Of a stretch of 64,000 nucleotides of DNA, positions 1 to 64,000 are shown in pieces. Source of the stretch: Haloplanus sp. HW8-1 (lineage in GTDB: Archaea > Halobacteriota > Halobacteria > Halobacteriales > Haloferacaceae); the NCBI RefSeq assembly GCF_023703795.1, contig NZ_CP098518.1, positions 3,410,001 through 3,474,000 on the forward strand. Reading direction: 5' to 3'. Below the pieces are notes generated by a model. The model saw nothing but the letters and a program-made list of their open reading frames with translations. It did no database searches and had not been told where the DNA came from. Every line of letters starts with the position of its first letter. The stretch's first letter is position 1. Both the position numbers and the translations under genes were made by a program.

Positions 1-207
1 GGCCATGATCACGTCACCTTGCTGCAGCGTGAGCCGATAGACATCCTGCGCCGGATGCATCCAACGGACGTGTTGTGCGGGGCGAAAGCCGTCGGTCGGA
101 GTCCGGACGTACACTCGCCACATGGATCCGTTCCGCCCATATCGAGGTTTGATCCCGCACACAAGGCACAACCGGAGGACGTCGTGTGCGAGACGCGTAC
201 TCGCTGT
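1..207 (-). pseudogene. Distal part of an IS-interrupted Hint/intein-like gene
   Basis: Read on the minus strand, one frame beyond the end of the insertion sequence codes for a stretch with CLVCG near its start and WMHPAQDVYRLTLQQGD followed by VIMA at the window edge. This resembles the core of Hint (intein-like) domains, and the opposite end of such a domain lies at 1681-1920. Joining the two halves at the shared GTTCAC hexamers puts this stretch out of frame, so either the junction is not exact or the gene has also shifted frame. The gene runs off the left edge of the window, so its host protein cannot be named. Confidence 0.4.
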
Positions 208-214
208 GTGAACT

Positions 215-237
215 GCCTCGGGGTCAAGCCCCGAGGC
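215..237. repeat. Right-end hairpin of the IS1341-type element
   Basis: Perfect 9-bp inverted repeat: GCCTCGGGG at 215-223, a 5-base loop and CCCCGAGGC at 229-237, directly 3' of the tnpB stop codon. Sub-terminal hairpins of this kind mark the ends of IS200/IS605 elements. In tnpB systems the transcribed right end also forms the guide (omega or re) RNA, so 1-250 on the minus strand is where that RNA and its guide would be expected. Confidence 0.6.
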
Positions 238-247
238 TTCCCGTAGT

Positions 248-1525
248 TTAGTCGGACACTCCCATCCGGCCATCGGCCTGATAGCCTCGAACGGTCGGGT
301 GGGTCACGGTCGGGGCGTCCACGGCCCCCGATACCTGCCGTCGCACCGTCCGAACAACGGGAAGGCTGTTGAGAGCAGGCACAGTCCAGTTCTGACGCTT
401 CTCGATGCCTTTCACGGCAATGTTGACGCTTGCACCACGGTCGCTATGGTCTTGATGTTCACAGTCCCGACACTTGAACCGCTTTTTGTTGCGGTTCGCT
501 CGCTCCGTGTGTCCACACATTGGACACCGCTGGCTGGTGTACTCGGGATTAATCCATCCAGTCGGAATGCCCTCGAACGCCGCCTTGTACGACGTATAGA
601 ACTGGAGGGCGCGGAATGAGAGGTGGTGCAAGCGTCGATTCATCCGCGTGCCGTAGTCGATACTGTTGCGCATCTCTTTGAGGTCTTCAAAGACGATACA
701 CGGCTTCTCGAACTGCTGGCTCCACTCCACGATGTGACGGCTCACCTCGTGGAGTCGGTCGCGGACGAATCGTTCCTCGCGCCCTTCCAGCACGTCGTGC
801 ATACTCGACTTCCCCGCGTTCTGCACGCGCTTCCGCATCGTGAAGTAGCGGTGGCGCTCGGACTTGATTTCGGGAAAGTCGATGACAAGCGTGTTCTCGA
901 CGCCATTCTCGGAGAGGGCGGTCAGGGCTACGTTGTCCTCGTTCACGTCCACACCGACAACCGTCCGTGAGTCCTGCTTGTCTCGAACGGTCTGCTCGGT
1001 GTTGGTGACGTTGACGTGCAACTCGGCGTTTTCGTTGTGGAACAGGGCTTCCGCTGTCCCAATCTTCCACTCGTCGCTCGTGAGCGCGTTCTTGAGAATA
1101 TCGAGGTGAGCGTCGTCGCCATCAACGACGCCTTTGACGTGCTTGTACGGCTTCGCGCTGATGCGGAACGCCACGTCACCGTTGTCGGTGAGCGACAGGT
1201 TGTACCCCTCCTCGTAGTTTGCACGAAGCGGGTACGCGCCGTCCTTAGTGTGACTCGGGTGTCCGAAGTCGTCGTACTCGTAGTAGCTCTCCATCGCGCC
1301 GAGGGCTTTGGCAACGACGCGCTGAGTCGTGTTCTTCACGAGGTTGGCGTCATCAGCCACTCGGTCGGGAATCACGTCCCAGTCCACGCCTTCCTTGGCG
1401 AGCCGGATGGCTTCGTTGTACACCGAACGGGCTTCGAGCGTAGCGTCGTACAGCAGGCTCCCGTTGTCACTCTGGATGTTGAGTTGGAAGTCCAGCGTCT
1501 TGACGAGAGCCTGTGCGTCGGTCAT
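248..1525 (-). CDS. tnpB: TnpB, RNA-guided nuclease of IS200/IS605 family
   Basis: 425 residues, full length for a haloarchaeal TnpB. The RuvC-like catalytic residues are all present: D193 in GVDVNEDN, E280 in FEDLKEMRN and D362 in HSDRGASVNIA. Between the last two lies a zinc ribbon with CPMC at 334-337 and CRDC at 352-355. TnpB proteins are programmable DNA nucleases guided by RNA from the element's right end, and they promote retention of the element at its donor site. The start codon overlaps the end of the upstream ribbon-helix-helix frame, suggesting translational coupling. Activity is inferred; the protein looks intact. Confidence 0.93.
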   Translation of the reverse strand: MTDAQALVKTLDFQLNIQSDNGSLLYDATLEARSVYNEAIRLAKEGVDWDVIPDRVADDANLVKNTTQRVVAKALGAMESYYEYDDFGHPSHTKDGAYPLRANYEEGYNLSLTDNGDVAFRISAKPYKHVKGVVDGDDAHLDILKNALTSDEWKIGTAEALFHNENAELHVNVTNTEQTVRDKQDSRTVVGVDVNEDNVALTALSENGVENTLVIDFPEIKSERHRYFTMRKRVQNAGKSSMHDVLEGREERFVRDRLHEVSRHIVEWSQQFEKPCIVFEDLKEMRNSIDYGTRMNRRLHHLSFRALQFYTSYKAAFEGIPTGWINPEYTSQRCPMCGHTERANRNKKRFKCRDCEHQDHSDRGASVNIAVKGIEKRQNWTVPALNSLPVVRTVRRQVSGAVDAPTVTHPTVRGYQADGRMGVSD

Positions 1526-1920
1526 TCTTCGGATTCGTTGAGCCAGTCGTTGACAAGCCCGCGCACTACGTCGGACTTAGTTTCATCAACCTCGATGCAC
1601 TTCTTCGAGAACTCCTTGTACACGTCGTCCTCGAAGTCCACGGACAGTCGTTTCGTCGAGATCTGCCGTGTCGTGAACGGGATCCGGTGCTCGGGATGCA
1701 GTCGGAGGTCGGCACGACGCGTCTCGATGGCGACGAGGTCGTCGACGGAGTCGCGTTCGATGGCCCGAACAGGGGTCGGGGTTGTCCGCCCCGTTCCGAG
1801 ATCGAGAGTGTACACCACGTCTCCGGGTGTGAGCGCGGCGACGCGGACGAGGCCATCGGTTGTGAGCAGTTCCGTATCGGCTGTGAAACCACCTCGGTCG
1901 GTCGGTGGGGAGTGTGCCAC
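1522..1920 (-). CDS. Chimeric frame: Hint N-terminus joined to IS-borne RHH protein
   Basis: 132 codons starting at GTG. Residues 12-85 read like the start of a Hint/intein domain (FTADTELLTTDGLVRV, then VYTLDLGTG and a block-B-like LHPEHRIPF). The expected first Cys/Ser nucleophile is not seen. From about residue 88 the frame changes character to ISTKRLSVDF and a C-terminal NDWLNESEE, a small ribbon-helix-helix protein that usually precedes tnpB in haloarchaeal elements. I infer that the IS landed in frame inside the Hint gene, so the RHH protein has either lost its own start or is made as a fusion. Confidence 0.55.
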   Translation of the reverse strand: MAHSPPTDRGGFTADTELLTTDGLVRVAALTPGDVVYTLDLGTGRTTPTPVRAIERDSVDDLVAIETRRADLRLHPEHRIPFTTRQISTKRLSVDFEDDVYKEFSKKCIEVDETKSDVVRGLVNDWLNESEE

Positions 1921-2043
1921 GGCTACGCGGTCGTGGCCCCGGCTTCGGATATGAAGATTCGGACCCGTTCGTCACCGTGACTGGTCGTACACCGCTGGAG
2001 ACTCCGTTGAAATCCGCAGTCGCAGACCGTTCGGTGAGTCAGT

Positions 2044-2064
2044 GCTGAATACAGGGCGCGAGTC
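2044..2064. repeat. 21-bp direct repeat, copy 1 (left of vapBC)
   Basis: GCTGAATACAGGGCGCGAGT plus one C occurs here and again, identically, at 2885-2905. The two copies bracket the AbrB/VapC module, and this copy ends two bases from the toxin stop codon. They could be ends of a lost insertion sequence, a recombination footprint, or remnants of one duplicated gene (both read DSRPVFS on the minus strand). Confidence 0.7.
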
Positions 2065-2066
2065 AG

Positions 2067-2501
2067 TCACTCTGGGTCGTAGGGATTGGTAACGGTATCG
2101 AGGCGGTAGACATCCTCAGCAGCGTCAAAGTCGTCGTCGAACGCGTAGAGGTAGCCGAGACCTTCGGTCTGCATGTAGGCGACAATGCAGGCATCGACGA
2201 AGGAAAACTGCTCGTACTGCCGGAAGAGCGCTTTTCCCGTCGCGAAGGCATCCCCAGTCAGCGAGTCGATGTGGAAGCGAGCGTTTTCTTCGATTCGGTC
2301 GAGGAAGTCGGTCGCAGCATCGTGACCTGCGTGAGTCGTCAGTCCGTTCAGCGTCTCTGCGAGGACATAATCGAGAATTACCGCCTCAGGGAGGTCAGCA
2401 GTATCAATACCTCGCAGAATTGGGAATGCGTCGTCGTGCGCACTGTCGCGACGATACACCGCTGCAAAGAGAACTGTCGTATCTACGAGTGCCCGCGGCA
2501 T
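2067..2501 (-). CDS. vapC: PIN-domain ribonuclease toxin, VapC type
   Basis: 144 residues. PIN-fold acidic residues are placed as expected: D7 in RALVDTTVLF, a central E near ILDYVLAETLNGL, D in FSFVDACIVAYM and the late D pair in YAFDDDFD. VapC proteins are Mg-dependent RNases, often cutting tRNA or rRNA, that are held inactive by their antitoxin. Its ATG directly follows the antitoxin stop codon, so the pair is almost certainly co-translated. The module is bracketed by a 21-bp direct repeat, which suggests it moves or was captured as a unit. Confidence 0.88.
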   Translation of the reverse strand: MPRALVDTTVLFAAVYRRDSAHDDAFPILRGIDTADLPEAVILDYVLAETLNGLTTHAGHDAATDFLDRIEENARFHIDSLTGDAFATGKALFRQYEQFSFVDACIVAYMQTEGLGYLYAFDDDFDAAEDVYRLDTVTNPYDPE

Positions 2502-2753
2502 CTATTCGGCGTCTACGCCCCATGTGTCGTGCTCGGCTGTGGCCTCCGTTTCTTGATCACCGTCGTAGCCGTCGAAATCACCGAACGTACCGCAACGCTG
2601 CTGGACGACTTGGACGCGGAGCGTCCCATCGTCCTCGATGTGCCAGCGGAGTTTGTCGCCGTCGTCGATATCGAGTTCTCGACGGATGTGAGCGGGAATA
2701 TTCGCCTGATTTCCGGACACCTTGCTCTCAGAGTCGACACTCTCACTACTCAT
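2502..2753 (-). CDS. vapB: AbrB/SpoVT-type antitoxin
   Basis: 83 residues from an ATG that gives MSSESVDSES. The swapped-hairpin AbrB motif is clear: KVSGNQANIPAHIRRELDIDDGD then KLRW and a TLRVQVV strand. The acidic tail (residues 55-83) is the expected toxin-binding part. I chose this Met over one 18 codons upstream because the extra residues are hydrophobic and lie in the AT-rich promoter zone. Such antitoxins bind their own promoter and neutralise the PIN toxin encoded immediately downstream. Confidence 0.85.
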   Translation of the reverse strand: MSSESVDSESKVSGNQANIPAHIRRELDIDDGDKLRWHIEDDGTLRVQVVQQRCGTFGDFDGYDGDQETEATAEHDTWGVDAE

Positions 2754-3226
2754 GGGCGTGAGTAAGAGACCGTATGTGATAAATTGTAGTGTGCCCGCAC
2801 ACTGCAAAACCGAGCGTGATGACTACACCCTCTGTATCGGTCACGTCGTTATTGACAGAGATCGAGTAGTTAGTCGAGAGGTTCGCTGAATACAGGGCGC
2901 GAGTCGTGCATTTTTGTGAAACCGTGAGAAACGTGATCCGCTATCCAGTTGGATGAGTACCCCCGGGTCATCCCGGGCTTGGCACGGACTGTCTCAGCAT
3001 CCAATGGATGGCTCGCCCCGACGTTGACGGAGCCGTCTCCTCGAAGAGGTCCAAAGAGGTATTTTCGGTCGATCAGTGGACTGTGACTGATAGTCTGTCT
3101 TGGTCGGTTGATTCTGCGGTACCCTACCAGGTGGACGACGGTCACGTGATTGTACCTGGCAACGCACTCCCTGAAATAGGGAGAGCAGTATCATTCAGAA
3201 AGACCCAATCGTGGACCGGTGGTCGC
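2754..3226. other. Intergenic DNA with the second direct repeat; no convincing gene
   Basis: 473 bases between the antitoxin and the SnoaL-like gene. The second copy of the 21-bp repeat is at 2885-2905. A 91-codon minus-strand open frame (2870-3145) begins near 3145 and ends with DSRPVFSEPLD on the repeat itself. I do not recognise it, and its base composition looks like degraded sequence. It may be what remains of an insertion sequence. Confidence 0.4.
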
Positions 3227-3697
3227 CTAGGCGGCGAACGGGCCGGTCTCGGGGAACGATCCGAGCTGGGTGAACAGCCCCAACATATCACCCAGAATCC
3301 ACGATTCTACGATCTGGCCGTTCTCAATGCGGTGGATATTACTGACGTTGATCGTTCCTTCGACATCCGTGGCGGGTATTCCCATCAACTCGCCGTCGTG
3401 GGTACCGGTGTTCGTAAGGAACGCACAGACGTATTCGCCGTCCTCGTCAGCGAAAACGAGGTCCACGTTGGACTCGAGGTCCGAAAACGCCTCCTGGTAC
3501 AGCCTGATGTTCTCGAGGAGCTCGCCACGGCCGGAGAGCTGCATGCCCGTCACAGGCCCGTGCTGGACGAAGTCGTCGGATACGATATCGTCGAGCCGGT
3601 CGTAGTCGCGGCTGTTCCAAACTTCCTCCGTGAGTGTCATAACGAGGTCGATGCTGTCCTGGTTGGTTGCTGTAGCTGCCATTGCATTTGTCACCAT
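3227..3697 (-). CDS. SnoaL-like (NTF2-fold) polyketide-cyclase family protein
   Basis: 156 residues beginning MVTNAMAATATNQD. The fold signature of small SnoaL-like proteins is present: VWNSRDYDRLDDIVSDDFVQH early, LLENIRLYQEAFSD in the middle, and TNVSNIHRIENGQIVE-like strands at the end (here INVSNIHRIENGQIVE). Members are small cone-shaped dimers, some being cyclases or hydrolases and many of unknown substrate. A TATA-like TTTATC lies about 25-30 bases before the chosen ATG, which fits a leaderless transcript and decides between two nearby Met codons. No operon partner is visible. Confidence 0.75.
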   Translation of the reverse strand: MVTNAMAATATNQDSIDLVMTLTEEVWNSRDYDRLDDIVSDDFVQHGPVTGMQLSGRGELLENIRLYQEAFSDLESNVDLVFADEDGEYVCAFLTNTGTHDGELMGIPATDVEGTINVSNIHRIENGQIVESWILGDMLGLFTQLGSFPETGPFAA

Positions 3698-4743
3698 AGT
3701 CTTACAGGGCTCACAGCACGATAAAGAGCTATTACGTATTCTGGGGAGGTTCAACGGCCCAGATACCGGCTATACGTCAGTTGATACTGTGCGTACTATT
3801 GCTGGATGCGAATCACTTCCAACACCGGTTAGCACCCCCATCCCGGATACGCGAGGCATGTTTCACTTACAACTCATGTACAGTCAGCGGGTCTTGCACA
3901 CCAGTGGATACGATACGCTGCGATGATTGGGTCAAGCCCGAACTGAGGGAGAGCAAGTTGCTGAATACACCTCTCTATATTCAGCATTTCATTCCACTCA
4001 GTCTCAGACGAGTTCGATGGAGCCACGCTGGATCCTGTTCGTTACCCATCGCATCGAGAACGTAGCATACGTGCCACGTCCAGTCCACGACGCGACCGCC
4101 GGCAACGACGATCCGCGACCTCGAGATTCATAATCGGATTCGGGGTCTTGAACCGGTTCTGAAGCCGCTTCTGTCGGGGCACCTGCGTGGAGCTCGAATT
4201 CATCATCGACAACCTCGCCCGCAAGGACACCACCTGACCCCGACACACAGCACCACTAGGAACCCACAGCCGAGACCCAACAATGGCCGTAGAGTAGCGA
4301 CACCCGGTCTCTCAGGGGCCAACGCCGACAATAGGGCAGACGCGCGACGCCGAGACGGGGCCCCCACAGCGGCATCGCGAGCGTCATAATCGGTTGCCGG
4401 CTGGCGATTCGGTGGTCGCAGGGCCGGCATCCGCAGCGAGTGGAGCGCCGGGGAGTCGCACACCGGCCGACAGCGAGCGTGAGCGCGCCGCTCACACGAG
4501 ATTGGGAAGCGACGCCCCGCTCGGATGGCCGCTCATACACGCCCGCCGATTTCGGGAGCCCACCGCGTCTTGCGGGTGGCGAGCCCGATGATGACGCTCG
4601 CCTGACCGACGGTGGCGCCCCGAGCCACCGGCTCCGGGCCACACATCCCGTCCGCCCGGAGAGGACTCACGCCCACGCCCACACCGTCGACGGGCCCCAC
4701 CGACCGGTCGCGCGGGGCCGTCACGAGCCCGGCCCGGATGGCC
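3698..4743. other. About 1 kb without a recognisable gene; palindrome-rich right part
   Basis: The left part (3700-4250) is moderately AT-rich and holds an 8-bp inverted repeat at 3960-3985. The right part (about 4300-4740) is very GC-rich with several short dyads, for example GGTGGC at 4611-4616 facing GCCACC at 4624-4629. Small open frames occur in every register but none matches a family I know. It lies directly downstream of the coupling-ATPase stop codon and could hold its terminator or a replication/transfer site. Confidence 0.45.
3960..3985. repeat. Inverted repeat GCTGAATA / TATTCAGC
   Basis: Perfect 8-bp arms at 3960-3967 and 3978-3985 with a 10-base spacer. The arm GCTGAATA is the first eight bases of the 21-bp repeat that flanks the vapBC module, hinting at a shared, perhaps IS-related, end sequence. 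Confidence 0.55.
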
Positions 4744-7700
4744 CTACGCCTCCAATCGACTGCGCACCCACTCCACCGGATACATCGCCGTCAGCCCCGG
4801 CGTCTCGAGCCGGAACTGCTGGGGTGGCGTCGTCTCCGCATACGTCTTCTCGACCCGCGGCTCGCCGTCGGCCGGATCGTTGAGGGCACTGAGTACCTCG
4901 TGGCCCGCCCGCTGGGTCATCACGATCCAGATCGCCTCGTCGACATCGCACGCGGCGATCTTGTCGAAGTCGGACGGCACGGCCTCGTGGATGTCGTTGT
5001 TGATGCGCTCGACCTCCACCGCAACCCGGATCGCGCCCTCATCGTCGAGGCCAGCAATGTCGAGCCGGTGGTTGTCGTCCAGATCGTAGTATGGCACCAC
5101 CTCGACGACGGGCGAGTCGGGGTCGTCGACGAACGCCTGTGTCAGATACCGACGGCCCACCTCGACGGCGAAGACGTGCTGACTCGACTCCTCCAGATCA
5201 CCCTCGCCATGGCCGTAATCCACCCCCTGGCGATAGTGTTCCCCGATGACGTCCCGGCCCGCGGGGGACACCGAATAGAGCCGATGGGGATGATCCGTGT
5301 CGTGCCGCAGAAGATCGGAGGCAAGCAGTTCGTCGACCGCCTCGCGATCGATCCCGACGTACTCCTGCAGGCGGAGCATCGAGTCGCGGAGCAGGTCGTA
5401 GCCCGGTGGCTCGTAGCGACGTTGCTGGGCGTTGTAAACCGCCTGCAGGAACATGAGCTGGGCATCCGACCAGTCGCTGTCCGCTCGCTCCGCCGGTGTG
5501 AGCTTCAGGTTCAGGTCGCAGATCGGGATATCGTCCCGGTTGACTGCCTCGGGATCGTGACAGCAGGCGATCGCGCGCTGCATCCCGGCCGGCGAGGGAT
5601 CGTAGCGATTGTCACAGGTGTCACAACGGAGCGCGTGGAGTGCACCGTCGTACTCGACCCAGGCCGGAAGCCGCATCGTGTGGGGCAGGGCGGAGTCGAC
5701 GCGACGGTCGGGATCGGTCGCCGATTCGGCGTCGGTCTCGGTGGTGGGTTCGGGGTCGGTGAGCGGCACGCCCGCCTGCGACCGTGTGCGCGCCCGCACG
5801 GCGGCGATCGCGTCGGCGACCTGGTCGGCGCCGGCCTCAGCGGCGCGGGGGCCCGTCTCTGCAGCCGGATGGCCGGCTGGCGGGCGGGCGGACTGCAGTC
5901 GGAAGGGGCGGGGTGCCGGCGTGTCGAAGCCCGCGGGCAGACTCGCGAGCCACTGGCCGCGCCGGAGGCCACGCAAGCGATTCGCAACGGCCTCCGCAGG
6001 GTGGTCGTCGGTCGCGAACCGTTCGGCGAGGTCCGGATCGACGCCGATCGGGCCCGTGAGGACGGTGCCGACGTTGTTGAGCACTTCGTCGGTCGCGGCC
6101 CCCGTGGGATCCGCCTGGTCAAGTTGGCCGGGGAACTGCATCGCGAGCGTGAGCGCGCAGTCGAAGCCGCGGCCCTGGGCGAGCAAGGTCGTCACGAGAT
6201 CCGTCGCCGCGACGCTCGCGGCCTCTTCCAGATAGCAGTTGACCAACGGCAACTGGTCGGCCGCACGGCGTCGGCGCCGACGGCGCAGGGCCGTCCAGAG
6301 GTTCGAGAGGAGGACGAGCGTGATCGCGCGCCGTGTCTCGACACGGAGGCCGCCCAGATCGAGGACGATCACCACGTCCTCGTCGAGATAGTGGCCGAGA
6401 TCGAAGTGAGCGTCACCATCACCGTCATCGTCACCGCCACGGTCGTCGCCGGACGCCGCCGACGTTTCAGCGTCAGCAGTGGGCCCCACGGCGTCGGGGG
6501 CGGTCCTGATCGCATCGGGCACGTGGTCGAACAGACGCGCGAGCCGTCGGTCGGCCGGGATCTTCTCCAGGCGATTGGCCACGCCCTGCATCACTTCGTC
6601 GAACGTGCGGGCGCGGTTCGCGACGACACCCCCGAGCATGCGTTCGAGATCGGGATCCGAGACGGAGGGCGCCGACTGGCGTTCGTGCATCCGACGGGCG
6701 GCCCCGTGCAACTCCCGGTGCGTGAACGCGTCGGCGCCGTGGACGGGATCGAACTGTGCGCGGACGAGATAGCGGATGATGTCGGGGGCGCGGACAGCCT
6801 GTTCGAAGCGCTCCCGCCCCATCAGTGCAGTCAGGATCTCGATGTAGTGATCGACGATGTCGTCGACGGCGGTCGCCCGCGGAACACCCGCCTCGACATC
6901 GGGGCGGACGTCGAAAAACGAGATGGCGGGGAGGACCTCACTGCAGTCGAAGTAGCGGACGTTGTCGAGGTGGCCGTACGCCGCATAGTGCGCACGGAGG
7001 TAGTCCGTGGCCATGCCGTCGCCCTTGGGATCGATGAGGAGATCAGCGCCGTCGGTCGCGGCGTGGTTGTCGCGGATGGCCCGGACGAGCGCCGTGGACT
7101 TCCCGGAGCCGGTGCGACCGAGCCACGCCGTGTGGAGGGGCTGCAGGGAGAGCGGCAGGGCGATGGGCTCGTCGGCCGCGGTGCCGTCCTGATCGAGCGG
7201 GCGGCCGAGGGTGAGGCCCGGGGGCTCGTAGGCGTCGAGCCGCGTTGTCGGCGGCTTGGGCTGGGGCGCGCGGTCGGCCGGGAGCACGTCGAGCGCGCGG
7301 CGACTCGCGGCCGGACAGGCCGCCCCGTCGAGGAGCCAGAGACTCCCGAGCGCGGCCGCGTCGACGACGAGCCCCTGACTTCGCAGCGGTGTGCCCGGGA
7401 GACGGGTGCGAAGGGCCGCGTAGCGCGGCGGGTGTACGCGACGCTCGCGGACGGCCGTGGCAACCGCGGCGGCGTCGTCCCCGCGCACCCGTCGCGTCGT
7501 GAGTGTGTAGTGGGGCCCCGAACATGCGCTGAACGCGGTCGCACACTCCCTGAGCGCGTGGTCGGGGGCAGGGGGTGCCCCGGTGTCGGTCCCGGCGTCG
7601 GTCCCGGCGGCCACGAGGCGGGCGTTCACGACGAACGACCGCGCCGGTTCGGCGGCCGCGATGGCGTCGAGTCGACTGCGATCCGAGGCCGGAAGGGCGT

Positions 7701-8385
7701 TGGCTGCGCCCGATCCCGGTCGCGTCGGATCGGCGTTCGCCGTGGGGGCGTCTAGGCCGAACAGCGTCGTCAGGACCTGCTGACCGAGGGTATCCTGCCC
7801 GGCCTCGATGTCCGCACGCCGGGCGTCGGCGGCCGCCGTCCAGTCCGGCTTGGGCTGGAGGAGCACCTGATATACCATCGGCGTCTCTGCGGCGGCCATC
7901 GTCTCGGCGACGGCCGCGAGCGGGATCCGCGCCTGGTCCTCGGTGTAGAACCGCTCGAACCGGGTGAGGCGGGTCTGCCAGTCCTGGCGGCGATCCGGCG
8001 CACCCTCACAGACGAGAGCGACCGGGGCGGCGTCAGTCGCGGTGGTCGGATCCAGCGTCGCCGGCGCTCGCTCCACGCGGTCGATGGCATAGGTGTCCGG
8101 GAAGAGCGTATGACAGAGGCGATCGAGTGGGTTGAGGCCGGTCGCCTGTCCGGCCGCATCGATCCCGACGAGGTACTCGATTCGGTCGCCATCGCTGTGG
8201 AGGCAGCCCTCGATCGTGGGTGGGTCGGTGCTGTCGAGGAGGTCGGTGAGGCCTGTCCGCTCGCCGTCGGCGAGTGCATGGAGGCGCCGACACTGCAGAT
8301 GGACCGTTTCGGGGTCGAGCGAATCGGTCGCCGGCTGGATGCGCAGATACTGGCGGGTGGCGGGCGCGGACTCGTCGCGTGACAT
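4744..8385 (-). CDS. VirD4/TraD-like coupling ATPase with zinc-finger and nuclease-like C-terminus
   Basis: 1213 residues. An ATPase core of the HerA/VirD4 (type IV coupling protein) kind is shown by Walker A GRTGSGKST at 423-431, LLIDPKGDG at 449-457, the strand VVIVLDLGGL at 671-680 and CYLEEAASV at 718-726. The N-terminal 400 residues are a haloarchaea-type domain I cannot name. The C-terminal third adds a possible zinc finger (C921, C924, then CCH at 941-943), a winged-helix-like segment near 970-1060 and, at 1071-1160, a pattern like PD-(D/E)XK nucleases: E1075, D1109 in RLDIAG and AVEVE at 1122-1126. I infer a DNA pump for element transfer. It is distant from the VirB4 operon but belongs to the same system. 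Confidence 0.75.
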   Translation of the reverse strand: MSRDESAPATRQYLRIQPATDSLDPETVHLQCRRLHALADGERTGLTDLLDSTDPPTIEGCLHSDGDRIEYLVGIDAAGQATGLNPLDRLCHTLFPDTYAIDRVERAPATLDPTTATDAAPVALVCEGAPDRRQDWQTRLTRFERFYTEDQARIPLAAVAETMAAAETPMVYQVLLQPKPDWTAAADARRADIEAGQDTLGQQVLTTLFGLDAPTANADPTRPGSGAANALPASDRSRLDAIAAAEPARSFVVNARLVAAGTDAGTDTGAPPAPDHALRECATAFSACSGPHYTLTTRRVRGDDAAAVATAVRERRVHPPRYAALRTRLPGTPLRSQGLVVDAAALGSLWLLDGAACPAASRRALDVLPADRAPQPKPPTTRLDAYEPPGLTLGRPLDQDGTAADEPIALPLSLQPLHTAWLGRTGSGKSTALVRAIRDNHAATDGADLLIDPKGDGMATDYLRAHYAAYGHLDNVRYFDCSEVLPAISFFDVRPDVEAGVPRATAVDDIVDHYIEILTALMGRERFEQAVRAPDIIRYLVRAQFDPVHGADAFTHRELHGAARRMHERQSAPSVSDPDLERMLGGVVANRARTFDEVMQGVANRLEKIPADRRLARLFDHVPDAIRTAPDAVGPTADAETSAASGDDRGGDDDGDGDAHFDLGHYLDEDVVIVLDLGGLRVETRRAITLVLLSNLWTALRRRRRRRAADQLPLVNCYLEEAASVAATDLVTTLLAQGRGFDCALTLAMQFPGQLDQADPTGAATDEVLNNVGTVLTGPIGVDPDLAERFATDDHPAEAVANRLRGLRRGQWLASLPAGFDTPAPRPFRLQSARPPAGHPAAETGPRAAEAGADQVADAIAAVRARTRSQAGVPLTDPEPTTETDAESATDPDRRVDSALPHTMRLPAWVEYDGALHALRCDTCDNRYDPSPAGMQRAIACCHDPEAVNRDDIPICDLNLKLTPAERADSDWSDAQLMFLQAVYNAQQRRYEPPGYDLLRDSMLRLQEYVGIDREAVDELLASDLLRHDTDHPHRLYSVSPAGRDVIGEHYRQGVDYGHGEGDLEESSQHVFAVEVGRRYLTQAFVDDPDSPVVEVVPYYDLDDNHRLDIAGLDDEGAIRVAVEVERINNDIHEAVPSDFDKIAACDVDEAIWIVMTQRAGHEVLSALNDPADGEPRVEKTYAETTPPQQFRLETPGLTAMYPVEWVRSRLEA

Positions 8386-8562
8386 CGTCGGCGTCGTCGC
8401 CGTGGCACTGGGTGTGGCTCCGTGATAAATCTCCGGACTGGATTCGGGACGGCTAACGCCGTGGGCTTCCGCCTTGCTACCACTGTGATCTGGCGCTCAC
8501 AGACCGAAACGAGAACGCATCCTCGCTATGGAGCGTCCCCTCCGTGCCGCAACGAGTCCACA
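8386..8562. promoter_or_regulatory. Promoter region of the coupling ATPase
   Basis: Short gap between the ATPase start and the PIN gene stop. Read on the minus strand it holds a TATA-like TTTATCA near 8424-8430, roughly 40 bases before the ATPase ATG. Nothing else is evident. Confidence 0.4.
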
Positions 8563-9075
8563 TCAGTCCGCAAGTGACTCGAGCTTCTGAATGATCTTCG
8601 CGTAGACGGCAGGGGCGCAGTACCAGCCCTCGTCGATCATCGCATCAATCACGGTTCGGGCATCGTCGACACCGAGCGTCCCATCGCTAGCGAGTTTCAG
8701 CACGAGATATGCCGTCCCTCGGGTGGTGATTCCCTCGGCCGCTGCAACGTCACGACCGTACGTCTCATCCATCACGGCCACGCCATCGTGGGCGTCTGCG
8801 CAGGCGAGGACAGCGACATCGGCATCGCTGAGGTTGCTATTATCCTGGAGGCGGGTCAGCAGTGGGGTGGTCTCGACCGACATGATATCAAACCGGTCGG
8901 CGTCGACGCTGCGCTCGATGCGACGGGCGTCCGGATATCCCTGCTCGAGACCAGTTTCGACGACCTCCTCGTAGACGCGCTCCGGGAGTACGCACGACGC
9001 TTCAAAATGCTGGACGAGCGCGAGACGGTCGATCTTCGCGAGGTAGATGAGCGGCGTGGCGTCGAAGATCCACAT
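8563..9075 (-). CDS. PIN-domain toxin (DUF3368-like)
   Basis: 170 residues starting MWIFDATPLIYLAKID, the D5-x-(S/T)P N-terminal motif of DUF3368-type PIN proteins. Further acidic residues are in LPERVYEEVVETG, in LSDADVAVLACA and in VAVMDETYGRDVAAAEGI. In this subgroup the toxin pairs with a UPF0175-type antitoxin, exactly what is encoded immediately upstream with no intergenic base. It is predicted to be an Mg-dependent RNase. The pair probably stabilises the element. Confidence 0.85.
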   Translation of the reverse strand: MWIFDATPLIYLAKIDRLALVQHFEASCVLPERVYEEVVETGLEQGYPDARRIERSVDADRFDIMSVETTPLLTRLQDNSNLSDADVAVLACADAHDGVAVMDETYGRDVAAAEGITTRGTAYLVLKLASDGTLGVDDARTVIDAMIDEGWYCAPAVYAKIIQKLESLAD

Positions 9076-9366
9076 TCACAGCGCCTCGAGATCAGCGTCG
9101 AGATGGTCGTCCGCTACCCACGTGATATCACGTTCTTTGGCGAGTTGGGCAAAGTCCCAGACTGACATCCCTGCCAGCTCAGCCGCCGTGCTAAACGTGA
9201 CGGTGCCTGCCGCGAGTTGATCGAGGGCCTGTTCGCGACGCCACGCTTCGAGTCCCTCGGAGAGGAGTTTCCGAACGGCCGTACTCCGGTCGAGCTTCTC
9301 GGCCTCGAGATACGCCTCGAGTTCGGCCTCCAACTCGTCGGGCACGCGTGTCGAAATCGTTCCCAT
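9076..9366 (-). CDS. UPF0175-type antitoxin with N-terminal ribbon-helix-helix
   Basis: 96 residues. Positions 1-45 form an RHH DNA-binding unit (GTISTRVPDELEAELEAYL, then LDRSTAVRKLLSEGLEAW). Positions 50-80 carry the UPF0175 signature AAELAGMSVWDFAQLAKER, and the acidic tail would bind the PIN toxin. The start was set at the ATG only six bases from a perfect 18-bp palindrome that also overlaps the TATA box, which strongly suggests leaderless transcription and autoregulation. The stop abuts the toxin ATG. Confidence 0.87.
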   Translation of the reverse strand: MGTISTRVPDELEAELEAYLEAEKLDRSTAVRKLLSEGLEAWRREQALDQLAAGTVTFSTAAELAGMSVWDFAQLAKERDITWVADDHLDADLEAL

Positions 9367-9372
9367 ACTGTT

Positions 9373-9390
9373 TACATCGTGTACGATGTA
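9373..9390. promoter_or_regulatory. Palindromic operator over the antitoxin-toxin promoter
   Basis: TACATCGT, two central bases, then ACGATGTA: a perfect dyad ending six bases before the antitoxin ATG. Its upstream edge overlaps the TATA-like TATACA at 9388-9393 (minus strand). Dyads of this size suit dimeric RHH repressors, so the antitoxin is the likely ligand. Confidence 0.7.
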
Positions 9391-9492
9391 TACAAGCGCT
9401 TCGGTGCTTCCGATGGAGTGGCTCCGGTGTGGTGAAGCATATTCACAGTCACTGAAAGAGATCGGTGGGATACGGGAGATATCAACCAACAA

Positions 9493-9774
9493 CTGGGATG
9501 GAGTTCGGAGGGTGTTGGTTAATATAGTGAGAGTCCGAGTCAGTCATCCGACTGTCGGCACTCGCCAGCCACTGGGTTTGTATGCGCCGGAAGGCGTGAG
9601 GCGCGCTCGAAGCGCGTCCAGAGCGTGCGTTTCCATGACTGGACCCGAGATAATCGACGACACAACGGCCGATTACGCTCAATCTCGCGGCAAACGGGGG
9701 CTACCGCAGGAGACGGGGTTCAGGTAACTATTCCTCGAAGTAAGAACTATATCCTTTAATCTGCAATCCCAAGT
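9493..9774. other. Intergenic DNA with tight hairpins upstream of the HTH gene
   Basis: Holds GCC-GGAA-GGC and CGCGCT-CGA-AGCGCG hairpins around 9590-9620, similar to the hairpin block before 10,887. A TATA-like AACTATATCC lies at about 9747-9756, some 25 bases before the ATG at 9775. No gene is evident. Confidence 0.5.
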
Positions 9775-10308
9775 ATGTCCGAGACAGACGCTGCCGATGG
9801 GCCGCCACCCTTCGAGGATGCGTTCGCAAGTGACGACGTCGAACAACGCATCTACGGCACCATCCTGCAGACCCGCAAGCCGACGACGGCGAGTACGATC
9901 GCCGACATCGCCGACTGTGACCCCAAGACTGCCCGGAAGTACCTTGGCTGGTTCGACGATTTGGGGATCGTCACCCACCACGATAGCCATCCAGCCACCT
10001 ACGAACGGAATGACGCGTATTTTGAGTGGCGACGTATCAACCAGCTCGCAGCCGATCATTCCGTCGAAGAGCTTCAGGAACGCGTTCGTGAGCTGACGAC
10101 GCGCATCACCGAGTACAAGGCGACGTACGACGCCGCGTCACCGGCCGCGGTCGACGCCGTCGCCGCCGCGGAGGGCAGCGACGAGCGGACCATCGACGAC
10201 GTGTACAGTGACCTCGCCGACTGGGCGACTGCCCGCGAGGAGCGTGACCGATACGAACGCGCGCGCCAGCAACGTACGGGTGGCGAACGCGAACAGGCGT
10301 CCGGGTAG
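9775..10308 (+). CDS. Haloarchaeal HTH protein with C-terminal coiled coil
   Basis: 177 residues. Residues 18-75 make a winged-helix/TrmB-like DNA-binding unit (TASTIADIADCDPKTARKYL is the recognition part). WRRINQLA and LQERVRELTTRITEYKATYD then predict a coiled coil, and the tail is charged. I believe this is the family labelled DUF7342 in recent annotations; its function is unknown. In haloarchaea it is typically followed by a second short gene, as here (8-base gap), so the two may work as a regulator/effector or toxin-antitoxin-like pair. That role is inference. Confidence 0.72.
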   Translation: MSETDAADGPPPFEDAFASDDVEQRIYGTILQTRKPTTASTIADIADCDPKTARKYLGWFDDLGIVTHHDSHPATYERNDAYFEWRRINQLAADHSVEELQERVRELTTRITEYKATYDAASPAAVDAVAAAEGSDERTIDDVYSDLADWATAREERDRYERARQQRTGGEREQASG

Positions 10309-10316
10309 CCCACTCG

Positions 10317-10751
10317 ATGGTGCCACCGACAGGCGATGGCGGGAGCCCTGCCCCCATCGATCGCCCCATTCTCGAGTTCCTTCAGACACGGCTCCAAGCG
10401 ACGAGGCAGGTCTCCCGCGCGGCCATCACGGATGCAAGCGGCCATCTTGAGCTTCAGGTCGTCTTTGCATCGTCATACTACCCAGCGCCCGTCGACGACG
10501 CAACCCTGACTGTCCGTTGGTACACGAACGACGACTTCACACTCCACTATCGAGAGCAGTACGCGGACCACGCCTGGGAGTGCCGGTGGGACCGGCACCC
10601 GAATCCACACGAGACACGAGACCACTTCCATCCCCCGCCAGACGCCCCGACGCCCGGTGAGGACGCAACGTGGCCGGACGACCATCGTGACGTCGTTGCG
10701 CTCGTCCTCTCCGAGATCGAAGACCGGATCACGGCCCTCTGGAGCGAGTAA
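10317..10751 (+). CDS. Conserved haloarchaeal protein paired with the HTH gene
   Basis: 144 residues. The core reads LQVVFASSYYPAPVDDATLTV then RWYTNDDFTLHYRE and a His-rich ETRDHFHPPPDAPTPGED, ending in a helix VALVLSEIEDRITALW. I recognise it only as the usual partner of the upstream HTH protein (possibly DUF7718). No catalytic motif is certain, though the His/Asp-rich segment might bind metal. It is co-transcribed with the upstream gene and followed by a hairpin block. Confidence 0.65.
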   Translation: MVPPTGDGGSPAPIDRPILEFLQTRLQATRQVSRAAITDASGHLELQVVFASSYYPAPVDDATLTVRWYTNDDFTLHYREQYADHAWECRWDRHPNPHETRDHFHPPPDAPTPGEDATWPDDHRDVVALVLSEIEDRITALWSE

Positions 10752-10787
10752 GGGCCACGGTCTCACGTGGTGTGTTTATCGGCGTCC

Positions 10788-10852
10788 CCAGAACGCGATG
10801 CGTTCTGGTGTGCGAACGAGACGCGAGGCGTCTCGTTAACGCCAGAAGGCGT
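10788..10852. repeat. Tandem tight hairpins filling the gap before 10,887
   Basis: Three perfect hairpins stand one after another. Arms CCAGAACGC at 10788-10796 and its complement at 10800-10808 have a GAT loop. Arms AACGAGACGC at 10815-10824 and its complement at 10828-10837 have a GAG loop. Arms ACGCC at 10839-10843 and 10848-10852 have an AGAA loop. A GCGC-rich weaker dyad follows to about 10873. A TTTAT box precedes the block at about 10774. The block could terminate the upstream pair, act in the leader of the next operon, or extrude as cruciforms. Confidence 0.75.
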
Positions 10853-10886
10853 GCAGCGCGCGACAGCGTGCGCGGCGTGACTCACT

Positions 10887-11174
10887 ATGGCTGATCCCGA
10901 TCCGAACGACGACACGAGTGCCGACTACGAACAGTTCGAGCAAGCGCTACTCGCCCAGGACCGCGACCTCGCCGGCGTCGACACGGCGGACGACGACGAC
11001 GCCACAGCCCGTCGCTTGGTCGACGACCTCATCGACGCGAACGTCGTCACACCCCTTCCCGAGGACAGCGTCCTCGTTCACGAGCCGAGCGGCGCCGCAT
11101 TCGATTCAACCACGCAGTTGGCTGTCTTCCACCGTGGTTGGACCGCCGGTCGCGACGACGCAGAGGGCGAGTGA
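10887..11174 (+). CDS. Small acidic haloarchaeal protein, function unknown
   Basis: 95 residues, very acidic (runs such as DTADDDDATAR), with a compact centre LVDDLIDANVVTPLPEDSVLVHEPSGAAF and a C-terminal VFHRGWTAGRDD. I do not recognise a family with certainty. The stop codon overlaps the ATG of the next gene (TGATG), so the two are translationally coupled and probably act together. Confidence 0.6.
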   Translation: MADPDPNDDTSADYEQFEQALLAQDRDLAGVDTADDDDATARRLVDDLIDANVVTPLPEDSVLVHEPSGAAFDSTTQLAVFHRGWTAGRDDAEGE

Positions 11175-11509
11175 TGCAGCAGACGCTCGTTGGCTGCGCG
11201 TTCTGCGACGCGCCGCCCGGCACCGAGACTGGTGCGGCCCACACCTGGGGCCAGGACGAGTGGGTCACCCACCCGATCTGCGTCGACTGTGCCATCCAGA
11301 CGCGGCCAGACCCCGACAAGCACGACCACCACGCTTGCGACGGCTATGGACTCGTCGTCGATGCGCTCGCGGCACTCACGCGCTTCCGCGTGGAGGTCGG
11401 CCATCTCGAAGGGGCGTTGCAACTATGCGAGCGGTGTAGTCCAGGTGGGCCAGCGACATACTGGACGCGCGACCTCAAGGAACATCTCCTCTCGACGCCA
11501 CCAGAGTGA
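11174..11509 (+). CDS. Small zinc-ribbon-like protein
   Basis: 111 residues with four or more Cys in ribbon spacing: GCAFCDAPPGTE (C-x2-C), PICVDCAIQTRPDPD (C-x2-C) with HDHHAC nearby, and a late LCERC. The HTWGQDEWVTHPIC core is conserved among haloarchaeal accessory proteins; a label near DUF7558 is possible but I am not sure. Translation is coupled to the upstream acidic protein. Zinc binding is expected and the partner is unknown. Confidence 0.65.
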   Translation: MQQTLVGCAFCDAPPGTETGAAHTWGQDEWVTHPICVDCAIQTRPDPDKHDHHACDGYGLVVDALAALTRFRVEVGHLEGALQLCERCSPGGPATYWTRDLKEHLLSTPPE

Positions 11510-11558
11510 CCCACATCCTCTTTACTAGTTCGCTGTAAACTGTAATCAAGACCAGCCC

Positions 11559-12178
11559 GTGTCGCGCACCTCAAGCCGCTCCGATGGCGACATCGTGCAA
11601 GACTTCCTCTCGGTTGCAGCCCTCCTCAAGAAGCCACAGCTGGCCCAGTTGTATGCGTCTCTCGCTCACGAAGATGAGGCGACCGTCCCGGACGTGAGAG
11701 GCGACCTCGAGCTCGCCCAGGGGACCGCCTACAGCTACGTCAACCGGCTCGTCAACACTGGCGTCGTCGAATCACGCAAGACGAGCAACCACAGCGGTAC
11801 GCCGCCCGCGAGATCGACCTGACCGTGACGACGGCCGACGGCGACCGGGAGTATACGGTCACGGCGGTGCTGATCGACGCCGTTGGGCGGCGGGAGACGA
11901 ACGCAGACATCGACACCTACATCGACCGCCACGGCGTCGCCGGCCTGGCGACGGCGCTCACCTACGCCGTCGCCCGCGAACGCGGCAATGTGACCCATCG
12001 GATGGTGGCTGAGGATCTCGATATCTCGCCGCTTGCAGCCGAGATGATTCTACAGGCGCTCCGGCCCGTCGTCAACGAGCACTACGATATCGAGGCAGCA
12101 GGGGCGTCGCTCGATGAGTTGGACATCGACGACGATGACGCGATGACTGTCAACACCACTGACGGAGAGAACCGATAA
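11559..12178 (+). pseudogene. Winged-helix regulator broken by a one-base deletion
   Basis: The first frame (GTG at 11559) gives an HTH start: DFLSVAALLKKPQLAQLYAS, VPDVRGDLELAQGTAYSYVNRL, NTGVVE. It then runs into nonsense and stops at 11822. The downstream frame carries the natural continuation, QPQRYAAREIDLTVTTADGD and onward to 12178. Adding one base between 11771 and 11772 restores a continuous VVE-V-TQDEQPQRYAARE. The family is a haloarchaeal MarR/ArsR-like DNA-binding protein of mobile elements. A TATA-like CTTTACTAG about 30 bases before the GTG is intact. It could be a true lesion or a sequencing error. Confidence 0.75.
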
Positions 12179-12262
12179 CTAGGCCATCCCACACAATCGA
12201 CGATGAGGCCTGATATCGACGGTTGAGAAACGGTTAACGGGCGGCATGAGAAAGTCGGATAC

Positions 12263-12661
12263 GTGACTGACGATCTCGCGTATCCCTCTGTCGAACTCGT
12301 TCTGGATCTCCACGACCAGACCGTGGCAGAAGGCGACACCACGGAACCAGGAGTTCGGTCAGAAGACGCGATTTCCTCAGCGTTGCAGTATCTCTCGGAG
12401 GGGTTCTTCGGGGAGGTTCCCGAGACGATCCATGACAAAGCTGTCCATCTGATGCGACTGCTCGTTGCGGAGCATCCATTCGTCGATGGGAACAAACGAA
12501 CAGCGCTCCGAACGGTGGTCGTTTTCTATATGATGAACGGGTACCGGTTCGAGTACGGTGATGAAATCCGGGCCCTTTTGCACCGCTTCGCAACTGACGA
12601 AGCCGCGGTCGACACAGAGACTGCAGTCATCTACTTCCGGGCCTGTACTCGTCGCAACTGA
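12263..12661 (+). CDS. doc: Doc-like (Fic-fold) death-on-curing toxin
   Basis: 132 residues, the usual Doc length. The Fic-fold active-site motif is present as HPFVDGNKRTA (71-81), close to Doc's HxFxDANKR. Doc from phage P1 phosphorylates EF-Tu; other Fic proteins AMPylate. The early DLHDQTVAEG and the DAISSALQYL helix also fit Doc. The start is GTG. No Phd-type antitoxin is recognisable directly upstream. The frameshifted HTH gene before it, or the small acidic ORFs after it, are candidate partners by position only. Confidence 0.8.
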   Translation: MTDDLAYPSVELVLDLHDQTVAEGDTTEPGVRSEDAISSALQYLSEGFFGEVPETIHDKAVHLMRLLVAEHPFVDGNKRTALRTVVVFYMMNGYRFEYGDEIRALLHRFATDEAAVDTETAVIYFRACTRRN

Positions 12662-12694
12662 TAAACGGACACACAGAGTATACTCAACAGAACA

Positions 12695-12865
12695 ATGGCG
12701 TCCAGCACCGATTCCTCGACGGCGGTCGACGATGAGGTTCGCCAGCTTTACGAGCGGTATCAGGCGGCCGAGAGCGATGCCGAACGTCGCGAGATCGCCC
12801 TTGAGATGGGGAAGCTTGACGGACGCCGCCACGCGGAGATCTATGCAGCACTCGAAGACGAGTAA
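12695..12865 (+). CDS. Small acidic helical protein (56 aa)
   Basis: ATG at 12695 gives MASSTDSSTAVDDEVRQLYE then RYQAAESDAERREIALEMGK and a LEDE end. Predicted to be mostly helix, with haloarchaeal codon use and composition. It lies 33 bases after the Doc-like gene, so it may be in the same transcript and could be its antitoxin, but no known antitoxin motif is seen. Function unknown. Confidence 0.5.
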   Translation: MASSTDSSTAVDDEVRQLYERYQAAESDAERREIALEMGKLDGRRHAEIYAALEDE

Positions 12866-12945
12866 TTCGTCACGCTTACTCAGTGTTTCCGTGGCTATCG
12901 ACGGAGCAGCCAGTTACGTCACTGAGCTTGGAGAGGAGGACTCCT

Positions 12946-13065
12946 ATGCTGAGCTCACATGAATTTGAAGACGATCAGCGCCGGAATATAAACGAGATGG
13001 CCGCTGCTGACGAAACCGATCCGGTTCGGTTCGCGGCCGCTCGCAGCCGGGTGCGTGGCCGATGA
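12946..13065 (+). CDS. Tiny ORF coupled to a UPF0175-like gene
   Basis: 39 residues beginning MLSSHEFEDDQRRN and ending FAAARSRVRGR. It is supported mainly by the ATGA overlap with the next start codon. It may be the remnant of a DNA-binding half that in the module at 9076-9366 is fused to the UPF0175 part. It may also not be a gene. Confidence 0.35.
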   Translation: MLSSHEFEDDQRRNINEMAAADETDPVRFAAARSRVRGR

Positions 13066-13229
13066 CCGTCGAGGACGCGGGCACTCAGGAAATCGCGGCC
13101 GCTTACTACGATGACGAAATCACTATCCACCAGCTCACAGAGCTCGTCAGCGCCGAAGCGGCGGCGAACCTGTGGGTGTTGAAACAGCAGTTGGACGAGG
13201 ACTTCATTAACGAAGTGGCTGACGCGTGA
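13062..13229 (+). CDS. UPF0175-like antitoxin fragment or orphan (55 aa)
   Basis: Starts MTVEDAGTQEIAAAYYDD and continues EITIHQLTELVSAEAAANLW, ending DFINEVADA. The segment resembles the C-terminal toxin-binding half of UPF0175 antitoxins (compare AAELAGMSVWDF in the module at 9 kb). No RHH half is fused and no PIN gene follows; only a 25-codon frame overlapping its stop remains. I read it as an orphaned or decayed antitoxin module. Confidence 0.5.
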   Translation: MTVEDAGTQEIAAAYYDDEITIHQLTELVSAEAAANLWVLKQQLDEDFINEVADA

Positions 13230-13477
13230 CCTCCTACAGCGTCGCCCCGTTACTCCCCTTGTTGACCCTCCTCACAAACGTCGCAGGCGTTGTGGAAGGC
13301 TGACCCGCCATTCCACTAGCTTCAATCGCCGCTCCAGTCGGTAAACGGCATAGCTGCTACTGGTGCCATCGAACCCACCCGGTTTACCGCCGCTCGAGAT
13401 TGTCTGCGCGACCGGGGACCACCTCCAGACCCGACACCGGGACGCTACGACAACTATGGCGGCCAATACTACTCGGC
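13230..13477. other. Convergent intergenic gap
   Basis: About 250 bases between the rightward small ORFs and the leftward release-factor paralogue. The frames within it show no family resemblance. It probably only holds terminators and module remnants. Confidence 0.4.
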
Positions 13478-14554
13478 TTAGTTGATCGGAAACCGAAGGA
13501 GTGCTCCAAGGCCCCCGAATGCAGTATCGAACTGGGCACCTCGATCTGTGTCAGTCGACACAACGAGACACTCACCGCCTTGGTCGGTCGTCGCTTCCTC
13601 CAGCTCACGAATGGCCGCTGGTGGCCGTGCGTCGGAAACGAGAAGGACGTCGACTGCTCCATAGTCGAGGGCGGTTTGCGTTTCATCAGCTCCGTAGGCG
13701 ACATCTCCACCCTGACCCAGCGCCGTGCAGAACCGATCGAGGGCTTCCCGCTCCCGTCGGCGCTCAGCATCAGACAGTACGTCCTCGGCACGCTCAATGA
13801 GCTGCGCGAGACCCTGCTTGGTCGCGTACTCAATCTGATAGACGCCTCGTATGTGGTCCCGCAACTCGTGGTGGAGATAGTCACCCTGCTGGAACTCGTC
13901 GACGGTGATCGTCGTCCCGCCGAGGATGACGCCATCGACAGTGGGCTCATCGAGGAACGTCTGCTCGGCAGCGTCGGCGACCTGCTCGAAGAACTCGTGT
14001 TTCTGGCGGTCGCGCTCGCGTTCGAATCGCTGCGCACTCTGACCGCCAGCACGGGATTTTCCCATCACCTGGCTCTCGAAGGTCCGGCTGGAAACGATGC
14101 GTTCGCCGGCGAGGCGATCGAGGGCGGCACGGCCCCGTTCGAGGACGATCAGACCGTACACCGCTGATGGGGTGAGCGCCTGCTCGACGGGGGCTGTCTC
14201 GAATTCGGCTGCACAGCGGTACAGTGAGACGTCGACAGGGACGTCGAGATCGTCGAAGACGGCATCCTGCAGCTCACCGTCGACGACACCAGCGTAGATG
14301 ACGAGGCCGCTTGATGGCGTCGCTTCGTACACTTGGAGGAGGCGTCGGATACGTCCGAGAGCGTCCTGGACGTGAGTTCGTGTCTGATCGGATTTGATGT
14401 TCGCAGCCTGTGCATATTCGCGGTCGATGCGCCCACGGACCGCATGGAGTGATTTGTCTGGCGGGACGGCCACAGTGATGAGCTCGGTGCCCTCGCCACG
14501 GTAGTTTGTGAGCTGGTCAATTCGATCGCGGAGTTCGTACTCGGTGGTCTGCAT
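13478..14554 (-). CDS. Release factor aRF1 paralogue lacking the domain-3 zinc mini-domain
   Basis: 358 residues. It has every hallmark of archaeal/eukaryal class-1 release factors: PPDKSLHAVRGRIDREYAQ, stop-codon-recognition motifs NIKS (52-55) and YxCxxxF (YRCAAEF, 122-128), the peptidyl-hydrolysis GGQ (170-172 in AGGQSAQRF), and domain 3 with GDYLHHELRDHI, VDVLLVSD and FDTAFGGLGALLRF. Chromosomal haloarchaeal aRF1 is about 415 residues; here the zinc-binding mini-domain after LLLSE/LLVSD is absent, leaving about 25 residues. The start was chosen at the MQTTEYELRD Met, which aligns with the family. I infer either an alternative or competing terminator, or a rescue factor, carried by the element. 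Confidence 0.85.
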   Translation of the reverse strand: MQTTEYELRDRIDQLTNYRGEGTELITVAVPPDKSLHAVRGRIDREYAQAANIKSDQTRTHVQDALGRIRRLLQVYEATPSSGLVIYAGVVDGELQDAVFDDLDVPVDVSLYRCAAEFETAPVEQALTPSAVYGLIVLERGRAALDRLAGERIVSSRTFESQVMGKSRAGGQSAQRFERERDRQKHEFFEQVADAAEQTFLDEPTVDGVILGGTTITVDEFQQGDYLHHELRDHIRGVYQIEYATKQGLAQLIERAEDVLSDAERRREREALDRFCTALGQGGDVAYGADETQTALDYGAVDVLLVSDARPPAAIRELEEATTDQGGECLVVSTDTDRGAQFDTAFGGLGALLRFPIN

Positions 14555-14950
14555 TTGTCTCGGTGAAAGCGGCGTCGCTGCTCGATGAGAAGGCGATACA
14601 CCCGCCGGCGCCGCTACCAACTACGAAAGAACAGAGCAAGCGCTCATCGTCCGCACGTTCACCCGTTGCACCGGCGGTGTGTGGTGCATACTATATCGTT
14701 CGCGACGGTGCAGAATAATGCTTCCGTCGAGACGGTTAGCGGTGGCCGAGAACGGATAGAACGCCCTCGACCGCTCGGCATCCCGCGACCCACACTGCGC
14801 TCCTCGTGCCTGTGGTGCTTGCGGGGTCGGGGGACGACCGAGACGACCTCGCCCTTCTGAGCCCACCAGGATATCGGCTGTGTGACTGAGCGACGAGCCC
14901 GGTTGAACAGATTCTTTGTTACGGCACGCCCCGCGCGCCGCTGCCGCCTT
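14555..14950. other. Upstream region of the release-factor paralogue
   Basis: No gene recognised. An AT-rich ACTATATCG at about 14689-14697 and AGAATAATGC at about 14711-14720 could be promoter boxes. The block 14780-14870 is GC-rich and C/G-skewed without a clear fold. It leads into the palindrome array. Confidence 0.4.
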
Positions 14951-15356
14951 CCGGTGAGCAAGCTCACCGGCGTCCCGCTCACTCCGTTCGCGGGACCTCC
15001 GCGTCGCTCGCGACCGACCATTCCGGGCGTGCGGGCGCTCTCCGCACCGCCCGCGCCCGGTCCGGGCTAAAATGCATGTGCCCTCGCGCCAGCGCTTCTC
15101 CCGTTTCGGTCCCGGACTTCCGGAGGCTTCCGGGACTCCCCGACCCGCGACGGACGTGGTTGCGTCGCGGGCGAAACGGGGAATGCGCTGGCCGCTCGCT
15201 CCGGGCGGGTCGGCGCGCGCGGCTGGATGGGTGGCCAGCCCGTCGGCGCGCGCCGCTCGCGCCCTGACGGGCGCTCACTACGGCGCGAGCGGCGCGCGCA
15301 GTCACGTCTGGCGGGCTGTGTCCGTCAGAACCCACCGCGTTGGAGGCGCGGTGGGT
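14951..15356. repeat. Dense palindrome array (candidate replication or transfer locus)
   Basis: At least eight near-contiguous perfect dyads. They include CCGGTGAGC/GCTCACCGG (14951-14970), GTCCCG/CGGGAC (14972-14996), GTCGC/GCGAC (15003-15014), nested CCGGGC and GTGCGG stems (15023-15060) and the three-way junction at 15089-15191. An 18-bp perfect inverted repeat with an 18-base spacer lies at 15246-15299, and a 10-bp stem ACCCACCGCG/CGCGGTGGGT at 15330-15356. It ends 34 bases before the RPA-like gene. No protein-coding frame here looks real. Such arrays suit origins, transfer sites or structured RNA. Confidence 0.8.
15089..15191. ncRNA. Candidate structured RNA or cruciform: three-way junction
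   Basis: Four perfect stems fit together. P1 is CCAGCGC (15089-15095) with GCGCTGG (15185-15191). P2 is CCCGTTTCG (15100-15108) with CGAAACGGG (15172-15180). P3 is GTCCCGG (15109-15115) with CCGGGAC (15130-15136). P4 is CCCGCGAC (15144-15151) with GTCGCGGG (15164-15171). P2 is contiguous with both P3 and P4, so the strands would stack around a closed junction. The pairing is too regular for chance, but strand, transcription and conservation cannot be judged from here. Confidence 0.45.
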
Positions 15357-15390
15357 GGGCGCCGTGCAGCGCCGTGGAGCAAGTACTCCG

Positions 15391-16236
15391 ATGTCAGATA
15401 GGAACGCCATCGCTGAAGAGGTTTGGGTCGACGAACAGATCGAACGAACACGCGAGCAGCGCGAGGCGGATGCAGAGCGAGCCGACACGCCGGCCCTCCG
15501 GCCGAGCGTCGAGCAGGACACCCAGGCAAAAGTCGATCACGCGGACGACGAGTGGGTCGACGGCCGGCTGTTCGGCCAGACGCTCGCGGCCGAGGAGCAA
15601 CACAAGGCGCGCGAACAGGAGATCGCCCGGACGCGACGCCGGCTGGACGACCGGCAGGACTCGGATCGGGAAGCCCGGACGCGCCGGCGGGTGACCGAGC
15701 GGGCGGCGACGTGGCACGAGCAGACGCAGCTGACCGATGCGCGGGAGCACCTGTCCCAGGACGATCTGGCCGCGGTGAACCAGCAGGCACAGCGGTTGTG
15801 CGAGCGGCTGGGGGCGGGACGGCGGCTGTCGCGGTCGCAGATCGCCCGGAAATTGGCCGAGCACGTCCTGGCCGGTCGGGAGCTGTTCGAGGCGGTCATC
15901 CAGATCGCCGAAGCGGCGGAGACGGCGCCGGGACGGATCATCCCGATCGAGGCGGTGCCCGAGGTGGACCGGGGCGAAGTGAGCATCGAGGGGAAAATCA
16001 AGACGCTGTTCGAGAGCCAGCATCCCAAGATCAGTCAGGTCGGGCTGATCGGGGATGAGACGGCGAAAATCAAGTTCACCAGTTGGCGGCGATCAGAGCA
16101 ACCCACCGTGCGCGAAGGCGAGCGGGTGCGGTTCCGGGCTGCGGCGAAAAACTGGTACCGGGGTCGCTGTTCGGTTGCGCTGACGAGCACAAGTCGGATC
16201 GAGTTCCCGAATCGCGGCCGGTGGTGGGACGCGTAG
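15391..16236 (+). CDS. RPA-like OB-fold single-stranded-DNA-binding protein
   Basis: 281 residues. The N-terminal 130 residues are highly charged and helical (coiled-coil-like, QIERTREQREADAERADT). Residues 145-190 form a helical bundle (LSRSQIARKLAEHVLAGREL). Residues 205-275 are an OB fold: GEVSIEGKIKTLFESQ, QVGLIGDETAKIKFTSWRRS, REGERVRFRAAAKNWYRGR, VALTSTSRIEF. This is the classical RPA OB signature. It likely protects single-stranded DNA during replication or transfer of the element, in keeping with the polymerase and palindrome array nearby. The start was chosen at the ATG giving MSDRNAIAEE. Confidence 0.8.
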   Translation: MSDRNAIAEEVWVDEQIERTREQREADAERADTPALRPSVEQDTQAKVDHADDEWVDGRLFGQTLAAEEQHKAREQEIARTRRRLDDRQDSDREARTRRRVTERAATWHEQTQLTDAREHLSQDDLAAVNQQAQRLCERLGAGRRLSRSQIARKLAEHVLAGRELFEAVIQIAEAAETAPGRIIPIEAVPEVDRGEVSIEGKIKTLFESQHPKISQVGLIGDETAKIKFTSWRRSEQPTVREGERVRFRAAAKNWYRGRCSVALTSTSRIEFPNRGRWWDA

Positions 16237-16267
16237 GTCGCCAGTTCCCCTCTTTTTTGTTGGACGC

Positions 16268-16345
16268 CGGACCAGCCCGGACCCCACCGCCCCACCCACC
16301 GCTCCGTGCTCGCTCCCGGTGGTCGCTGCGCGCGCAGCCACGACC
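16268..16345 (+). repeat. 78-bp dispersed repeat, copy A
   Basis: Starts CGGACCAGCCC and ends CAGCCACGACC, and contains the 14-bp palindrome GCTGCGCGCGCAGC at 16325-16338. It begins 32 bases after the RPA-like stop and follows a T-run (about 16250-16257), so it sits where a terminator would. Near-identical to copy C (17893-17970) and similar to copy B (17479-17549). Confidence 0.8.
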
Positions 16346-16425
16346 TTCGCTCGCGGAACAAGCGCTTCAGAATCACGCTTCATTCAGTTGGGACGCGGTA
16401 TGATTATGTGCGCCTACGTGAGTGA

Positions 16426-16444
16426 GGCGCTATTATTCAGCGCC
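16426..16444 (+). promoter_or_regulatory. TATA box inside a GGCGC/GCGCC dyad, HNH gene promoter
   Basis: GGCGC at 16426-16430 and GCGCC at 16440-16444 enclose TATTATTCA. The box is about 20 bases before the HNH ATG at 16455. A dyad surrounding the TATA box suggests repression by a dimeric protein. The assignment is by position only. Confidence 0.45.
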
Positions 16445-16454
16445 CTGATGCTCG

Positions 16455-17420
16455 ATGGATGCAGCAGAGGAGCAATACACCTGTGAACGCTGTGGCGCAG
16501 AATTTGAAACACCAGCCGCGAAAGGAGGACACAAACGGGGGCACCAACTCAAGATCAGCCGCGAAGAACTCCAAGCGGAGCTTCAGCGGCTCGCTGATAT
16601 CGGCGACGGCCCACCTACAACGACGCTGATGCGTAACGAAGGAATCTACAGTATATCGACGGTAAGAGAGCGATTTGGCTCGTGGGGGGAGGCAGTACGA
16701 TCAATCGGACTCGTCCCAGCTAATATCCACGACATTCGCCCGGGCGATCTCAAGGCGGATCTCGCCGCCGTGGCAACGAAACTCGGTCGTCCACCCACGG
16801 CAAGCGAACAGCGGGAGTTCGGGGACTACCCCATGTCACAGTTCCAGAACGAGTTCGGAAGCTGGAACGATGCACTACGGGCAGCGGACTTCCAACCACA
16901 TGCCGAGAAGAACATCCCCGACGATGCGTTGCTGGAGGCGATACACGACTTGGTCGAAGCACTCGGGACCGCACCAACAGCAAGCGAGATGCACAAACAT
17001 GGCCGGTACTCCCATCGTCCGTATTTTCGCCGATGGGACGGTTGGCAGGCAGCGATCCGGGCGGCCGGATACGATCCGGTTGGTCGCCCGTCCGGCCCGG
17101 CCAACTACAAGTGGAAAGAAAATCCGGCCCACGAGTGGCGTGAGTACGGTGACAACTGGCCCCAACAACGACAGAAAGCTCTTGAACGCGATGGCTACAT
17201 CTGTCAAACACCGGGCTGTGAGTGGACCCAAGAGGCACACCGCGAGGCGTTCACCGGAGGACTCCACGTACATCACATTCGCCCACTGAGTGCGTTCGGA
17301 GCAGACGGCAATGAGGTGGACTTTGAGCGAGCCAACCGCTTGGAGAACCTCGTGACGGTCTGTGCCGAACACCACCATCTTTGGGAACGTGCGTCACCGC
17401 TTCGGCTTGACACGCGGTGA
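16455..17420 (+). CDS. HNH endonuclease with C2H2 finger and HNH-associated repeats
   Basis: 321 residues. Order: a C2H2 zinc finger (YTCERCGAEFETPAAKGGHK then RGH, 8-30); three copies of the homing-endonuclease-associated helix-turn-helix repeat, each centred on a PTxxxM/PTASE..FG.W..A pattern (about 40-90, 97-145, 150-205); and a C-terminal HNH nuclease with ICQTPGCEW, LHVHHIRPLSAFG and NLVTVCAEHHHLW (about 250-312). This is the usual build of free-standing haloarchaeal homing-type nucleases. Catalytic His residues are intact. Flanking repeat copies A and B bracket the gene, which suggests it moves or is mobilised with them. Confidence 0.85.
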   Translation: MDAAEEQYTCERCGAEFETPAAKGGHKRGHQLKISREELQAELQRLADIGDGPPTTTLMRNEGIYSISTVRERFGSWGEAVRSIGLVPANIHDIRPGDLKADLAAVATKLGRPPTASEQREFGDYPMSQFQNEFGSWNDALRAADFQPHAEKNIPDDALLEAIHDLVEALGTAPTASEMHKHGRYSHRPYFRRWDGWQAAIRAAGYDPVGRPSGPANYKWKENPAHEWREYGDNWPQQRQKALERDGYICQTPGCEWTQEAHREAFTGGLHVHHIRPLSAFGADGNEVDFERANRLENLVTVCAEHHHLWERASPLRLDTR

Positions 17421-17478
17421 GCCGCTACACGGTCCCAGCTGCCCCTAATCAAGGAGGGAAAGTTTGTGGTCTATCGTC

Positions 17479-17549
17479 GGACCAGCCCAAGCCCCACCGC
17501 CCCACCCTCCGCTCCCGGCCTCCCTCCGGTCGGCCGGCAGCCACAACCG
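17479..17549 (+). repeat. Dispersed repeat, copy B (diverged)
   Basis: Begins CGGACCAGCCCAAGCCCCAC and ends CAGCCACAACC, 59 bases after the HNH stop. The central CTCGCTCCC-to-palindrome part has diverged: the GC palindrome is replaced by a CCGGTCGGCCGG dyad. Same strand and same post-gene position as copies A and C. Confidence 0.7.
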
Positions 17550-17746
17550 GAGTCACAGCTTTCAGGAGTGGTATCTTGGGGAGCAACATCGCTGTCACAA
17601 CGGAGTCTGTTTATTTGCCCCGTAGAGGGGCGGAGGGCACATCAGAACGTGCCTCCGAGCACCAATGTCCGAGGAACGTACTCCACGGCCCGTGAACGGC
17701 TTCGTATTCACCTCCGCGAAGCCCGCCGCAGACCGACTCGCCAATC

Positions 17747-17860
17747 GTGGAAGCACAGTTAGACGCCGGGAACGACCTGCCGCCGACCTCCATGCGCGAG
17801 TGTCCCGTCTGTGGGAAGGTCGGATTGCCAGAGCGCGACCGCCGCTGGTGGGAGGAGTAG
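17747..17860 (+). CDS. Short zinc-ribbon peptide or gene remnant
   Basis: 37 codons from GTG: VEAQLDAGNDLPPTSMRE then CPVCGKVGLPERDRRWWEE. The CPVCG-x-GLPER half-ribbon is a familiar tail of haloarchaeal accessory proteins, so this may be the end of a lost gene. An in-frame stop upstream at about 17694 rules out a longer intact version. Confidence 0.4.
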   Translation: MEAQLDAGNDLPPTSMRECPVCGKVGLPERDRRWWEE

Positions 17861-17892
17861 GGGGCGAGGCCCCTTCTTTTTCTGTTGAGTAC

Positions 17893-17970
17893 CGGACCGA
17901 CCCAAGCCCCACCACCCCACCCACCGCTCCGTGCTCGCTCCCGACGGTCGCTGCGCGCGCAGCCACGACC
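17893..17970 (+). repeat. 78-bp dispersed repeat, copy C
   Basis: Closely matches copy A, including the palindrome GCTGCGCGCGCAGC at 17950-17963. It begins 33 bases after the zinc-ribbon peptide stop, behind a T-run at about 17876-17882, and lies just before the convergent polymerase gene end. Confidence 0.8.
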
Positions 17971-18040
17971 GTCCTCTGGAGAAGGGGTTCGAAGGCTGTG
18001 TATGCACGTACTCCTTCGGTGACTCTCATGAGGCATGATA

Positions 18041-20200
18041 TCACTCCGGATTCGTGAACGTCGTCAGTTCCGGCACCCACGTCTCAGCCAGTTCCCGGCG
18101 AATCTTCGCCCGGTCCCACCCCAACGGTGACAGCAGGCTTTCGACCGCTCTGACGAGCTTCGTCTCGTAGTACGACGGATCGTACGACTCGATCTCTTCG
18201 TGGGCCAACGCGACCCGCTCCCGCGAGGTCGTCTCGTCGTCCACGACCACGTACTCGATGTCCTGTCCCGGATGGACAGTGAGGTCCTGGTCGTGCGCAC
18301 GCTGCAGGGCGGCCACGTTCTGCGTTTGGGTAGTATACCCTTCGAGTGGCTTGGAGACGCGATTCCGTTCGACGAGCTGCTCGACCGGCACCGTTCCGGC
18401 ATGAAGACGCTTGATTGCGTCCTGAAGACGGTCGAGTACCGCCTCCGGCGACCGGGTCGTATCGAAGCGTTCGAGACACGCCCGTTGGACGGCCTCGATG
18501 AATGGTGGGGTCGACCGCTGGCGCGCCTCGATCCCCCGAATCTTGAACTCGTCCGTGTCGGCGACCGTGCCGAAGTATTTGGTCAACGCACCGGCCTGGC
18601 TCTCGCGCTGTGGGACGAACGCAACCCAGTCGTAGTGCGCTTCGTGTTCGAGTCGGATGTCCACTATCTCGGTGATCTCCGACGCCAGCGTATCGAGCGC
18701 CGTACGCTGATCGGCGTCGACATCGGGATCCGGTGTCACCCAGATCGAGTCGACGATCCCGTGGACGACGCGCCAGCCCCCGGCTTCCAACCGCTGTTTC
18801 GCCGTCAGCAGAATCTCACGGGCGAACGCGTTGATCGCCTCGTGACACTCGATCCGGCCGAACTTCGCGTTGTTGAACCCTTGATAGCCGAAGCAGGCGA
18901 CGAGGATCCACTTGAGCGCCCCCGACCGACCGTCGAGCGCGTCGAGGCGGGCCTCGTCGGGGGCGTCACGTTGCTTCTCCCGGCGGAGTGCAGCCTTGAT
19001 CTCGTCACGGGTGTCGATGATCGGCTGCAGGACGTCGACGAGATAGCCGCGATCGTCGCAGATGGCGTAGTCGAGGTCGGGCACGTCGGCGCGGTCTCGA
19101 TGGCACTCGCACCGAATCACGTCGGGGGAGACGTTTCGGGTGCAGATGATGTTCGGATACAGACTGGAGAAATCGAGTTCGTGGACGTCTTCGTGGACTC
19201 CCACATCGGGCGCGAAGATGAAGCCGCCGCGGTCGGCGTCGTGGAGCGTCCCCATCGATTTGAACCGTTCGTGGCGCCAGGAGCGCCAGGGCACGAGCAC
19301 GTCGCGGGCGTGGGCTTCACGGATCTGGATGGCGGTGAGGACGTTGCCGATCGAGGCCCAGGCGAGTTCCTGCAGGGGTTTCCGGGACCGCGAGACGAGA
19401 TCGAGGACGCCGTCGAGGTTCGTCTCCCCGTAGAAGAACGTGTTCGACTCGTCGATGATCGCGCGGCCGGGGATGTTGTACCGTGCCGGGGAGTGACCGA
19501 CGCGGCCGTAACTCGCATACGTGGAGCGGCGTGCGAGTTGCTGATAATCAACGTCGGGCCACCGACTCAGTGTGAAGTCGTCGATCGCCGCCGTCGTGGC
19601 CATCTCGTGGAGTGTCGGAATGAGCTGACTCGTCGCACAGATCACGACGTCCGGGTCGTGGGTTTCGACTGCAGCTTGGACGGCGGTCAGGATGTCTGTC
19701 GCGGAGCCGCTGACCGTCTCGCCGTCGATGGAGAGCGTCGTGTACGTCTCACCGTGCGATTCGGGCTTCGGCACGCCGAGGCGGAGCGTCGACAGGTCGG
19801 TCGCTGGTGTCGGGTCGCGATCGGTTTCCAGACAGTAGCGAAATTCGCGTGTAACGTCGACGTTGAAACAGGCGAGATCGCCGACGGGGACGTCCGCGAG
19901 CTGACGTGCTTGGCGTGCGAGCGGCGTGACGCGAGTGATCTGCGCGGTGTCGACGGCGAGGACGGGCGCTTCGTCTCGCCGAAACGCGGGGCGTCGCTCG
20001 ACGATCTGGGTCCTGACGACGTCCGGATGTCGGTCGTAGACCCTCCGGAGGGTCGTGAGATCGACGTCCAGCTCCGGTGAACGGGGCGCGACGTAGAAGC
20101 GCGGCGTGTACTCGTCGTGCTCGGTCACGACGGCGCCGTCGGTGGTCGCCTCCCATTCGAGGACACGGCCGTCGTCGAGGAAGTCGATGGTGAACGGCAT
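18041..20200 (-). CDS. polB: Divergent family-B DNA polymerase of mobile elements
   Basis: 719 residues. Polymerase motif A is DFSSLYPNI (343-351). Motif B is K430-WILVACFGYQGFNNAKFG. Motif C is HGIVDSIWV (480-488), in which the usual first Asp of DTD is replaced by Ile while the catalytic second Asp is kept. The exonuclease I motif (D-x-E) expected near 135-145 reads STLRLGVPK, so proofreading is probably lost. It is the last gene of a leftward operon with the two upstream small genes (3-base gap). It likely replicates the element, perhaps as a translesion-like enzyme. Confidence 0.88.
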   Translation of the reverse strand: MPFTIDFLDDGRVLEWEATTDGAVVTEHDEYTPRFYVAPRSPELDVDLTTLRRVYDRHPDVVRTQIVERRPAFRRDEAPVLAVDTAQITRVTPLARQARQLADVPVGDLACFNVDVTREFRYCLETDRDPTPATDLSTLRLGVPKPESHGETYTTLSIDGETVSGSATDILTAVQAAVETHDPDVVICATSQLIPTLHEMATTAAIDDFTLSRWPDVDYQQLARRSTYASYGRVGHSPARYNIPGRAIIDESNTFFYGETNLDGVLDLVSRSRKPLQELAWASIGNVLTAIQIREAHARDVLVPWRSWRHERFKSMGTLHDADRGGFIFAPDVGVHEDVHELDFSSLYPNIICTRNVSPDVIRCECHRDRADVPDLDYAICDDRGYLVDVLQPIIDTRDEIKAALRREKQRDAPDEARLDALDGRSGALKWILVACFGYQGFNNAKFGRIECHEAINAFAREILLTAKQRLEAGGWRVVHGIVDSIWVTPDPDVDADQRTALDTLASEITEIVDIRLEHEAHYDWVAFVPQRESQAGALTKYFGTVADTDEFKIRGIEARQRSTPPFIEAVQRACLERFDTTRSPEAVLDRLQDAIKRLHAGTVPVEQLVERNRVSKPLEGYTTQTQNVAALQRAHDQDLTVHPGQDIEYVVVDDETTSRERVALAHEEIESYDPSYYETKLVRAVESLLSPLGWDRAKIRRELAETWVPELTTFTNPE

Positions 20201-20203
20201 CGT

Positions 20204-20509
20204 TCACGTGTTCGTCGCGGAGGTGTCGGGCTCCTGGTCGTCGCCGTCGTCCAGCCGAGCCTCAAGGGCTGCGAGTCGCGCCTCGTGTTCGTCCAATCGC
20301 GCCTCCTGTTCGAGATCGATACTGACAAGCGCCGGCAGGAGTGGCTGGTGGTGGTTCAACAGCCCGCTCGCGTCGGCGTGGTTGCGGGCGTACTCGAACA
20401 GCTGGTCGAAGCGCGGCTGCTCGCGGCGCCGAAGCGCGCGCCGGAAGTCCGCCCAGCGCGCTTCGATGGCTCGCAGTGCGTCCCGATACGTCGGATTCGT
20501 TCGCCCCAT
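20204..20509 (-). CDS. Small helical protein of the polymerase operon
   Basis: 101 residues starting MGRTNPTYRDALRAIEARW. Mostly helix, with a C-terminal heptad pattern LEQEARLDEHEARLAALEAR suggesting a coiled coil. I believe recent annotation calls this family DUF8156; its function is unknown. It lies two bases after the stop of the RecA-like gene and three bases before the polymerase, so the three form one transcriptional unit and probably one complex. Confidence 0.7.
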   Translation of the reverse strand: MGRTNPTYRDALRAIEARWADFRRALRRREQPRFDQLFEYARNHADASGLLNHHQPLLPALVSIDLEQEARLDEHEARLAALEARLDDGDDQEPDTSATNT

Positions 20510-20511
20510 CG

Positions 20512-21459
20512 CTATCGCCCTCCCGGTCCCGGAGTGGTCCAGGCGTCGCACAGTGGATCCGCCCCCAGCGTCGTCCGCTCCCCAGCGGCGGTCACACCCG
20601 TGCCGACGTCGGCTGTGTCGTCCGTCGATCGTGCGGTTGGGGTGGACGCCACGCCGACCTGCGTCGCGCGGGCAGCGAGCAGTTGCTGCCAGTAGGCGAC
20701 CGTCGTCTGGTAGGAGCTGCCGTCGTCGACCGGATAGATGAGCGTCTCGAACTCGTCGCCGACGATCCGTGGCCCCAGTCGGGTCTGGGTACACTCCAGG
20801 TGGTGATCGGCGGCGTTCACAAGGGATCTGGTGATCGCGTCGCGTGTCCGTCGGGTGACGAGCACCGGGACGTCGTAGCTATCGGCGTAGGTCGACAACC
20901 GGGCAAGTGTCCGGGCATGGAGCGTCTCGGGGTGTGCGTCATCGAGCGTCTCGCTCTCACGGTACGGGGCGCCGACGGCCGGGGCGACGAGGAGCGAGGG
21001 GGGCTGTGGGGACGACGCCGGGTCGGCCGGTGACTGGCGCCCGTGCTTCCGGGTGGTGTGGGTCGCTTCGCGGATGGCGTGATTCACCGCTGTTGGGAGA
21101 TCACAGACCATGCTGTAGTGTTGATAGGCGGTGACGCCACGGGCGACGTGTATCCGATCCAGTACGCGCTGGCTGGGTGCGAGCCGGGCGAGCGTCGTCG
21201 TCGTCGCGTGTCCGTCGGCGTCGATCCAGACGGCCGGCCCATCGTGCAAGAGCAGGTGATCGAGAACGAGCGACTGTAGCAGGGGCACACCACGTCCGCC
21301 CTCGATATCGAGGAGCGTGATGCCGTCGTCAAGTGTGGGGAGGCGCCGCTCGTCGGTCGCTGGGGCGGCGTGGTCGGCAAGCGACTGGGTGTGAGCGCCG
21401 GTCCGCGGTGGTTGGTCCTCCGCTACTCGCGTCGCCATCGGGGTGACGTTCCGTGGCAT
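20512..21459 (-). CDS. RecA/KaiC-fold protein without a Walker A loop
   Basis: 315 residues from the MPRNVTPMATR start; a longer frame reaches 21864 but its extra part has unlike composition. The layout follows RadA/Rad55-like ATPases: LDIEGGRGVPLLQSLVLDHL stands where GEPGSGKTQL would be, then VWIDADGHATTTTLARLAP, a PSLLVAPAVGAPYRE strand, and VPVLVTRRTRD. The P-loop Lys/Thr are absent, so it should not hydrolyse ATP in the normal way. A TATA-like CTTATCGG about 35 bases upstream supports this start. It leads the polymerase operon and is possibly a recombination mediator or loader. Confidence 0.65.
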   Translation of the reverse strand: MPRNVTPMATRVAEDQPPRTGAHTQSLADHAAPATDERRLPTLDDGITLLDIEGGRGVPLLQSLVLDHLLLHDGPAVWIDADGHATTTTLARLAPSQRVLDRIHVARGVTAYQHYSMVCDLPTAVNHAIREATHTTRKHGRQSPADPASSPQPPSLLVAPAVGAPYRESETLDDAHPETLHARTLARLSTYADSYDVPVLVTRRTRDAITRSLVNAADHHLECTQTRLGPRIVGDEFETLIYPVDDGSSYQTTVAYWQQLLAARATQVGVASTPTARSTDDTADVGTGVTAAGERTTLGADPLCDAWTTPGPGGR

Positions 21460-21791
21460 ATCCGGTTCGAGGCGTCCGTATCCGATAAGCCGCGGCGTGT
21501 CGGTTCCGTGGTTCAGGAATGGACGGACGTGCGGCGCACGGACGCTCAGCTGGCGGTCGTGCTGCACAGCGCCGTCGTTTCCGAAACCGGTTCCGGAATC
21601 GACTCGCTGGTGGAATGGATCGATCTCTTTGACGATCTGCTCGGCAGAAATTGCTTGCGTAGTGACCACCGAACCCACGTTCAAACGGTCCGACCAACGT
21701 ATCCACGATCTCATGGCAGTCAGACGAGACAAGCCAGTGTTGCCCATCCTGCAGCTGTGACTTGCGTTATACATGATCTGAGTTACAAGTG
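21460..21791. other. Divergent promoter gap
   Basis: Between the leftward polymerase operon and the rightward gene at 21792. Long open frames exist on both strands but show none of the GC-rich third positions of real genes here. TTATAC at 21766-21771 is a good TATA box for the rightward gene. Confidence 0.45.
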
Positions 21792-22163
21792 ATGGATATG
21801 CCAACACACAAGACGACCCGTCGTGACGAATGGACAACCTCTCTTTCGAAGGATGCTGACACACGTCTAGTCAGTAATGAGTGCCTGACGCTCCGCAATT
21901 ACGACGACGATCGTGCACACGAGATACAGATTAGATTCATCCACCACAATGGTGACGTCGTCCTTGCCCGGACCGTTTCCGTTCCGCCCCGGGAAACGGT
22001 CAGCATCCACCCCCGTGTTGAACGTGCGATGTACCGAGTCACGGCCCGATTGGAAAACGGTGAGACAGCCACAGCTGACTGCCTACTCGGCAGTGACCCG
22101 AGTGAATGTGCGATGGTTGAAACGGGAAACGGGCTGCTTAGTGTTGTCGACGGCCCCTTCTAA
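21792..22163 (+). CDS. Small beta-rich haloarchaeal protein, function unknown
   Basis: 123 residues. Reads as an Ig-like beta sandwich: LTLRNYDDDRAHEIQIRFIH, GDVVLARTVSVPPRETVSIH, MYRVTARLENGETATADCLL. It has no signal peptide. An alternative ATG is six bases further in (MPTHKTT) and fits the TATA spacing slightly better. GC content is lower than in its neighbours. It is cut off from the next gene by the IS element. Confidence 0.6.
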   Translation: MDMPTHKTTRRDEWTTSLSKDADTRLVSNECLTLRNYDDDRAHEIQIRFIHHNGDVVLARTVSVPPRETVSIHPRVERAMYRVTARLENGETATADCLLGSDPSECAMVETGNGLLSVVDGPF

Positions 22164-22187
22164 TTCGATTCCTCGTCAAGTCACCTT

Positions 22188-22207
22188 CTCCGCCCTAAAG
22201 GGCGGAG
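22188..22207. repeat. Right-end hairpin of the second IS1341-type element
   Basis: CTCCGCCC (22188-22195), loop TAAA, GGGCGGAG (22200-22207). It lies just outside the tnpB stop, as in other IS200/IS605 right ends, and is a likely part of the guide-RNA scaffold. Confidence 0.6.
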
Positions 22208-22237
22208 CTTGTCGGTGAACTCCCGTTCTGGCCGACC

Positions 22238-23452
22238 CTACTGGGTGGCAGGCGAGTAGCCGCCATTCACGTTCAGCGTCCCCGACTTCAGGGCGAGGTG
22301 ACGTGTCGCCCCTCCATGCGGAGACTTTTGCTCCGCACGGAGTAGCCGAAATCCGATATTCTTCGCCGCGTTGTAGTCCGCGTTAACCTCGTACCCGCAC
22401 TTCTGGCAACAGAACCTCGCTTGTGACGGACGATTCTCGTCCAGCGTCGTCCCGCACTTCGAGCAACGTTTTGACGTGTACGCTGGGTCTACCTGCGTGG
22501 CTTTGATGCCCTCCGCTTCGGCCTTGTACGCCGTGTAGTCGTACAGACGGTGGAATGCCCACGTATGGAACTTCTTGGCGCCCGGCATCCGGTCGCGGAT
22601 GTCGGTCAACTCCTCGAAGGCTATCCGGTCGCAGTCGTGCGCGACGGCTTCTTGGACGATGGCTTTCGAGATCCGGTGCAGGTAATCTTCGACCCACCGT
22701 GTTTCTCGGTCGCCCATCCGTTCGATGGTTCGATGGGCTGATTCCGTACCTGTCCGTTGCAGGTCGCCACGCACCCGCTCGTACTCCCGACGGCGGTGAT
22801 TGAGGTAGTCGCCGCTTCAGAACATTCCGGTTGACGTGACGGCAATCTGTTCGATACCGAGGTCCACGCCGAGGACTGTGCTGTTCTCGGCGTCGCCTTC
22901 GTCCGGTATCTCGGACTCCACATCGGCCGTTGTTCCGATGTGGAGAAAAAAGGTGTCCGTCGCGTCGCGGTACTGGAGCGTCGCACCCGTGACCTCGTAG
23001 TCGTCGTCGTGGAGGAACTTCGTGTGCGGGTTGTCTCCCTCTGGTGGAAGGACGTATTCGGCTTCGATACGTCCGTTCACCGTGGAGAGGGATACGCGGT
23101 CGTCGTAGAACGTCGCGCTCCGTTTGTCGTATCTGACGGATGGGGTCGTGAAGTGTGGTTGTGACGCCTTCTTGCCGTTCTGCCAGCGGGCGACGACGCC
23201 CTTGATGGCTTCGGCGGCTTTGTTGCGTGCGGATTGAACGAGGTTGGCTTGAAGCCGTGTCTGTTCGCGAACGTCGGAGTACGTCCGGTCGTGGAGTTTG
23301 GTTTTCGAGGTGGGCTTGTAGTCGTCCTGCCACGCGTCTTGGACGACGTAGTTGCACGCCCACAGGTACTGCTTGACGGTTCCGTGGAGGAGAGTCGCGT
23401 CGCTGTCGTCCATATCGAGTTTGACGACGACCGTGCGACGTACCTCCGCCAT
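22238..23452 (-). pseudogene. tnpB: tnpB with an in-frame TGA nonsense codon
   Basis: Read on the minus strand from 23452, the protein is a full TnpB of about 404 codons interrupted once: codon 212 (22817-22819) is TGA. Reading on in the same frame gives SGDYLNHRRREYERVRGDLQ and the rest of the protein, where relatives carry a Trp. RuvC residues are otherwise intact: D197 in GVDLGIEQ, the E in AFEELTDIRDR and D in NADYNAAKN, with CSKC and CQKC zinc knuckles. So a single TGG to TGA change has split it. It lacks tnpA, and its reading start at MAEVRRTVVV is normal. Confidence 0.85.
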
Positions 23453-23633
23453 ACTTCATGTGTAGAACCTTACATTCATGCAGGTTGCGTTTGGTGTGGG
23501 GAGTCGGTCGGCCACCGAACGGCGGTTGTTTCTCACCGTGTCGCGTTCCTCCCCGCGGTAAACGGCGGGGTTTCCCGCTTGTAGAAAGATGACACGGCTG
23601 CTGGTGTTGCGTTACAGCGGTTCAAGGAGAAAG
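23453..23633. other. Left-end region of the second IS element
   Basis: Non-coding. Includes the hairpin CCCCGC (23551-23556) with GCGGGG (23565-23570), typical of IS200/IS605 ends. The exact outer border cannot be fixed. Confidence 0.4.
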
Positions 23634-23878
23634 CCCACGGCTTCAGCCGTGGGATGAATCCGACAACAGCCGAAACAACTACCACGGTTGGTATCGTCGG
23701 TTGTGCTACCGAGTCTCGGGTAAGGATATGCACGCCAGCGCGGCGGTAGATGAAGCCCGCTATCCGAGTCGGGGGCCGGACTGGCACGGCCCACAACCCC
23801 ACCGAACGACGCGAGTGGGGAACCTCTCCGTCGTGGGCACGGTCTGTGACCGTGGAACCCCACGACTTCAGTCGTGGG
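23634..23878 (+). mobile_element. Palindrome-bounded IS200/IS605 remnant (MITE/PATE-like)
   Basis: About 245 bases bounded by two similar hairpins: CCCACGGC-TTCA-GCCGTGGG (23634-23653) and CCCACGAC-TTCA-GTCGTGGG (23859-23878). The plus strand between them reads like the far tail of a TnpB (SVVGTVCDRG then TPRLQSWEDV across the hairpin), without any catalytic part. I infer an internally deleted element that lies directly beside the nonsense-bearing copy. Confidence 0.5.
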
Positions 23879-23883
23879 AGGAT

Positions 23884-24040
23884 GTCAGTGAATGACTCAT
23901 TTCGAAAATGCGTCTCAGCCGCATGCCGAGTACATCTTCGGCAATCCACTCAGCATTCCTGACTGCTTCGGAGGACTCCTGCGTCTTGGTCAAGACGACA
24001 TCTGGTGCTGCAAGTGGTCGATACACTCGCCGAAGCTACA
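23884..24040 (-). other. Unidentified gene fragment beside the IS cluster
   Basis: One minus-strand frame reads LRRVYRPLAAPDVVLTKTQE then SSEAVRNAEWIAEDVLGM before a stop, with an in-frame stop just upstream. The composition is protein-like but I do not recognise it. Probably the end of a gene destroyed by the insertions. Confidence 0.25.
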
Positions 24041-24110
24041 GAGCGGTTCCTAGCGAGCGTGCAAAGTTGGCACCCTTTCATTCATATCCGTCGGTTTGCA
24101 AATAGGAGCT

Positions 24111-25574
24111 ATGTCGACCTCCCGGGCCGTCATCCTCGTTGTGATCGTCGTCCTTGCAGGCTGTAGCGGTATTGGGGGCGATACCGGTCGTCTGTCCACG
24201 GAGACGGCCACGGCGACGGGCACACAGTCTGCAACAGCGACGACCGCACCGGATGCGTCGGCGACGCCGTCGGGAACGCTTGAGATTCACGTCATCAACG
24301 TCGGCCAATCGGTGAGCACGCTCCTCGTCGCGCCCTCGGGAGAGACGATGCTCATCGACACCGGTGATTTCACCGACGATGGGGAGTACGTGCTTCAGTA
24401 TCTCCAGCGCCACGATATCGCGCGGATCGATCATCTGGTCGTGAGCCATAACGACGCCGACCACATCGGCGGGAACGCCGCCATCATCGACTACTACGAA
24501 ACCCACGCCGATGGTATCGGCGTGATCCATGACCCCGGGATCGCTGCCAGCACGCAAACCTACAACGAGTACCTCGATGCCGTCGAAGCACACGACGTTC
24601 GACTCGTCGAGACCCGCGAGGGGGACTCGCTGTCGTTCGGCGGTGCTGCAGTCGGGGTGCAAGTCCTCGGTCCACCGGACCCGTATCTCGAAGATGGGGC
24701 CCGTAACGAGAACAGCATCGTCCTCAAATTCACCTTCGGATCGACGAGCTTCCTGTCTACCGGGGACGCCGAAGACGATCAGGAAGCATACCTCGTCGAG
24801 CAGTACGGGACACACCTCCGTGCGACAGTCCTGAAAGCCGGACACCACGGGAGCAAGACGAGTACGGGTGGCGCCCTGTTGGAGGCCGTCCAGCCGGAGA
24901 CGGTCGTCATTTCGAGTGCGTATGACTCACGATACGACCACCCGAACGATGAGACGCTCGGGCGGTTGGCCGAGCGCTCGATCCCGACTTACTGGACGGC
25001 GACCCACGGCGATATCGTCGTTGTCAGCGACGGTCGCGGTGTCTCGGTCCGGACACAGCAGGCGGCTCCGACCGATCCCCTCGCGCTCCGAGACGGGACC
25101 GCGGTTGCGCCTGGCACCTCGGCGCCAGTCTCCGATCGAGCACGCTTCGGTGGCCGTCCGGTCACTGAGTCCACAACGACGCCTGACGGGAGTCCATCCG
25201 CGACAGCGACCGCGACGATGACCGACGGCGGATCAGTCCCGGCAGAGGCGATCGCCCTCGCCGAGATCAACGCCGACGCCGACGGCAACGATAACGAGAA
25301 TCTGAACGACGAGTACATCGTCCTCGAGAACACGGGTGACACGGCGCTCGACCTGTCTGGGTGGACGCTCACCGATGCAGCGGATCACACCTATACATTC
25401 CCTGCGGGATTTACGCTCCCCGCTGGCAGACAGGTCACGATCCACACTGGACGCGGGACCGACACCGACACCGATCTCTACTGGGGGCAAGACTCGGCCG
25501 TCTGGAACAACGGTGGCGACACAGTCACCGTTCGGACGGGTGAGGGAACTATTGTCCTTGCGGAGGAGTACTAA
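24111..25574 (+). CDS. Secreted lipoprotein: ComEC-type metallo-beta-lactamase plus lamin-tail domain
   Basis: 487 residues. Lipoprotein signal: hydrophobic VILVVIVVLAGCSG with lipobox Cys20, followed by a Thr/Ala-rich linker. Residues about 60-320 are a metallo-beta-lactamase fold of the ComEC/Rec2 class: INVGQSVSTLLVAPSG, MLIDTGDF, SHNDADHIGGN (HxHxDH-like metal site), FLSTGDAEDD, LKAGHHGSKTS. Residues about 390-487 are a lamin-tail domain (EYIVLENTGDTALDLSGWTL). Such enzymes may cut extracellular DNA or nucleotides. The next gene (2-base gap) is its usual DUF3006 partner. The start was taken at MSTSRAV for the signal peptide. Confidence 0.85.
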   Translation: MSTSRAVILVVIVVLAGCSGIGGDTGRLSTETATATGTQSATATTAPDASATPSGTLEIHVINVGQSVSTLLVAPSGETMLIDTGDFTDDGEYVLQYLQRHDIARIDHLVVSHNDADHIGGNAAIIDYYETHADGIGVIHDPGIAASTQTYNEYLDAVEAHDVRLVETREGDSLSFGGAAVGVQVLGPPDPYLEDGARNENSIVLKFTFGSTSFLSTGDAEDDQEAYLVEQYGTHLRATVLKAGHHGSKTSTGGALLEAVQPETVVISSAYDSRYDHPNDETLGRLAERSIPTYWTATHGDIVVVSDGRGVSVRTQQAAPTDPLALRDGTAVAPGTSAPVSDRARFGGRPVTESTTTPDGSPSATATATMTDGGSVPAEAIALAEINADADGNDNENLNDEYIVLENTGDTALDLSGWTLTDAADHTYTFPAGFTLPAGRQVTIHTGRGTDTDTDLYWGQDSAVWNNGGDTVTVRTGEGTIVLAEEY

Positions 25575-25576
25575 CT

Positions 25577-25855
25577 ATGGTGGACGATGGGACCTACACC
25601 GCAGTCCTCGATCGGTTCGAGGAGGAGGTGGCCGTGTTGGTGCTTGAATCGGACGCCGAAACGATCGGACACGTCGTGGTCGACACCGAGACACTACCTG
25701 CGGAGGGCCAGCATCAAGATGCGCTCTTTACTGTCGTGATTCGGGACGATACCCTTACGGAGGCGACCTACCGCCCGAACCGGACCGAGAAGCGTCGGGA
25801 GACCGCACAGTCTCGGTTCGATCGGTTGTCGGAGCGCTCCGACTCTGAGCAGTAA
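25577..25855 (+). CDS. DUF3006 family protein
   Basis: 92 residues: TYTAVLDRFEEEVAVLVLES near the start, a middle EGQHQDALFTVVI and a basic tail RPNRTEKRRETAQSRFDRLS. DUF3006 proteins are short RNA-polymerase-independent accessory proteins of unknown function, nearly always next to a ComEC-like metallo-beta-lactamase. Two bases separate it from that gene, so co-expression is certain in practice. Confidence 0.8.
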   Translation: MVDDGTYTAVLDRFEEEVAVLVLESDAETIGHVVVDTETLPAEGQHQDALFTVVIRDDTLTEATYRPNRTEKRRETAQSRFDRLSERSDSEQ

Positions 25856-25984
25856 GTCGTTCATGTCTCACAGGACGTGCGGCAGCCGGTCTTGCTAGGC
25901 CCCAGCACCCGTCTCGGCTACGCCTCTCGATTCGGTGTACGGGGCCTCTCGGTCGGTGCGAACGCAGCATGGCGTCGCTGAGAC

Positions 25985-26245
25985 AAGCTCAACGCGGCTG
26001 CGGACAACCTCCGTGAGAGCGCCGAAGACCTCACTCGGGACGCGGAAGTCCTGAGTGAGACGGGGGAGACGCTCAGCGCAAGCAGTGAAGAAGTGACAGC
26101 CTCCACCCAGCAGATCGACGCCGCCTCAACGGAGATGGCACAGGGAGCCGACGATCTTGCCGCCGAGACCCAGCGAGCCAGCGAGAACGTCGACGACCTT
26201 TCGGCGTCGATCGAAGAGACCATGGCGACCGTTCAGCAGGGATAA
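25985..26245 (+). pseudogene. Fragment of a methyl-accepting taxis transducer
   Basis: The plus-strand frame reads KLNAAADNLRESAEDLTRDA, then ASSEEVTASTQQIDAASTEM and ending ETMATVQQG with a stop at 26245. This is the coiled-coil adaptation/signalling region of haloarchaeal transducers, about 87 codons. An in-frame stop at 25979-25981 precedes it and no start fits. It is cut off before the signalling hairpin tip, so it is a dead fragment left by recombination. Confidence 0.8.
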
Positions 26246-26330
26246 TGCAGTCGTAACTAGTGGATGCAGGGTATCGACACGGGAGTTCTGAAGAGACTCT
26301 CTGGAGTAGACGGTGCAGTCTGTCTGCGTG

Positions 26331-27167
26331 TTATAGTGGGTTTTCTGTGCGCTGTCCCGGAATATCTGGGAGGGTTCCATCTTTTGTCAGCGTCTTCCAG
26401 CCAGCGTACAGAACGATGAGTGCCGCACAGGCAACGTAGAAGATGATGTTGCCAGAGACGATATCGAAGATGGCGGGGAGTTCGCCCGTCACTTCACCGA
26501 ATGCGGCCATGTTGCTCGCTGCGTGGGTGATCATGACGACTGGCAATGCGCCCCTAGTGTTGTTGTACAGCCAGCCAAGGATGACAGAGGTAGCCACCAC
26601 ATAGACGACATATTCGTGAAATGCGGTGAAGTCGCCGGCACCAGCCAGTATCAGTGGGACGTGCCAGAATGCCCAGACGAGTCCGATGACCACGCTCGTC
26701 GTGAGCGCACTGAACCGTTGCTGGAGGCGGGGTTGCATGAACCCACGCCAGCCCAGTTCCTCCAGTGCACCGGCTAGAAAGAGCGTGACTGCAAAAAAGA
26801 AGAGGTACTGTCCGATGGAGGCTGCCGGTGCCACGACATCAACACCGAGCAAGACCGCGACGATGCTCTCAAAATCGGTCGCGACGAGCATGATTCCGAT
26901 CCCGGCGAGATACCAGTGGATGCCTGTCCGAACGTTCCGGAGCTGTCCGAGCCAGTCTCGAACGCCATCGTTGAGCAACCAGACTGTTATCCCCGCGCTA
27001 GCCATCGGAGTCCAAGCATACGGGATCGCCGCGAGAGTCGGGAAGTCGGCCCCGAATACTGCGTAGAGCGCTGTGACGACGAGTGAGGAGTTCACAATCA
27101 GCACAGCCAAGAAGGCACCGACCGGTGTGCGACGTGCTCGCTCTCGGAGTGTTTTGAGCACGCTCAT
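26331..27167 (-). CDS. CPBP-family intramembrane metalloprotease
   Basis: 278 residues, about eight predicted membrane helices. The CPBP (Abi/CAAX-protease-like) motifs are in order: EELGWRGF (136-143), FWHVPLI and THAASNMAAF. In other organisms these proteases process prenylated or bacteriocin-related peptides, and many act in immunity; here the substrate is unknown. It is a stand-alone gene on the minus strand between a transducer fragment and Orc1/Cdc6. Confidence 0.85.
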   Translation of the reverse strand: MSVLKTLRERARRTPVGAFLAVLIVNSSLVVTALYAVFGADFPTLAAIPYAWTPMASAGITVWLLNDGVRDWLGQLRNVRTGIHWYLAGIGIMLVATDFESIVAVLLGVDVVAPAASIGQYLFFFAVTLFLAGALEELGWRGFMQPRLQQRFSALTTSVVIGLVWAFWHVPLILAGAGDFTAFHEYVVYVVATSVILGWLYNNTRGALPVVMITHAASNMAAFGEVTGELPAIFDIVSGNIIFYVACAALIVLYAGWKTLTKDGTLPDIPGQRTENPL

Positions 27168-27671
27168 ACTGGTTCACTAACCGGATGAGGTGTGGCCCCC
27201 CTTGTTCGGACGCTGTCATTTGGGGTCTGCCTGACTATACGGAACGATCTCGCCCAGTCTGTCGTCTGTAGTTGCTCTCGCATATGTGATCTCCTCCCAC
27301 CGTTTTATCAAAAAAGTCATTACTCAAATCATTGAGAGCCTCTGAGTCTGAAGCTCGTCGAAACGAACGTTCCAGCCGGAGACAAAGAATAGAGGCCACT
27401 GACGCGAAGGAATCCCATTATACTGACTCGAGCCTCCCTATTCAGCCCAGATCGTCTGCCAACTACTGAGGCGTTCAACACCGTCAAGAAACAGCTGCAC
27501 GGCTGAGCCAGTCGCCGTGCTAGTCGTCCTAAGGGACGATGTGGCAGTCACCGACTTTCCATGCAAAGCACCAACGGAATGCCCGATCACCGGACGGTCA
27601 TGGGACCGCCGGCGGATGTGTACTCGGACTCGATGGTCGCCGTTCGGCTCGTTGCCTCAGCCTTCGCGCCA
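27168..27671. other. Gap of about 500 bases with an AT-rich patch
   Basis: No gene recognised. The patch 27301-27345 is AT-rich (CGTTTTATCAAAAAAGTC), and GACTATACGG near 27234 could serve as promoter for the leftward protease gene. Compositional contrast with its surroundings fits a junction between acquired pieces. Confidence 0.4.
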
Positions 27672-28700
27672 CTACTGCATCGGTGACGTCGTCGACGCGT
27701 CAACGAGCGAGTACTCACGGTCGCGGCTCGTTCCCGTCGCTTCAAGGAGGTTATACTGCGCCATCTTCGACAGATAGGACCGCACCGTCCGTTTCGTCCG
27801 TGGCTCATCAACCACCGCCGTATAGCGCTCGTGTATCTCTCCCGGACCGAGGGGGCCGTGTTCACAGACGATATCGTACACGGCACGCTGGTGTGGGGTG
27901 AGCGAATCGAGGCTTTTCTGTTTGATCTGCGCTCGGGCGTCGGCGGCAGCGTCAAGGAGCATCTCGTCGGTGATTCGCTCGTGATTCTCCCGATCGGCCG
28001 CGCTGGCCGCAGTCCGCAGGATCCCGATGGCGAGCCGGGCGTCGCCCGCGGCGGCATCCGCGATCCGATAGAGCTGCGCCTCGGTGATCGCCTCGGGAGC
28101 TAGGCCCCACTGTGTTCTGGCCTGCAGGATATCGAAGAGTTGCTCGTCGTGGTACTTATCCATCCGCACGTGCTCGCTCGCACGGAGCCGGCTGACGAGG
28201 CGGTCGTCGACGCGGCTGAACAGCTGTTCTTCCTCGTTCGCGATGCAGACGAGCGCGAACTGAGAGAGGCTGTGGAGGTCGTAGATGATGCTTGGATCCT
28301 GAAGCTGGTCGACCTCATCGAGGATGATCACGGTTCGCGGCCCGTCGTACTGCTGTAGACGGTCGACCAACTCGTCGTGTGGTGTCGACTGGCGGTGGAT
28401 ATCGATTGTCGCCCCCAGATCGTCGAGGATCTGATACAGGGTGCGAAATCGCGTGTAGTTCCGCCAGCAGTTGACGTAGGTCGCCTCGATGCCGAGGACT
28501 TCCTCGCGTAGTCGTTCGGTAACGAATCGGGTGATACACGTCTTGCCGGTGCCGCTCGGCCCGGTCACGACGGCCGTGTTGGCCGGTTCTCCGTTCGTGA
28601 TCGGTTCGAGCACGCTGGAGAGATGGTTCACTTCGGCGTCGCGATGCTCAACTTCCTGCGGGACGAACCCTGCCCGGAGGACGCGTGCATCGCGGATCAT
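27672..28700 (-). CDS. orc1: Orc1/Cdc6 replication initiator
   Basis: 342 residues starting MIRDARVLRAGFVPQEVEHR. AAA+ features: Walker A GPSGTGKT, Walker B VIILDEVDQL, sensor 1 VCIANEEEQLF with LVSRLRASEHV, sensor 2 GDARLAIGILR. A C-terminal winged helix follows (LTPHQRAVYDIV, RTVRSYLSKMAQYNLLEA). A TATA-like TTTTTATTA about 33 bases upstream supports a leaderless start here rather than at a further upstream codon. It should bind repeats next to its gene and start replication of the element. Confidence 0.9.
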   Translation of the reverse strand: MIRDARVLRAGFVPQEVEHRDAEVNHLSSVLEPITNGEPANTAVVTGPSGTGKTCITRFVTERLREEVLGIEATYVNCWRNYTRFRTLYQILDDLGATIDIHRQSTPHDELVDRLQQYDGPRTVIILDEVDQLQDPSIIYDLHSLSQFALVCIANEEEQLFSRVDDRLVSRLRASEHVRMDKYHDEQLFDILQARTQWGLAPEAITEAQLYRIADAAAGDARLAIGILRTAASAADRENHERITDEMLLDAAADARAQIKQKSLDSLTPHQRAVYDIVCEHGPLGPGEIHERYTAVVDEPRTKRTVRSYLSKMAQYNLLEATGTSRDREYSLVDASTTSPMQ

Positions 28701-28751
28701 CTGGTCGTACGTGGGTGTTTTCGGGGCACATAATAAAAACGTGCTCGCGTC

Positions 28752-28866
28752 GTTTCCGGAAAGCGCTGGGGCTGCGCATCGGTGACCCGACACGTGTACC
28801 GAGCGATTGCACTCTACGGCGCCTCTGAGCTGCTGCCTCCTGGTACGTTCCGGTTTCCGGAAAGCG
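28752..28866. repeat. Paired GTTTCCGGAAAGCG repeats beside orc1 (origin candidate)
   Basis: The 14-mer GTTTCCGGAAAGCG occurs at 28752-28765 and 28853-28866, same orientation, 101 bases apart, immediately upstream of Orc1/Cdc6. Its core TTTCCGGAAA is a dyad. Haloarchaeal origins normally lie next to an orc1 gene and hold origin-recognition boxes; these repeats are the best local candidates, though they differ from the ORB consensus I recall. Confidence 0.5.
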
Positions 28867-28967
28867 GACGAGTTCGGTGATTTCGTCGTCTCACGGTCGG
28901 TCTCCCATCTAGGTGACTGTCAACCGGGGCGCAGCAGTCGTGGGGCGTACCGAGCGAGCGTGCAGCC

Positions 28968-29001
28968 CGGTTATGCGCGCCCCGTGACGGGCGCGGGGCG
29001 C
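28968..29001 (+). promoter_or_regulatory. CGGTTAT plus GC dyad, copy 1 (SWIM gene)
   Basis: CGGTTAT at 28968-28974, two bases, then GCGCCCC (28977-28983) and GGGGCGC (28995-29001) with an 11-base spacer. It precedes the SWIM gene by 24 bases. The same arrangement recurs at 29538 and 31150. CGGTTAT could be an atypical TATA box. Confidence 0.6.
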
Positions 29002-29024
29002 CTCCCATGCCCCCGCGTGGTCCA

Positions 29025-29498
29025 ATGTCCGAACGACTCCATCCACTCGATCGGTTAGACGTCTCGCCACGGGTCCTGAAACGCGCACAGTACGAAGCCC
29101 TCGCCTTCTTCATGCGACCACCGTACGTCGAGGTTCGCAACTACAGCTACCCTGACCCGGAGAACCACACGTACAACGTTCGTATCGCCGACGGAGTCCC
29201 GATCCGCTGCAGCTGTCCAGCGGACGTGGAGTACGAACGCGCCTGCAAACATCGGGTCGGCGTTGCAATCCGCACCCAAATCATCGAGAAGGCACTCAAG
29301 GCACAGGTTGCGGCAGATGGTGGTGGCGTTGCCAATCGGAGGGCTGCAGGACTCGGTGACGACGAGGCGAGGTCAACAGCCGGAGACGAGACTGCGGACT
29401 GTGCGTGTCGTCCCGACAGTCACCGTCCTTGTTGGTCGTGTGTCCGGGCGAATCGACGGACGTCGACTGACACCGACGGCGCCCGAGAACAACGCTGA
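29025..29498 (+). CDS. SWIM zinc-finger protein
   Basis: 157 residues. The SWIM motif is CSCPADVEYERACKH (C-x-C-xn-C-x-H, about 62-76) after VEVRNYSYPDPENHTYNVRI. SWIM fingers bind DNA or partner proteins and are common in haloarchaeal plasmids. The C-terminal third is disordered and Cys-containing (CACRPD, CWSC). The start is ATG 24 bases after the copy-1 dyad. Confidence 0.75.
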   Translation: MSERLHPLDRLDVSPRVLKRAQYEALAFFMRPPYVEVRNYSYPDPENHTYNVRIADGVPIRCSCPADVEYERACKHRVGVAIRTQIIEKALKAQVAADGGGVANRRAAGLGDDEARSTAGDETADCACRPDSHRPCWSCVRANRRTSTDTDGAREQR

Positions 29499-29537
29499 GA
29501 CAGCGCATATCGAGGGGCTGGCCGGTGCTCATCGGCC

Positions 29538-29570
29538 CGGTTATTCGCGCCCCCGATGGGTGCGGGGCGC
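29538..29570 (+). promoter_or_regulatory. CGGTTAT plus GC dyad, copy 2 (TFB gene)
   Basis: CGGTTAT at 29538-29544, then the same stem arms GCGCCCC (29547-29553) and GGGGCGC (29564-29570) at the same two-base distance as in copy 1. It lies before the TFB gene. Confidence 0.6.
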
Positions 29571-29598
29571 GATGTACTGGGCCTCGCAGGAGTATTCG

Positions 29599-30603
29599 AT
29601 GCAACCAGGCGACGTCTACGAGACGGGGTTCGATGAATCGACCGGCAAAACGACCAGTGAGAGCGCGACGTGCCCCGAATGTGATGGCCACGTCGTGACG
29701 GACGGCGGAGAGCGTCACTGTCCCGACTGTGGACTCGTCATCGACGAGTACCACATCGACCACGGTGCGACAGCACGCAAGGGCCCGGGTGACGAACGGG
29801 ATCCACGACACATCGGTTCCCCGCGGACGCCAGCGCGACATGATTACGGGCTGACGACGGAGATCGGCCGAACGCGGGATGGAACCGGGCGAACGCTCGA
29901 TGGAAAGACGCGACAACGGTTCAGCCGTCTTCGGGTGCAGCATCGGCGGGCGCGACACGAATCGAAGCGTGATCGCAACCTCGAACAGGGCTGTCAGGAG
30001 GTGTCCCGGATCGCCGGCGCGCTCGGATTGTCACGAAGCCTCGAAGAACAGGCAGCGATGGTCTTCCGACGGGCACAGGACGAGCACCTGCTCCGCGGAC
30101 GCTCCATCGAAGCCGTCGCCGCAGCGAGCGTCCATGCAGCCTGTCGGTGTGCCGGGTTGCCACGTTCGATCAGTGAGATCGAACCCCTCGCTCGGGTCGC
30201 GGGACAGCGCGTCCGGAACGCCTATCGCGTCCTGAACGACGAGTTGGGCCTCCCGACGCCACCACCAACGCCGACGGCGTTCGTCCCGAAGTACGCCTCG
30301 GCGCTTGAGGTCTCCACGGCGATTCGCAAGCGCGCCCTTGAGCTGGCGGAGCTGGCCGTCGAACGCGGCGTGGCGAGCGGGCGCCAGCCCTCGGGGGTGG
30401 CTGCGGCCTGTCTGTATCAGGCATCGCTCGAAGCGGGGGCGGGACTGGTACAGACGACGCTGGCCGATCTCGCTGATGTGACACCGACAACGATCCGGAC
30501 GGGCTGGAACGCGGTGTTAGCTGCTATCGACGCGACCGACGGGGCGGACTCGGCCACCGCGGACGCTGGCGGCACGGCCTCTCCGGTACCGGGGGAGCGC
30601 TGA
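29599..30603 (+). CDS. tfb: Transcription initiation factor TFB
   Basis: 334 residues. An N-terminal zinc ribbon (CPECDGHVVTDGGERHCPDC, about 20-40) is followed by the B-finger region (ARHDYGLTTEIGRTRDGTGR) and two cyclin-like repeats (about 130-220 and 225-315; LEEQAAMVFRRAQDEHLLRG, ASVHAACRCAGLPRSISEI, SGVAAACLYQASLEAG). Haloarchaea carry several TFBs with different promoter preferences, and element-borne copies may direct element genes. A further in-frame Met lies nine codons upstream (MYWASQEYS). The next gene begins two bases after its stop. Confidence 0.88.
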   Translation: MQPGDVYETGFDESTGKTTSESATCPECDGHVVTDGGERHCPDCGLVIDEYHIDHGATARKGPGDERDPRHIGSPRTPARHDYGLTTEIGRTRDGTGRTLDGKTRQRFSRLRVQHRRARHESKRDRNLEQGCQEVSRIAGALGLSRSLEEQAAMVFRRAQDEHLLRGRSIEAVAAASVHAACRCAGLPRSISEIEPLARVAGQRVRNAYRVLNDELGLPTPPPTPTAFVPKYASALEVSTAIRKRALELAELAVERGVASGRQPSGVAAACLYQASLEAGAGLVQTTLADLADVTPTTIRTGWNAVLAAIDATDGADSATADAGGTASPVPGER

Positions 30604-30605
30604 TC

Positions 30606-31106
30606 GTGACGACGGAGATGCTGATCGCGGTGCTCGTCCCCGCGGCTGACGCGGACGAGGCGCTGTCGATCGCGCGACGGGCATTCGACCGGCTCGTGGG
30701 CGTCGGGACCCGTGAGCCGGTGTTTGAGTCGTACGTGACGTTCGAGCGAACACAGCCAGGGGCCGAGCCGACGCGGTGGGATGACCTTCCTCCGGTACTG
30801 CCAGTCCGGGCGGAGCCGGGGGCATCCCTTCTCGAACGGCAGTGGGTCGAGACGTGGCAGGCGTTCGTTGCCAACATCGAGCAGGTCCGAACAGGCCTCG
30901 TCACACAGTCGCTGCGTGAGCTCATGCAGGACACCGACCAGATACGCCGGGCCTGCTATGAGATCGGCGCGACCGAGGGGCCGACCGTCTATCTGTACGA
31001 CCAGTACGGCCTCGGGATTCGGCATCGCGAGCGACTCGATGCGGTGCTAGCACGTGGCGATCCGGACCAGGAGCTGTGGATCGCCCCTGCAACGGTGCGG
31101 TACTGA
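30606..31106 (+). CDS. Conserved haloarchaeal element protein, function unknown
   Basis: 166 residues from GTG. Alpha/beta look: MLIAVLVPAADADEALSIAR, PVFESYVTFERTQPG, then a helical centre WQAFVANIEQVRTGLVTQSL and a final PTVYLYDQYGLGIRHRE. Coupled to the TFB gene by a two-base gap. I recognise no catalytic motif; its position suggests a role with transcription or T4SS control. Confidence 0.6.
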   Translation: MTTEMLIAVLVPAADADEALSIARRAFDRLVGVGTREPVFESYVTFERTQPGAEPTRWDDLPPVLPVRAEPGASLLERQWVETWQAFVANIEQVRTGLVTQSLRELMQDTDQIRRACYEIGATEGPTVYLYDQYGLGIRHRERLDAVLARGDPDQELWIAPATVRY

Positions 31107-31149
31107 CAGAAGCGTCGCCCCGAAACACGGGGTCGGCGGGGTCGTGGTC

Positions 31150-31184
31150 CGGTTATGGGGCGCCTGCGACGGGCGCAGGCGCCC
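31150..31184 (+). promoter_or_regulatory. CGGTTAT plus GC dyad, copy 3
   Basis: CGGTTAT at 31150-31156 followed by an 11-bp perfect stem, GGGCGCCTGCG (31158-31168) with its complement at 31174-31184. It precedes the gene at 31213. The stem sequence differs from copies 1 and 2, but size, place and the CGGTTAT box are kept. Confidence 0.6.
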
Positions 31185-31212
31185 ACACACGGGGGCCTGC
31201 AGGAGATCGAAG

Positions 31213-32418
31213 ATGGAGGACCCAGAACAGCGACTGGTGTTCAGTGGTGTCGATGCGCGAACAGATGCGACCCTGCCCGCGTGGTACGAGCGAGCGCGCC
31301 CGGAGGCAGAGCCGATCTCCTTCGCGGAGGCGGTGCGGCGACTGCCACGCGCGACGGAAACGACGGTCGCGTACAGGAACCCGTACACGGACGAGTGGGT
31401 GTCGACGGAGCGATTCAGCGCGATCGTGGAGCCGAGTCGCCTGCAGGAGCAAGCTGCCGACCGACGACGTTCGACGGACGGGGGGACAGCTAGCGATACC
31501 GCGACGGCGGCTGACGGCCCGAGCGATCCCCTCTTTCACGTCCCGACGTCGTCGTATGCGATCATCAACCCGCTCGACGTGTACGGCCCGCTCGAAGACG
31601 TCCTCCGGGAAACCGAGTATGAGGGCCGGTCCCTCGACGAGCTGGTGTTCGGCGAGATGCGTCAGTACCGCGGTGGCGGAGAGGTCCACATGGATCTCAT
31701 GTTCGATGGGCTCAACGTGACCCTGCCTGGGGACCGGGATCCGATCACGATGGGGCTCACGTCGGGCTACGACTTCTTCGGCAATCACGCCGTGTACGTC
31801 GAGGGCTTCGCCCGTGATACGGCCTGTGCGAACTCCATTCGCTCGCTGACGGATCGCGAGACGATCAAACACGTCGGTGACATCGGCGGGTTCGACGACT
31901 GGTGGAGGGACCTGCTCAGGCAACTCGGCATGCTCCGCGGCGACTTGGCGGCGTTCATCGAGGACGCCCAAGACATCACGCTCGATCTGACGGTGGTTCC
32001 GTTCGACCTCGAGACGTTCTACGACCTGCTTGACTTCCCGGAGTATCTCGCCACGCAGGCCGCCACCGACGTGCGTGCGAACGCGGCCGATCCCTTCGAA
32101 CCGAACATGTGGACGCTTCACTCGGGAGCGACCTACGCGTTGACCCATGCGTTCACCGGCAAGGAGGGCTCGTCGCTCGATCGCTACGTTCGAACGGCCA
32201 ACGATATCCTGTTCAACCCCGAGTCGATCCTGGAGTCGGTGCAACAGACGTACGAACAGCGGGTCGCGGCCACGACGGACGAAGACGGACAGACGGACGT
32301 CGAACGGCAGGCGGCACTCGCACAGATCGAACGCGTCGCCGATGACCTCACGGCACAGGTGAGCCAGTTCGAGGCACGTGCGGAGCGACTGCGATCGAGG
32401 TTCGAGGAACCAACCTGA
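31213..32418 (+). CDS. DUF932-like haloarchaeal element protein
   Basis: 401 residues. The middle, MDLMFDGLNVTLPGDRDPI, SGYDFFGNHAVYVEGFA and RDTACANSIRSLTDRETIKH, resembles the DUF932 family of plasmid and phage proteins. The C-terminal 80 residues are a coiled coil (VERQAALAQIERVADDL, FEARAERLRSRFEE). Function is unknown. It is the last gene before the T4SS operon promoter, on the same strand, with its own CGGTTAT dyad upstream. Confidence 0.6.
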   Translation: MEDPEQRLVFSGVDARTDATLPAWYERARPEAEPISFAEAVRRLPRATETTVAYRNPYTDEWVSTERFSAIVEPSRLQEQAADRRRSTDGGTASDTATAADGPSDPLFHVPTSSYAIINPLDVYGPLEDVLRETEYEGRSLDELVFGEMRQYRGGGEVHMDLMFDGLNVTLPGDRDPITMGLTSGYDFFGNHAVYVEGFARDTACANSIRSLTDRETIKHVGDIGGFDDWWRDLLRQLGMLRGDLAAFIEDAQDITLDLTVVPFDLETFYDLLDFPEYLATQAATDVRANAADPFEPNMWTLHSGATYALTHAFTGKEGSSLDRYVRTANDILFNPESILESVQQTYEQRVAATTDEDGQTDVERQAALAQIERVADDLTAQVSQFEARAERLRSRFEEPT

Positions 32419-32449
32419 AGACGCCGAACGAGTTCGCCGCCGAACCAAA

Positions 32450-32467
32450 AATATCACGTCTGATATT
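32450..32467. promoter_or_regulatory. Palindromic operator upstream of the T4SS-like operon
   Basis: AATATCA (32450-32456), CGTC, TGATATT (32461-32467): a perfect dyad ending about 11 bases before a strong TATA box, TTTTATAT near 32480-32486. The gene at 32555 follows about 70 bases later. A dimeric regulator binding here would contact or block TFB/TBP. Confidence 0.6.
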
Positions 32468-32519
32468 CGCGTCCCGAATTTTATATGATTTTCTTCTGAC
32501 GTTCCGACGTCGTCATCGC

Positions 32520-32537
32520 AAGATGCCGGCGCATCTT
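32520..32537 (+). promoter_or_regulatory. Leader hairpin of the T4SS-like operon
   Basis: AAGATGC, CGGC, GCATCTT at 32520-32537, within the predicted 5' leader about 17 bases before the pilin-like ATG. Could act in translation control or as a second operator. Confidence 0.4.
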
Positions 32538-32554
32538 CGCGGTGACAGGAGAGG

Positions 32555-32983
32555 ATGGGGATGCAGGCAGATACTCACATCACGGCGCTGTGTCGTTGGT
32601 TGACCGACCGGTTGCCCACACCTTACAATCACCGCGGCTGGTGCGGACTTCGCTCTGTCACCGTTGCTGTGGGGGTCTCGACGTTCGCGACGCCGGTGGC
32701 GGCGCAGTCCATCGGTAGTTCGTTCTGTCGGACGGCCCTCGCACAGACCCTCCTCAACATCTTCCAGGTGATTCAGTTCGGGGGGCCGCTCGTCGGGGGT
32801 GTGATCGCCTTGGGGGCGACGGTAGCGTTGCCGACGGTTCGGCGGTCGGATCTCAAACGCGAGATCAAAACCGTGCGAAACCAGGGCGTTGTCTGGGGCG
32901 TGATCGTCGCCCCACTCGGAACGACGATCATTCAGTTCCTCCTGAACAACGTCGTGGCTGGCGGTGCAAGCTGTTCGTTCTAA
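32555..32983 (+). CDS. VirB2/pilin-like small membrane protein
   Basis: 142 residues. A signal-like segment (SVTVAVGVSTFATPVAAQS, ending in an Ala-x-Ala site near 51) is followed by two membrane helices: TLLNIFQVIQFGGPLVGGVI and WGVIVAPLGTTIIQFLLNNV, separated by a short charged loop RRSDLKREIKT. This is the build of VirB2/TrbC-type pilins. It heads a rightward operon whose next genes resemble VirB6, VirB3/4 and VirB4. No sequence identity to bacterial pilins is claimed. Confidence 0.6.
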   Translation: MGMQADTHITALCRWLTDRLPTPYNHRGWCGLRSVTVAVGVSTFATPVAAQSIGSSFCRTALAQTLLNIFQVIQFGGPLVGGVIALGATVALPTVRRSDLKREIKTVRNQGVVWGVIVAPLGTTIIQFLLNNVVAGGASCSF

Positions 32984-32985
32984 CT

Positions 32986-34323
32986 GTGCCCGCACTCGGT
33001 CCGCGTCGGCGTTCGAACCGCTGGCGATGGCTGACGGTGAGACTGGCCGGTGTCCTCGGCGGATTGCTCGCAGCGAGCCGGCGTGTCGGTGCCCAGTCCA
33101 ACGGCGACGGTAGTGACTCCACCATCACGACCGGGATGATCACCGAGGCACTCGTGGAGGCACTCAAGGGACTCCTCCGGACCCTGTTCACGCCGATCGA
33201 GGAACTCGTCGAGACCTATGGACCTGCGCTCCTTCGCCTGATTGTGGGGACACCCCACCCGAGAGCAGCATTCGGCACCCCCGAGACCGTCCCGTGGACG
33301 ACACTCTATCCGTACTACTGGGACACGATTCTCCCACTCGCGTTCTTGCTGTTCGGACTGGCGGTGGCGCTCGTTATCCTTCTCGAATCGACGAGTCACC
33401 TGTTTAGTGGCTACCACCGCACGAATTTGAAACGGCGGGCGTTCAGTGGATTGCTGGGGATCCTGTCGTGGTGGTGGCTCGCCGCGTTCTCGCTCCAGGT
33501 GACCGACCAGCTCGTCACGCTCTTGCTTCCCGACCTCTCCTCGATATCGTTGTTTCAGACGGTATCGTTCACCGGAATCGGGCTCCTCGGTGTTGTCGCG
33601 TCGCTGGCCATCGATGTCGGTCTGTTCGGCGCCCTCGCGCTCGTGTATTTGGGTCGGCAGCTGGTTCTCTACGGGTTCGTACTCGGGATGCCGCTGTTGA
33701 TCGTGGCGTGGATCCCAGGCGTCGGTCCGTTCAGTTTCGTCGCCCGCTTCGCCAAGCGGCTCGCGGGGTTTTATGTCCCGTTCCTGCTCATGCCGGTGCC
33801 TGTGGCACTCCTCCTTCGGCTCGGTGAACTCCTCGGAGAGGCGGCCACGCTGCCGATGGGTGGGTTTGGCACGTGGCTCACCGCGCTCGTCATCCCGTTC
33901 GTTGCCCTCATCGCGCCGTTCGTCCTGGTCTGGCAGGCCGGAGCGCTGCTGTTCGTTGGTGAGCGCGTGGCGCGGAACGCCTCGCGGAAGCGCTACCGGC
34001 GTCGCGTCGATCGCAGTCGGGAGTTTGGTCGAAAACTCCGTCAAGATGGCCGGACTGCGATGCGAGAGCTGCAGACTCGGTCGCTCACCACGCGTGGATC
34101 GCAGGGCGGGACACAGCAATCGGGCCCGGGCGGAGACCTACGGTCGCTTCCCAGCCGTCTCACACGCCGGGGAACGGGTGAGGCGGACGCCTCGGATGGC
34201 GGGCCACTCTGGGCTGTGGGCAACGACCGGGGCCACCGGTACGCCGAGCCGATTCGCTTCGAACCCGGAGAGTACGACACAGGCAATCGTTCCTCGTCCA
34301 CCGATGATCGTACCGAGCAGTAA
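32986..34323 (+). CDS. VirB6/TrbL-like polytopic membrane protein
   Basis: 445 residues from GTG, two bases after the pilin-like stop. A signal-like start (LTVRLAGVLGGLLAASRRVGAQ) is followed by about six membrane helices between 115 and 330 (for example ILPLAFLLFGLAVALVILLE, GLLGVVASLAIDVGLFGALA). The basic, disordered cytoplasmic tail of about 110 residues is Arg-rich, then acidic. VirB6/TrbL proteins form the inner-membrane channel of type IV secretion. The family call rests on topology and operon position. Confidence 0.65.
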   Translation: MPALGPRRRSNRWRWLTVRLAGVLGGLLAASRRVGAQSNGDGSDSTITTGMITEALVEALKGLLRTLFTPIEELVETYGPALLRLIVGTPHPRAAFGTPETVPWTTLYPYYWDTILPLAFLLFGLAVALVILLESTSHLFSGYHRTNLKRRAFSGLLGILSWWWLAAFSLQVTDQLVTLLLPDLSSISLFQTVSFTGIGLLGVVASLAIDVGLFGALALVYLGRQLVLYGFVLGMPLLIVAWIPGVGPFSFVARFAKRLAGFYVPFLLMPVPVALLLRLGELLGEAATLPMGGFGTWLTALVIPFVALIAPFVLVWQAGALLFVGERVARNASRKRYRRRVDRSREFGRKLRQDGRTAMRELQTRSLTTRGSQGGTQQSGPGGDLRSLPSRLTRRGTGEADASDGGPLWAVGNDRGHRYAEPIRFEPGEYDTGNRSSSTDDRTEQ

Positions 34324-34359
34324 GCACTTGTTGAGGCGTCGTCGGCGTCAACAGACACT

Positions 34360-35394
34360 ATGAGCAACGACAAATCGCTCCACGATGCAAGCAAACGGAT
34401 TCCGAAGTCGATCAGCACCGAGACGTATATCATCGGGACGTACACGCTCACCGATCTCGCTGTCGGCGCCCTCCCGGGTGTCGCCATCGCCTTGGCGATC
34501 CAACTGGCCGTTCCGCCCGAGATGACGGTGCGGGGGTATCGTATCACCGCTCTCAGGCTACCGCTGACGCTCGGGGGGCTTGGGCTCGGCGGCCTTGTCG
34601 TGTATCTGACTCCCACCCATTTGACAACCGCCCAGTGGATCGGGTCGATGCTCGGATTCTGGTATCGGCCGGCACGACTGCCCCACGACGCCGCGATGGC
34701 ACACACACATGTCGAGGCGATCCATCCCGATGCCGACGTGATCGAGCGGACCGACGGGACGATGTTGGGGATCCTGCAGGTCACGCCTCCGTCGATGGCA
34801 CTAGCGACCGACAGCGAGTGGGCGGCCACGGCCGATGCCTTTCGAGAGTTTTTGAACACGTCGGTCGAGTTTCCGATTCAACTGTACGCTACGACCCGAC
34901 AGTTCCCGGCCGACGACTACCTCGCACACTACGACGCACGTCGTACCGATCCAGACGTGCGGGCCAACCCGCAATTGGCACAACTCATCGACGAGTACGT
35001 CGCCTGGTATCGAGAGGACCTCGAACAACGGCAGATGACGATCCGTGATCACTACATTGTCGTTCCCGTCGATCCCTCCGAGGTCCGGTTCGAGAGTCGG
35101 CAACTCACCCAACAACTCACACGGCTTCCGGTCCTCGGTGTCTTCATTGAGGCACTCCTCGCGCCACGTCGTGATGACGAACGCGCCGCACTGATCGAGA
35201 CCGTCGACGAACGAGCTCGGCTCGTGCGACGGGGACTCCGCGAGGTTGATGACTGTGATGCTCACCGCATCTCGGCGGGCGAGGCGGCGGAACTCCTCGC
35301 CTCGTTCTGGCGTGGAGAGAACGTGACGTACGACGATCCGGAAGCGGCGATCACTACGCGACCGGTCGTCGGGGGAGGGAGCGACGATGCTTGA
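34360..35394 (+). CDS. VirB3/PrgI-like membrane module fused to VirB4 N-terminal domain
   Basis: 344 residues. IPKSISTETYIIGTYTLTDL then two membrane helices (LAVGALPGVAIALAIQLA and LPLTLGGLGLGGLVVYLT) match the VirB3/PrgI pattern. Residues 125-300 read like the N-terminal domain of VirB4 proteins (GTMLGILQVTPPSMAL, FREFLNTSVEFPIQLYATTR, HYIVVPVDPSEV, TRLPVLGVFIEALLAP). The stop overlaps the VirB4 ATPase start by 8 bases. So the usual VirB3 and the first part of VirB4 are one protein here and the motor is the next. Confidence 0.7.
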   Translation: MSNDKSLHDASKRIPKSISTETYIIGTYTLTDLAVGALPGVAIALAIQLAVPPEMTVRGYRITALRLPLTLGGLGLGGLVVYLTPTHLTTAQWIGSMLGFWYRPARLPHDAAMAHTHVEAIHPDADVIERTDGTMLGILQVTPPSMALATDSEWAATADAFREFLNTSVEFPIQLYATTRQFPADDYLAHYDARRTDPDVRANPQLAQLIDEYVAWYREDLEQRQMTIRDHYIVVPVDPSEVRFESRQLTQQLTRLPVLGVFIEALLAPRRDDERAALIETVDERARLVRRGLREVDDCDAHRISAGEAAELLASFWRGENVTYDDPEAAITTRPVVGGGSDDA

Positions 35395-37348
35395 CTGGGT
35401 CCGTGCGCGGTTGGGCGGTGATGACGGGACGACAGCATCGAGCACCGAGAGCGAGGCGGACACCCCGGTCACGGACGACATAGCGGTCAACTACGAGCCT
35501 GGGGACGAGCCCCTCGGCGACGACCACGAGCGACAGCGCTCGGTCGTGACGCCGCCATCGCTTGAAGCACACCCGGGAGCCATCCGTGCGGGAATGGACT
35601 GGACGCAGACCCTCTGGATCGGCGAGTTTCCCGATATGCCTGCCGATGGCTTGTTCGAAACGTTGTACGCGACGCCGGAGACACGCCGCACGGACATCAG
35701 TATTCACGTCTCGCCTCGCGATACACAGGCGACGCTTGACGGACTCGAAAACCGGATCGAGGATCTCGAAGCCGACTTCGACTATCTTGCCGAACGTCGG
35801 CGGGCCGGTGCCCGTGGGGTGAAGAAGGACCTGAACGACCACCGCGATCTCTACGACGTGTTACGCAATACCTCGATGCAGGCGTTCGACGTTGCGATGT
35901 TTCTCACGACGCGTCATGACAGCGAGCGTGACGTCGACGCGACGGGGGTGCGGACGGTCGCCCGACAGTCACCGGCCAACCTCACGCCAATCACGCCCCG
36001 CTGGGCGCAACTCGATGCGCTGGTATCGGCCAGCCCACTCGCGACGAATCGGCTTGAGACGGTCTTCGATACGACAACGCCGATGCTCGCGGGGGCTCTT
36101 GGCGCGATGTTCCCCTTCGTCGCCGGTACGGTGGCCGAACCCGGGATCGAGTACGGCACCTATGCACTCAACGAGAGCCCGCTCATCCTCGATCGCTTCG
36201 CCCGTGAGACCGGCTACTGCATGATGGTCATCGGGAAACTGGGGGCTGGGAAGTCGTTCTCGACGAAGCTGCATCTCGTACGGCGGGCGATGTACGACGG
36301 CGATACGCGCCTCGTATTGCTCGATCCACTCGGCGAGTTCTCCGCGCTCCACGAGATCCTCGGCGGCGAGCGGATCACGGTCGGTGGGACGTGCGGACTG
36401 AATCCTCTCGAACTCCGCGCCACACCGGCGGATATCCGGCAGGAGGTGTCGGATCTTGATCCGTGGGCGGAGCAACTCACGTGGGCGCTGACGTTCTTTG
36501 AAACGTTCTTCTCTCACGTGGCGACCGACGAGCTGGGGGAACGAAAACAGACGCTCAGGCGAGCGATTCAGGAGGCCTACGCACGGCAGGGCATCACCCG
36601 CGATCCGTCGACACACACGAACGCCTCGCCGACGGTCCGCGACGTCATGGCGGTTCTAGAGGAACTGCTGGACGACCCAGCGGCGTTCGGCTATGCGACT
36701 CCCGGCGAGCAGGAGCGTGTCGCAACCGACGCGCAATCGCTGTTGGCCGAGTTACGACCCTCGTTTCGTCCCGACGGTGATCTGGCAAACTTGGCGGAGC
36801 AGACAGCGTTAAATTTGGATTCGAGTTGCCTCTACCTCGACTTACATCAGGAGGAGGGGACTCGCGGTCGTTCCCGAACCAGTCTGATGATGCAGGTCCT
36901 CTTCAAAGCGGTGTACGAGCGGGCGAAACAGACCGACGACCGCGTCGTGTTCGTCATCGACGAAGCGCATTACCTGTTGAATGACGCCTCCTCGCTCGAA
37001 TTTCTGGAGACGGCGGTACGGCACAGTCGGCATTACGATCTCTCGGTCCAGTTCGTTACGCAAACCGGTGGCGAGTTCACACTCACACCGGAAGCACGCA
37101 CCATCGCCAATCTCTGTTCGATGACGCTCGTCCATCGGGTTCGGGAGGAGGCCGACACGCTCGCGGACTGGTTTGGCCTCAACAGTCGGGAACAAGAGTG
37201 GATCCGGACGGCGAAAGCGGGCAACGAGGATGATGGCTATTCCGAGGCCCTTCTTGGAGTCGACGAAGAGGGCTGGTTCCCACTTCGGATTCGCGCTAGT
37301 GACTTCGAACGACGGGCCATCGGTGGCGAGGATCCGTTTGCGGAGTGA
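35387..37348 (+). CDS. virB4: VirB4/TraC-type ATPase
   Basis: 653 residues. An acidic N-terminus is followed by a HerA/VirB4 core with Walker A GKLGAGKSF (283-291), TRLVLLDPLGEFSALHEIL, Walker B VVFVIDEAHYLL (about 520-531) and the following FLETAVRHSRHYDLSVQFVTQTG. The C-terminus carries the family's EQEWIRTAKAGN. VirB4 ATPases power pilus assembly and substrate transfer in type IV secretion and conjugation. It is the most conserved marker of the element and its last gene; the next gene is chromosomal in style. Confidence 0.9.
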   Translation: MLDWVRARLGGDDGTTASSTESEADTPVTDDIAVNYEPGDEPLGDDHERQRSVVTPPSLEAHPGAIRAGMDWTQTLWIGEFPDMPADGLFETLYATPETRRTDISIHVSPRDTQATLDGLENRIEDLEADFDYLAERRRAGARGVKKDLNDHRDLYDVLRNTSMQAFDVAMFLTTRHDSERDVDATGVRTVARQSPANLTPITPRWAQLDALVSASPLATNRLETVFDTTTPMLAGALGAMFPFVAGTVAEPGIEYGTYALNESPLILDRFARETGYCMMVIGKLGAGKSFSTKLHLVRRAMYDGDTRLVLLDPLGEFSALHEILGGERITVGGTCGLNPLELRATPADIRQEVSDLDPWAEQLTWALTFFETFFSHVATDELGERKQTLRRAIQEAYARQGITRDPSTHTNASPTVRDVMAVLEELLDDPAAFGYATPGEQERVATDAQSLLAELRPSFRPDGDLANLAEQTALNLDSSCLYLDLHQEEGTRGRSRTSLMMQVLFKAVYERAKQTDDRVVFVIDEAHYLLNDASSLEFLETAVRHSRHYDLSVQFVTQTGGEFTLTPEARTIANLCSMTLVHRVREEADTLADWFGLNSREQEWIRTAKAGNEDDGYSEALLGVDEEGWFPLRIRASDFERRAIGGEDPFAE

Positions 37349-37427
37349 GCCCCCACGACGATGTGATCGTTCGGGGGTCGCACACCCTCGTCGCGGCCGT
37401 TACATGGGTTCGACCCGACACCCACAC
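37349..37427. terminator. Operon end and probable element border
   Basis: Right after the virB4 stop, CCCCC (about 37352-37356) and GGGGG (37373-37377) with partly paired ACGACGAT/ATCGTTC between can form a hairpin, possibly a terminator. No tRNA or att-like repeat was recognised here. Confidence 0.35.
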
Positions 37428-38039
37428 ATGGACCCCGACGCAATCCGTCGCGCGTGGGACGCCATCGCGACAACGTACGCCCGGCGTCGCGATCCAACCG
37501 GCTCCGACGCCGAACTGCTTGGCGACCTGCGGGATTCGCTTCCGCCCGCCCCGACAGTCCTTGATATCGGTTGTGGAGACGGGGCGCGGACGCTTGCGAA
37601 CCTGCCGGCCGGGAGTATCGGGCTCGATATCTCCCGTCGTGGCCTCGAACTCGCCCGTGAAACAGTGCCAGGGGCGCGACTGGTACAAGCCGACATGACC
37701 GCCCTTCCCGTGAGGACGGACAGTGTCGACGCCGTGACGGCCTATCACGCCGTCTTCCACGTCCCACGCGAGCGTCACCCCGATGTGTATCGGGAGTTCG
37801 CCCGCGTCCTCCGGCCGGGTGGCTCGGTGCTGCTGACGCTCCCGAGCGGTCGGTTCGAGACTGTCCGCAACGGCTGGATGGGTGGCCGGATGTTCTTTTC
37901 CTCGCCGGGACGTGAGCGGACGCTCGCCGCGTTGCGGGAGGCGGGGTTCAGCGCGCTGCGGACGGAGACGGTCAGCGATCCGCTGGGAAGCGACGCGGAG
38001 TTCGTGACCGCCGAGTACGACTGCGCCGGGAGCGCATGA
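37428..38039 (+). CDS. Class I SAM-dependent methyltransferase
   Basis: 203 residues from the ATG giving MDPDAIRRAWDAIATTYARR. Motif I is VLDIGCGDGARTL, motif II GLDISRRGLELAR, then LVQADMTALPVR and VTAYHAVFHVPRER, and motif III FARVLRPGGSVLLTLPSGRF. This is the UbiE/Methyltransf_11 type, acting on a small molecule or tRNA wobble-like substrate that cannot be told from sequence. A longer frame upstream overlaps virB4 and was rejected. It is the first gene with chromosomal character. Confidence 0.85.
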   Translation: MDPDAIRRAWDAIATTYARRRDPTGSDAELLGDLRDSLPPAPTVLDIGCGDGARTLANLPAGSIGLDISRRGLELARETVPGARLVQADMTALPVRTDSVDAVTAYHAVFHVPRERHPDVYREFARVLRPGGSVLLTLPSGRFETVRNGWMGGRMFFSSPGRERTLAALREAGFSALRTETVSDPLGSDAEFVTAEYDCAGSA

Positions 38040-38345
38040 TGCGGTCGTCTGGCTGACTCCCGTGCGATCCGGAGCGGTGTCCACCGACTGTGTCCCCAGA
38101 TGCGGCGGTCGTCCTCTCGGCGTGGGACAGTACTGTCTGTGGGAGCGGTGTCCAGTCGTATACCGCCTCCGAACACGTCGAGATTCGATCGTATCCGAAC
38201 CGGAACCGCCGACGGCGCCGCGATCATAGCCACCGGACTGCGGCGGGTAGCGTGGGTGTGTGAGACAGGCCACGAGTCGGCGGTCCTCTGAGGGCCTCCG
38301 ACCCCGCGGGGGACATATAAGGCCGAGGGGAGCGAACCACGGCGT
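38040..38345 (+). promoter_or_regulatory. Gap with the UspA promoter
   Basis: About 305 bases. The end holds ACATATAAGG (38313-38322), a good TATA box 25-30 bases before the GTG at 38346. Nothing else is recognised. Confidence 0.5.
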
Positions 38346-38795
38346 GTGACCCTACTGGTTCCATTCGACGATTCGGCACTGTCCGAGGCGGCGCTGAAAC
38401 GCGCGTGTGAATTCGGCTCGTACCGGAACGAGGACGTCGTCGCGCTGACGGTCATCCCGGACGATCGGTCGTTCGGGGTGGAACGGGAGTGGATCGACGC
38501 CAACGAGGCCTACCGTCCGGACGAACTCTGCGCGCAGTTCCAGCAGCGCGTGACGGCCATCGACGACCGCGCGTCGTTCCGGTGTGAGCGGCCGGACGAC
38601 AGCGAGGAGTTGACGGCGACGACCACCGACGACGTCACCCGGACGGTCCGCCAAGTGGCCGCCGAACTCGACGTGACGATCCTCTTCGTGGGGAGCGAGA
38701 ACGCCGGGCGCGTGTCGTCGCCGATGACGAGCGTGGGTGATCCCCTCTCCGCGGACGCCCGCTACGACGTTCACATCGTCCGGCACGCCGACTGA
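38346..38795 (+). CDS. Universal stress protein (UspA family)
   Basis: 149 residues from GTG: TLLVPFDDSALSEAALKRAC at the start, DVVALTVIPDDRSFGVER, a middle variable helix and ILFVGSENAGRVSSPMTSVG, DPLSADARYDVHIVR at the end. The G-x2-G-x9-G(S/T) ATP-binding pattern is only partly kept (GSENAGRV). Leaderless promoter. Haloarchaeal genomes have many such paralogues with roles in stress signalling. Confidence 0.85.
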   Translation: MTLLVPFDDSALSEAALKRACEFGSYRNEDVVALTVIPDDRSFGVEREWIDANEAYRPDELCAQFQQRVTAIDDRASFRCERPDDSEELTATTTDDVTRTVRQVAAELDVTILFVGSENAGRVSSPMTSVGDPLSADARYDVHIVRHAD

Positions 38796-38839
38796 GGTGG
38801 GTGTGTGGCCGGCGGGCGATGGCATCGGAACGGGACGGG

Positions 38840-39940
38840 TCAGCCGGCGAACGCGATCGGTGTCGGAGTAAAACACGCGATCCCGAGCAGCAGCGTCGCC
38901 AGGCCGATCACCCGCCGACGTCGGCCGACCGGCGTCTCGTCGACCGGCGTCGCGCTCCCGAGGCGGAGAAAGAGCAGCGACAGGAGCCCCCAGAAAGCCC
39001 ACAGCTGGGCCGATCGGCCGCTCTCGAAGACGACGAGGTAGCCTGCGAGCCCGAACAGCCCCGCGGGAACGAGTCGCTGGATCGACCCCATGCGGTCGCC
39101 GAGCAGCGCCCGGGTGACGTGAGCGCCGTCGAGTTGGCCGACGGGAAGCAGGTTGAGAAAGGTGACGAACGCGCCGATCCATCCGCCGACGACGACCGGG
39201 TTGACCATCGTCCCGGCGCCGTAGCGGACGGGTTCGTCGAGGAGGGTGGCGATGCCGGTGATTAGAAGCGGATAGCCGAGTTCGAGGCGGCCGACCACCG
39301 CCGAGGCCGGGGCGTCGACCGGGGGGAGCGACACCCCGACGGCGGTGACGACGACGGTGGCGGCGAGGCCGGCCAGAGGGCCCGCGACGCCGATGTCGAA
39401 CAGCGCCCGACGGCTCGGGATGGTGTCGTTCATCCGGATCACTGCACCGAGCGTGCCGAGGACGTTCGGCACCGGGATGAAGTACGGCAGCGTCGCCTCG
39501 ACGTCGTGGTGGCGGCTGAGGGTGTAGTGGCCCAGTTCGTGGATCGCGAGGACGCCGACGACCGACAGCGCGAAGGGCCACGCCCGGACGAGCCCAAACG
39601 GATCGGCGGCCACGTCGATGCCGTACCACTGCGACCCCGCGAAAAGCGTCGTCAGCACCGTTGCGAGAAACAGCGCGCCGTGGACCCACGGAACGCCGTC
39701 GACGGTGGTCGAGCGTTCCGTCGCCACGAGGACGTGTTCTCCGGTCTCGTACTGGACGGTGATGCGGTAGCCCCGTTCGCGGAACAGGGGCGCGAGCGTG
39801 CGGACCACGGCCTCCGTCGAGTCGGTCGGTTCTCCGTAGTAGCGGACCTGTCCGTCGACGACGTCGACCTCGTAGACGAGAAACGCCTCCGCGAGCGACC
39901 CCGGATCGGGAAGGTCGTACGGAACGGTCGGTTCGACCAT
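38840..39940 (-). CDS. Site-2 protease-like membrane metalloprotease (M50)
   Basis: 366 residues. A soluble N-terminal domain of about 85 residues is followed by about six membrane helices. The zinc-site motif is HELGHYTLSRHHD, and the partner motif is NLLPVGQLDGAHV (LDG). Conserved FIPVPNVLGTLGAVI and GVAGPLAGL also fit. These enzymes cut membrane-bound anti-sigma or regulatory proteins in bacteria; archaeal substrates are mostly unknown. Confidence 0.9.
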   Translation of the reverse strand: MVEPTVPYDLPDPGSLAEAFLVYEVDVVDGQVRYYGEPTDSTEAVVRTLAPLFRERGYRITVQYETGEHVLVATERSTTVDGVPWVHGALFLATVLTTLFAGSQWYGIDVAADPFGLVRAWPFALSVVGVLAIHELGHYTLSRHHDVEATLPYFIPVPNVLGTLGAVIRMNDTIPSRRALFDIGVAGPLAGLAATVVVTAVGVSLPPVDAPASAVVGRLELGYPLLITGIATLLDEPVRYGAGTMVNPVVVGGWIGAFVTFLNLLPVGQLDGAHVTRALLGDRMGSIQRLVPAGLFGLAGYLVVFESGRSAQLWAFWGLLSLLFLRLGSATPVDETPVGRRRRVIGLATLLLGIACFTPTPIAFAG

Positions 39941-40384
39941 CGACAGGTGAAAGGGATACAGCTACTAGTATTCGTCGCGCGTCGCTGGCGTCGTTCTCGG
40001 GATACGCGTCGGACCTACGCGACGACGGCGGTCGGCCTGTGCTGCTCGGTCGCGTCGGGGTACCGGAGCAGACCGAGGCCGGCCCGGTGGGGTGGACTGG
40101 GCGTCGTCGTGGCGGTGCTGTGGTGGACCGGAATCGTCCTGTGCAGTAGCGTCGGGTGGGCCCCCCTTTCGGACGGCGAGTGTCTGACTGCGGCGATCGC
40201 ACGCCACGGCTCGCAGTCGGGAGCGACGACTGCGGTGTCTCGGCGAGGCCACCGCTCGCCGCCCCGATCTGTCGCAAGAATTTCACAATTTGGGCATATA
40301 TTCGAAAGAACACGAAACATTCCATTATCAGACTGGATAATGCGGTGAACAGGTTAACATACCTCCGTTCGGTTCTCCGAACAA
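39941..40384 (+). promoter_or_regulatory. Promoter gap upstream of the soluble transducer
   Basis: About 440 bases. A TATA-like GCATATATTCG (about 40289-40299) is followed by a dyad CATTATC/GATAATG (40323-40329, 40336-40342) and a leader hairpin GTTCGG-TTCT-CCGAAC (40367-40382) that ends two bases before the ATG. The transcript would have a leader of about 65 bases, unlike the usual leaderless genes, so translation control by the hairpin is possible. Confidence 0.5.
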
Positions 40385-41755
40385 ATGAGTCAGTCACCCG
40401 GTTCAGTTCGGGACGAGGAGACCCACCACGCGACCGATCTCTGGGAGACCTACCTCGCCGAGTCGGACGGCGAGATCGACCCTTCGGGGGAGGACCGCCT
40501 CCGGGCGGAGCGGGACTTCTGGAAGTCGATGTTCGACCAACTCGTCGAGAGTTTTCCCGAGGGAGTGCTGGTCACGACCTCCGACGGGACGCTCACTCAC
40601 TGGAACGAGACGCTCGGCACCCAACTCGACATTCCACGCTCGGAGGCGATCGGCGAGAACGCGTACGACGTCATCGGCACCGAGAACGCCGAGGAGACCC
40701 TGGCGGAGACGGTCGCCCGTACCGGCGAGACGATCCAGGAGGACGCACTGCGGGAGGTGCCGACGACGGACGCCATCTTCCAGACGTTCGGCGTCCCGTT
40801 GTGTGGCTCCGACGGGACGGTCGTCGGCGCGTTCGAAGTCGCCGCCGACGTGTCCGAACACGTCGAACAACAGCGGGAACTTGAACGCCTCCAGCGGGAA
40901 GTCGGGGGAACCGTCCAAGGGCAGTTGAGCGACCTCGTCGACGCCATCGACGAGACGGTCGGGATCACGAACGAGGTGGAGGCGTTCGCCGAGGAGCAGA
41001 CGGACCGCATGGAGCGGGTCGCCGAGGAGGTGTCGGACCAGTCGGCGACCATCGAGGAGATCGCCGCCAGTACCGAGCAGGTCAGCCAGGCGGCCCAGCA
41101 GGCCCGGTCCCGCGCCGACGAGGGTGAACAGACGGCCGCCCGCGCTATCGACCGGATGGACGAAGTGCGGGGCTCGGCCGACGGGGCCAGGGAGACGATC
41201 GACGCGCTCACCACGCAAGCCGACGAGATGCGGGAGATCATCGACGTGATCAACGAGATCGCGGATCAGACGAACATCCTGGCGCTGAACGCCAGTATCG
41301 AGGCCGCCCGTGCGGGGGAGGCTGGCGAGGGCTTTGCGGTCGTCGCCGACGAGGTCAAATCGCTCGCTGGGGAGTCCCAGACCCGGGCGAGCGAAATCGA
41401 GGAGATGATAACCGAGATGATCTCCGCGACCGAACGGACCGCGACTGAACTCGACGAAACGACCGCGGAGATCGTCGGCGCCATCGACGCCGTCGAGGCA
41501 ACCGTCGACGCACTGCACGCGATCCGGGAAGCAGTCGACGAAACAGCGACCGGCGCCCAAGAGGTCGCCGACGCGACGGACAGCCACGCGTCGAGCACCG
41601 AGGAGGTCGCCGCGACCGTCGACCAGGCGGTCGACGAACTCGCGACGCTCGAAGACCGGCTCGCGGAGTTGAGCGACGTTGCGACCCGCCAGTACCGGCG
41701 AGTCGAGCGCACCGAGGAGACGGTCGGCGAACTGGTTGCGGACGGTGACGGCTGA
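40385..41755 (+). CDS. Soluble PAS-containing taxis transducer
   Basis: 456 residues without membrane segments. A PAS domain at about 45-155 ([40 protein letters not shown]) leads through a coiled coil to a methyl-accepting signalling domain. The hairpin tip [20 protein letters not shown] then [18 protein letters not shown] is fully conserved. It should bind CheA/CheW in the cytoplasm and sense an internal signal such as redox state or a small ligand. There is no HAMP domain. It is a single gene, not next to other che genes. Confidence 0.9.
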
Positions 41756-41836
41756 TCGCCCCGTCCGACGCCCCGACGTCGACCGGCAGGCACCGACCTC
41801 AGTACGTCTAAATACGGGTGCGGTGTAGGCACGCGT

Positions 41837-43474
41837 ATGGCGATCCGAAGCCGTCGTACCGTCTACTATCTCGGATTGGTCGTCGCGACGACGGTCCTGT
41901 TCACCGGTGCGTACAACGTTGGCATGGCGGTCTGGGAGGGGCGTCCCCAGCCCCTGTATCGCTCCCTCGAAGTCGTCGTCCAGAGTTTCACCACGACGGG
42001 ATACGGGGAGGACGCGGGGTGGCAGAGTCCCCAGATGAACTTTCTCGTGATCGCGATGCAACTCGCGGGCATCGGCCTCATTCTCACCGCCGTGGACGTG
42101 TTCGCGGTCCCGTGGCTCCGCGGTGCGCTTGCCCCGACGGCGCCGGAGACGGTGAACGGTGTGTCTGATCACGTCATCATCTGTGAACATACCTCCCGGA
42201 CCGAGGCGTTCATCACGGAACTCGACGCCCGTGATCGGGAGTACGTCCTCGTCGAACCCGACGAGACACGGGCAGGCGATCTCCACGAGGCGGGGTATCG
42301 GGTCATCCGCGGCGACCCGGAGACGACAGAAACGCTCGAACGCGCCCGTCTCGACTCGGCGCGGGCGCTGGTTGCCGACGCGGCCGACGACACGAACGCG
42401 AGTATCGCCCTCTCGGCGCGGGATACGGCGCCCGACGTGCGGGTGATCACGCTCGTCGACGACGCGTCGCTCGCCCGTTATCATCGCGCGGCGGGCGCGG
42501 ACGACGTGCTCTCGCCCCGCCAGTTGCTGGGGGCGAGCCTGGCCGAGCAGGTGCCGACGGCCGTCACAACCGACGTGGACGACGGCATTCCGATCGGCGA
42601 CGACTTCGAACTCGTCGAACTGACCGTGGCGAGGGAGAGCGACATCTGCGGGCGGACGTTCGGTGAGGCACGGATCCGCGAGCGGTTCGGCGTCAACGTG
42701 ATCGGCGCGTGGACCGGGGGCGACTTCGAGACGCCCGTATCGCCGTTGGAGTCGCTCACCCCTAGCATGCGTCTCCTCGTCGCCGGTGAACCCGAACGGG
42801 TGGCGCGACTGGAGGAGGCGACGGCCGCGACGGTCCGTGCGTTCGGTCCCCAGCGTATCGTCCTCGCGGGGTACGGCGACTCCGGGCGGGCGGCGGCCGA
42901 GGCGCTGTCGGACACCGGATCGAATCTGACCGTTCTGGACAGCGAGGCAGGGCCGGCGGTGGACGTCGTCGGCGACGCCCGCGATCCGGACGTACTCACC
43001 GAGGCACGGATCGAGGAGGCGGCGGCGTTGATCGTCACCGTCGGCGACGACACGACGGCCATCTTCGTGACGCTCATCGCCCGCGAGATGGCCTCCGATC
43101 TCCACGTCGTGGTCCGGGCCAACGAGGAGGCGGACGTCCAGAAACTCTACCGGGCGGGCGGGGATTACGTCCAGTCCCTCGCGACGGTCAGCGGCCGGAT
43201 GCTGGCGTCGACCGTGTTCGAGGACGAGGAAGTGCTGGCCTACGATAAGCAAGTCAGCGTCGTCCGGCTTCCCGCCGGTGACCTCGTTGGGACGACCATC
43301 GCCGCGGCGAACGTGCGGTCACTGACCGGCTGTACCGTCGTCGCCGTCGTCCGGGATGGGGAGACGATCACGGAGTTCGATCCCGCCGCGCTCACTTTCC
43401 GCCCCGACGACGAGGTGATCGTCGCCGGCACCGACGAGGCGACCACTCGCTTCGAACGGGAGTTCGGCGACTGA
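41837..43474 (+). CDS. TrkA-N domain potassium channel
   Basis: 545 residues. Two membrane helices (TVYYLGLVVATTVLFTGAYN; FLVIAMQLAGIGLILTAVDV) enclose a pore with SFTTTGYGEDAG, a potassium-filter sequence. Then come RCK/TrkA-N nucleotide-binding and TrkA-C pairs twice (DHVIICEHTSRTEAFI; RIVLAGYGDSGRAAAEALSD; FELVELTV; KQVSVVRLPAGD). This is the MthK/Kch-like build used for potassium uptake or leak control in high-salt cytoplasm. The start follows a TAAATAC box by about 20 bases. Confidence 0.88.
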   Translation: MAIRSRRTVYYLGLVVATTVLFTGAYNVGMAVWEGRPQPLYRSLEVVVQSFTTTGYGEDAGWQSPQMNFLVIAMQLAGIGLILTAVDVFAVPWLRGALAPTAPETVNGVSDHVIICEHTSRTEAFITELDARDREYVLVEPDETRAGDLHEAGYRVIRGDPETTETLERARLDSARALVADAADDTNASIALSARDTAPDVRVITLVDDASLARYHRAAGADDVLSPRQLLGASLAEQVPTAVTTDVDDGIPIGDDFELVELTVARESDICGRTFGEARIRERFGVNVIGAWTGGDFETPVSPLESLTPSMRLLVAGEPERVARLEEATAATVRAFGPQRIVLAGYGDSGRAAAEALSDTGSNLTVLDSEAGPAVDVVGDARDPDVLTEARIEEAAALIVTVGDDTTAIFVTLIAREMASDLHVVVRANEEADVQKLYRAGGDYVQSLATVSGRMLASTVFEDEEVLAYDKQVSVVRLPAGDLVGTTIAAANVRSLTGCTVVAVVRDGETITEFDPAALTFRPDDEVIVAGTDEATTRFEREFGD

Positions 43475-43522
43475 CGGCGCGTCGACGACAGATTCAATTG
43501 TGCACGCCCCAGTTCGGCTGGT

Positions 43523-45817
43523 ATGTCGAGTCGTGGGCACGTGTTGTGTGTCGGCAGTGAGGGCTGGCAGCCGTCGCGCGACGCGTTGGCGGACGCGGTC
43601 GGGGACGCCGAGATCAGGACGGCGACGACGGCCGCGGAGGCGCTCGAACTGGTCTCGGCGTGGCCGGCCGACTGCGTCGTCGCGGCGTCCCGACTCCCGG
43701 CGGGGGACGGCGGCGGGCTTGCCCTCCTCGAACGCGTCCGGGCGGTCGAGCCGGATCTTCCCTTCGTTCTCCACCCTGCGGAGGGGTCCGAACGCCTCGC
43801 GAGCGAGGCGATCGGCGCGGGCGTCACCGACTACGTGGCGGGGACCGACGGCACGGAGCGCCTCGGCGAGGCCGTGATGGCCGCCATCGACGGGAGCGAC
43901 GGGGAGTCGGCGCGGATCGCCGACCTCGTTCGGACGATCCAGCAACGGCTCGTGCGGGCGCGGACGACCGAGGAGATCGACCGGGGTGTCTGCGAGGCGA
44001 TCGTCGACACCGAGCCCTACGCCTTCGCGTGGATCGGCGAGTACGACGCCGCGGACGGGCGGGTCGTGCCGCGGGCCTCGGCGGGCTTCGAATCGGGCTA
44101 TCTCGAAGCCATCGAGATCAGGCCGGACGACAGTTCACTCGGCCAGGGGCCGACGGGGCGGGCCGTCAGGACCCGGACGCTCGAAGCCGTCCAGGACATC
44201 CCGTCGGAGCCCACGTACGAGCCGTGGCGGGCGGACGCCATGGAACGAACGTATCGATCGAGCGCCGCGGTACCGCTCGTCCGCGAGGAGACGCTCTACG
44301 GTGTCTTGAACGTCTACGCCGACCGGACGGACGCCTTCGACGAGTCCGAGAACGCGCTGTTGTGCGACCTCGGGAAGACCGTCGCGCACGCGTTCCATCG
44401 CGTCCGGATACAGGACCGATACGAGGCCCAGTACCGGGAACTGTTCGAGGAGGCGCCGGTGATGGTCGCCCTGACGGAGGATACGGCGGACGGCCCGGTG
44501 ATCGACGACTGTAACCGGCGCTTTGCCGCGAAGCTCGGGTGGTCGCGCGAGGCGCTCCGGGGGCGACCGCTGGCCGACGTGTACTCCGAGGCGTCGGTGG
44601 CGAGACTCCTCGATCACGATGGGTACGAACGAGCCCTCGCGGGCGAGTTCGCCACCGCCGAGCGGACGCTGCTGACGCGAGGGAACGAGCGACTTGAGAC
44701 GCTGTTGCAGGCGACGCCACGCCGAAACACGCACGGCGACGTCGTCGGGACCCACGCGCTCTACGTCGATATGACCGAGCAGAAACGCGCCCGGGAGGTG
44801 ATCGACCAGGCCGAGGCGATGGAGGCGTCGATGGACGGGATGGCGATCCTCGAACCCAGCGGCGAGTACGTCTACGCCAACCAGGCCCACGCGGACATCT
44901 ACGGCTACGACGACCCCGCGGTCTTCCTCGGGAACACCTGGCGGATGAACTACGACGACGCCGAGGTCGACCGCTTCGAATCGGAGGTCTTCCCCGCGGT
45001 GGCCGGCGGCGACGAGTGGCGCGGCGAGGCCACGGGCGTCCGGGCGGACGGGAGCCCCTTCCCGCAGGAACTCTCCCTGAGTCCGCTGGCCGACGGGCGG
45101 TACATCTGTGTCGTCCGTGACGCCACCGAGCGTCGCCGGTACGAACGCCGACTGGAACGACAGCGTGACAACCTCGAAATCCTCAACCAGGTGGTCCGCC
45201 ACGACATCCGCAACGACCTCCAGGTGGTGCTCGGCTACGTCGAATCGCTTCGGACGTTCGTCGGCGAGGACCGTACCGCCCACGTCGAACGAGCGGTCGA
45301 GAGCGCCCGCGACGCCGTCGAGATCACCGAGACGGCGGGCGACGTCGCGGAGGTGATGCTCACCGCCGACGCCGAGACGAAGCCGGTGGGACTCGGATGC
45401 GTCCTTGACGAGCAGGTGAGCGAGGTTCGATCGACCTACGAGGACACCGTACTGACGACCGACGGGACGATCCCGGACGTCGACGTCCGCGCCGACAACA
45501 TGCTGGGGTCGGTGTTCCGGAACCTGCTCACGAACGCCGTCGAACACAACGACGGGGCGATCCGGAAGGTGACCGTCGCCGCGGCCGCCGACGCCGACAC
45601 CGCGACCGTCCGCGTGGCCGACAACGGGCCGGGCATCCCCGACGACCGGAAGGACGCGATCTTCGAGGAGGGCGAGAAAGGCCTCGACAGCGGGGGGACC
45701 GGCCTCGGTCTGTACCTGGCCGAGACGCTCGTCGACCGCTACGGCGGCGACATCCGCGTGGGGGACAACGACCCGAACGGCGCCGTCTTCACCGTCGAGT
45801 TGCCGGTCGTCGACTGA
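43523..45817 (+). CDS. Sensor histidine kinase: degenerate receiver-GAF-PAS-PAS-HisKA
   Basis: 764 residues. A receiver-like domain (1-125) whose phospho-Asp position reads VVAASRLPAGDG, so it cannot be phosphorylated normally. A GAF domain (about 140-300: FAWIGEYDAADGRVVPRASA; GPTGRAVRT). Two PAS domains (about 305-420 and 430-545). A HisKA-type dimer helix with H in VVRHDIRNDLQVVLGYV. An ATPase with N box FRNLLTNAVEHND, G1 VADNGPGIPDD and G2 GGTGLGLYLAETL. A typical haloarchaeal orphan sensor without a neighbouring regulator. Confidence 0.9.
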   Translation: MSSRGHVLCVGSEGWQPSRDALADAVGDAEIRTATTAAEALELVSAWPADCVVAASRLPAGDGGGLALLERVRAVEPDLPFVLHPAEGSERLASEAIGAGVTDYVAGTDGTERLGEAVMAAIDGSDGESARIADLVRTIQQRLVRARTTEEIDRGVCEAIVDTEPYAFAWIGEYDAADGRVVPRASAGFESGYLEAIEIRPDDSSLGQGPTGRAVRTRTLEAVQDIPSEPTYEPWRADAMERTYRSSAAVPLVREETLYGVLNVYADRTDAFDESENALLCDLGKTVAHAFHRVRIQDRYEAQYRELFEEAPVMVALTEDTADGPVIDDCNRRFAAKLGWSREALRGRPLADVYSEASVARLLDHDGYERALAGEFATAERTLLTRGNERLETLLQATPRRNTHGDVVGTHALYVDMTEQKRAREVIDQAEAMEASMDGMAILEPSGEYVYANQAHADIYGYDDPAVFLGNTWRMNYDDAEVDRFESEVFPAVAGGDEWRGEATGVRADGSPFPQELSLSPLADGRYICVVRDATERRRYERRLERQRDNLEILNQVVRHDIRNDLQVVLGYVESLRTFVGEDRTAHVERAVESARDAVEITETAGDVAEVMLTADAETKPVGLGCVLDEQVSEVRSTYEDTVLTTDGTIPDVDVRADNMLGSVFRNLLTNAVEHNDGAIRKVTVAAAADADTATVRVADNGPGIPDDRKDAIFEEGEKGLDSGGTGLGLYLAETLVDRYGGDIRVGDNDPNGAVFTVELPVVD

Positions 45818-45905
45818 GGGGCCGCGAGCGTCGCGGCCCGTCGCCCCGCCCGCGTCACCGGTGGCGCTCGGAGCGGGGGAGGGCGAGACACCCGCAACGC
45901 GCCCA

Positions 45906-47432
45906 TCAGTCCATGCGGAGTGTCGCCGGTCGCGGGCCGGTTCTGCGCATACTCCCGCCCGCGTCGTCGCCATCCATCGAGCCGCCCGCGTCGCGGGCGA
46001 CGAGCAGATCGAAGGGCGTGTCCGCGGGTTCGTCGTCGGGGGAGAAATAGCCCGCGGCGAAGCCGGTCGACACCGTGCCGCCCGCGAGGCTCACGTCGAA
46101 CGTCGCGACGACGTCGCCGTCGTTGCTCTCGGTATCACCCCGGACTTGGAGCGTGTAGTCGCCGGCCGGAACCGTCACGTAGCCGGAGTCGCCGAAGGCG
46201 ACGCCGTCGAAGAGCGTGTCGCCGTTGGCGGCCAGCGTCACGTCGACGGCGGGAGCGTCGGGGGAGGCGTGGACCAGCCGAACCCGGGCCATGTCGTCGT
46301 CGGGGACCGCGTTGTCGTCTTCGAGGACGAGCGGTTCGAAGGGTCGATCGGCCATGTCGCCGACCTCGCCGGCCGCGGCCACCGTATAATCGCTCGCGGA
46401 CTCGACGGGAACCGCCCCTTCGAAGACGGTCGTGCCGTCGTCGCCGGCGGGGGTGATGCGGAGCTGGCGATCGCCGGCCGGAACCTCTAGATAGTCGCTG
46501 ACGGCGCCGAAGGCGACGTCTTCGAGGACGGCGCTCCCGTCGGCGTAGACGTCGACGTTCGGGGCGTTCGGCGAGAGGTGGGCGACCCGCAGGTTCGCCG
46601 GGTCGGTCATCTCCATCATCCCACCGTCGGTGTCGTTGGTGACGAACAGGTCGAAGGGCGTGTCCGCGGGTTCGTCGTCGGGAGAGAGATAGCCCGCGGC
46701 GAAGCCGGTGTAGACCGTGCCGCCGGCGACGTCGAGGGTGAACTCCGCGACGACGTCGCCGTCGTTGGCCTCGGTGTCCCCCCGGACCTGCAGGGTGTGG
46801 CTTCCGGCGGGGACGGTCACGTAGCCGGAGTCGCCGAAGGCGACGCCGTCGAAGAGCGTGTCGCCGTTGGCGGCCAGCGTCACGTCGACGGCGGGGGCGT
46901 CGGGGGAGACGTGGACCAGCCGAACCCGGGCCATGTCGTCGGCCGGTGCCGTGTTGTCGTCTTCGAGGACGAGCGGTTCGAAGGGTCGATCGGCCATGTC
47001 GCCGACCTCGCCGGCCGCGGCCACCGTATAGTCCGTATCCACCGTGACGGGCACCGCCCCCTCGAAGACGGTCGTGCCGTCGTCGCCGGCGGGGGTGATG
47101 CGGAGCTGGCGATCGCCGGCCGGAACCTCTAGATAATCGCTGACGGCGCCGAAGGCGACGTCTTCGAGGACGGCGCTCCCGTCGGCGTAGACGTCGACGT
47201 TCGGGGCGTTTGGCGAGAGGTGGGCGACCCGCAGGTTCGCCGAACCGGTGGGGGTCTCCGTTTCGGTTTCCGTCGCCGTCGTCTCCATCTCCGTCGCCGT
47301 CGCCGTCTCCGTCGCGGTGTCGGTCGCGGTCGCGTCGCCGCCACCACTCCCACAGCCGGCGAGGGCGGCAGTCGCGGCGGTCCCGAGTCCGAGGAGTACG
47401 TGTCGTCGTGTCGCGTCTGTGGAGTCCGTCAT
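45906..47432 (-). CDS. DUF4397 lipoprotein with internal duplication
   Basis: 508 residues. Twin-arginine lipoprotein signal: RRHVLLGLGTAATAALAGC (lipobox Cys at 26), then a Thr/Glu-rich linker. Two tandem copies of about 214 residues each follow, each with two DUF4397 units (RVAHLSPNAPNVDVYADGSA; RVRLVHVSPDAPAVDVTLAA). The copies are almost identical even at DNA level, with a 642-base period. DUF4397 domains are small beta folds of cell-surface proteins; their function is unknown. The start was set at MTDSTDATRRH so that the Tat motif is near the N-terminus. Confidence 0.85.
   Translation of the reverse strand: MTDSTDATRRHVLLGLGTAATAALAGCGSGGGDATATDTATETATATEMETTATETETETPTGSANLRVAHLSPNAPNVDVYADGSAVLEDVAFGAVSDYLEVPAGDRQLRITPAGDDGTTVFEGAVPVTVDTDYTVAAAGEVGDMADRPFEPLVLEDDNTAPADDMARVRLVHVSPDAPAVDVTLAANGDTLFDGVAFGDSGYVTVPAGSHTLQVRGDTEANDGDVVAEFTLDVAGGTVYTGFAAGYLSPDDEPADTPFDLFVTNDTDGGMMEMTDPANLRVAHLSPNAPNVDVYADGSAVLEDVAFGAVSDYLEVPAGDRQLRITPAGDDGTTVFEGAVPVESASDYTVAAAGEVGDMADRPFEPLVLEDDNAVPDDDMARVRLVHASPDAPAVDVTLAANGDTLFDGVAFGDSGYVTVPAGDYTLQVRGDTESNDGDVVATFDVSLAGGTVSTGFAAGYFSPDDEPADTPFDLLVARDAGGSMDGDDAGGSMRRTGPRPATLRMD
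46011..47294. repeat. Tandem 642-bp duplication inside the DUF4397 gene
   Basis: The segment starting GAAGGGCGTGTCCGCGGGTT at 46011 recurs at 46653, and the match continues through nearly the whole period with few differences. The high identity implies a recent duplication or ongoing gene conversion. Confidence 0.8.
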
Positions 47433-47749
47433 CGTCCGGTCGCAGGGCAGTATGACAGACAAATAACTGCTTTCGTGATTCGGACTAGAATCTCTCGCAA
47501 TTCCGGGCGGAGAACGGGGCTCCTCGCCTCACTCGTCGTCGTCGGAGTCGCGTCGGCGTCGAACGTGTCGAACCGTCGATCACCCATGCACAACCACTAA
47601 GGGCTCGACAGTCAACCTCCACCTATGCGACGACGCTCGTGGCCACCCGCCCGTCGATGCGGCCGGTCGCCGGGCAGTCTCCGGTCGGTTCCCACACGCG
47701 CGTCGAAGACCGGGGTGTTATTTGTGGCCTCCCCGGGAGGTGAACGTGT
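47433..47749 (+). promoter_or_regulatory. Divergent promoter gap
   Basis: About 315 bases between the leftward DUF4397 gene and the rightward HTH gene. GTTATTTGTG near 47716-47725 is a plausible TATA box for the HTH gene. No gene was recognised. Confidence 0.4.
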
Positions 47750-48028
47750 ATGGAGGTGGTGCTCTGGCAGGTCCTCGCGGCGACCCGCGGCGGGCCGAAC
47801 CGCGCCCGGATCCTCCGCGCGCTGGACGAACGTCCACGGAACGCCAACCGCCTCGCCGACGATCTGGATCTTGCGTACAACACCGTCAGACACCACCTCG
47901 ACGTACTGGAGGAACACGACCTCGTCACGAGCGGCGACGAGAGCTACGGCACCGTCTACCTCCCCAGCGAACGCACTCGGAACCACTGGGACACCGTCGA
48001 AGATATCTTCACCAACCTGAGAGAATGA
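47750..48028 (+). CDS. Winged-helix (ArsR-like) transcription regulator
   Basis: 92 residues. The helix-turn-helix reads ILRALDERPRNANRLADDLD then LAYNTVRHHLDVLEEHDLV, with a wing YGTVYLPSE. Similar to small haloarchaeal ArsR/MarR regulators. The membrane protein that follows (53 bases on) is likely under the same control. Confidence 0.85.
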   Translation: MEVVLWQVLAATRGGPNRARILRALDERPRNANRLADDLDLAYNTVRHHLDVLEEHDLVTSGDESYGTVYLPSERTRNHWDTVEDIFTNLRE

Positions 48029-48080
48029 TCCGCACCGCCACCACGAGCCGAACGAACGCGCCGAGGACGGGGGGACCGTC

Positions 48081-48362
48081 GTGAGCCTGATGGTCGACGC
48101 GGCGCGAGTCGCCGCCGGAATCAACGTCGTCCTACTGCTCGGCCTGCTGCGCATCTGGATCCGCAACTACCGCGAGGTCCCGGGCTCGATACTTCGCGGG
48201 CTCATCCTGTTTGCCGTCCTCCTCCTCGCCGAGAACGTCGTGGCGCTGTACTTCTACTTCAACGCGCCGGCGATGCCGCCCCTCGCCGTCGAGGTCATGA
48301 TGATCCTCCAGGTGCTGGAGGCCGTCGGGATCGCCGTCCTCTTCTATACGAACTGGCAGTGA
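48081..48362 (+). CDS. Small three-helix membrane protein
   Basis: 93 residues from GTG. Three hydrophobic segments: VAAGINVVLLLGLLRIWI, LRGLILFAVLLLAENVVALY and MMILQVLEAVGIAVLFYT. Its pairing with a small HTH gene is common in haloarchaea, where such pairs are often called regulator/membrane-effector units. Function unknown. Confidence 0.75.
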   Translation: MSLMVDAARVAAGINVVLLLGLLRIWIRNYREVPGSILRGLILFAVLLLAENVVALYFYFNAPAMPPLAVEVMMILQVLEAVGIAVLFYTNWQ

Positions 48363-48417
48363 CGACCCGCCGTTCCGGCGACACGGTTTTGCCGACCCGT
48401 TCCCTTCCCAACACGAA

Positions 48418-49383
48418 ATGTCCAGCTCACGCCCCGTCTCGGTTCTCGTCGCCGCGCTGGTGCTCCTGAGTGGCTGTTCGGGAGTGTACTCCGGCGACGC
48501 CACGCCGACTGCCGCGCCGACGTCGACGCCCACCCCCACGTCGACGCCCACCCCGACCCCGGCGCCGACCGCACAGGCTTCGTACACCCAGACCCCTCAC
48601 ACCGGCTGTCAGCCCGGGACCATCGAGAAGAACGGCTCCTGTGAGGCCGTCACGTCCGGCGGCAACGCCGACATCTTCGACGCCGAGAACCTCTCGGCCA
48701 TCACGAGTACCCGGACGACCGTCGACGGGACGCCGGGCTATCTCGCCCGCCCCGCCGACGACGGCACCTACCCCGCGGTCGTCATGATCCACGAGTGGTG
48801 GGGGCTCAACGAGAACATCGAGCACATGGCCGACATCCTCGCCGGCCACGGCTACGTCGTCTTCGCGGTCGACCTCTACGACGGCGAGGTGGCGACGAAC
48901 GCCTCGACGGCGAGTCGTCTCTCCGGGCAGGTCCGCGAGAACCCCGACGTCGCCGTCTCGAAGATGAGCCGTGCCGTCTCGGGCCTGCGCGACCGCCCCG
49001 ACACCACCGAACAGGTCGCCAGCCTCGGCTGGTGTTTCGGCGGCGGACAGAGCCTCCAGTTGAGCCTGAGCGACGCCGATCTGAACGCGACGGTCATCTA
49101 CTACGGGACCCTCGCGACCGACGAGTCGACGCTTCGCGACGTCGACGGGCCCGTTCTCGGGATCTTCGGCTCCGAGGACCAGGTGGTCGATATCGAGACC
49201 GTCCGCGAGTTCGACCGGACGCTCGGCGAGGTGGGCGTCGAACGCGAGATACACGTCTACGAGGGCGCGGGTCACGCCTTCGCCAACCCGAGCGGCGAGA
49301 GCTTCCGCCCGAACGACACGCGGGACGCCTGGGGGAAGACGTTGCGCTTCCTCGACGAGAACCTGCGCGACGCGGACGCGTGA
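48418..49383 (+). CDS. Dienelactone hydrolase-family lipoprotein
   Basis: 321 residues. Lipoprotein signal ending LVLLSGCSG (Cys20) and a Thr/Pro-rich linker. The catalytic domain, from about 90, has VVMIHEWWGLNENIEHMADI, FAVDLYDGEVATN, the Cys nucleophile in LGWCFGGGQ, Asp in IFGSEDQVVD and His in GAGHAFANPS. Dienelactone hydrolases open lactone rings, but surface-anchored haloarchaeal ones probably hydrolyse other esters. Convergent with the next gene, 18 bases apart. Confidence 0.88.
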   Translation: MSSSRPVSVLVAALVLLSGCSGVYSGDATPTAAPTSTPTPTSTPTPTPAPTAQASYTQTPHTGCQPGTIEKNGSCEAVTSGGNADIFDAENLSAITSTRTTVDGTPGYLARPADDGTYPAVVMIHEWWGLNENIEHMADILAGHGYVVFAVDLYDGEVATNASTASRLSGQVRENPDVAVSKMSRAVSGLRDRPDTTEQVASLGWCFGGGQSLQLSLSDADLNATVIYYGTLATDESTLRDVDGPVLGIFGSEDQVVDIETVREFDRTLGEVGVEREIHVYEGAGHAFANPSGESFRPNDTRDAWGKTLRFLDENLRDADA

Positions 49384-49401
49384 CACACCGGCGCCGGCGG
49401 T

Positions 49402-50046
49402 TCACTCCGCGGCCACGAGCGCCGCCAGCATCGACGAGACGTGTTCGCGTTCGTCCGCGTTGACCGTGTGTCCCATGCCCTCGTAGAGTCGCGTCGTCAC
49501 GTCGGCGCCAAGCCGCTCGAACACCGTCGCCGTCTCGCGGACCCGCTCGGCAGGGATGTGGGGATCCACGTCGCTACAGCCGAGGAAGACCGGCGTCCCG
49601 TCCAGGTCGCCGTCGTACGCCTCGGGGTCGATCCGCTCGCCGATCAGGCCGCCGCTCAGCGCCGCCAGGCCGCCGTACCGGGTCGGGGTGCGGGCGACGA
49701 ACTCGCTCGCGAGGCAGCCCCCCTGCGAGAAGCCCAGCAGGAGGGTCCGGTCGGTCGGGATCCCGGCGTCGGTCGCGCGCTCGACGGCGGCCGCGACGGC
49801 GTCCAACCCCGACGAGCGCCCGGGTTCGTTCGACTCGACGGGCGCGGTGAAGGGGTTCGGATACCACGTGTTGCGGGCGGCTTGGGGCGCCAGATAGGCC
49901 ACGCCCTCGGCGTCGAACTCCCCGCCCATCCGGAGGATGCTCCGCGCCGTCGCCCCTCGCCCGTGGACGAGGACGGCGGCGGCGGCCGCCTCGTCGAGCG
50001 GCGTTCCGTCCGTCAGGAGGGGTTGACTCCCGTGTGGCTCGCTCAC
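49402..50046 (-). CDS. Phospholipase/carboxylesterase-type alpha/beta hydrolase
   Basis: 214 residues from GTG (VSEPHGSQPLLTDG). Triad: Ser in LLLGFSQGGCLASEF, Asp in FLGCSDVDPHIP and His in EGMGHTVNADE. An oxyanion loop VLVHGRGATARSIL is also present. Abhydrolase_2 family, acting on acyl esters or lysophospholipids. A longer upstream extension is Arg-rich and not coding in style. Confidence 0.85.
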   Translation of the reverse strand: MSEPHGSQPLLTDGTPLDEAAAAAVLVHGRGATARSILRMGGEFDAEGVAYLAPQAARNTWYPNPFTAPVESNEPGRSSGLDAVAAAVERATDAGIPTDRTLLLGFSQGGCLASEFVARTPTRYGGLAALSGGLIGERIDPEAYDGDLDGTPVFLGCSDVDPHIPAERVRETATVFERLGADVTTRLYEGMGHTVNADEREHVSSMLAALVAAE

Positions 50047-50222
50047 GCCGGGTCGCCCCCGGATCGAGAACCGTGCCGTCGACCGAGCGCTTCGGTTCGC
50101 ATACGCCGCCGTAGGATCGGCGCCGATAAAGGCGTTCCCCGACGCCGGTGATACCTGATTGTGTCGACGTCGGCGGGACCGCCGGTCGCTGGACTGAAAC
50201 CCGTCGGCGCGGAACGACACGT

Positions 50223-50762
50223 ATGACCGACGACTACGCCGAGCGCCTGCGTGCGAACCGCGCCGAGAAGGATCGAGCCTTCGCGGAGGACCGGGCGTCG
50301 CCGCTCCCACCCGAGGAGCGCGACGACTTCGACGGCCTCGACTACTTCGAGCCTGATCCGACCTACCGCGTCGAGGCCACCGTGACCGTCCACGAGGACC
50401 CCGACTCGGTCGAGATGGAGACGAGCGACGGGCGCACCGTGCGCTACCTGCGGGCAGTCACGTTCACCGTCGACCTCGATGGCGAGACCCACACCCTGTG
50501 TGGCTACCGGCAGGAAGGGGGGACCGGTGACGAACTGTTCGTCCCCTTCCGCGACAAGACGACCGGCCAGCAGACGTACCGCGGCGGCCGCTACATGGAG
50601 CTGTCGCCGGATCGGGAACTCGCCGACGGCGATCGGATCACTCTCGATTTCAACCTGGCGTACACGCCGTTCTGTGCGTTCAGCGACGCGTTCTCCTGCC
50701 CGCTGCCGCCGGAGGAGAACTGGCTGGAGACGACGGTTCCCGCCGGCGAGCGGGCGCCGTAA
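50223..50762 (+). CDS. DUF1684 family protein
   Basis: 179 residues. It has the full DUF1684 pattern: YAERLRANRAEKDRAFAED, PPEERDDFDGLDYFEPDPTY, DLDGETHTLCGYRQEGGTGD, ELFVPFRDKTTGQQTYRGGR, LDFNLAYTPFCAFSDAFSCP and LPPEENWL. The conserved Cys and the beta-sandwich may bind a small ligand, but the function is unknown. The start is the ATG after a short leader. Confidence 0.88.
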   Translation: MTDDYAERLRANRAEKDRAFAEDRASPLPPEERDDFDGLDYFEPDPTYRVEATVTVHEDPDSVEMETSDGRTVRYLRAVTFTVDLDGETHTLCGYRQEGGTGDELFVPFRDKTTGQQTYRGGRYMELSPDRELADGDRITLDFNLAYTPFCAFSDAFSCPLPPEENWLETTVPAGERAP

Positions 50763-51028
50763 CCCGCCAGCCCGCGGTTCAGTGCGACCCCGCAGTCGGC
50801 GGCGACGACGGCGTCGAGCTGATTGAACGGCGCCGTGGCCCGAAACGACCGGGCGATCCGCGCCTCGCCGTCGACGCGGACGGTCACCCGGTAGCGGCCG
50901 GGTCGCCACGGCCTCTCCCCCACCGTCCCTGTTGACCGCGAGGGCGGTGATGCGGTCCCCGGGACCCCCCGTACAGCCGGCGAGCGGGAGCGTACCCGCG
51001 AGACCGAAGAGGAGTCGTCGGCGTTTCA
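50591..51028 (-). pseudogene. Frameshifted small lipoprotein gene
   Basis: A minus-strand ATG at 51026-51028 starts MKRRRLLFGLAGTLPLAGCT, a clear lipoprotein signal, and continues DRITALAVNRDGG. The natural-looking continuation GERPWRPGRYRVTVRVDGEA is in another frame at about 50920. The shifted frame then runs into the DUF1684 gene without a sensible end. I read it as a lipoprotein gene that has lost its frame; a sequencing error is possible. Confidence 0.45.
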
Positions 51029-51162
51029 TCGGGGGTGCTGTGACCGGGACGTAGAAAAATCCCCACGGTCGGGACGGCGGCCGCGTTGGGAGTGTTCGCG
51101 GCGCCGCCGGTCGGTTCGACGCCCGGCCCATCCGAACGCACCGATGCCGTCCACGACGCGGG

Positions 51163-51441
51163 TCAGTCCTCGTAGCGCCGCACCCGAAACTCGACGTAGT
51201 CACCGCCGTACGCGAGGTCGAGCGCGCCGAGCCACCAGTTCCACCGTGTCGCGAGCGACGTCCCCTCGGGCGCGTCGCCGAGTTCCGCGATCACCGTCTC
51301 GACGGTCACGGGCGTTCCCCGATCGGCGCGGAGACGCCCCGAGTCGGCCAGATCGCAGACCCCTCTGACCACCGCCCGTCGTTCGCCCGCGTCGGCGTCG
51401 AAGGCGTCGGCGAGCGCCGCGTCGAGACGCTCGGCGTCCAT
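51163..51441 (-). CDS. Small protein coupled to the matrixin-like gene
   Basis: 92 residues: MDAERLDAALADAFDADAGE, RRAVVRGVCDLADSGRL, then TRWNWWLGALDLAYGGDYVE and FRVRRYED. Its ATG shares a base with the matrixin stop (TGATG), so translation is coupled. I do not recognise a family. It may be an inhibitor, chaperone or maturation partner of the protease. Codon use is normal for the region. Confidence 0.65.
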   Translation of the reverse strand: MDAERLDAALADAFDADAGERRAVVRGVCDLADSGRLRADRGTPVTVETVIAELGDAPEGTSLATRWNWWLGALDLAYGGDYVEFRVRRYED

Positions 51442-52487
51442 CACTCCCACCACGCGCTCCGACGCTCGCGGTAGCCGGCGTCGCGGAACGGCGGCGGTTT
51501 CTCCCCGTCGGCCTCGGCGCCGAAGGCGTGTGCCAGCCAGTAGCCCACGTGCCACCCCACCGCGTCGGCGTCGAGTCCGACCAGCGTGATCTCGACTCGC
51601 GTGTACGTCTCGATGGCGCCGTCGCCGTCGGGGTCGGTGCCGTAGGTGCTGACACACGACCCGCTCGACGCTCGACAGTTCTCCGCCTCGCCGAACCGAA
51701 CGCGGATCTCGGCGTCGGACGCCCCCGTGCGGGAGAACGAGAGGTCGTCCGGCATTCCGGGGGCGTCGGCCTCGTAGTACGACAGCGTGTGGCCGACCTG
51801 CCGGTCGACCACGTCCGGGTTCGAGGCGTTCTCGGCGTCCACCCGGACGGTAAAGTCGCCGTCGGCCCACGGGAAGGCGCGCTCGGTCGCGTTCGGCTGT
51901 GGTTCGGTGTAGATAACCGACCGCGCCTGCATCACCGACCGCGGGGCGTCACCGTGGTCTAAGCCGAGCGTGTGTCCGAGTTCGTGTTTCGTCACGAGCG
52001 TCGTCGATCGATCCGAGAGTCCGGCTTTCACCCACACCGTCTCCGGCCGGTCGACCATCCGGGCGTCGGTGAGACGCGGCGCACATCCCACCGCGTCGGA
52101 CACCCCCTGACACTCCGGGAGTTGGTCGGTGACGGCGACGACGAGGTCCGGATTCCGCGCGTCCGATCGCACCTCGTATCGAACCTGGAACCCGAGGTAC
52201 GCGTCGTCGTTCTCCTCCCAGAACCGCGTCGCCTCGCGGACGACCGACTCGACGCCGCCGTCACGCTCGCCCGCGTCGCGAACCGCCACCACGATCGGCT
52301 CGTCCCCCCAGGGGTTCGCGCTCGGTGCGGCGGTCCCGACCCGCTCCGTCGGCGTCGCCGAGGGCGTCGCGCCCCCGCCCGCCGTCGGTCCAGCCGTGTC
52401 GGTCCCCGTCGCGGCCGACGGCTCGAACGGCGTCGTACAGCCCGCGAGAACCAACAGACAGACGATCACGAGCGTCCGGGCCGTCAT
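51441..52487 (-). CDS. Matrixin-like zinc metalloprotease lipoprotein
   Basis: 348 residues starting MTARTLVIVCLLVLAGCTTP (lipobox Cys17). The zinc motif is THELGHTLGLDHGD (HExxHxxGxxH), followed by a short Met-turn candidate RSVMQARS. Upstream, WVKAGLSDRSTTLV fits metzincins. It should act outside the cell, anchored by its lipid. The start was chosen at the Met that gives the signal peptide rather than 35 codons earlier. Confidence 0.85.
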   Translation of the reverse strand: MTARTLVIVCLLVLAGCTTPFEPSAATGTDTAGPTAGGGATPSATPTERVGTAAPSANPWGDEPIVVAVRDAGERDGGVESVVREATRFWEENDDAYLGFQVRYEVRSDARNPDLVVAVTDQLPECQGVSDAVGCAPRLTDARMVDRPETVWVKAGLSDRSTTLVTKHELGHTLGLDHGDAPRSVMQARSVIYTEPQPNATERAFPWADGDFTVRVDAENASNPDVVDRQVGHTLSYYEADAPGMPDDLSFSRTGASDAEIRVRFGEAENCRASSGSCVSTYGTDPDGDGAIETYTRVEITLVGLDADAVGWHVGYWLAHAFGAEADGEKPPPFRDAGYRERRSAWWE

Positions 52488-52566
52488 ACACCCTCTCCGT
52501 GGCGGGCGCTCAAAAACCGTTTCCCTCGGTGCCGACCGGGGCCGGAGCGGCGTCTCGGGGGCGCCC

Positions 52567-55500
52567 TCAGCGCCGGCGCATCGCCACGCCACCGGCCAGG
52601 AGAGCCACGAGCGCCGCCAGCGCCCCGAACCCGTTCCCGCTCCCCTCGGTCGGGTCGGGGCTCGCAGCCGCCCCGTCGGCCGGTTCCCCCGTCGCCGTCG
52701 GCGTGATCGCTCCGGTCGTCGCCGTCGGCGACCCGTCGGGCGTGCGGGTCGGCGTCGGCGTCGTTTCCGTCCCCGCCGTCGGTCGGGTCGCCCGATCCGC
52801 CGGCGCGATCACCGCGAAGGTGGAGAAGCCGGGTGTCTCGGCCGCGACGACGACCGTCTCGTCGTCGGTCGCGACGACTTCGGTGTCGAGGCGGTGGAGG
52901 TCGTTTCCGCCGTCGAACCGGACGACGCGTAGCGCCGACGGCTCGACGCCCGCGTCCTCGACCGCGATCCGGGGCACCGCGACTTCGACGGTCGCCGGCC
53001 GATCCGCCGCCTCGTCGGGCACCGACACGTCGACGGCCGCGACGGTTCGGCCGTTCGGCTCGGGGGCCGTGGCCGGCAGTCCGCCGACCGCCTCCAGGGA
53101 GACGGTGCCGCTCGTCGCCCGGTCGAACGCGACGGTGACCCGCCGTGCGGCCCCGTCGTACAGCCGCTGGGTCACGGAGCGCTCGCCGGCGAGGATGGCG
53201 CTCCCGACGCCGCTCCCGCCGCCGTCGCCCCCGTTCTCGCCGCCGGAGTCGGTGGCCGGATCGCCGATCACGAAGACGGAGAATCCGGGCGTCTCGAAGG
53301 TCAGCCGCACGCGACTTTCGGTCACGCTCTGCACCTGCGTCGCGAGCGGCTGGTAGCCGTTCCCGCCGCCCACGTACCGCCACACCTGCGTCTCGTTCGG
53401 GTCGACGACCGACTCCCGGTCGACGACGACGTCCACCGTCGCGTTCGCGTCGCTCGTCGATTCCGGGGCCGTGATCTCGACGTACGACGCCACGCGGTTC
53501 ACGTCCACGCCGTCGGCCTCCGTCGCGTTCGGAACGGCCGACGGCTTCGACGACAGATCGCTGACCGTCGCCGTGCCGCTCTGCCCTGCCGTGTACCCGA
53601 TGCTCGCGTTGATGACCTCCGTGCCGTTCACGTCCAGCGTCCCGGTCGAGGAGCCGTCGACGACGGTCCCGCCCTCGCCGCGTTCGGGATCGCCGAGGAC
53701 GACGACCGGTCCGAAGGTCGTGAGGTTGGCCGTGACGGTGTTGGCCGCCGAATCGAGCGTGCTCGCGGCCGTCGCGTACGATCCGGACGCCGAGTCGTAA
53801 CGGGCGAGTACGAGACTCGATTCCTGCAGCCCGAGCGTGTCGTTGGCGGTGTAGTCGACGGTCACGTCGGCGAACGCGCCGGCATCCAACCTGCTCAGTT
53901 CCCCGACAGTCCTCGCTCGCTTCCGCCCGTCACCCGGGGACGGCGACGCAACCGTCCCCTCGAAGGAGACGTTTTTCGCCTTGATGGCGTCGAACGTCGT
54001 CGCTCCCACGGCGACGTTCGAGGCGTCGAGCGGCGCCGGCGACACCTCGAAGGTGTCGGTGGTCGGCCGCACGTTCAGCTCCGGCCCGCCGTTCGCCGTC
54101 AGCGTCGTGTCGACGATCCGCGACCCGGTCTGGGGGCTGACGTTGATTCCGGCGTTCCCGTTGTCCCGTACCGTCGCATTGGCGATCAGGAGTCCTCTGG
54201 CGCTTCGGTCCTCGAGGTACACGCCGTCGCCCGAGTTGTTCGCGACCGTGGCGTTCCGTAGGGTCGCGTCGAACCCGTCGTTGACGATCCTGATCCCGTC
54301 GGCGTTGTTCCGGGCGACGACGTCGGTCAGGGTGGCGTTTCGATCCTTGACCCTGAACCCGATCTGACTGTTGTTCCGGGCGACGACGTCGGTGAGGGTC
54401 GCGTTCGGCTCTCGCACGTTGAATCCCTCGGGGCTCCCCGTCGCCGTCACGTTCCGTAGCGTGATGTTCCGTTCGTCCACCCTGACGCCGGACTCGGAGC
54501 CGTCGCCGTTGTTCGACGCACGGCTGTCCGTCAGAACTGTCCCCTTCGCGACCTTGATCCCCGAGTCACCGTTGTCGGCGGCGGTGACGTTCGAGAAGGC
54601 GTTGTCCCCACTCTGGTCGTGCAGGCCGTAGTGGAGGTTGTTCCGGACGCTCACGTCGTCGACGGTCACGTTGCTGGCGTCGACCGCCAAACCGGTACCG
54701 GTACCGCTACTCCCGTTCTGGGTCAGATTCCGGACGACGACGTTCGCCGCCTCGACTCCGACACCCGTATTCGCGTTGTTCCGGACCGTCACGTTCCGGA
54801 CAGTTGCGTTCTTCCCTCTCACCCCTATTCCCGGCTGCCAGTCGTGGTCCTGCGCGTTGTTCCGGACGACGCTGTCGACCAGCGACCCCCCTTCGCCGAG
54901 TCTGATTCCAGCATGACCGTTCCGAGTGATCGTCACGTCGTCGAACGTGTTGTTCACGTACCCCGTCGCGCTCACTCCGTAGTCGCTGTTGTTCGTAACG
55001 ACCGCGTCTCGAACTGTCGTGTTGGCCGCGCTGACCTCTATTCCGTCGCCGTTTCGCTTCGCGGTGACGTCGACGATGGTCGCGCCGTCGCTGCCGAACG
55101 TGGTTTTGAGTCCGTCCCAGTCGTTGCCGGTCGCGGTGAGATGGCGGACCGTTCCCGATATTTCGAGACGGACGCCGTGTTCCCCGTTGTCGACGGCGGT
55201 GACGTTCGACAGCAGGACGCCGTCGCCCTCGTTGGCGATGATCCCGTTCGCCGCGTTGTCCTCCACGGTCACGTTCCGGAGTGTCGCGTTCGTGCTGACG
55301 GACTCCGAGATCCCGACCTCGAACCCCTCGGTGCTGCTGTTCGTGACCGTGACGTTCTCGTAGGTGTTGTTCACGCCGGCTTCGAGGATTCCACTACCGC
55401 TGGTGGTGTTGTTCACCGTCACGTCCCGAATCGTGTGGTTCGCGCTGTCGATCTCGAGACCGGTGGACGAAGCCTGTCGGATCGTCACGTCCGCGACGGT

Positions 55501-56157
55501 CGAGCCGTTCGATATCCCCTGATAGAGGCCGACGCTCCCGCCCTCGACCGTCGTGTTCCGGATGGTCCCGTTGGCGAAGTCGATGCCGTGGTTGTTGCTG
55601 TCGATGACTTCGACGTTCCGGAGCGTCACGTCGGCGGCGCTCAGGCTGCCGATTCCGTCGCCTCCGGAGTCGACGACGGTGAGGTTCCGCACCGTCGCCC
55701 CGTCGACAGTCACGTTGACGGCGGGATATCCGAGTGAAACACCGCCACCGTCGAGTCGGCTGTACCCGCCGTCGAGCACGATTCCGGCCGTCGAATCGAC
55801 GTCGACGCTCCCGTTGAACGTCCCACCACCGACGACGACGGTGTCGTTCTCGGCCGTCGCGTTGTCCAGCGCGAACTGGATGGCCGTCGCGCTGTCGGTA
55901 TAGGAGACGTTGACGTCGGGCTTGGCCCCGGCGTAGGACGCGTTGATCGTCCCCGCGGCGGTGTCGACCCGATACGTCGCGTTCGCGACCCCGTTGCCGT
56001 CGGTTACCGAGACGGCGAGGGTCCCCGGATCGGCCGTCGGCGCCGGGTTACCGCCCGAACTGGCGGCGACGGGCCCGACGAACGTCCCGAGGCCACCCGT
56101 GACGAGCAACAGGGTCATCGCCGCCGCGGCCGGGCGTGTCCACGTCCCACCGGTCAT
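52567..56157 (-). CDS. Giant beta-helix surface protein with PGF-CTERM-like anchor
   Basis: 1196 residues. Signal peptide (AAMTLLLVTGGLGTFVGPVAA). Residues about 100-730 are a right-handed parallel beta helix of many PbH1 repeats built on NVTVRNNAxxGI-type units. Then come two PGF-pre-PGF-like beta domains (SSLVLARYDSASGSYAT; PGFSVFVIGD and PGFSTFAVIAP). A Thr-rich stalk leads to the C-terminal anchor SGNGFGALAALVALLAGGVA then MRRR. This is the archaeosortase A sorting layout, although the usual PGF is NGF here. Likely S-layer associated, binding or degrading polysaccharide. Confidence 0.85.
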   Translation of the reverse strand: MTGGTWTRPAAAAMTLLLVTGGLGTFVGPVAASSGGNPAPTADPGTLAVSVTDGNGVANATYRVDTAAGTINASYAGAKPDVNVSYTDSATAIQFALDNATAENDTVVVGGGTFNGSVDVDSTAGIVLDGGYSRLDGGGVSLGYPAVNVTVDGATVRNLTVVDSGGDGIGSLSAADVTLRNVEVIDSNNHGIDFANGTIRNTTVEGGSVGLYQGISNGSTVADVTIRQASSTGLEIDSANHTIRDVTVNNTTSGSGILEAGVNNTYENVTVTNSSTEGFEVGISESVSTNATLRNVTVEDNAANGIIANEGDGVLLSNVTAVDNGEHGVRLEISGTVRHLTATGNDWDGLKTTFGSDGATIVDVTAKRNGDGIEVSAANTTVRDAVVTNNSDYGVSATGYVNNTFDDVTITRNGHAGIRLGEGGSLVDSVVRNNAQDHDWQPGIGVRGKNATVRNVTVRNNANTGVGVEAANVVVRNLTQNGSSGTGTGLAVDASNVTVDDVSVRNNLHYGLHDQSGDNAFSNVTAADNGDSGIKVAKGTVLTDSRASNNGDGSESGVRVDERNITLRNVTATGSPEGFNVREPNATLTDVVARNNSQIGFRVKDRNATLTDVVARNNADGIRIVNDGFDATLRNATVANNSGDGVYLEDRSARGLLIANATVRDNGNAGINVSPQTGSRIVDTTLTANGGPELNVRPTTDTFEVSPAPLDASNVAVGATTFDAIKAKNVSFEGTVASPSPGDGRKRARTVGELSRLDAGAFADVTVDYTANDTLGLQESSLVLARYDSASGSYATAASTLDSAANTVTANLTTFGPVVVLGDPERGEGGTVVDGSSTGTLDVNGTEVINASIGYTAGQSGTATVSDLSSKPSAVPNATEADGVDVNRVASYVEITAPESTSDANATVDVVVDRESVVDPNETQVWRYVGGGNGYQPLATQVQSVTESRVRLTFETPGFSVFVIGDPATDSGGENGGDGGGSGVGSAILAGERSVTQRLYDGAARRVTVAFDRATSGTVSLEAVGGLPATAPEPNGRTVAAVDVSVPDEAADRPATVEVAVPRIAVEDAGVEPSALRVVRFDGGNDLHRLDTEVVATDDETVVVAAETPGFSTFAVIAPADRATRPTAGTETTPTPTRTPDGSPTATTGAITPTATGEPADGAAASPDPTEGSGNGFGALAALVALLAGGVAMRRR

Positions 56158-56445
56158 CGCGACGTATCCCTCGATACCTGCCGGTTCGGGGCCGTCCCGT
56201 GACCGGCGACCGAGCGGACCGGTGGCCGTCCTCTCGTTGGACCATCACTCTCCATCGAACGACAGTCACCCGTTCGCGTCCCCGACATATCCGTCGGACC
56301 ACAGGTCGAGACTGAAAAATCTGGTGAACGTGGCGCCGTCGGCCGAACCGCCGGCCCGGACGGTCCGACGAGGGCGCCCCAAAATCTCGGCACATGAGAA
56401 CACACCCCAAACTTTATTCGAATCACTCGACCATTCCCGGTGGCT
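56158..56445 (+). promoter_or_regulatory. Promoter gap of the antiporter gene
   Basis: CTTTATTC at about 56412-56419 is a TATA box 26-34 bases before the ATG at 56446 and makes a leaderless transcript likely. The remainder holds nothing recognised. Confidence 0.5.
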
Positions 56446-58197
56446 ATGGCAACGTCGTACGGAGTGCTCGCGCTGGCGCCACCGTTGCTGGCGATCGTCC
56501 TCGCGATGACGACCCGGCAGGTTCTGGTGTCGCTGTTCGCGGGCGTGTGGATCGGTGCACTGATCGTGGCGGGGTGGAACCCGATCGCGGCCACCGCGCT
56601 CACCATGGACTGGCTCGTGGAGGTCGTCCGATCGCCGTTCGACACGAAGTTTATCCTGCTGATCATGTTCATGGGGGCAGGGGCCGCGTTCATCTACCGT
56701 TCGGGCGGCATCCTGGCCCTGGAGCGGTGGATCGGTGATCGGGTGGACAGCGCACGGGACTCACAGATCCTCACCTGGCTCATCGGCGTGTTCATCTTCT
56801 TCGACTCCTACACCAGCACCGTCGTCACCGGGAACGCGACGCGGGAACTCTCCCAAGAGAACAAGTCCTCGCGGGAGATGCACGCATACGTCCTCGACTC
56901 GACGACCTCGCCGGTGACGACGTTCGGCCCCGTCTCGAACTGGATCGGGTTCCAGGTGTCGATGGTGATCGCCGGGTTCGAGGCCGTCGACGTCACCCTC
57001 TCCGAACTGGGCACGAGCGCCTTCGGCCTGTTCCTGCAGAGCATCCCGTGGAACATCTACTGCTTCATGGCCTTCTTCATGGTCGGACTCATCGCGATCA
57101 CCCAGCGCTTCTACGGGCCGATGCTCGACGCGGAGTGGCGCGCCCGCAAGACGGGACGGACGATCCGCGAGGACGCGACCCCGCTCTCCGACGTCTCACA
57201 GGACGTGGGCGAACCCAGCGAGAAGAACCCCTCGCTGCTGAACTTCTTCGCCCCGATCCTGGTGTTGCTCGTCGTCGGCCTCGTCTCGATGTGGTGGCTC
57301 GGCGGCGGCTACCAGCCCGGCGTCGACGTCGCGACCGCCTTCCAGGAGACCGACGTGGCGCTCGGTCTGCTGTACGGCGCCTTCGCGTTCATGCTGACCG
57401 GGTTCGTCGGCGCCCTCGGCCTCCGGACCATGGACCTCGAAGCCGCGAGCGACACGATCATCGACGGCTTCAAGACCATGAACATCGCCATCGCGATCAT
57501 CGTCCTCGCGTGGTCAATCGGCCTCGCCGCCGACCGCGTCGGGACGGCACAGTTCATCGTCGACATGATGGTCGGCAGCGGCGTCCCGGGGAGCTTCCTG
57601 CCGCTCATCATCTTCGTCGCCGCGATGTTCATCGCGTTCACGACGGGAACCTCCTGGGGGACGATGGGGATCCTGACGCCGATAGCGATCCCGCTGGGCT
57701 ACGAACTGGTCGGCCTCTCGATCCTCCCGGTGCTGATCGGCGTCCTGTTCGGCGGCGCCATCTGGGGCGACCACAGCTCGCCCATCAGCGACACGACGGT
57801 GATGTCGTCGATCTTCGCCGGCTCCGACCACATCGACCACGTCAACACGCAGATCCCGTTCGCGGCGACCGCCGCGGGCATCACCGTGATCGTTCTCCTC
57901 CTGTACGGCTTCGGGCTCCGGACGCCCTTTGTCGCCCTCCCGCTCGCGTTCGTCCTGACCGCCGTCGCCGTCGTCGCGCTCAACAAACTCGACGCGCGGC
58001 GCAAGGGGCTCCCGGAGGTGATGCCCGCCGCCGCGGCCATCGAATCCGGCGACGTCGACGTCGATGCGGTCGAGGCGGGGCGGACCGACGGCAACGACGG
58101 TAGCCACGACTACCTCTCGCTGGTACCGGTGCTGTCGGTCGTCGTCGTCGTCGCGTACCTCGCGCTCGTGTTCGCGTTCGCCACGCTCGGCGGCTAG
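56446..58197 (+). CDS. nhaC: NhaC-type sodium/proton antiporter
   Basis: 583 residues, about 12 membrane helices. Family motifs: VFIFFDSYTSTVVTGNATRE, DSTTSPVTTFGPVSNWIGFQ, AFTTGTSWGTMGILTPIAIP and GAIWGDHSSPISDTTVMSSI. NhaC carriers exchange Na+ for H+ (some exchange organic acids) and help keep cytoplasmic sodium low. The start was set at the ATG after the TATA box, two codons after a GTG. Followed, convergently, by msrA. Confidence 0.88.
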   Translation: MATSYGVLALAPPLLAIVLAMTTRQVLVSLFAGVWIGALIVAGWNPIAATALTMDWLVEVVRSPFDTKFILLIMFMGAGAAFIYRSGGILALERWIGDRVDSARDSQILTWLIGVFIFFDSYTSTVVTGNATRELSQENKSSREMHAYVLDSTTSPVTTFGPVSNWIGFQVSMVIAGFEAVDVTLSELGTSAFGLFLQSIPWNIYCFMAFFMVGLIAITQRFYGPMLDAEWRARKTGRTIREDATPLSDVSQDVGEPSEKNPSLLNFFAPILVLLVVGLVSMWWLGGGYQPGVDVATAFQETDVALGLLYGAFAFMLTGFVGALGLRTMDLEAASDTIIDGFKTMNIAIAIIVLAWSIGLAADRVGTAQFIVDMMVGSGVPGSFLPLIIFVAAMFIAFTTGTSWGTMGILTPIAIPLGYELVGLSILPVLIGVLFGGAIWGDHSSPISDTTVMSSIFAGSDHIDHVNTQIPFAATAAGITVIVLLLYGFGLRTPFVALPLAFVLTAVAVVALNKLDARRKGLPEVMPAAAAIESGDVDVDAVEAGRTDGNDGSHDYLSLVPVLSVVVVVAYLALVFAFATLGG

Positions 58198-58201
58198 GCG
58201 G

Positions 58202-58741
58202 CTACTCGCTCGCCACGCGGTCGCCGAACCGTTCCCGCACTTTTTTGAGTTTCGGCCGGATCTGTACCTGGCAGTACGCTCGCTGGGGGTTGTTCGCGTA
58301 GTAATCCTGGTGTTCGTCCTCGGCGGGATAGAACGTCTCCAGCGGTTCGACCTCGGTGACGATCGGATCGTCGTACGCGTCGGCCAGGCGGTCGATGGTC
58401 GCCTCGACGGCCGCACGCTGCTCGTCGTCGTGGTAGAAGACGGCCGAGCGGTACTGGGAGCCGACGTCCGGCCCCTGTCGGTCCTCAGTCGTCGGATCGT
58501 GGAGCGCGAAGAAGACTTCGAGTAACTCCTCGTAGCTCACGACGGCGGGGTCGTACTCGACCTGGACGGCCTCGGCGTGGCCGGTCGACCCCGAACAGAC
58601 CGCCTCGTACGTGGGATCGGGCGTGTCGCCGCCACAGTATCCGGAGGTGACGCCGTGGACGCCGGCCAGTTCCTGAAACGGCGCTTCGAGACACCAGAAA
58701 CAGCCCCCCGCGAGCGTCGCGGTTGCGCGGTCGTCGGTCAT
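58202..58741 (-). CDS. msrA: Peptide methionine sulfoxide reductase MsrA
   Basis: 179 residues. Active-site motif GGCFWCLEAPFQEL (Cys14) near the start, GYCGG, and HAEAVQVEYDP, with a C-terminal YCQVQIRPKLKKVRERF. Reduces methionine-S-sulfoxide in proteins using thioredoxin-like donors. Full length. The 5-base gap to the nhaC stop shows tight convergent packing. Confidence 0.95.
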   Translation of the reverse strand: MTDDRATATLAGGCFWCLEAPFQELAGVHGVTSGYCGGDTPDPTYEAVCSGSTGHAEAVQVEYDPAVVSYEELLEVFFALHDPTTEDRQGPDVGSQYRSAVFYHDDEQRAAVEATIDRLADAYDDPIVTEVEPLETFYPAEDEHQDYYANNPQRAYCQVQIRPKLKKVRERFGDRVASE

Positions 58742-58778
58742 GCTCCTCGTAGTCGCTCGACGCGTATGTACGCACCGC

Positions 58779-60059
58779 CTACAGGAGGTAGTCCTCGTCC
58801 GCGAACGCCTCGTCCTCGCCTTCGACCGCTAGCACGTCGAGGGCGGTAACGCGGGCGCCGACCCCGAGCAGGCCGGCCAGGCTTGGCTCGGTCCGCCCCT
58901 CGTCGCCGGAGATCAGTTCCTTGACGTAGAGGCCCCCTGCGCCGTGGATCTCGACCGTGGCGTGCCGGGGATCGTCGATCTCGCCCGTGGCGTCGTACAC
59001 CTCGCGGGTGCGGGTCAGGTTCGCTCGCCGGTGGTCGACCCGCTGGGGCGTGTACTGCTCGATCGTCGCCCCGTCGAGTTCTTCGAGCGCGGCGTCGAGG
59101 GCGTCGCCGTCGGCTGCCTCGTCGAACTCGACCGTCGCGCGGTAGGTCTTGCTCGCGTCGAGTCCCTTCACGCGCTCGACCATCTCGTAGGTCGCGAGAC
59201 GGAGCCCGGTCACCTCGACGGCGCCGTCGGCGAAGGCGTTGACGTCGGCCTCCAGGCGCTCGACGTCGACGTGTCGACGGCGCGGCTCTTTCACCTCGAC
59301 GACGAACGGCCGCCCGGTCCCGAGCATCCGGGCGTCCACGTCCTCGCGGCCGGCGCCGTGAAACAGCGCGTCGACGCCGTCCATCACGTCTTCGACGACG
59401 GGCGCGATCAGCCCCTCGACGCTCCGATCGTAGAGGTAGCCGGTCCCGCCACAGTGGTCGCAGGGCTCGCGCCCCTGCCGGCCGCTACCGTCGCACTCGC
59501 GGCAGGGCCACTCCGTCTGTGGAACGTCGCGTTCGAGTTTGCGGTATCGGCCGTAGACGAACGCGGAGTTGATCGTCGTCTCGACTCGGTCGTCGGCCAC
59601 GTCGAGGACGAACTGGACGTGCGGGCGCTGGAAGTCGACGTCGGCCTCGGTGCGACGACCGATTCGCTTGCCCACCTCGCGGTTGAACTCCATCTTGAAC
59701 GGCTCGCCCGCCTCCGGATCGGCACCGACCTCCGCCCGCAGCAGACGCTCGTTCTCCTCGATCAGCGGCGGCGTCCGGGTGCCGACCTGGTAGGTGTCGA
59801 ACTCGACGTCCGCGACGGCGTCGGCGGCGCGGGCCGCCCAGTCGTCGAACTCGTCACACCGACCCTCACACACCCAGCAGTCGGCGGTGTCGACGGGCTC
59901 GAAGTCGTCGTCGTCGTCGAGGGCGACGGCGACGCGCAGGGACCGGCCGCGTTCGGCGTTGGTCAACCCGAAGCTCCGGTCGGCGAAGACGCGTCCCAGG
60001 CACGCGTCACAGACCGGGCCGGTCGCCGCGAGTCGGCGCGCGTCGTCCAGGAGGCTCAT
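58779..60059 (-). CDS. pus10: tRNA pseudouridine synthase Pus10
   Basis: 426 residues. An N-terminal THUMP-like zinc domain (CDACLGRVF, CWVCEGRCDEF) and a CxxC pair in CRECDGSGRQGREPCDHCGG precede the catalytic half, where DARMLGTGRPFVVEVKEPRR holds the catalytic Asp. Archaeal Pus10 makes pseudouridine 54 and 55 in the T-loop of tRNAs. The start was chosen at MSLLDDARRL; the 20 residues before it are not conserved in style. Confidence 0.92.
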   Translation of the reverse strand: MSLLDDARRLAATGPVCDACLGRVFADRSFGLTNAERGRSLRVAVALDDDDDFEPVDTADCWVCEGRCDEFDDWAARAADAVADVEFDTYQVGTRTPPLIEENERLLRAEVGADPEAGEPFKMEFNREVGKRIGRRTEADVDFQRPHVQFVLDVADDRVETTINSAFVYGRYRKLERDVPQTEWPCRECDGSGRQGREPCDHCGGTGYLYDRSVEGLIAPVVEDVMDGVDALFHGAGREDVDARMLGTGRPFVVEVKEPRRRHVDVERLEADVNAFADGAVEVTGLRLATYEMVERVKGLDASKTYRATVEFDEAADGDALDAALEELDGATIEQYTPQRVDHRRANLTRTREVYDATGEIDDPRHATVEIHGAGGLYVKELISGDEGRTEPSLAGLLGVGARVTALDVLAVEGEDEAFADEDYLL

Positions 60060-60115
60060 ACCGCCGAACGGGGCGGCGCGCGTAATTAAGTTACCATTCG
60101 AAGGGCGTCGGCGAG

Positions 60116-60420
60116 TCACCAGCCCATATCGTCGGCGACGGGGCCTGCCGCGGCGAGACAGGCGGCGCCGGAGCGTCGGTCCAGAGGACGAGCGCCGCCC
60201 GCGCCAGCGTCGCCCGCGGCACGCTGGTCCGGACGGCGACGGACAGGACGTACGCCGCGAGGACGGCGCCGACCGCGTCGCCGACGACGGGTAGGAGGCC
60301 GATCAGCGGTTCGACGCCGACCGCCGGTCGGTGCCGGGGAGCCGGTCGAGTCGTCGAGATGGTGGCTCGGGCCGTTGGGCCGCCGGCGGTCGGCCGCAAC
60401 CGCCGGGACGGTGGTCACGG
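60116..60420 (-). pseudogene. Decayed DUF4112 membrane-protein gene
   Basis: One minus frame reads VGVEPLIGLLPVVGDAVGAV then LAAYVLSVAVRTSVPRATLA, the DUF4112 core. The matching upstream part (RRLDRLPGTDRR) lies in a second frame, and the downstream part turns into unrelated residues (LWTDAPAPPVSPRQ). At least two frame changes are needed, so the gene is dead or the sequence has errors. Confidence 0.5.
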
Positions 60421-60513
60421 CCGACCCGACGTGTGCGATGCCCGAAGCGTTCCGGGTCCAGGTCGGACGCGCCGTTCCCCGCCCTTTTTGCCCCGGAGCG
60501 CGACGCTCCGTCG

Positions 60514-60723
60514 ATGACCGACGACGATCCGACGGTGCCGATCATCTGTTCGGCCTGTGAGACGACGACCCGGGTACCGCTGTCGACGGTCGCCGACGCG
60601 GTCGCGCGGCACAACGAGAACGTCCACGACGGCGAGTCGATCGCGGAGGTCGACCCCGCTGTGACCGATCGCCTCGCCGACCTCGTCGCAGACGACATGG
60701 GCCTGCTCGACGACGGCGAGTGA
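60514..60723 (+). CDS. Small zinc-knuckle protein
   Basis: 69 residues: VPIICSACETTTRVPLSTVA with one C-x2-C, then ARHNENVHDGESIAEVDP and an acidic DRLADLVADDMGLLDD. Similar short proteins are widespread in haloarchaea and unstudied. ATG start with normal codon use; no operon partner is certain. Confidence 0.65.
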   Translation: MTDDDPTVPIICSACETTTRVPLSTVADAVARHNENVHDGESIAEVDPAVTDRLADLVADDMGLLDDGE

Positions 60724-60784
60724 CGACACGAACGTGTTCGGGGGAACCCTCGCCTCCGTCCACCCCGTTCGTCCGGACGGAACG

Positions 60785-61342
60785 ATGTCGGACCCCCAGT
60801 CGCGGACACGACGGTCGGTCGTACTGTCGACGAGCGCGCTCGCCCTCGGCGGACTCACCGCCCTGGCCGGGTGTAGCGGTGGTAGCGGTGGCAGTGGCGA
60901 TGGCGGTAGCGGCGGCGACGGCAGCGGCGGCGACGGCGGTAGCGACGGGACCACGACCGAGGGCGGCGACACCGCGACCGAGGGCGACGGCGGCGGTGCC
61001 GGTCTCGACGACTGGTTCTCGAACGTCGACAACTACGAGTCGGTGGTCGACGAGACGGGGAGCGACCGCGTCACCGTCGCCGTCGGTGCGCAGGGCAACG
61101 GCGGCGCCTTCGCCTTCGACCCCCCGGCGGTCCGCGTCTCGACCGGCACGACGGTCGTCTGGGAGTGGACCGGCCAGGGCCAGCAACACAACGTCGCCGC
61201 CGACGGTGGCGGGTTCGAGAGCGACCTCTCCGCCGAGGAGGGGTTCACCTTCGAACACACGTTCTCGTCGGCGGGCACTGTCCGGTACGTCTGTACGCCA
61301 CACCGGGCGCTGGGGATGAAAGGCGCCGTGATCGTCGAGTGA
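60785..61342 (+). CDS. Halocyanin-type blue copper protein
   Basis: 185 residues. Tat lipoprotein signal (RRSVVLSTSALALGGLTALA then GC), a Gly/Ser/Asp linker and a plastocyanin-like domain. Copper ligands are the His in QGQQHNVAADG and Cys-x-x-His-x4-Met in YVCTPHRALGMKG. Acts as a membrane-anchored electron carrier. The start was set 17 codons inside a longer frame so that the twin Arg lies near the N-terminus. Confidence 0.92.
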   Translation: MSDPQSRTRRSVVLSTSALALGGLTALAGCSGGSGGSGDGGSGGDGSGGDGGSDGTTTEGGDTATEGDGGGAGLDDWFSNVDNYESVVDETGSDRVTVAVGAQGNGGAFAFDPPAVRVSTGTTVVWEWTGQGQQHNVAADGGGFESDLSAEEGFTFEHTFSSAGTVRYVCTPHRALGMKGAVIVE

Positions 61343-61421
61343 GGCGGGGGCCGCGGGGTCGTGCGCGGCCACCTCCCGTCCGGGTCGCATTCTTTTACTC
61401 GCCGAAGGGACGAGTGCCCAC

Positions 61422-62054
61422 ATGAGCGACACCCAGGCGCGCGAGCAACTCACCGTCTACTCGGATTACGTCTGTCCGTTCTGTTATCTGGGACGACGGT
61501 CACTCGACCGGTATCAGGCGGAGCGCGACGAACCGATGGCGATCGACTGGCGACCCTTCGACCTCCGGGCGGGCAAGCGCGGGCCGGACGGCGAGATCGA
61601 CCACACCGTCGACGACGGGAAAGACGAGGACTACTACGCGCAGGCCCGCGAGAACGTCCGCCGGCTCCGCGAGGAGTACGACGCCGAGATGGCCCAGGAG
61701 ATCGCGACGGACGTCGACTCCCGACCCGCACAGGCCGTCTCCTTCCGCGTGAAGGAGCACGAGCCCTACGAGACGTGGCTGGCCTTCGACGAGGCCGTCT
61801 TCGAGGCGCTGTGGATCGACGGCCGCGATATCGGGGACGCGGCGGTCCTCGAAGATTGCGCCGAGACGGCGGGTCTGGACCCGGCGGTCGTGCGTGAGGC
61901 CCTCGACGACGACGCGCTCCTCGAACGGCTGGACGACCTGTTCGAGACCGCCCAGCGGCAGGGTATCACCGGCGTGCCGACGTTCGCGTACGACGGCCAC
62001 GCGGCGCGGGGCGCGGTCCCGCCCGAGCAACTGCGACGACTGGTCGAGGGGTAA
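61422..62054 (+). CDS. DsbA-family thiol oxidoreductase (FrnE-like)
   Basis: 210 residues. The thioredoxin-fold active site is DYVCPFCYLGRRSLD (C-P-F-C), the cis-Pro is in GITGVPTFAYDG, and the helical insert lies between. Cytoplasmic (no signal). FrnE/DsbA-like proteins of this kind are linked to oxidative-stress tolerance and polyketide isomerisation. Confidence 0.9.
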   Translation: MSDTQAREQLTVYSDYVCPFCYLGRRSLDRYQAERDEPMAIDWRPFDLRAGKRGPDGEIDHTVDDGKDEDYYAQARENVRRLREEYDAEMAQEIATDVDSRPAQAVSFRVKEHEPYETWLAFDEAVFEALWIDGRDIGDAAVLEDCAETAGLDPAVVREALDDDALLERLDDLFETAQRQGITGVPTFAYDGHAARGAVPPEQLRRLVEG

Positions 62055-62317
62055 GCGCGGCCGTTCCGCTCCGAACGCCGACGGTCACGCACACTCGTCT
62101 GCCACCCGCCGGGCAACGGCTGGACGGACGCCCACCAGCCTCGGCCGTCGGCGCGATCGTGGCCGTAGTCGGGGCTTCAGCAGCCACGCTGAACTCGGAG
62201 CGCGTACTGAGCGACCGCTCACCACGGACGAGCGACTCACCGCGAGCGCCCGTGACACAGGCTCGGGTCCGACTCGAGCGGTAGTATAATGTTCCACAGA
62301 CACGACGAGTAGAACAC
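62055..62317 (+). promoter_or_regulatory. Promoter gap of the amidotransferase gene
   Basis: GTATAATG at about 62283-62290 is a TATA box roughly 30 bases before the GTG at 62318. Nothing else was seen. Confidence 0.5.
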
Positions 62318-62977
62318 GTGACCGCCGAAAGTGTGGATTTGTACGTGGTTCGCAACGAGGTTGATCCGGCGTATGGATACCACTGTGACGCGTTGGCAAC
62401 ACGATTCCCCGACGCCGAGGAGGTCGATTTCGTGGCGGGTGAACGGATCCCTCTCGACGAAGCGAACGCCGTCGTCTTGAGCGGTAGTTCGGTTTCCGTC
62501 TACGAATCCGATAGTCGTCCGTGGATCGCCGAACAGGAGAGGCTCGTCCACGAACTCGTCGATCGAGAGATTCCTACCCTCGGTGTCTGTTTCGGTCATC
62601 AGGTAGTCAACGTGGCCCTCGGTGGGACTGTCGAGGAAGTCGGAACGACTGCGACTCTCACCGAGGCGACCCTGGCCGACGACCCGTTGTTCGACGACGT
62701 CGATCCAGTCGTCGTCTCCCTCCATGGTGATATGGTGACGGAGACGGGGACCGGTATGGAGATCATCGCGTCGGCTGATCACGCCCGGGTGTTCGGGACT
62801 CGTCACAAGACGGCACCGATGTGGACGGTTCAGTTCCATCCGGAGATCACAGCGTCACATCGTGACAACCTCGTCGACGATTTCGGATGGGACCCGGAGC
62901 AGTTCTCGTTCGAGGACGTTACTGCGGGACGGATCTTCGAGAACTTCGCGGAACTCGCCGTCGAGGCAACGCCGTGA
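62318..62977 (+). CDS. Class I glutamine amidotransferase-like protein
   Basis: 219 residues from GTG. The triad is in order: Cys in TLGVCFGHQVVN, His in VQFHPEITASH and the Glu of HPE. It resembles the GMP synthase GATase subunit family but is a stand-alone homologue with no ATPase part nearby. It may hydrolyse glutamine or gamma-glutamyl compounds. GC content is a little lower than in its neighbours. Confidence 0.82.
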   Translation: MTAESVDLYVVRNEVDPAYGYHCDALATRFPDAEEVDFVAGERIPLDEANAVVLSGSSVSVYESDSRPWIAEQERLVHELVDREIPTLGVCFGHQVVNVALGGTVEEVGTTATLTEATLADDPLFDDVDPVVVSLHGDMVTETGTGMEIIASADHARVFGTRHKTAPMWTVQFHPEITASHRDNLVDDFGWDPEQFSFEDVTAGRIFENFAELAVEATP

Positions 62978-63171
62978 TCTCCATATGGCACAACCGCTCG
63001 ATGCGCAGGCTCAGTGAGTGGCTGGTTCGGAACTCTCTCGACGAAACAAACGAGATTGGAGTGCCGAACTCGGTCTCCGTCTCTCGCATGGACTCTCCAC
63101 TGTAGTCCGACAAGCCACTGACTCCCCCCTTCCACCCAACCCTTATTCGGATTCCGCCCCTCCGTCGAACG

Positions 63172-63336
63172 ATGAGTCTCTTCGAGAAAGCCGGAAAGAC
63201 GTTCGAGGAAGCGAAACGGACGTTCACAGACGGCACGCAGGCCGAGTACGTTTGTCGATCCTGTACGGAGTCAGTCTCCGAAAACTACGAGTACTGCCCC
63301 CACTGCGGCGAAGAGACGGTCGACTCCGTAGCGTGA
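63172..63336 (+). CDS. Small zinc-ribbon protein (54 aa)
   Basis: ATG at 63172, with a TATA-like CCTTATTCGG about 30 bases upstream. Sequence: MSLFEKAGKTFEEAKRTFTD, then YVCRSCTESVSENYEYCPHC. The two CxxC knuckles make a rubredoxin-like ribbon behind an amphipathic helix. Small ribbons of this kind are abundant in haloarchaea, mostly unstudied, and several affect regulation. Confidence 0.8.
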   Translation: MSLFEKAGKTFEEAKRTFTDGTQAEYVCRSCTESVSENYEYCPHCGEETVDSVA

Positions 63337-63618
63337 CTCTCGCCAGGAACTGCCAGTGGGTGAATTTCGATCGGTCTCCGTATTCCGTTTCGACGGCGAC
63401 GTCGAATCGTAGCGGGTGGAACGACCACCCGGACGGCTGACCACGTCGCTCTATTCGGCCCCCGACTCCCGTCGGTTTCCAAGCCTCCCACGGACGTCGG
63501 CTATTCAGCCCGTTTACCGGAGTCCGGGCGTCGGCCCCCGCGTCTGGCACCGGTCACGATCGGGTCCGACCCCGGTCCCCACCCCAACCTACTTTCGGCC
63601 ACACCCCCCAGAGTCTTC
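63337..63618. other. Short gap before the protease gene
   Basis: About 280 bases with no recognised gene. A TTTCGGCC stretch near 63594 is the only promoter-like patch. Confidence 0.35.
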
Positions 63619-64000
63619 ATGACCGAGGACGCGACGAGCCGACGACGGTTCCTGCAAGCGGGCGGGCTCGCGCTGGCCGCGAGTCTCGCCGGCTGTGGCG
63701 CGTCGGCGCCGACGGCCGAGGGGACCGCGGCGTCCACCGCGACCAGTCCCTACACCCGGATCTACCGCGACACCGTCGACTCGGTGCTTTTGCTCCGGAC
63801 GGACGCGGGGAGCGGTACGGGGTTCGTCTACGACGAGCGTCACGTCGTCACGAACGCCCACGTCGTCGGCTCGGCGGCGGCGGTCGACCTCCGGACGAGC
63901 GGGGGACGGTGGCACGAGGGGGCGGTCGTCGGCACCGACCCGAACAGCGACCTGGCGGTCGTCGCGGTCGACGACCTGCCCGCGTCGGCGTCGCCGCTCG
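63619..64000 (+). CDS. Trypsin-like (HtrA/Deg-type) serine protease lipoprotein, cut by the window edge
   Basis: 127 codons are visible. Tat lipoprotein signal: RRRFLQAGGLALAASLAGC. The protease start has SVLLLRTDAGSGTGFVYDER with HVVTNAHVV (catalytic His) and GTDPNSDLAVVAV (catalytic Asp). The Ser motif and any PDZ domain lie beyond the window. Probably degrades or refolds surface proteins. Confidence 0.85.
   Translation, partial: MTEDATSRRRFLQAGGLALAASLAGCGASAPTAEGTAASTATSPYTRIYRDTVDSVLLLRTDAGSGTGFVYDERHVVTNAHVVGSAAAVDLRTSGGRWHEGAVVGTDPNSDLAVVAVDDLPASASPL

Follow-up and report, generated by a model that had tools for sequence, protein, structure and literature searches.

A candidate MOBC-like nuclease built into a coupling ATPase from an integrative conjugative-type element of haloarchaea

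For a long time archaea have been known to have homologues of VirB4 and of coupling proteins but no relaxases to go with them, and unknown relaxases were proposed for this domain of life in a survey of 2011 (PMC3158045); on the archaeal conjugative plasmids covered by a review of 2025, no relaxase has been identified (PMC12857230). The locus analyzed here lies on the chromosome of Haloplanus sp. HW8-1, whose genome consists of three contigs, and it raises the question of which protein could cut the DNA that such elements transfer. By the window we mean the whole stretch of 64,000 nucleotides that was analyzed. The original prediction, made from its sequence, held that no relaxase is seen and that a restriction-type nuclease on the DNA pump itself could process the DNA. 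The pump, the other putative transfer genes and the ssb-like gene are located as follows.

4744 to 8385, minus strand: coupling-protein-type (VirD4/TraG/HerA-like) ATPase of 1213 amino acids (open reading frame, family matches in relatives)
15385 to 16236, plus strand: ssb-like OB-fold gene, which adjoins the coupling-protein gene in 16 sampled loci
32986 to 34323, plus strand: TrbL/VirB6-like protein (PF19590)
34360 to 35394, plus strand: putative T4SS inner-membrane protein in the VirB3/PrgI position (no Pfam match)
35387 to 37348, plus strand: VirB4-like ATPase of 653 amino acids (sequence match)

Further genes lie in or beside the element.

13478 to 14554: eRF1-like protein
18041 to 20200: divergent family-B DNA polymerase
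24111 to 25574: metallo-beta-lactamase with a lamin-tail domain
27672 to 28793: Orc1/Cdc6
29263 to 30600: TFB

This gene content is that of an integrative conjugative-type element, no ends of which were located, and the 64-kb window contains no tRNA. The VirB4, TrbL/VirB6 and VirB3-position genes lie 25-29 kb from the coupling-protein gene, on the opposite strand. In most sampled relatives VirB4 was found within 0-91 kb of the coupling-protein gene: 10-91 kb away and usually divergent in most chromosomal loci, and directly upstream, as a rule with an overlap or a gap of no more than about 1 kb, in most plasmid-type loci. No VirB4 match was obtained in G146 and G013, two genomes with coupling proteins of about 850 residues. 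Coupling proteins of about 800-890 residues (L065-L071) lack the N-terminal 400 residues. Integrated elements with genes for VirB4 and TraG/VirD4 have been described as the location of archaeal fusexin genes (PMC9259645). In the window, two toxin-antitoxin-like pairs lie near the coupling-protein gene (PIN with an AbrB-like partner and DUF3368 with UPF0175, at 2067-2753 and 8563-9492). DUF234-type ATPases, with a PD-(D/E)XK C-terminus, are frequent neighbors of the coupling-protein gene (nine loci, e.g., L044).

Two relaxase models were searched genome-wide, and neither PF03432 (Relaxase, HUH/MOBP) nor PF13814 (Replic_Relax) was found in the Haloplanus sp. HW8-1 genome. PF03432 was present in 8 of 112 haloarchaeal genomes. 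Moreover, all 83 plasmid records carrying the C-terminal domain described below were typed as non-mobilizable by MOB-suite, and the prediction that no relaxase is seen thus holds for this genome under the two models and for the 83 records. PF13814 scored over its cut-off in none of 116 haloarchaeal genomes, which led us to reject membership of the domain in that family, and it matched no domain homologue among the families listed; a CloDF13-type MobC scores 78.7 bits against the same model. A paper on a haloarchaea-rich plasmidome reports MOBC and Replic_Relax profile matches (PMC8563766), and no such matches over cut-off were found in the genomes studied here.

The middle of the 1213-residue protein is a RecA-like ATPase of the HerA/TraG class, with a Walker A motif GRTGSGKS at residues 423-430 and a Walker B-like YLEEAA at 718-723. 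Relatives pass the cut-off of DUF87, TrwB_AAD_bind or TraG-D_C, and the protein of the window itself scores below it. No segment of 19 residues is hydrophobic enough for a predicted membrane helix. The protein shows the traits of a type IV coupling protein, namely a TraG/TrwB/HerA-class ATPase (recognized through relatives) and a VirB4 in the same element. Behind the motor lies a module of three parts, all on the minus strand.

5551 to 5637: Cys finger, C921-x2-C924 ... C941-C942 (residues 917-945), the four cysteines being kept in 43, 41, 40 and 37 of 43 homologues
5236 to 5484: winged-helix DNA-binding domain (about residues 968-1050; weak PadR, DUF4364 and MarR matches, MOBC profile comparison)
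4876 to 5214: PD-(D/E)XK-like, MOBC-relaxase-like predicted nuclease domain with D...ExER (residues 1058-1170; conservation, AlphaFold, profile comparisons)
5176 to 5190: E1066 and H1070, invariant, helix A, the histidine aligning with the conserved His of MobC (alignment)
5059 to 5061: D1109, invariant, strand 2, within RLD, aligning with the PD of MobC (alignment and model)
5008 to 5016: E1124-x-E1126, invariant, strand 3, aligning with the ExER of MobC (alignment and model)

Homologues of this module were found in 124 of 292 haloarchaeal genomes when the C-terminal 318 residues were used as query. Conservation was read from an alignment of 43 homologues that represent haloarchaeal families and orders, with 28-85% identity to the protein of the window, in which P907, C921, D1063, E1066, H1070, Y1099, D1109, E1124, E1126, D1131, W1153, L1168 and G1197 are invariant and R1127 is arginine in 41. 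With such conservation, the residue pattern is no product of chance. The original prediction concerned positions 4744-5180 (residues 1069-1213), just downstream of the finger and winged helix (about 5245-5630), and the residues that it named, E1075, D1109 in RLDIAG (1107-1112) and AVEVER (1122-1127), sit where it had placed them. Within its acidic set, D1109 and those of AVEVE are invariant in the 43 proteins; E1075 varies, being glutamate in only 35 of 43, and the conserved helix residues are therefore E1066 and H1070. It had also called the motif degenerate, with E in place of K, a description that gives way to an ExE kept in all 43 homologues. The alignment gives an acidic motif of the form E/H ... 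D ... ExER, whose ExE is constant throughout the 43 proteins and no decayed ExK. The signature of PD-(D/E)XK enzymes is thereby present, with an invariant D on strand 2 and an invariant ExE, for ExK, on strand 3. In two more distant relatives the ExE is altered, to E-x-I (L079) and E-x-Q (L190). The possible Cys/His finger upstream reads as a Cys finger in the alignment, and the winged helix expected between finger and nuclease is colinear with that of MOBC proteins in the profile match described below.

Structure models of the module were of low confidence. In two AlphaFold runs with four sequences, mean pLDDT was 37 and 46; in the better model helix A, with E1066 and H1070, reached 53-78 and most of strands 1-3 reached 55-68. 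The models, with mean pLDDT no higher than 46, give the order alpha-beta-beta-beta-alpha-beta, with D1109 on strand 2 and E1124/E1126 on strand 3, and the better one runs helix A, strands 1-3, helix B, strand 4, helix C. They suggest a PD-(D/E)XK fold without proving it. A Foldseek search gave no significant match (best E 0.3 in PDB and 0.06 among viral models), and its first 50 non-significant hits include PaqCI, MspJI, YaeQ, a Holliday junction resolvase, R.BspD6I, DrdV and BstEII. Compared directly with Pfam, PHROGs, NCBIfam, PADLOC and PDB sequences, the C-terminal domain matched nothing significantly, and its relatives were absent from viral-contig scans and from the phage collection. NucS/VRR_NUC gave no Pfam match among the homologues of the domain, in the families listed.

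For profile comparison we used 30 haloarchaeal DUF234 domains (PF03008) and 23 HSDR_N_2 domains (PF13588), both of which we take to be PD-(D/E)XK families, and the nuclease part of the homologue alignment scored 27.9 against the former and 25.7 against the latter. Both alignments are in register, placing D1109 on the D and E1124/E1126 on the ExK. In control comparisons, 100 column shuffles had a mean of 13 and a maximum of 19.4, reversed profiles scored 11-12, and other 164-residue segments of the coupling-protein family scored 10-20. A panel of 19 neighbor-gene families contained a single strong partner for the nuclease part, a DUF234-type ATPase family (26.0), the other 18 scoring at most 18.9; three winged-helix families in the panel scored 23.6-30.9 against the winged-helix part. 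We rejected the readings of the module as a zinc ribbon only or a winged helix only because the nuclease part alone outscores every shuffle. The profile-profile search, which had been proposed as a check of the restriction-type nuclease, was thus positive, the PD-(D/E)XK families scoring above all shuffles, and that reading is supported by the DUF234, HSDR_N_2 and MOBC matches in catalytic register. A spurious similarity, with the C-terminus in some other fold, would fit the models, none of which exceeds pLDDT 46 overall, and the Foldseek result, but three in-register PD-(D/E)XK matches, each above every shuffle, and the predicted core order speak against it; we regard it as extremely improbable. 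We conclude that the nuclease part very probably has the PD-(D/E)XK fold.

Among PD-(D/E)XK enzymes, MOBC relaxases have an N-terminal winged helix, no covalent intermediate has been seen for them, and TraX is active as a relaxase, mutagenesis having confirmed its site (PMC12857230). We built a MOBC profile from nine mobC products, including that of a CloDF13-type plasmid and the replication-relaxation protein of pTEF1 (pAD1-like), and aligned it by hhalign with a haloarchaeal profile of 57 sequences. The match had a probability of 75-83%, a P value of 2.5e-5 to 9e-6 and a score of 42-44 (60 shuffles: mean 13, maximum 18), and it is colinear over 136-139 columns from the winged helix through the nuclease, placing His on His, D on PD and ExER on ExER. 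The motif set of MOBC is present as H1070, D1109 and E1124-x-E1126-R1127: a CloDF13-type MobC reads ...PHRLAVQ...VPDAL...VAFEVERT...DEIWYICPD, and the haloarchaeal protein ...QHVFAVE...RLDIAG...VAVEVERI...DEAIWIVMT. The K-T-R-x-R-Y that follows ExER in MobC is not conserved, the haloarchaeal proteins reading xNHD...AVPxDYDKMA there, and a single-sequence HMM comparison with MobC was weak. In eight of nine bacterial MOBC loci, the coupling-protein gene is followed by mobC, either immediately or nearly so. The CloDF13 record itself (NC_002119.1) has apparent frameshifts in mobB and mobC and is typed as non-mobilizable, and plasmids 96% identical to it have an intact mobC.

MOBC is the only one of the three families whose match runs colinearly through both winged helix and nuclease. 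The winged-helix part of this match is generic, other winged-helix families scoring 24-31, and the nuclease part is no nearer to MOBC than to DUF234 or HSDR_N_2: alone, in the 57-sequence profile, it scored 26.9 with MOBC (shuffles up to 16.6), 25.9 with DUF234 and 26.7 with HSDR_N_2, all shuffles being at most 19. This equal fit would suit a nuclease on the pump that is no site-specific relaxase and whose task during transfer would be to trim or cleave double strands, in the manner of NurA beside HerA-type ATPases or as proposed for Thermus transjugation. In Thermus the donor ATPase, of the HerA/FtsK type, depends on two enzymes encoded in the same mobile element, a NurA-like nuclease and a restriction enzyme (PMC5365140). 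Such a role, however, leaves the fused winged helix and the colinear MOBC match unexplained; ExER and the helix-A histidine are shared with MOBC, and the order of coupling protein then mobC in bacteria parallels the fusion. We consider it unlikely, though it is the foremost of the alternatives. A MOBC-like mode of action by a haloarchaeal domain that PF13814 does not include is plausible on the alignments, as is a relaxase function of the whole C-terminal module.

Variants of the domain bear on whether it is catalytic. Standalone open reading frames of winged helix plus nuclease, 249-322 residues long, occur in several genomes (L080, 6715-7683, and L183-L188), one of them on contig 3 of the present genome, which carries further coupling-protein genes on contig 2 (L078, adjoining VirB4) and contig 3 (L079). 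These standalone frames, the missing lysine of ExK and the one divergent E-x-I copy (L079) would suit a catalytically dead PD-(D/E)XK fold whose sole part, together with winged helix and finger, would be to recognize the DNA for transfer and to bring it to the ATPase, the nick being made by another protein. That D, the two glutamates of ExE and the E and H of the helix never vary among 43 proteins is, in contrast, typical of an active site. BamHI is an active enzyme with an ExE site, and ExE is also the motif of the pTEF1 homologue of TraX, the active MOBC relaxase. A dead fold is therefore improbable in our judgment. A third type of coupling protein (1144-1536 residues, L174-L182) does not match the domain profile and has a PD...EVETTT motif of its own, and the domain bearing that motif scored 26.1 against the haloarchaeal nuclease domain, with shuffles of at most 17.3 (full profile) and 23.0 (nuclease part). 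Proteins of this type have an extra C-terminal domain, primase-like by eye, and VirB4 upstream.

PD-(D/E)XK domains are common in defense, and the HSDR_N_2 match is to restriction-type proteins; the nuclease could on these grounds attack competing DNA, in exclusion or defense, and not the element's own transfer DNA. Yet no PADLOC family rose above noise, no methylase or partner was seen conserved beside the coupling-protein gene, and the domain forms a constant part of the coupling protein and not an optional cargo gene, which makes such a role very improbable.

A candidate cis site emerged from comparison with relatives, in conserved non-coding DNA directly upstream of the ssb-like gene.

15246 to 15299, plus strand: conserved GC-rich hairpin with an 18-bp stem, candidate oriT or ssb leader (comparison with relatives)

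The arms CGCTCGCGCC/GGCGCGAGCG lie at 15254-15291 of the window and occur, in exact form, once in each of 15 loci and nowhere else in 952 kb. Since these loci were picked by the exact arms, evidence can come from the outer pairs alone; the stem continues past the arms with compensatory changes, pair 1 being CG in 7 and TA in 8 loci, pair 2 GC in 7 and CG in 7, pair 3 CG, TA or GC, and pair 4 GC in 8 and CG in 7. In chromosomal and plasmid types alike, the hairpin precedes the ssb-like gene by about 75-120 nt. Its pattern was present in 135 of 292 haloarchaeal genomes: according to hand-transcribed lists, 88 had both hairpin and C-terminal domain, 36 the domain alone, 47 the hairpin alone and 121 neither (Fisher P 2e-13, a value that overstates independence because the genomes are related). 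Furthermore, of the 57 hairpins listed, 39 are no more than 30 kb from a coupling-protein match on the lists, and at locus L184 a standalone nuclease frame lies 1.2 kb from the hairpin. Rfam has nothing at the hairpin, and direct repeats in the gaps nearest the coupling-protein gene formed no convincing relaxase-binding array. In some loci a CGAAAC...TTAAA-like stretch precedes the hairpin; by its sequence it could be a promoter, and an RNA leader of ssb is therefore a live alternative to a transfer origin. We regard the hairpin as a possible but doubtful origin of transfer.

Taken together, a coupling ATPase with a built-in MOBC-like C-terminal nickase, belonging to a haloarchaeal integrative conjugative-type element, is the explanation that we favor by a modest degree. 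The winged helix, perhaps with the finger, would bind the transfer origin, and the site formed by D1109, E1124 and E1126 would bind a divalent metal and nick one strand there, the hairpin upstream of the ssb-like gene being the candidate cut site. Unlike nicking by HUH relaxases, the reaction would involve neither a catalytic tyrosine nor a covalent intermediate, in line with what is reported for MOBC. The union of nickase and motor in a single polypeptide would let the cut strand pass straight to the ATPase ring for export. The broadest form of the proposal is that haloarchaeal conjugative elements carry a restriction-endonuclease-type relaxase (MOBC-like, D...ExE) inside the pump, that two types of coupling protein have it while a third has a similar motif, that it acts at the ssb hairpin, and that it is the relaxase that archaeal conjugation seemed to lack; this we offer tentatively, as rather less probable than the pump-borne nickase itself.

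A conserved nuclease fused to the pump is a concrete relaxase candidate that can be mutated. It would explain why searches for relaxases failed and suggests a handover in which the cut end stays on the motor. In the open-access literature searched, which excludes subscription journals, we found no description of the fusion seen here. If the hairpin is a transfer origin, haloarchaeal transfer becomes directly testable and many plasmids typed as non-mobilizable need re-typing.

Among known systems, the haloarchaeal ATPase shares with the coupling proteins VirD4, TraG and TrwB the RecA-like core of the HerA/TraG class, the Walker motifs, a VirB4 in the same element and, in relatives, weak to over-cut-off TrwB_AAD_bind and TraG-D_C matches; unlike them, it has no predicted transmembrane segment and carries an N-terminal extension of about 400 residues and the C-terminal nuclease module. 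In the Thermus system of TdtA, NurA and Tth111II, a HerA/FtsK-type donor ATPase likewise depends on nucleases of the same integrative element, whereas these are separate proteins, T4SS homologues are lacking, and no DNA-binding domain was detected on TdtA (PMC5365140). Conjugative plasmids of Sulfolobus and of Thermococcus (pT33-3), which have VirD4 homologues, also rank among the closest systems. DUF234 ATPases and HSDR_N_2 proteins have a PD-(D/E)XK-type domain whose D and ExK align with D1109 and ExE, but they keep the canonical K and lack the coupling ATPase and a colinear winged-helix match, the DUF234 domain being borne by another ATPase family. In MOBC relaxases (CloDF13 MobC, pAD1 TraX), too, the winged helix comes first and the PD-(D/E)XK-type domain second, the shared conserved residues being a helix-A His, a strand-2 D and a strand-3 ExER. 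The haloarchaeal module differs from them in being archaeal and fused to the coupling protein, in its extra Cys finger, in the absence of KTRxRY and in being missed by the PF13814 model; the bacterial order of coupling-protein gene and then mobC is the domain order of the haloarchaeal fusion.
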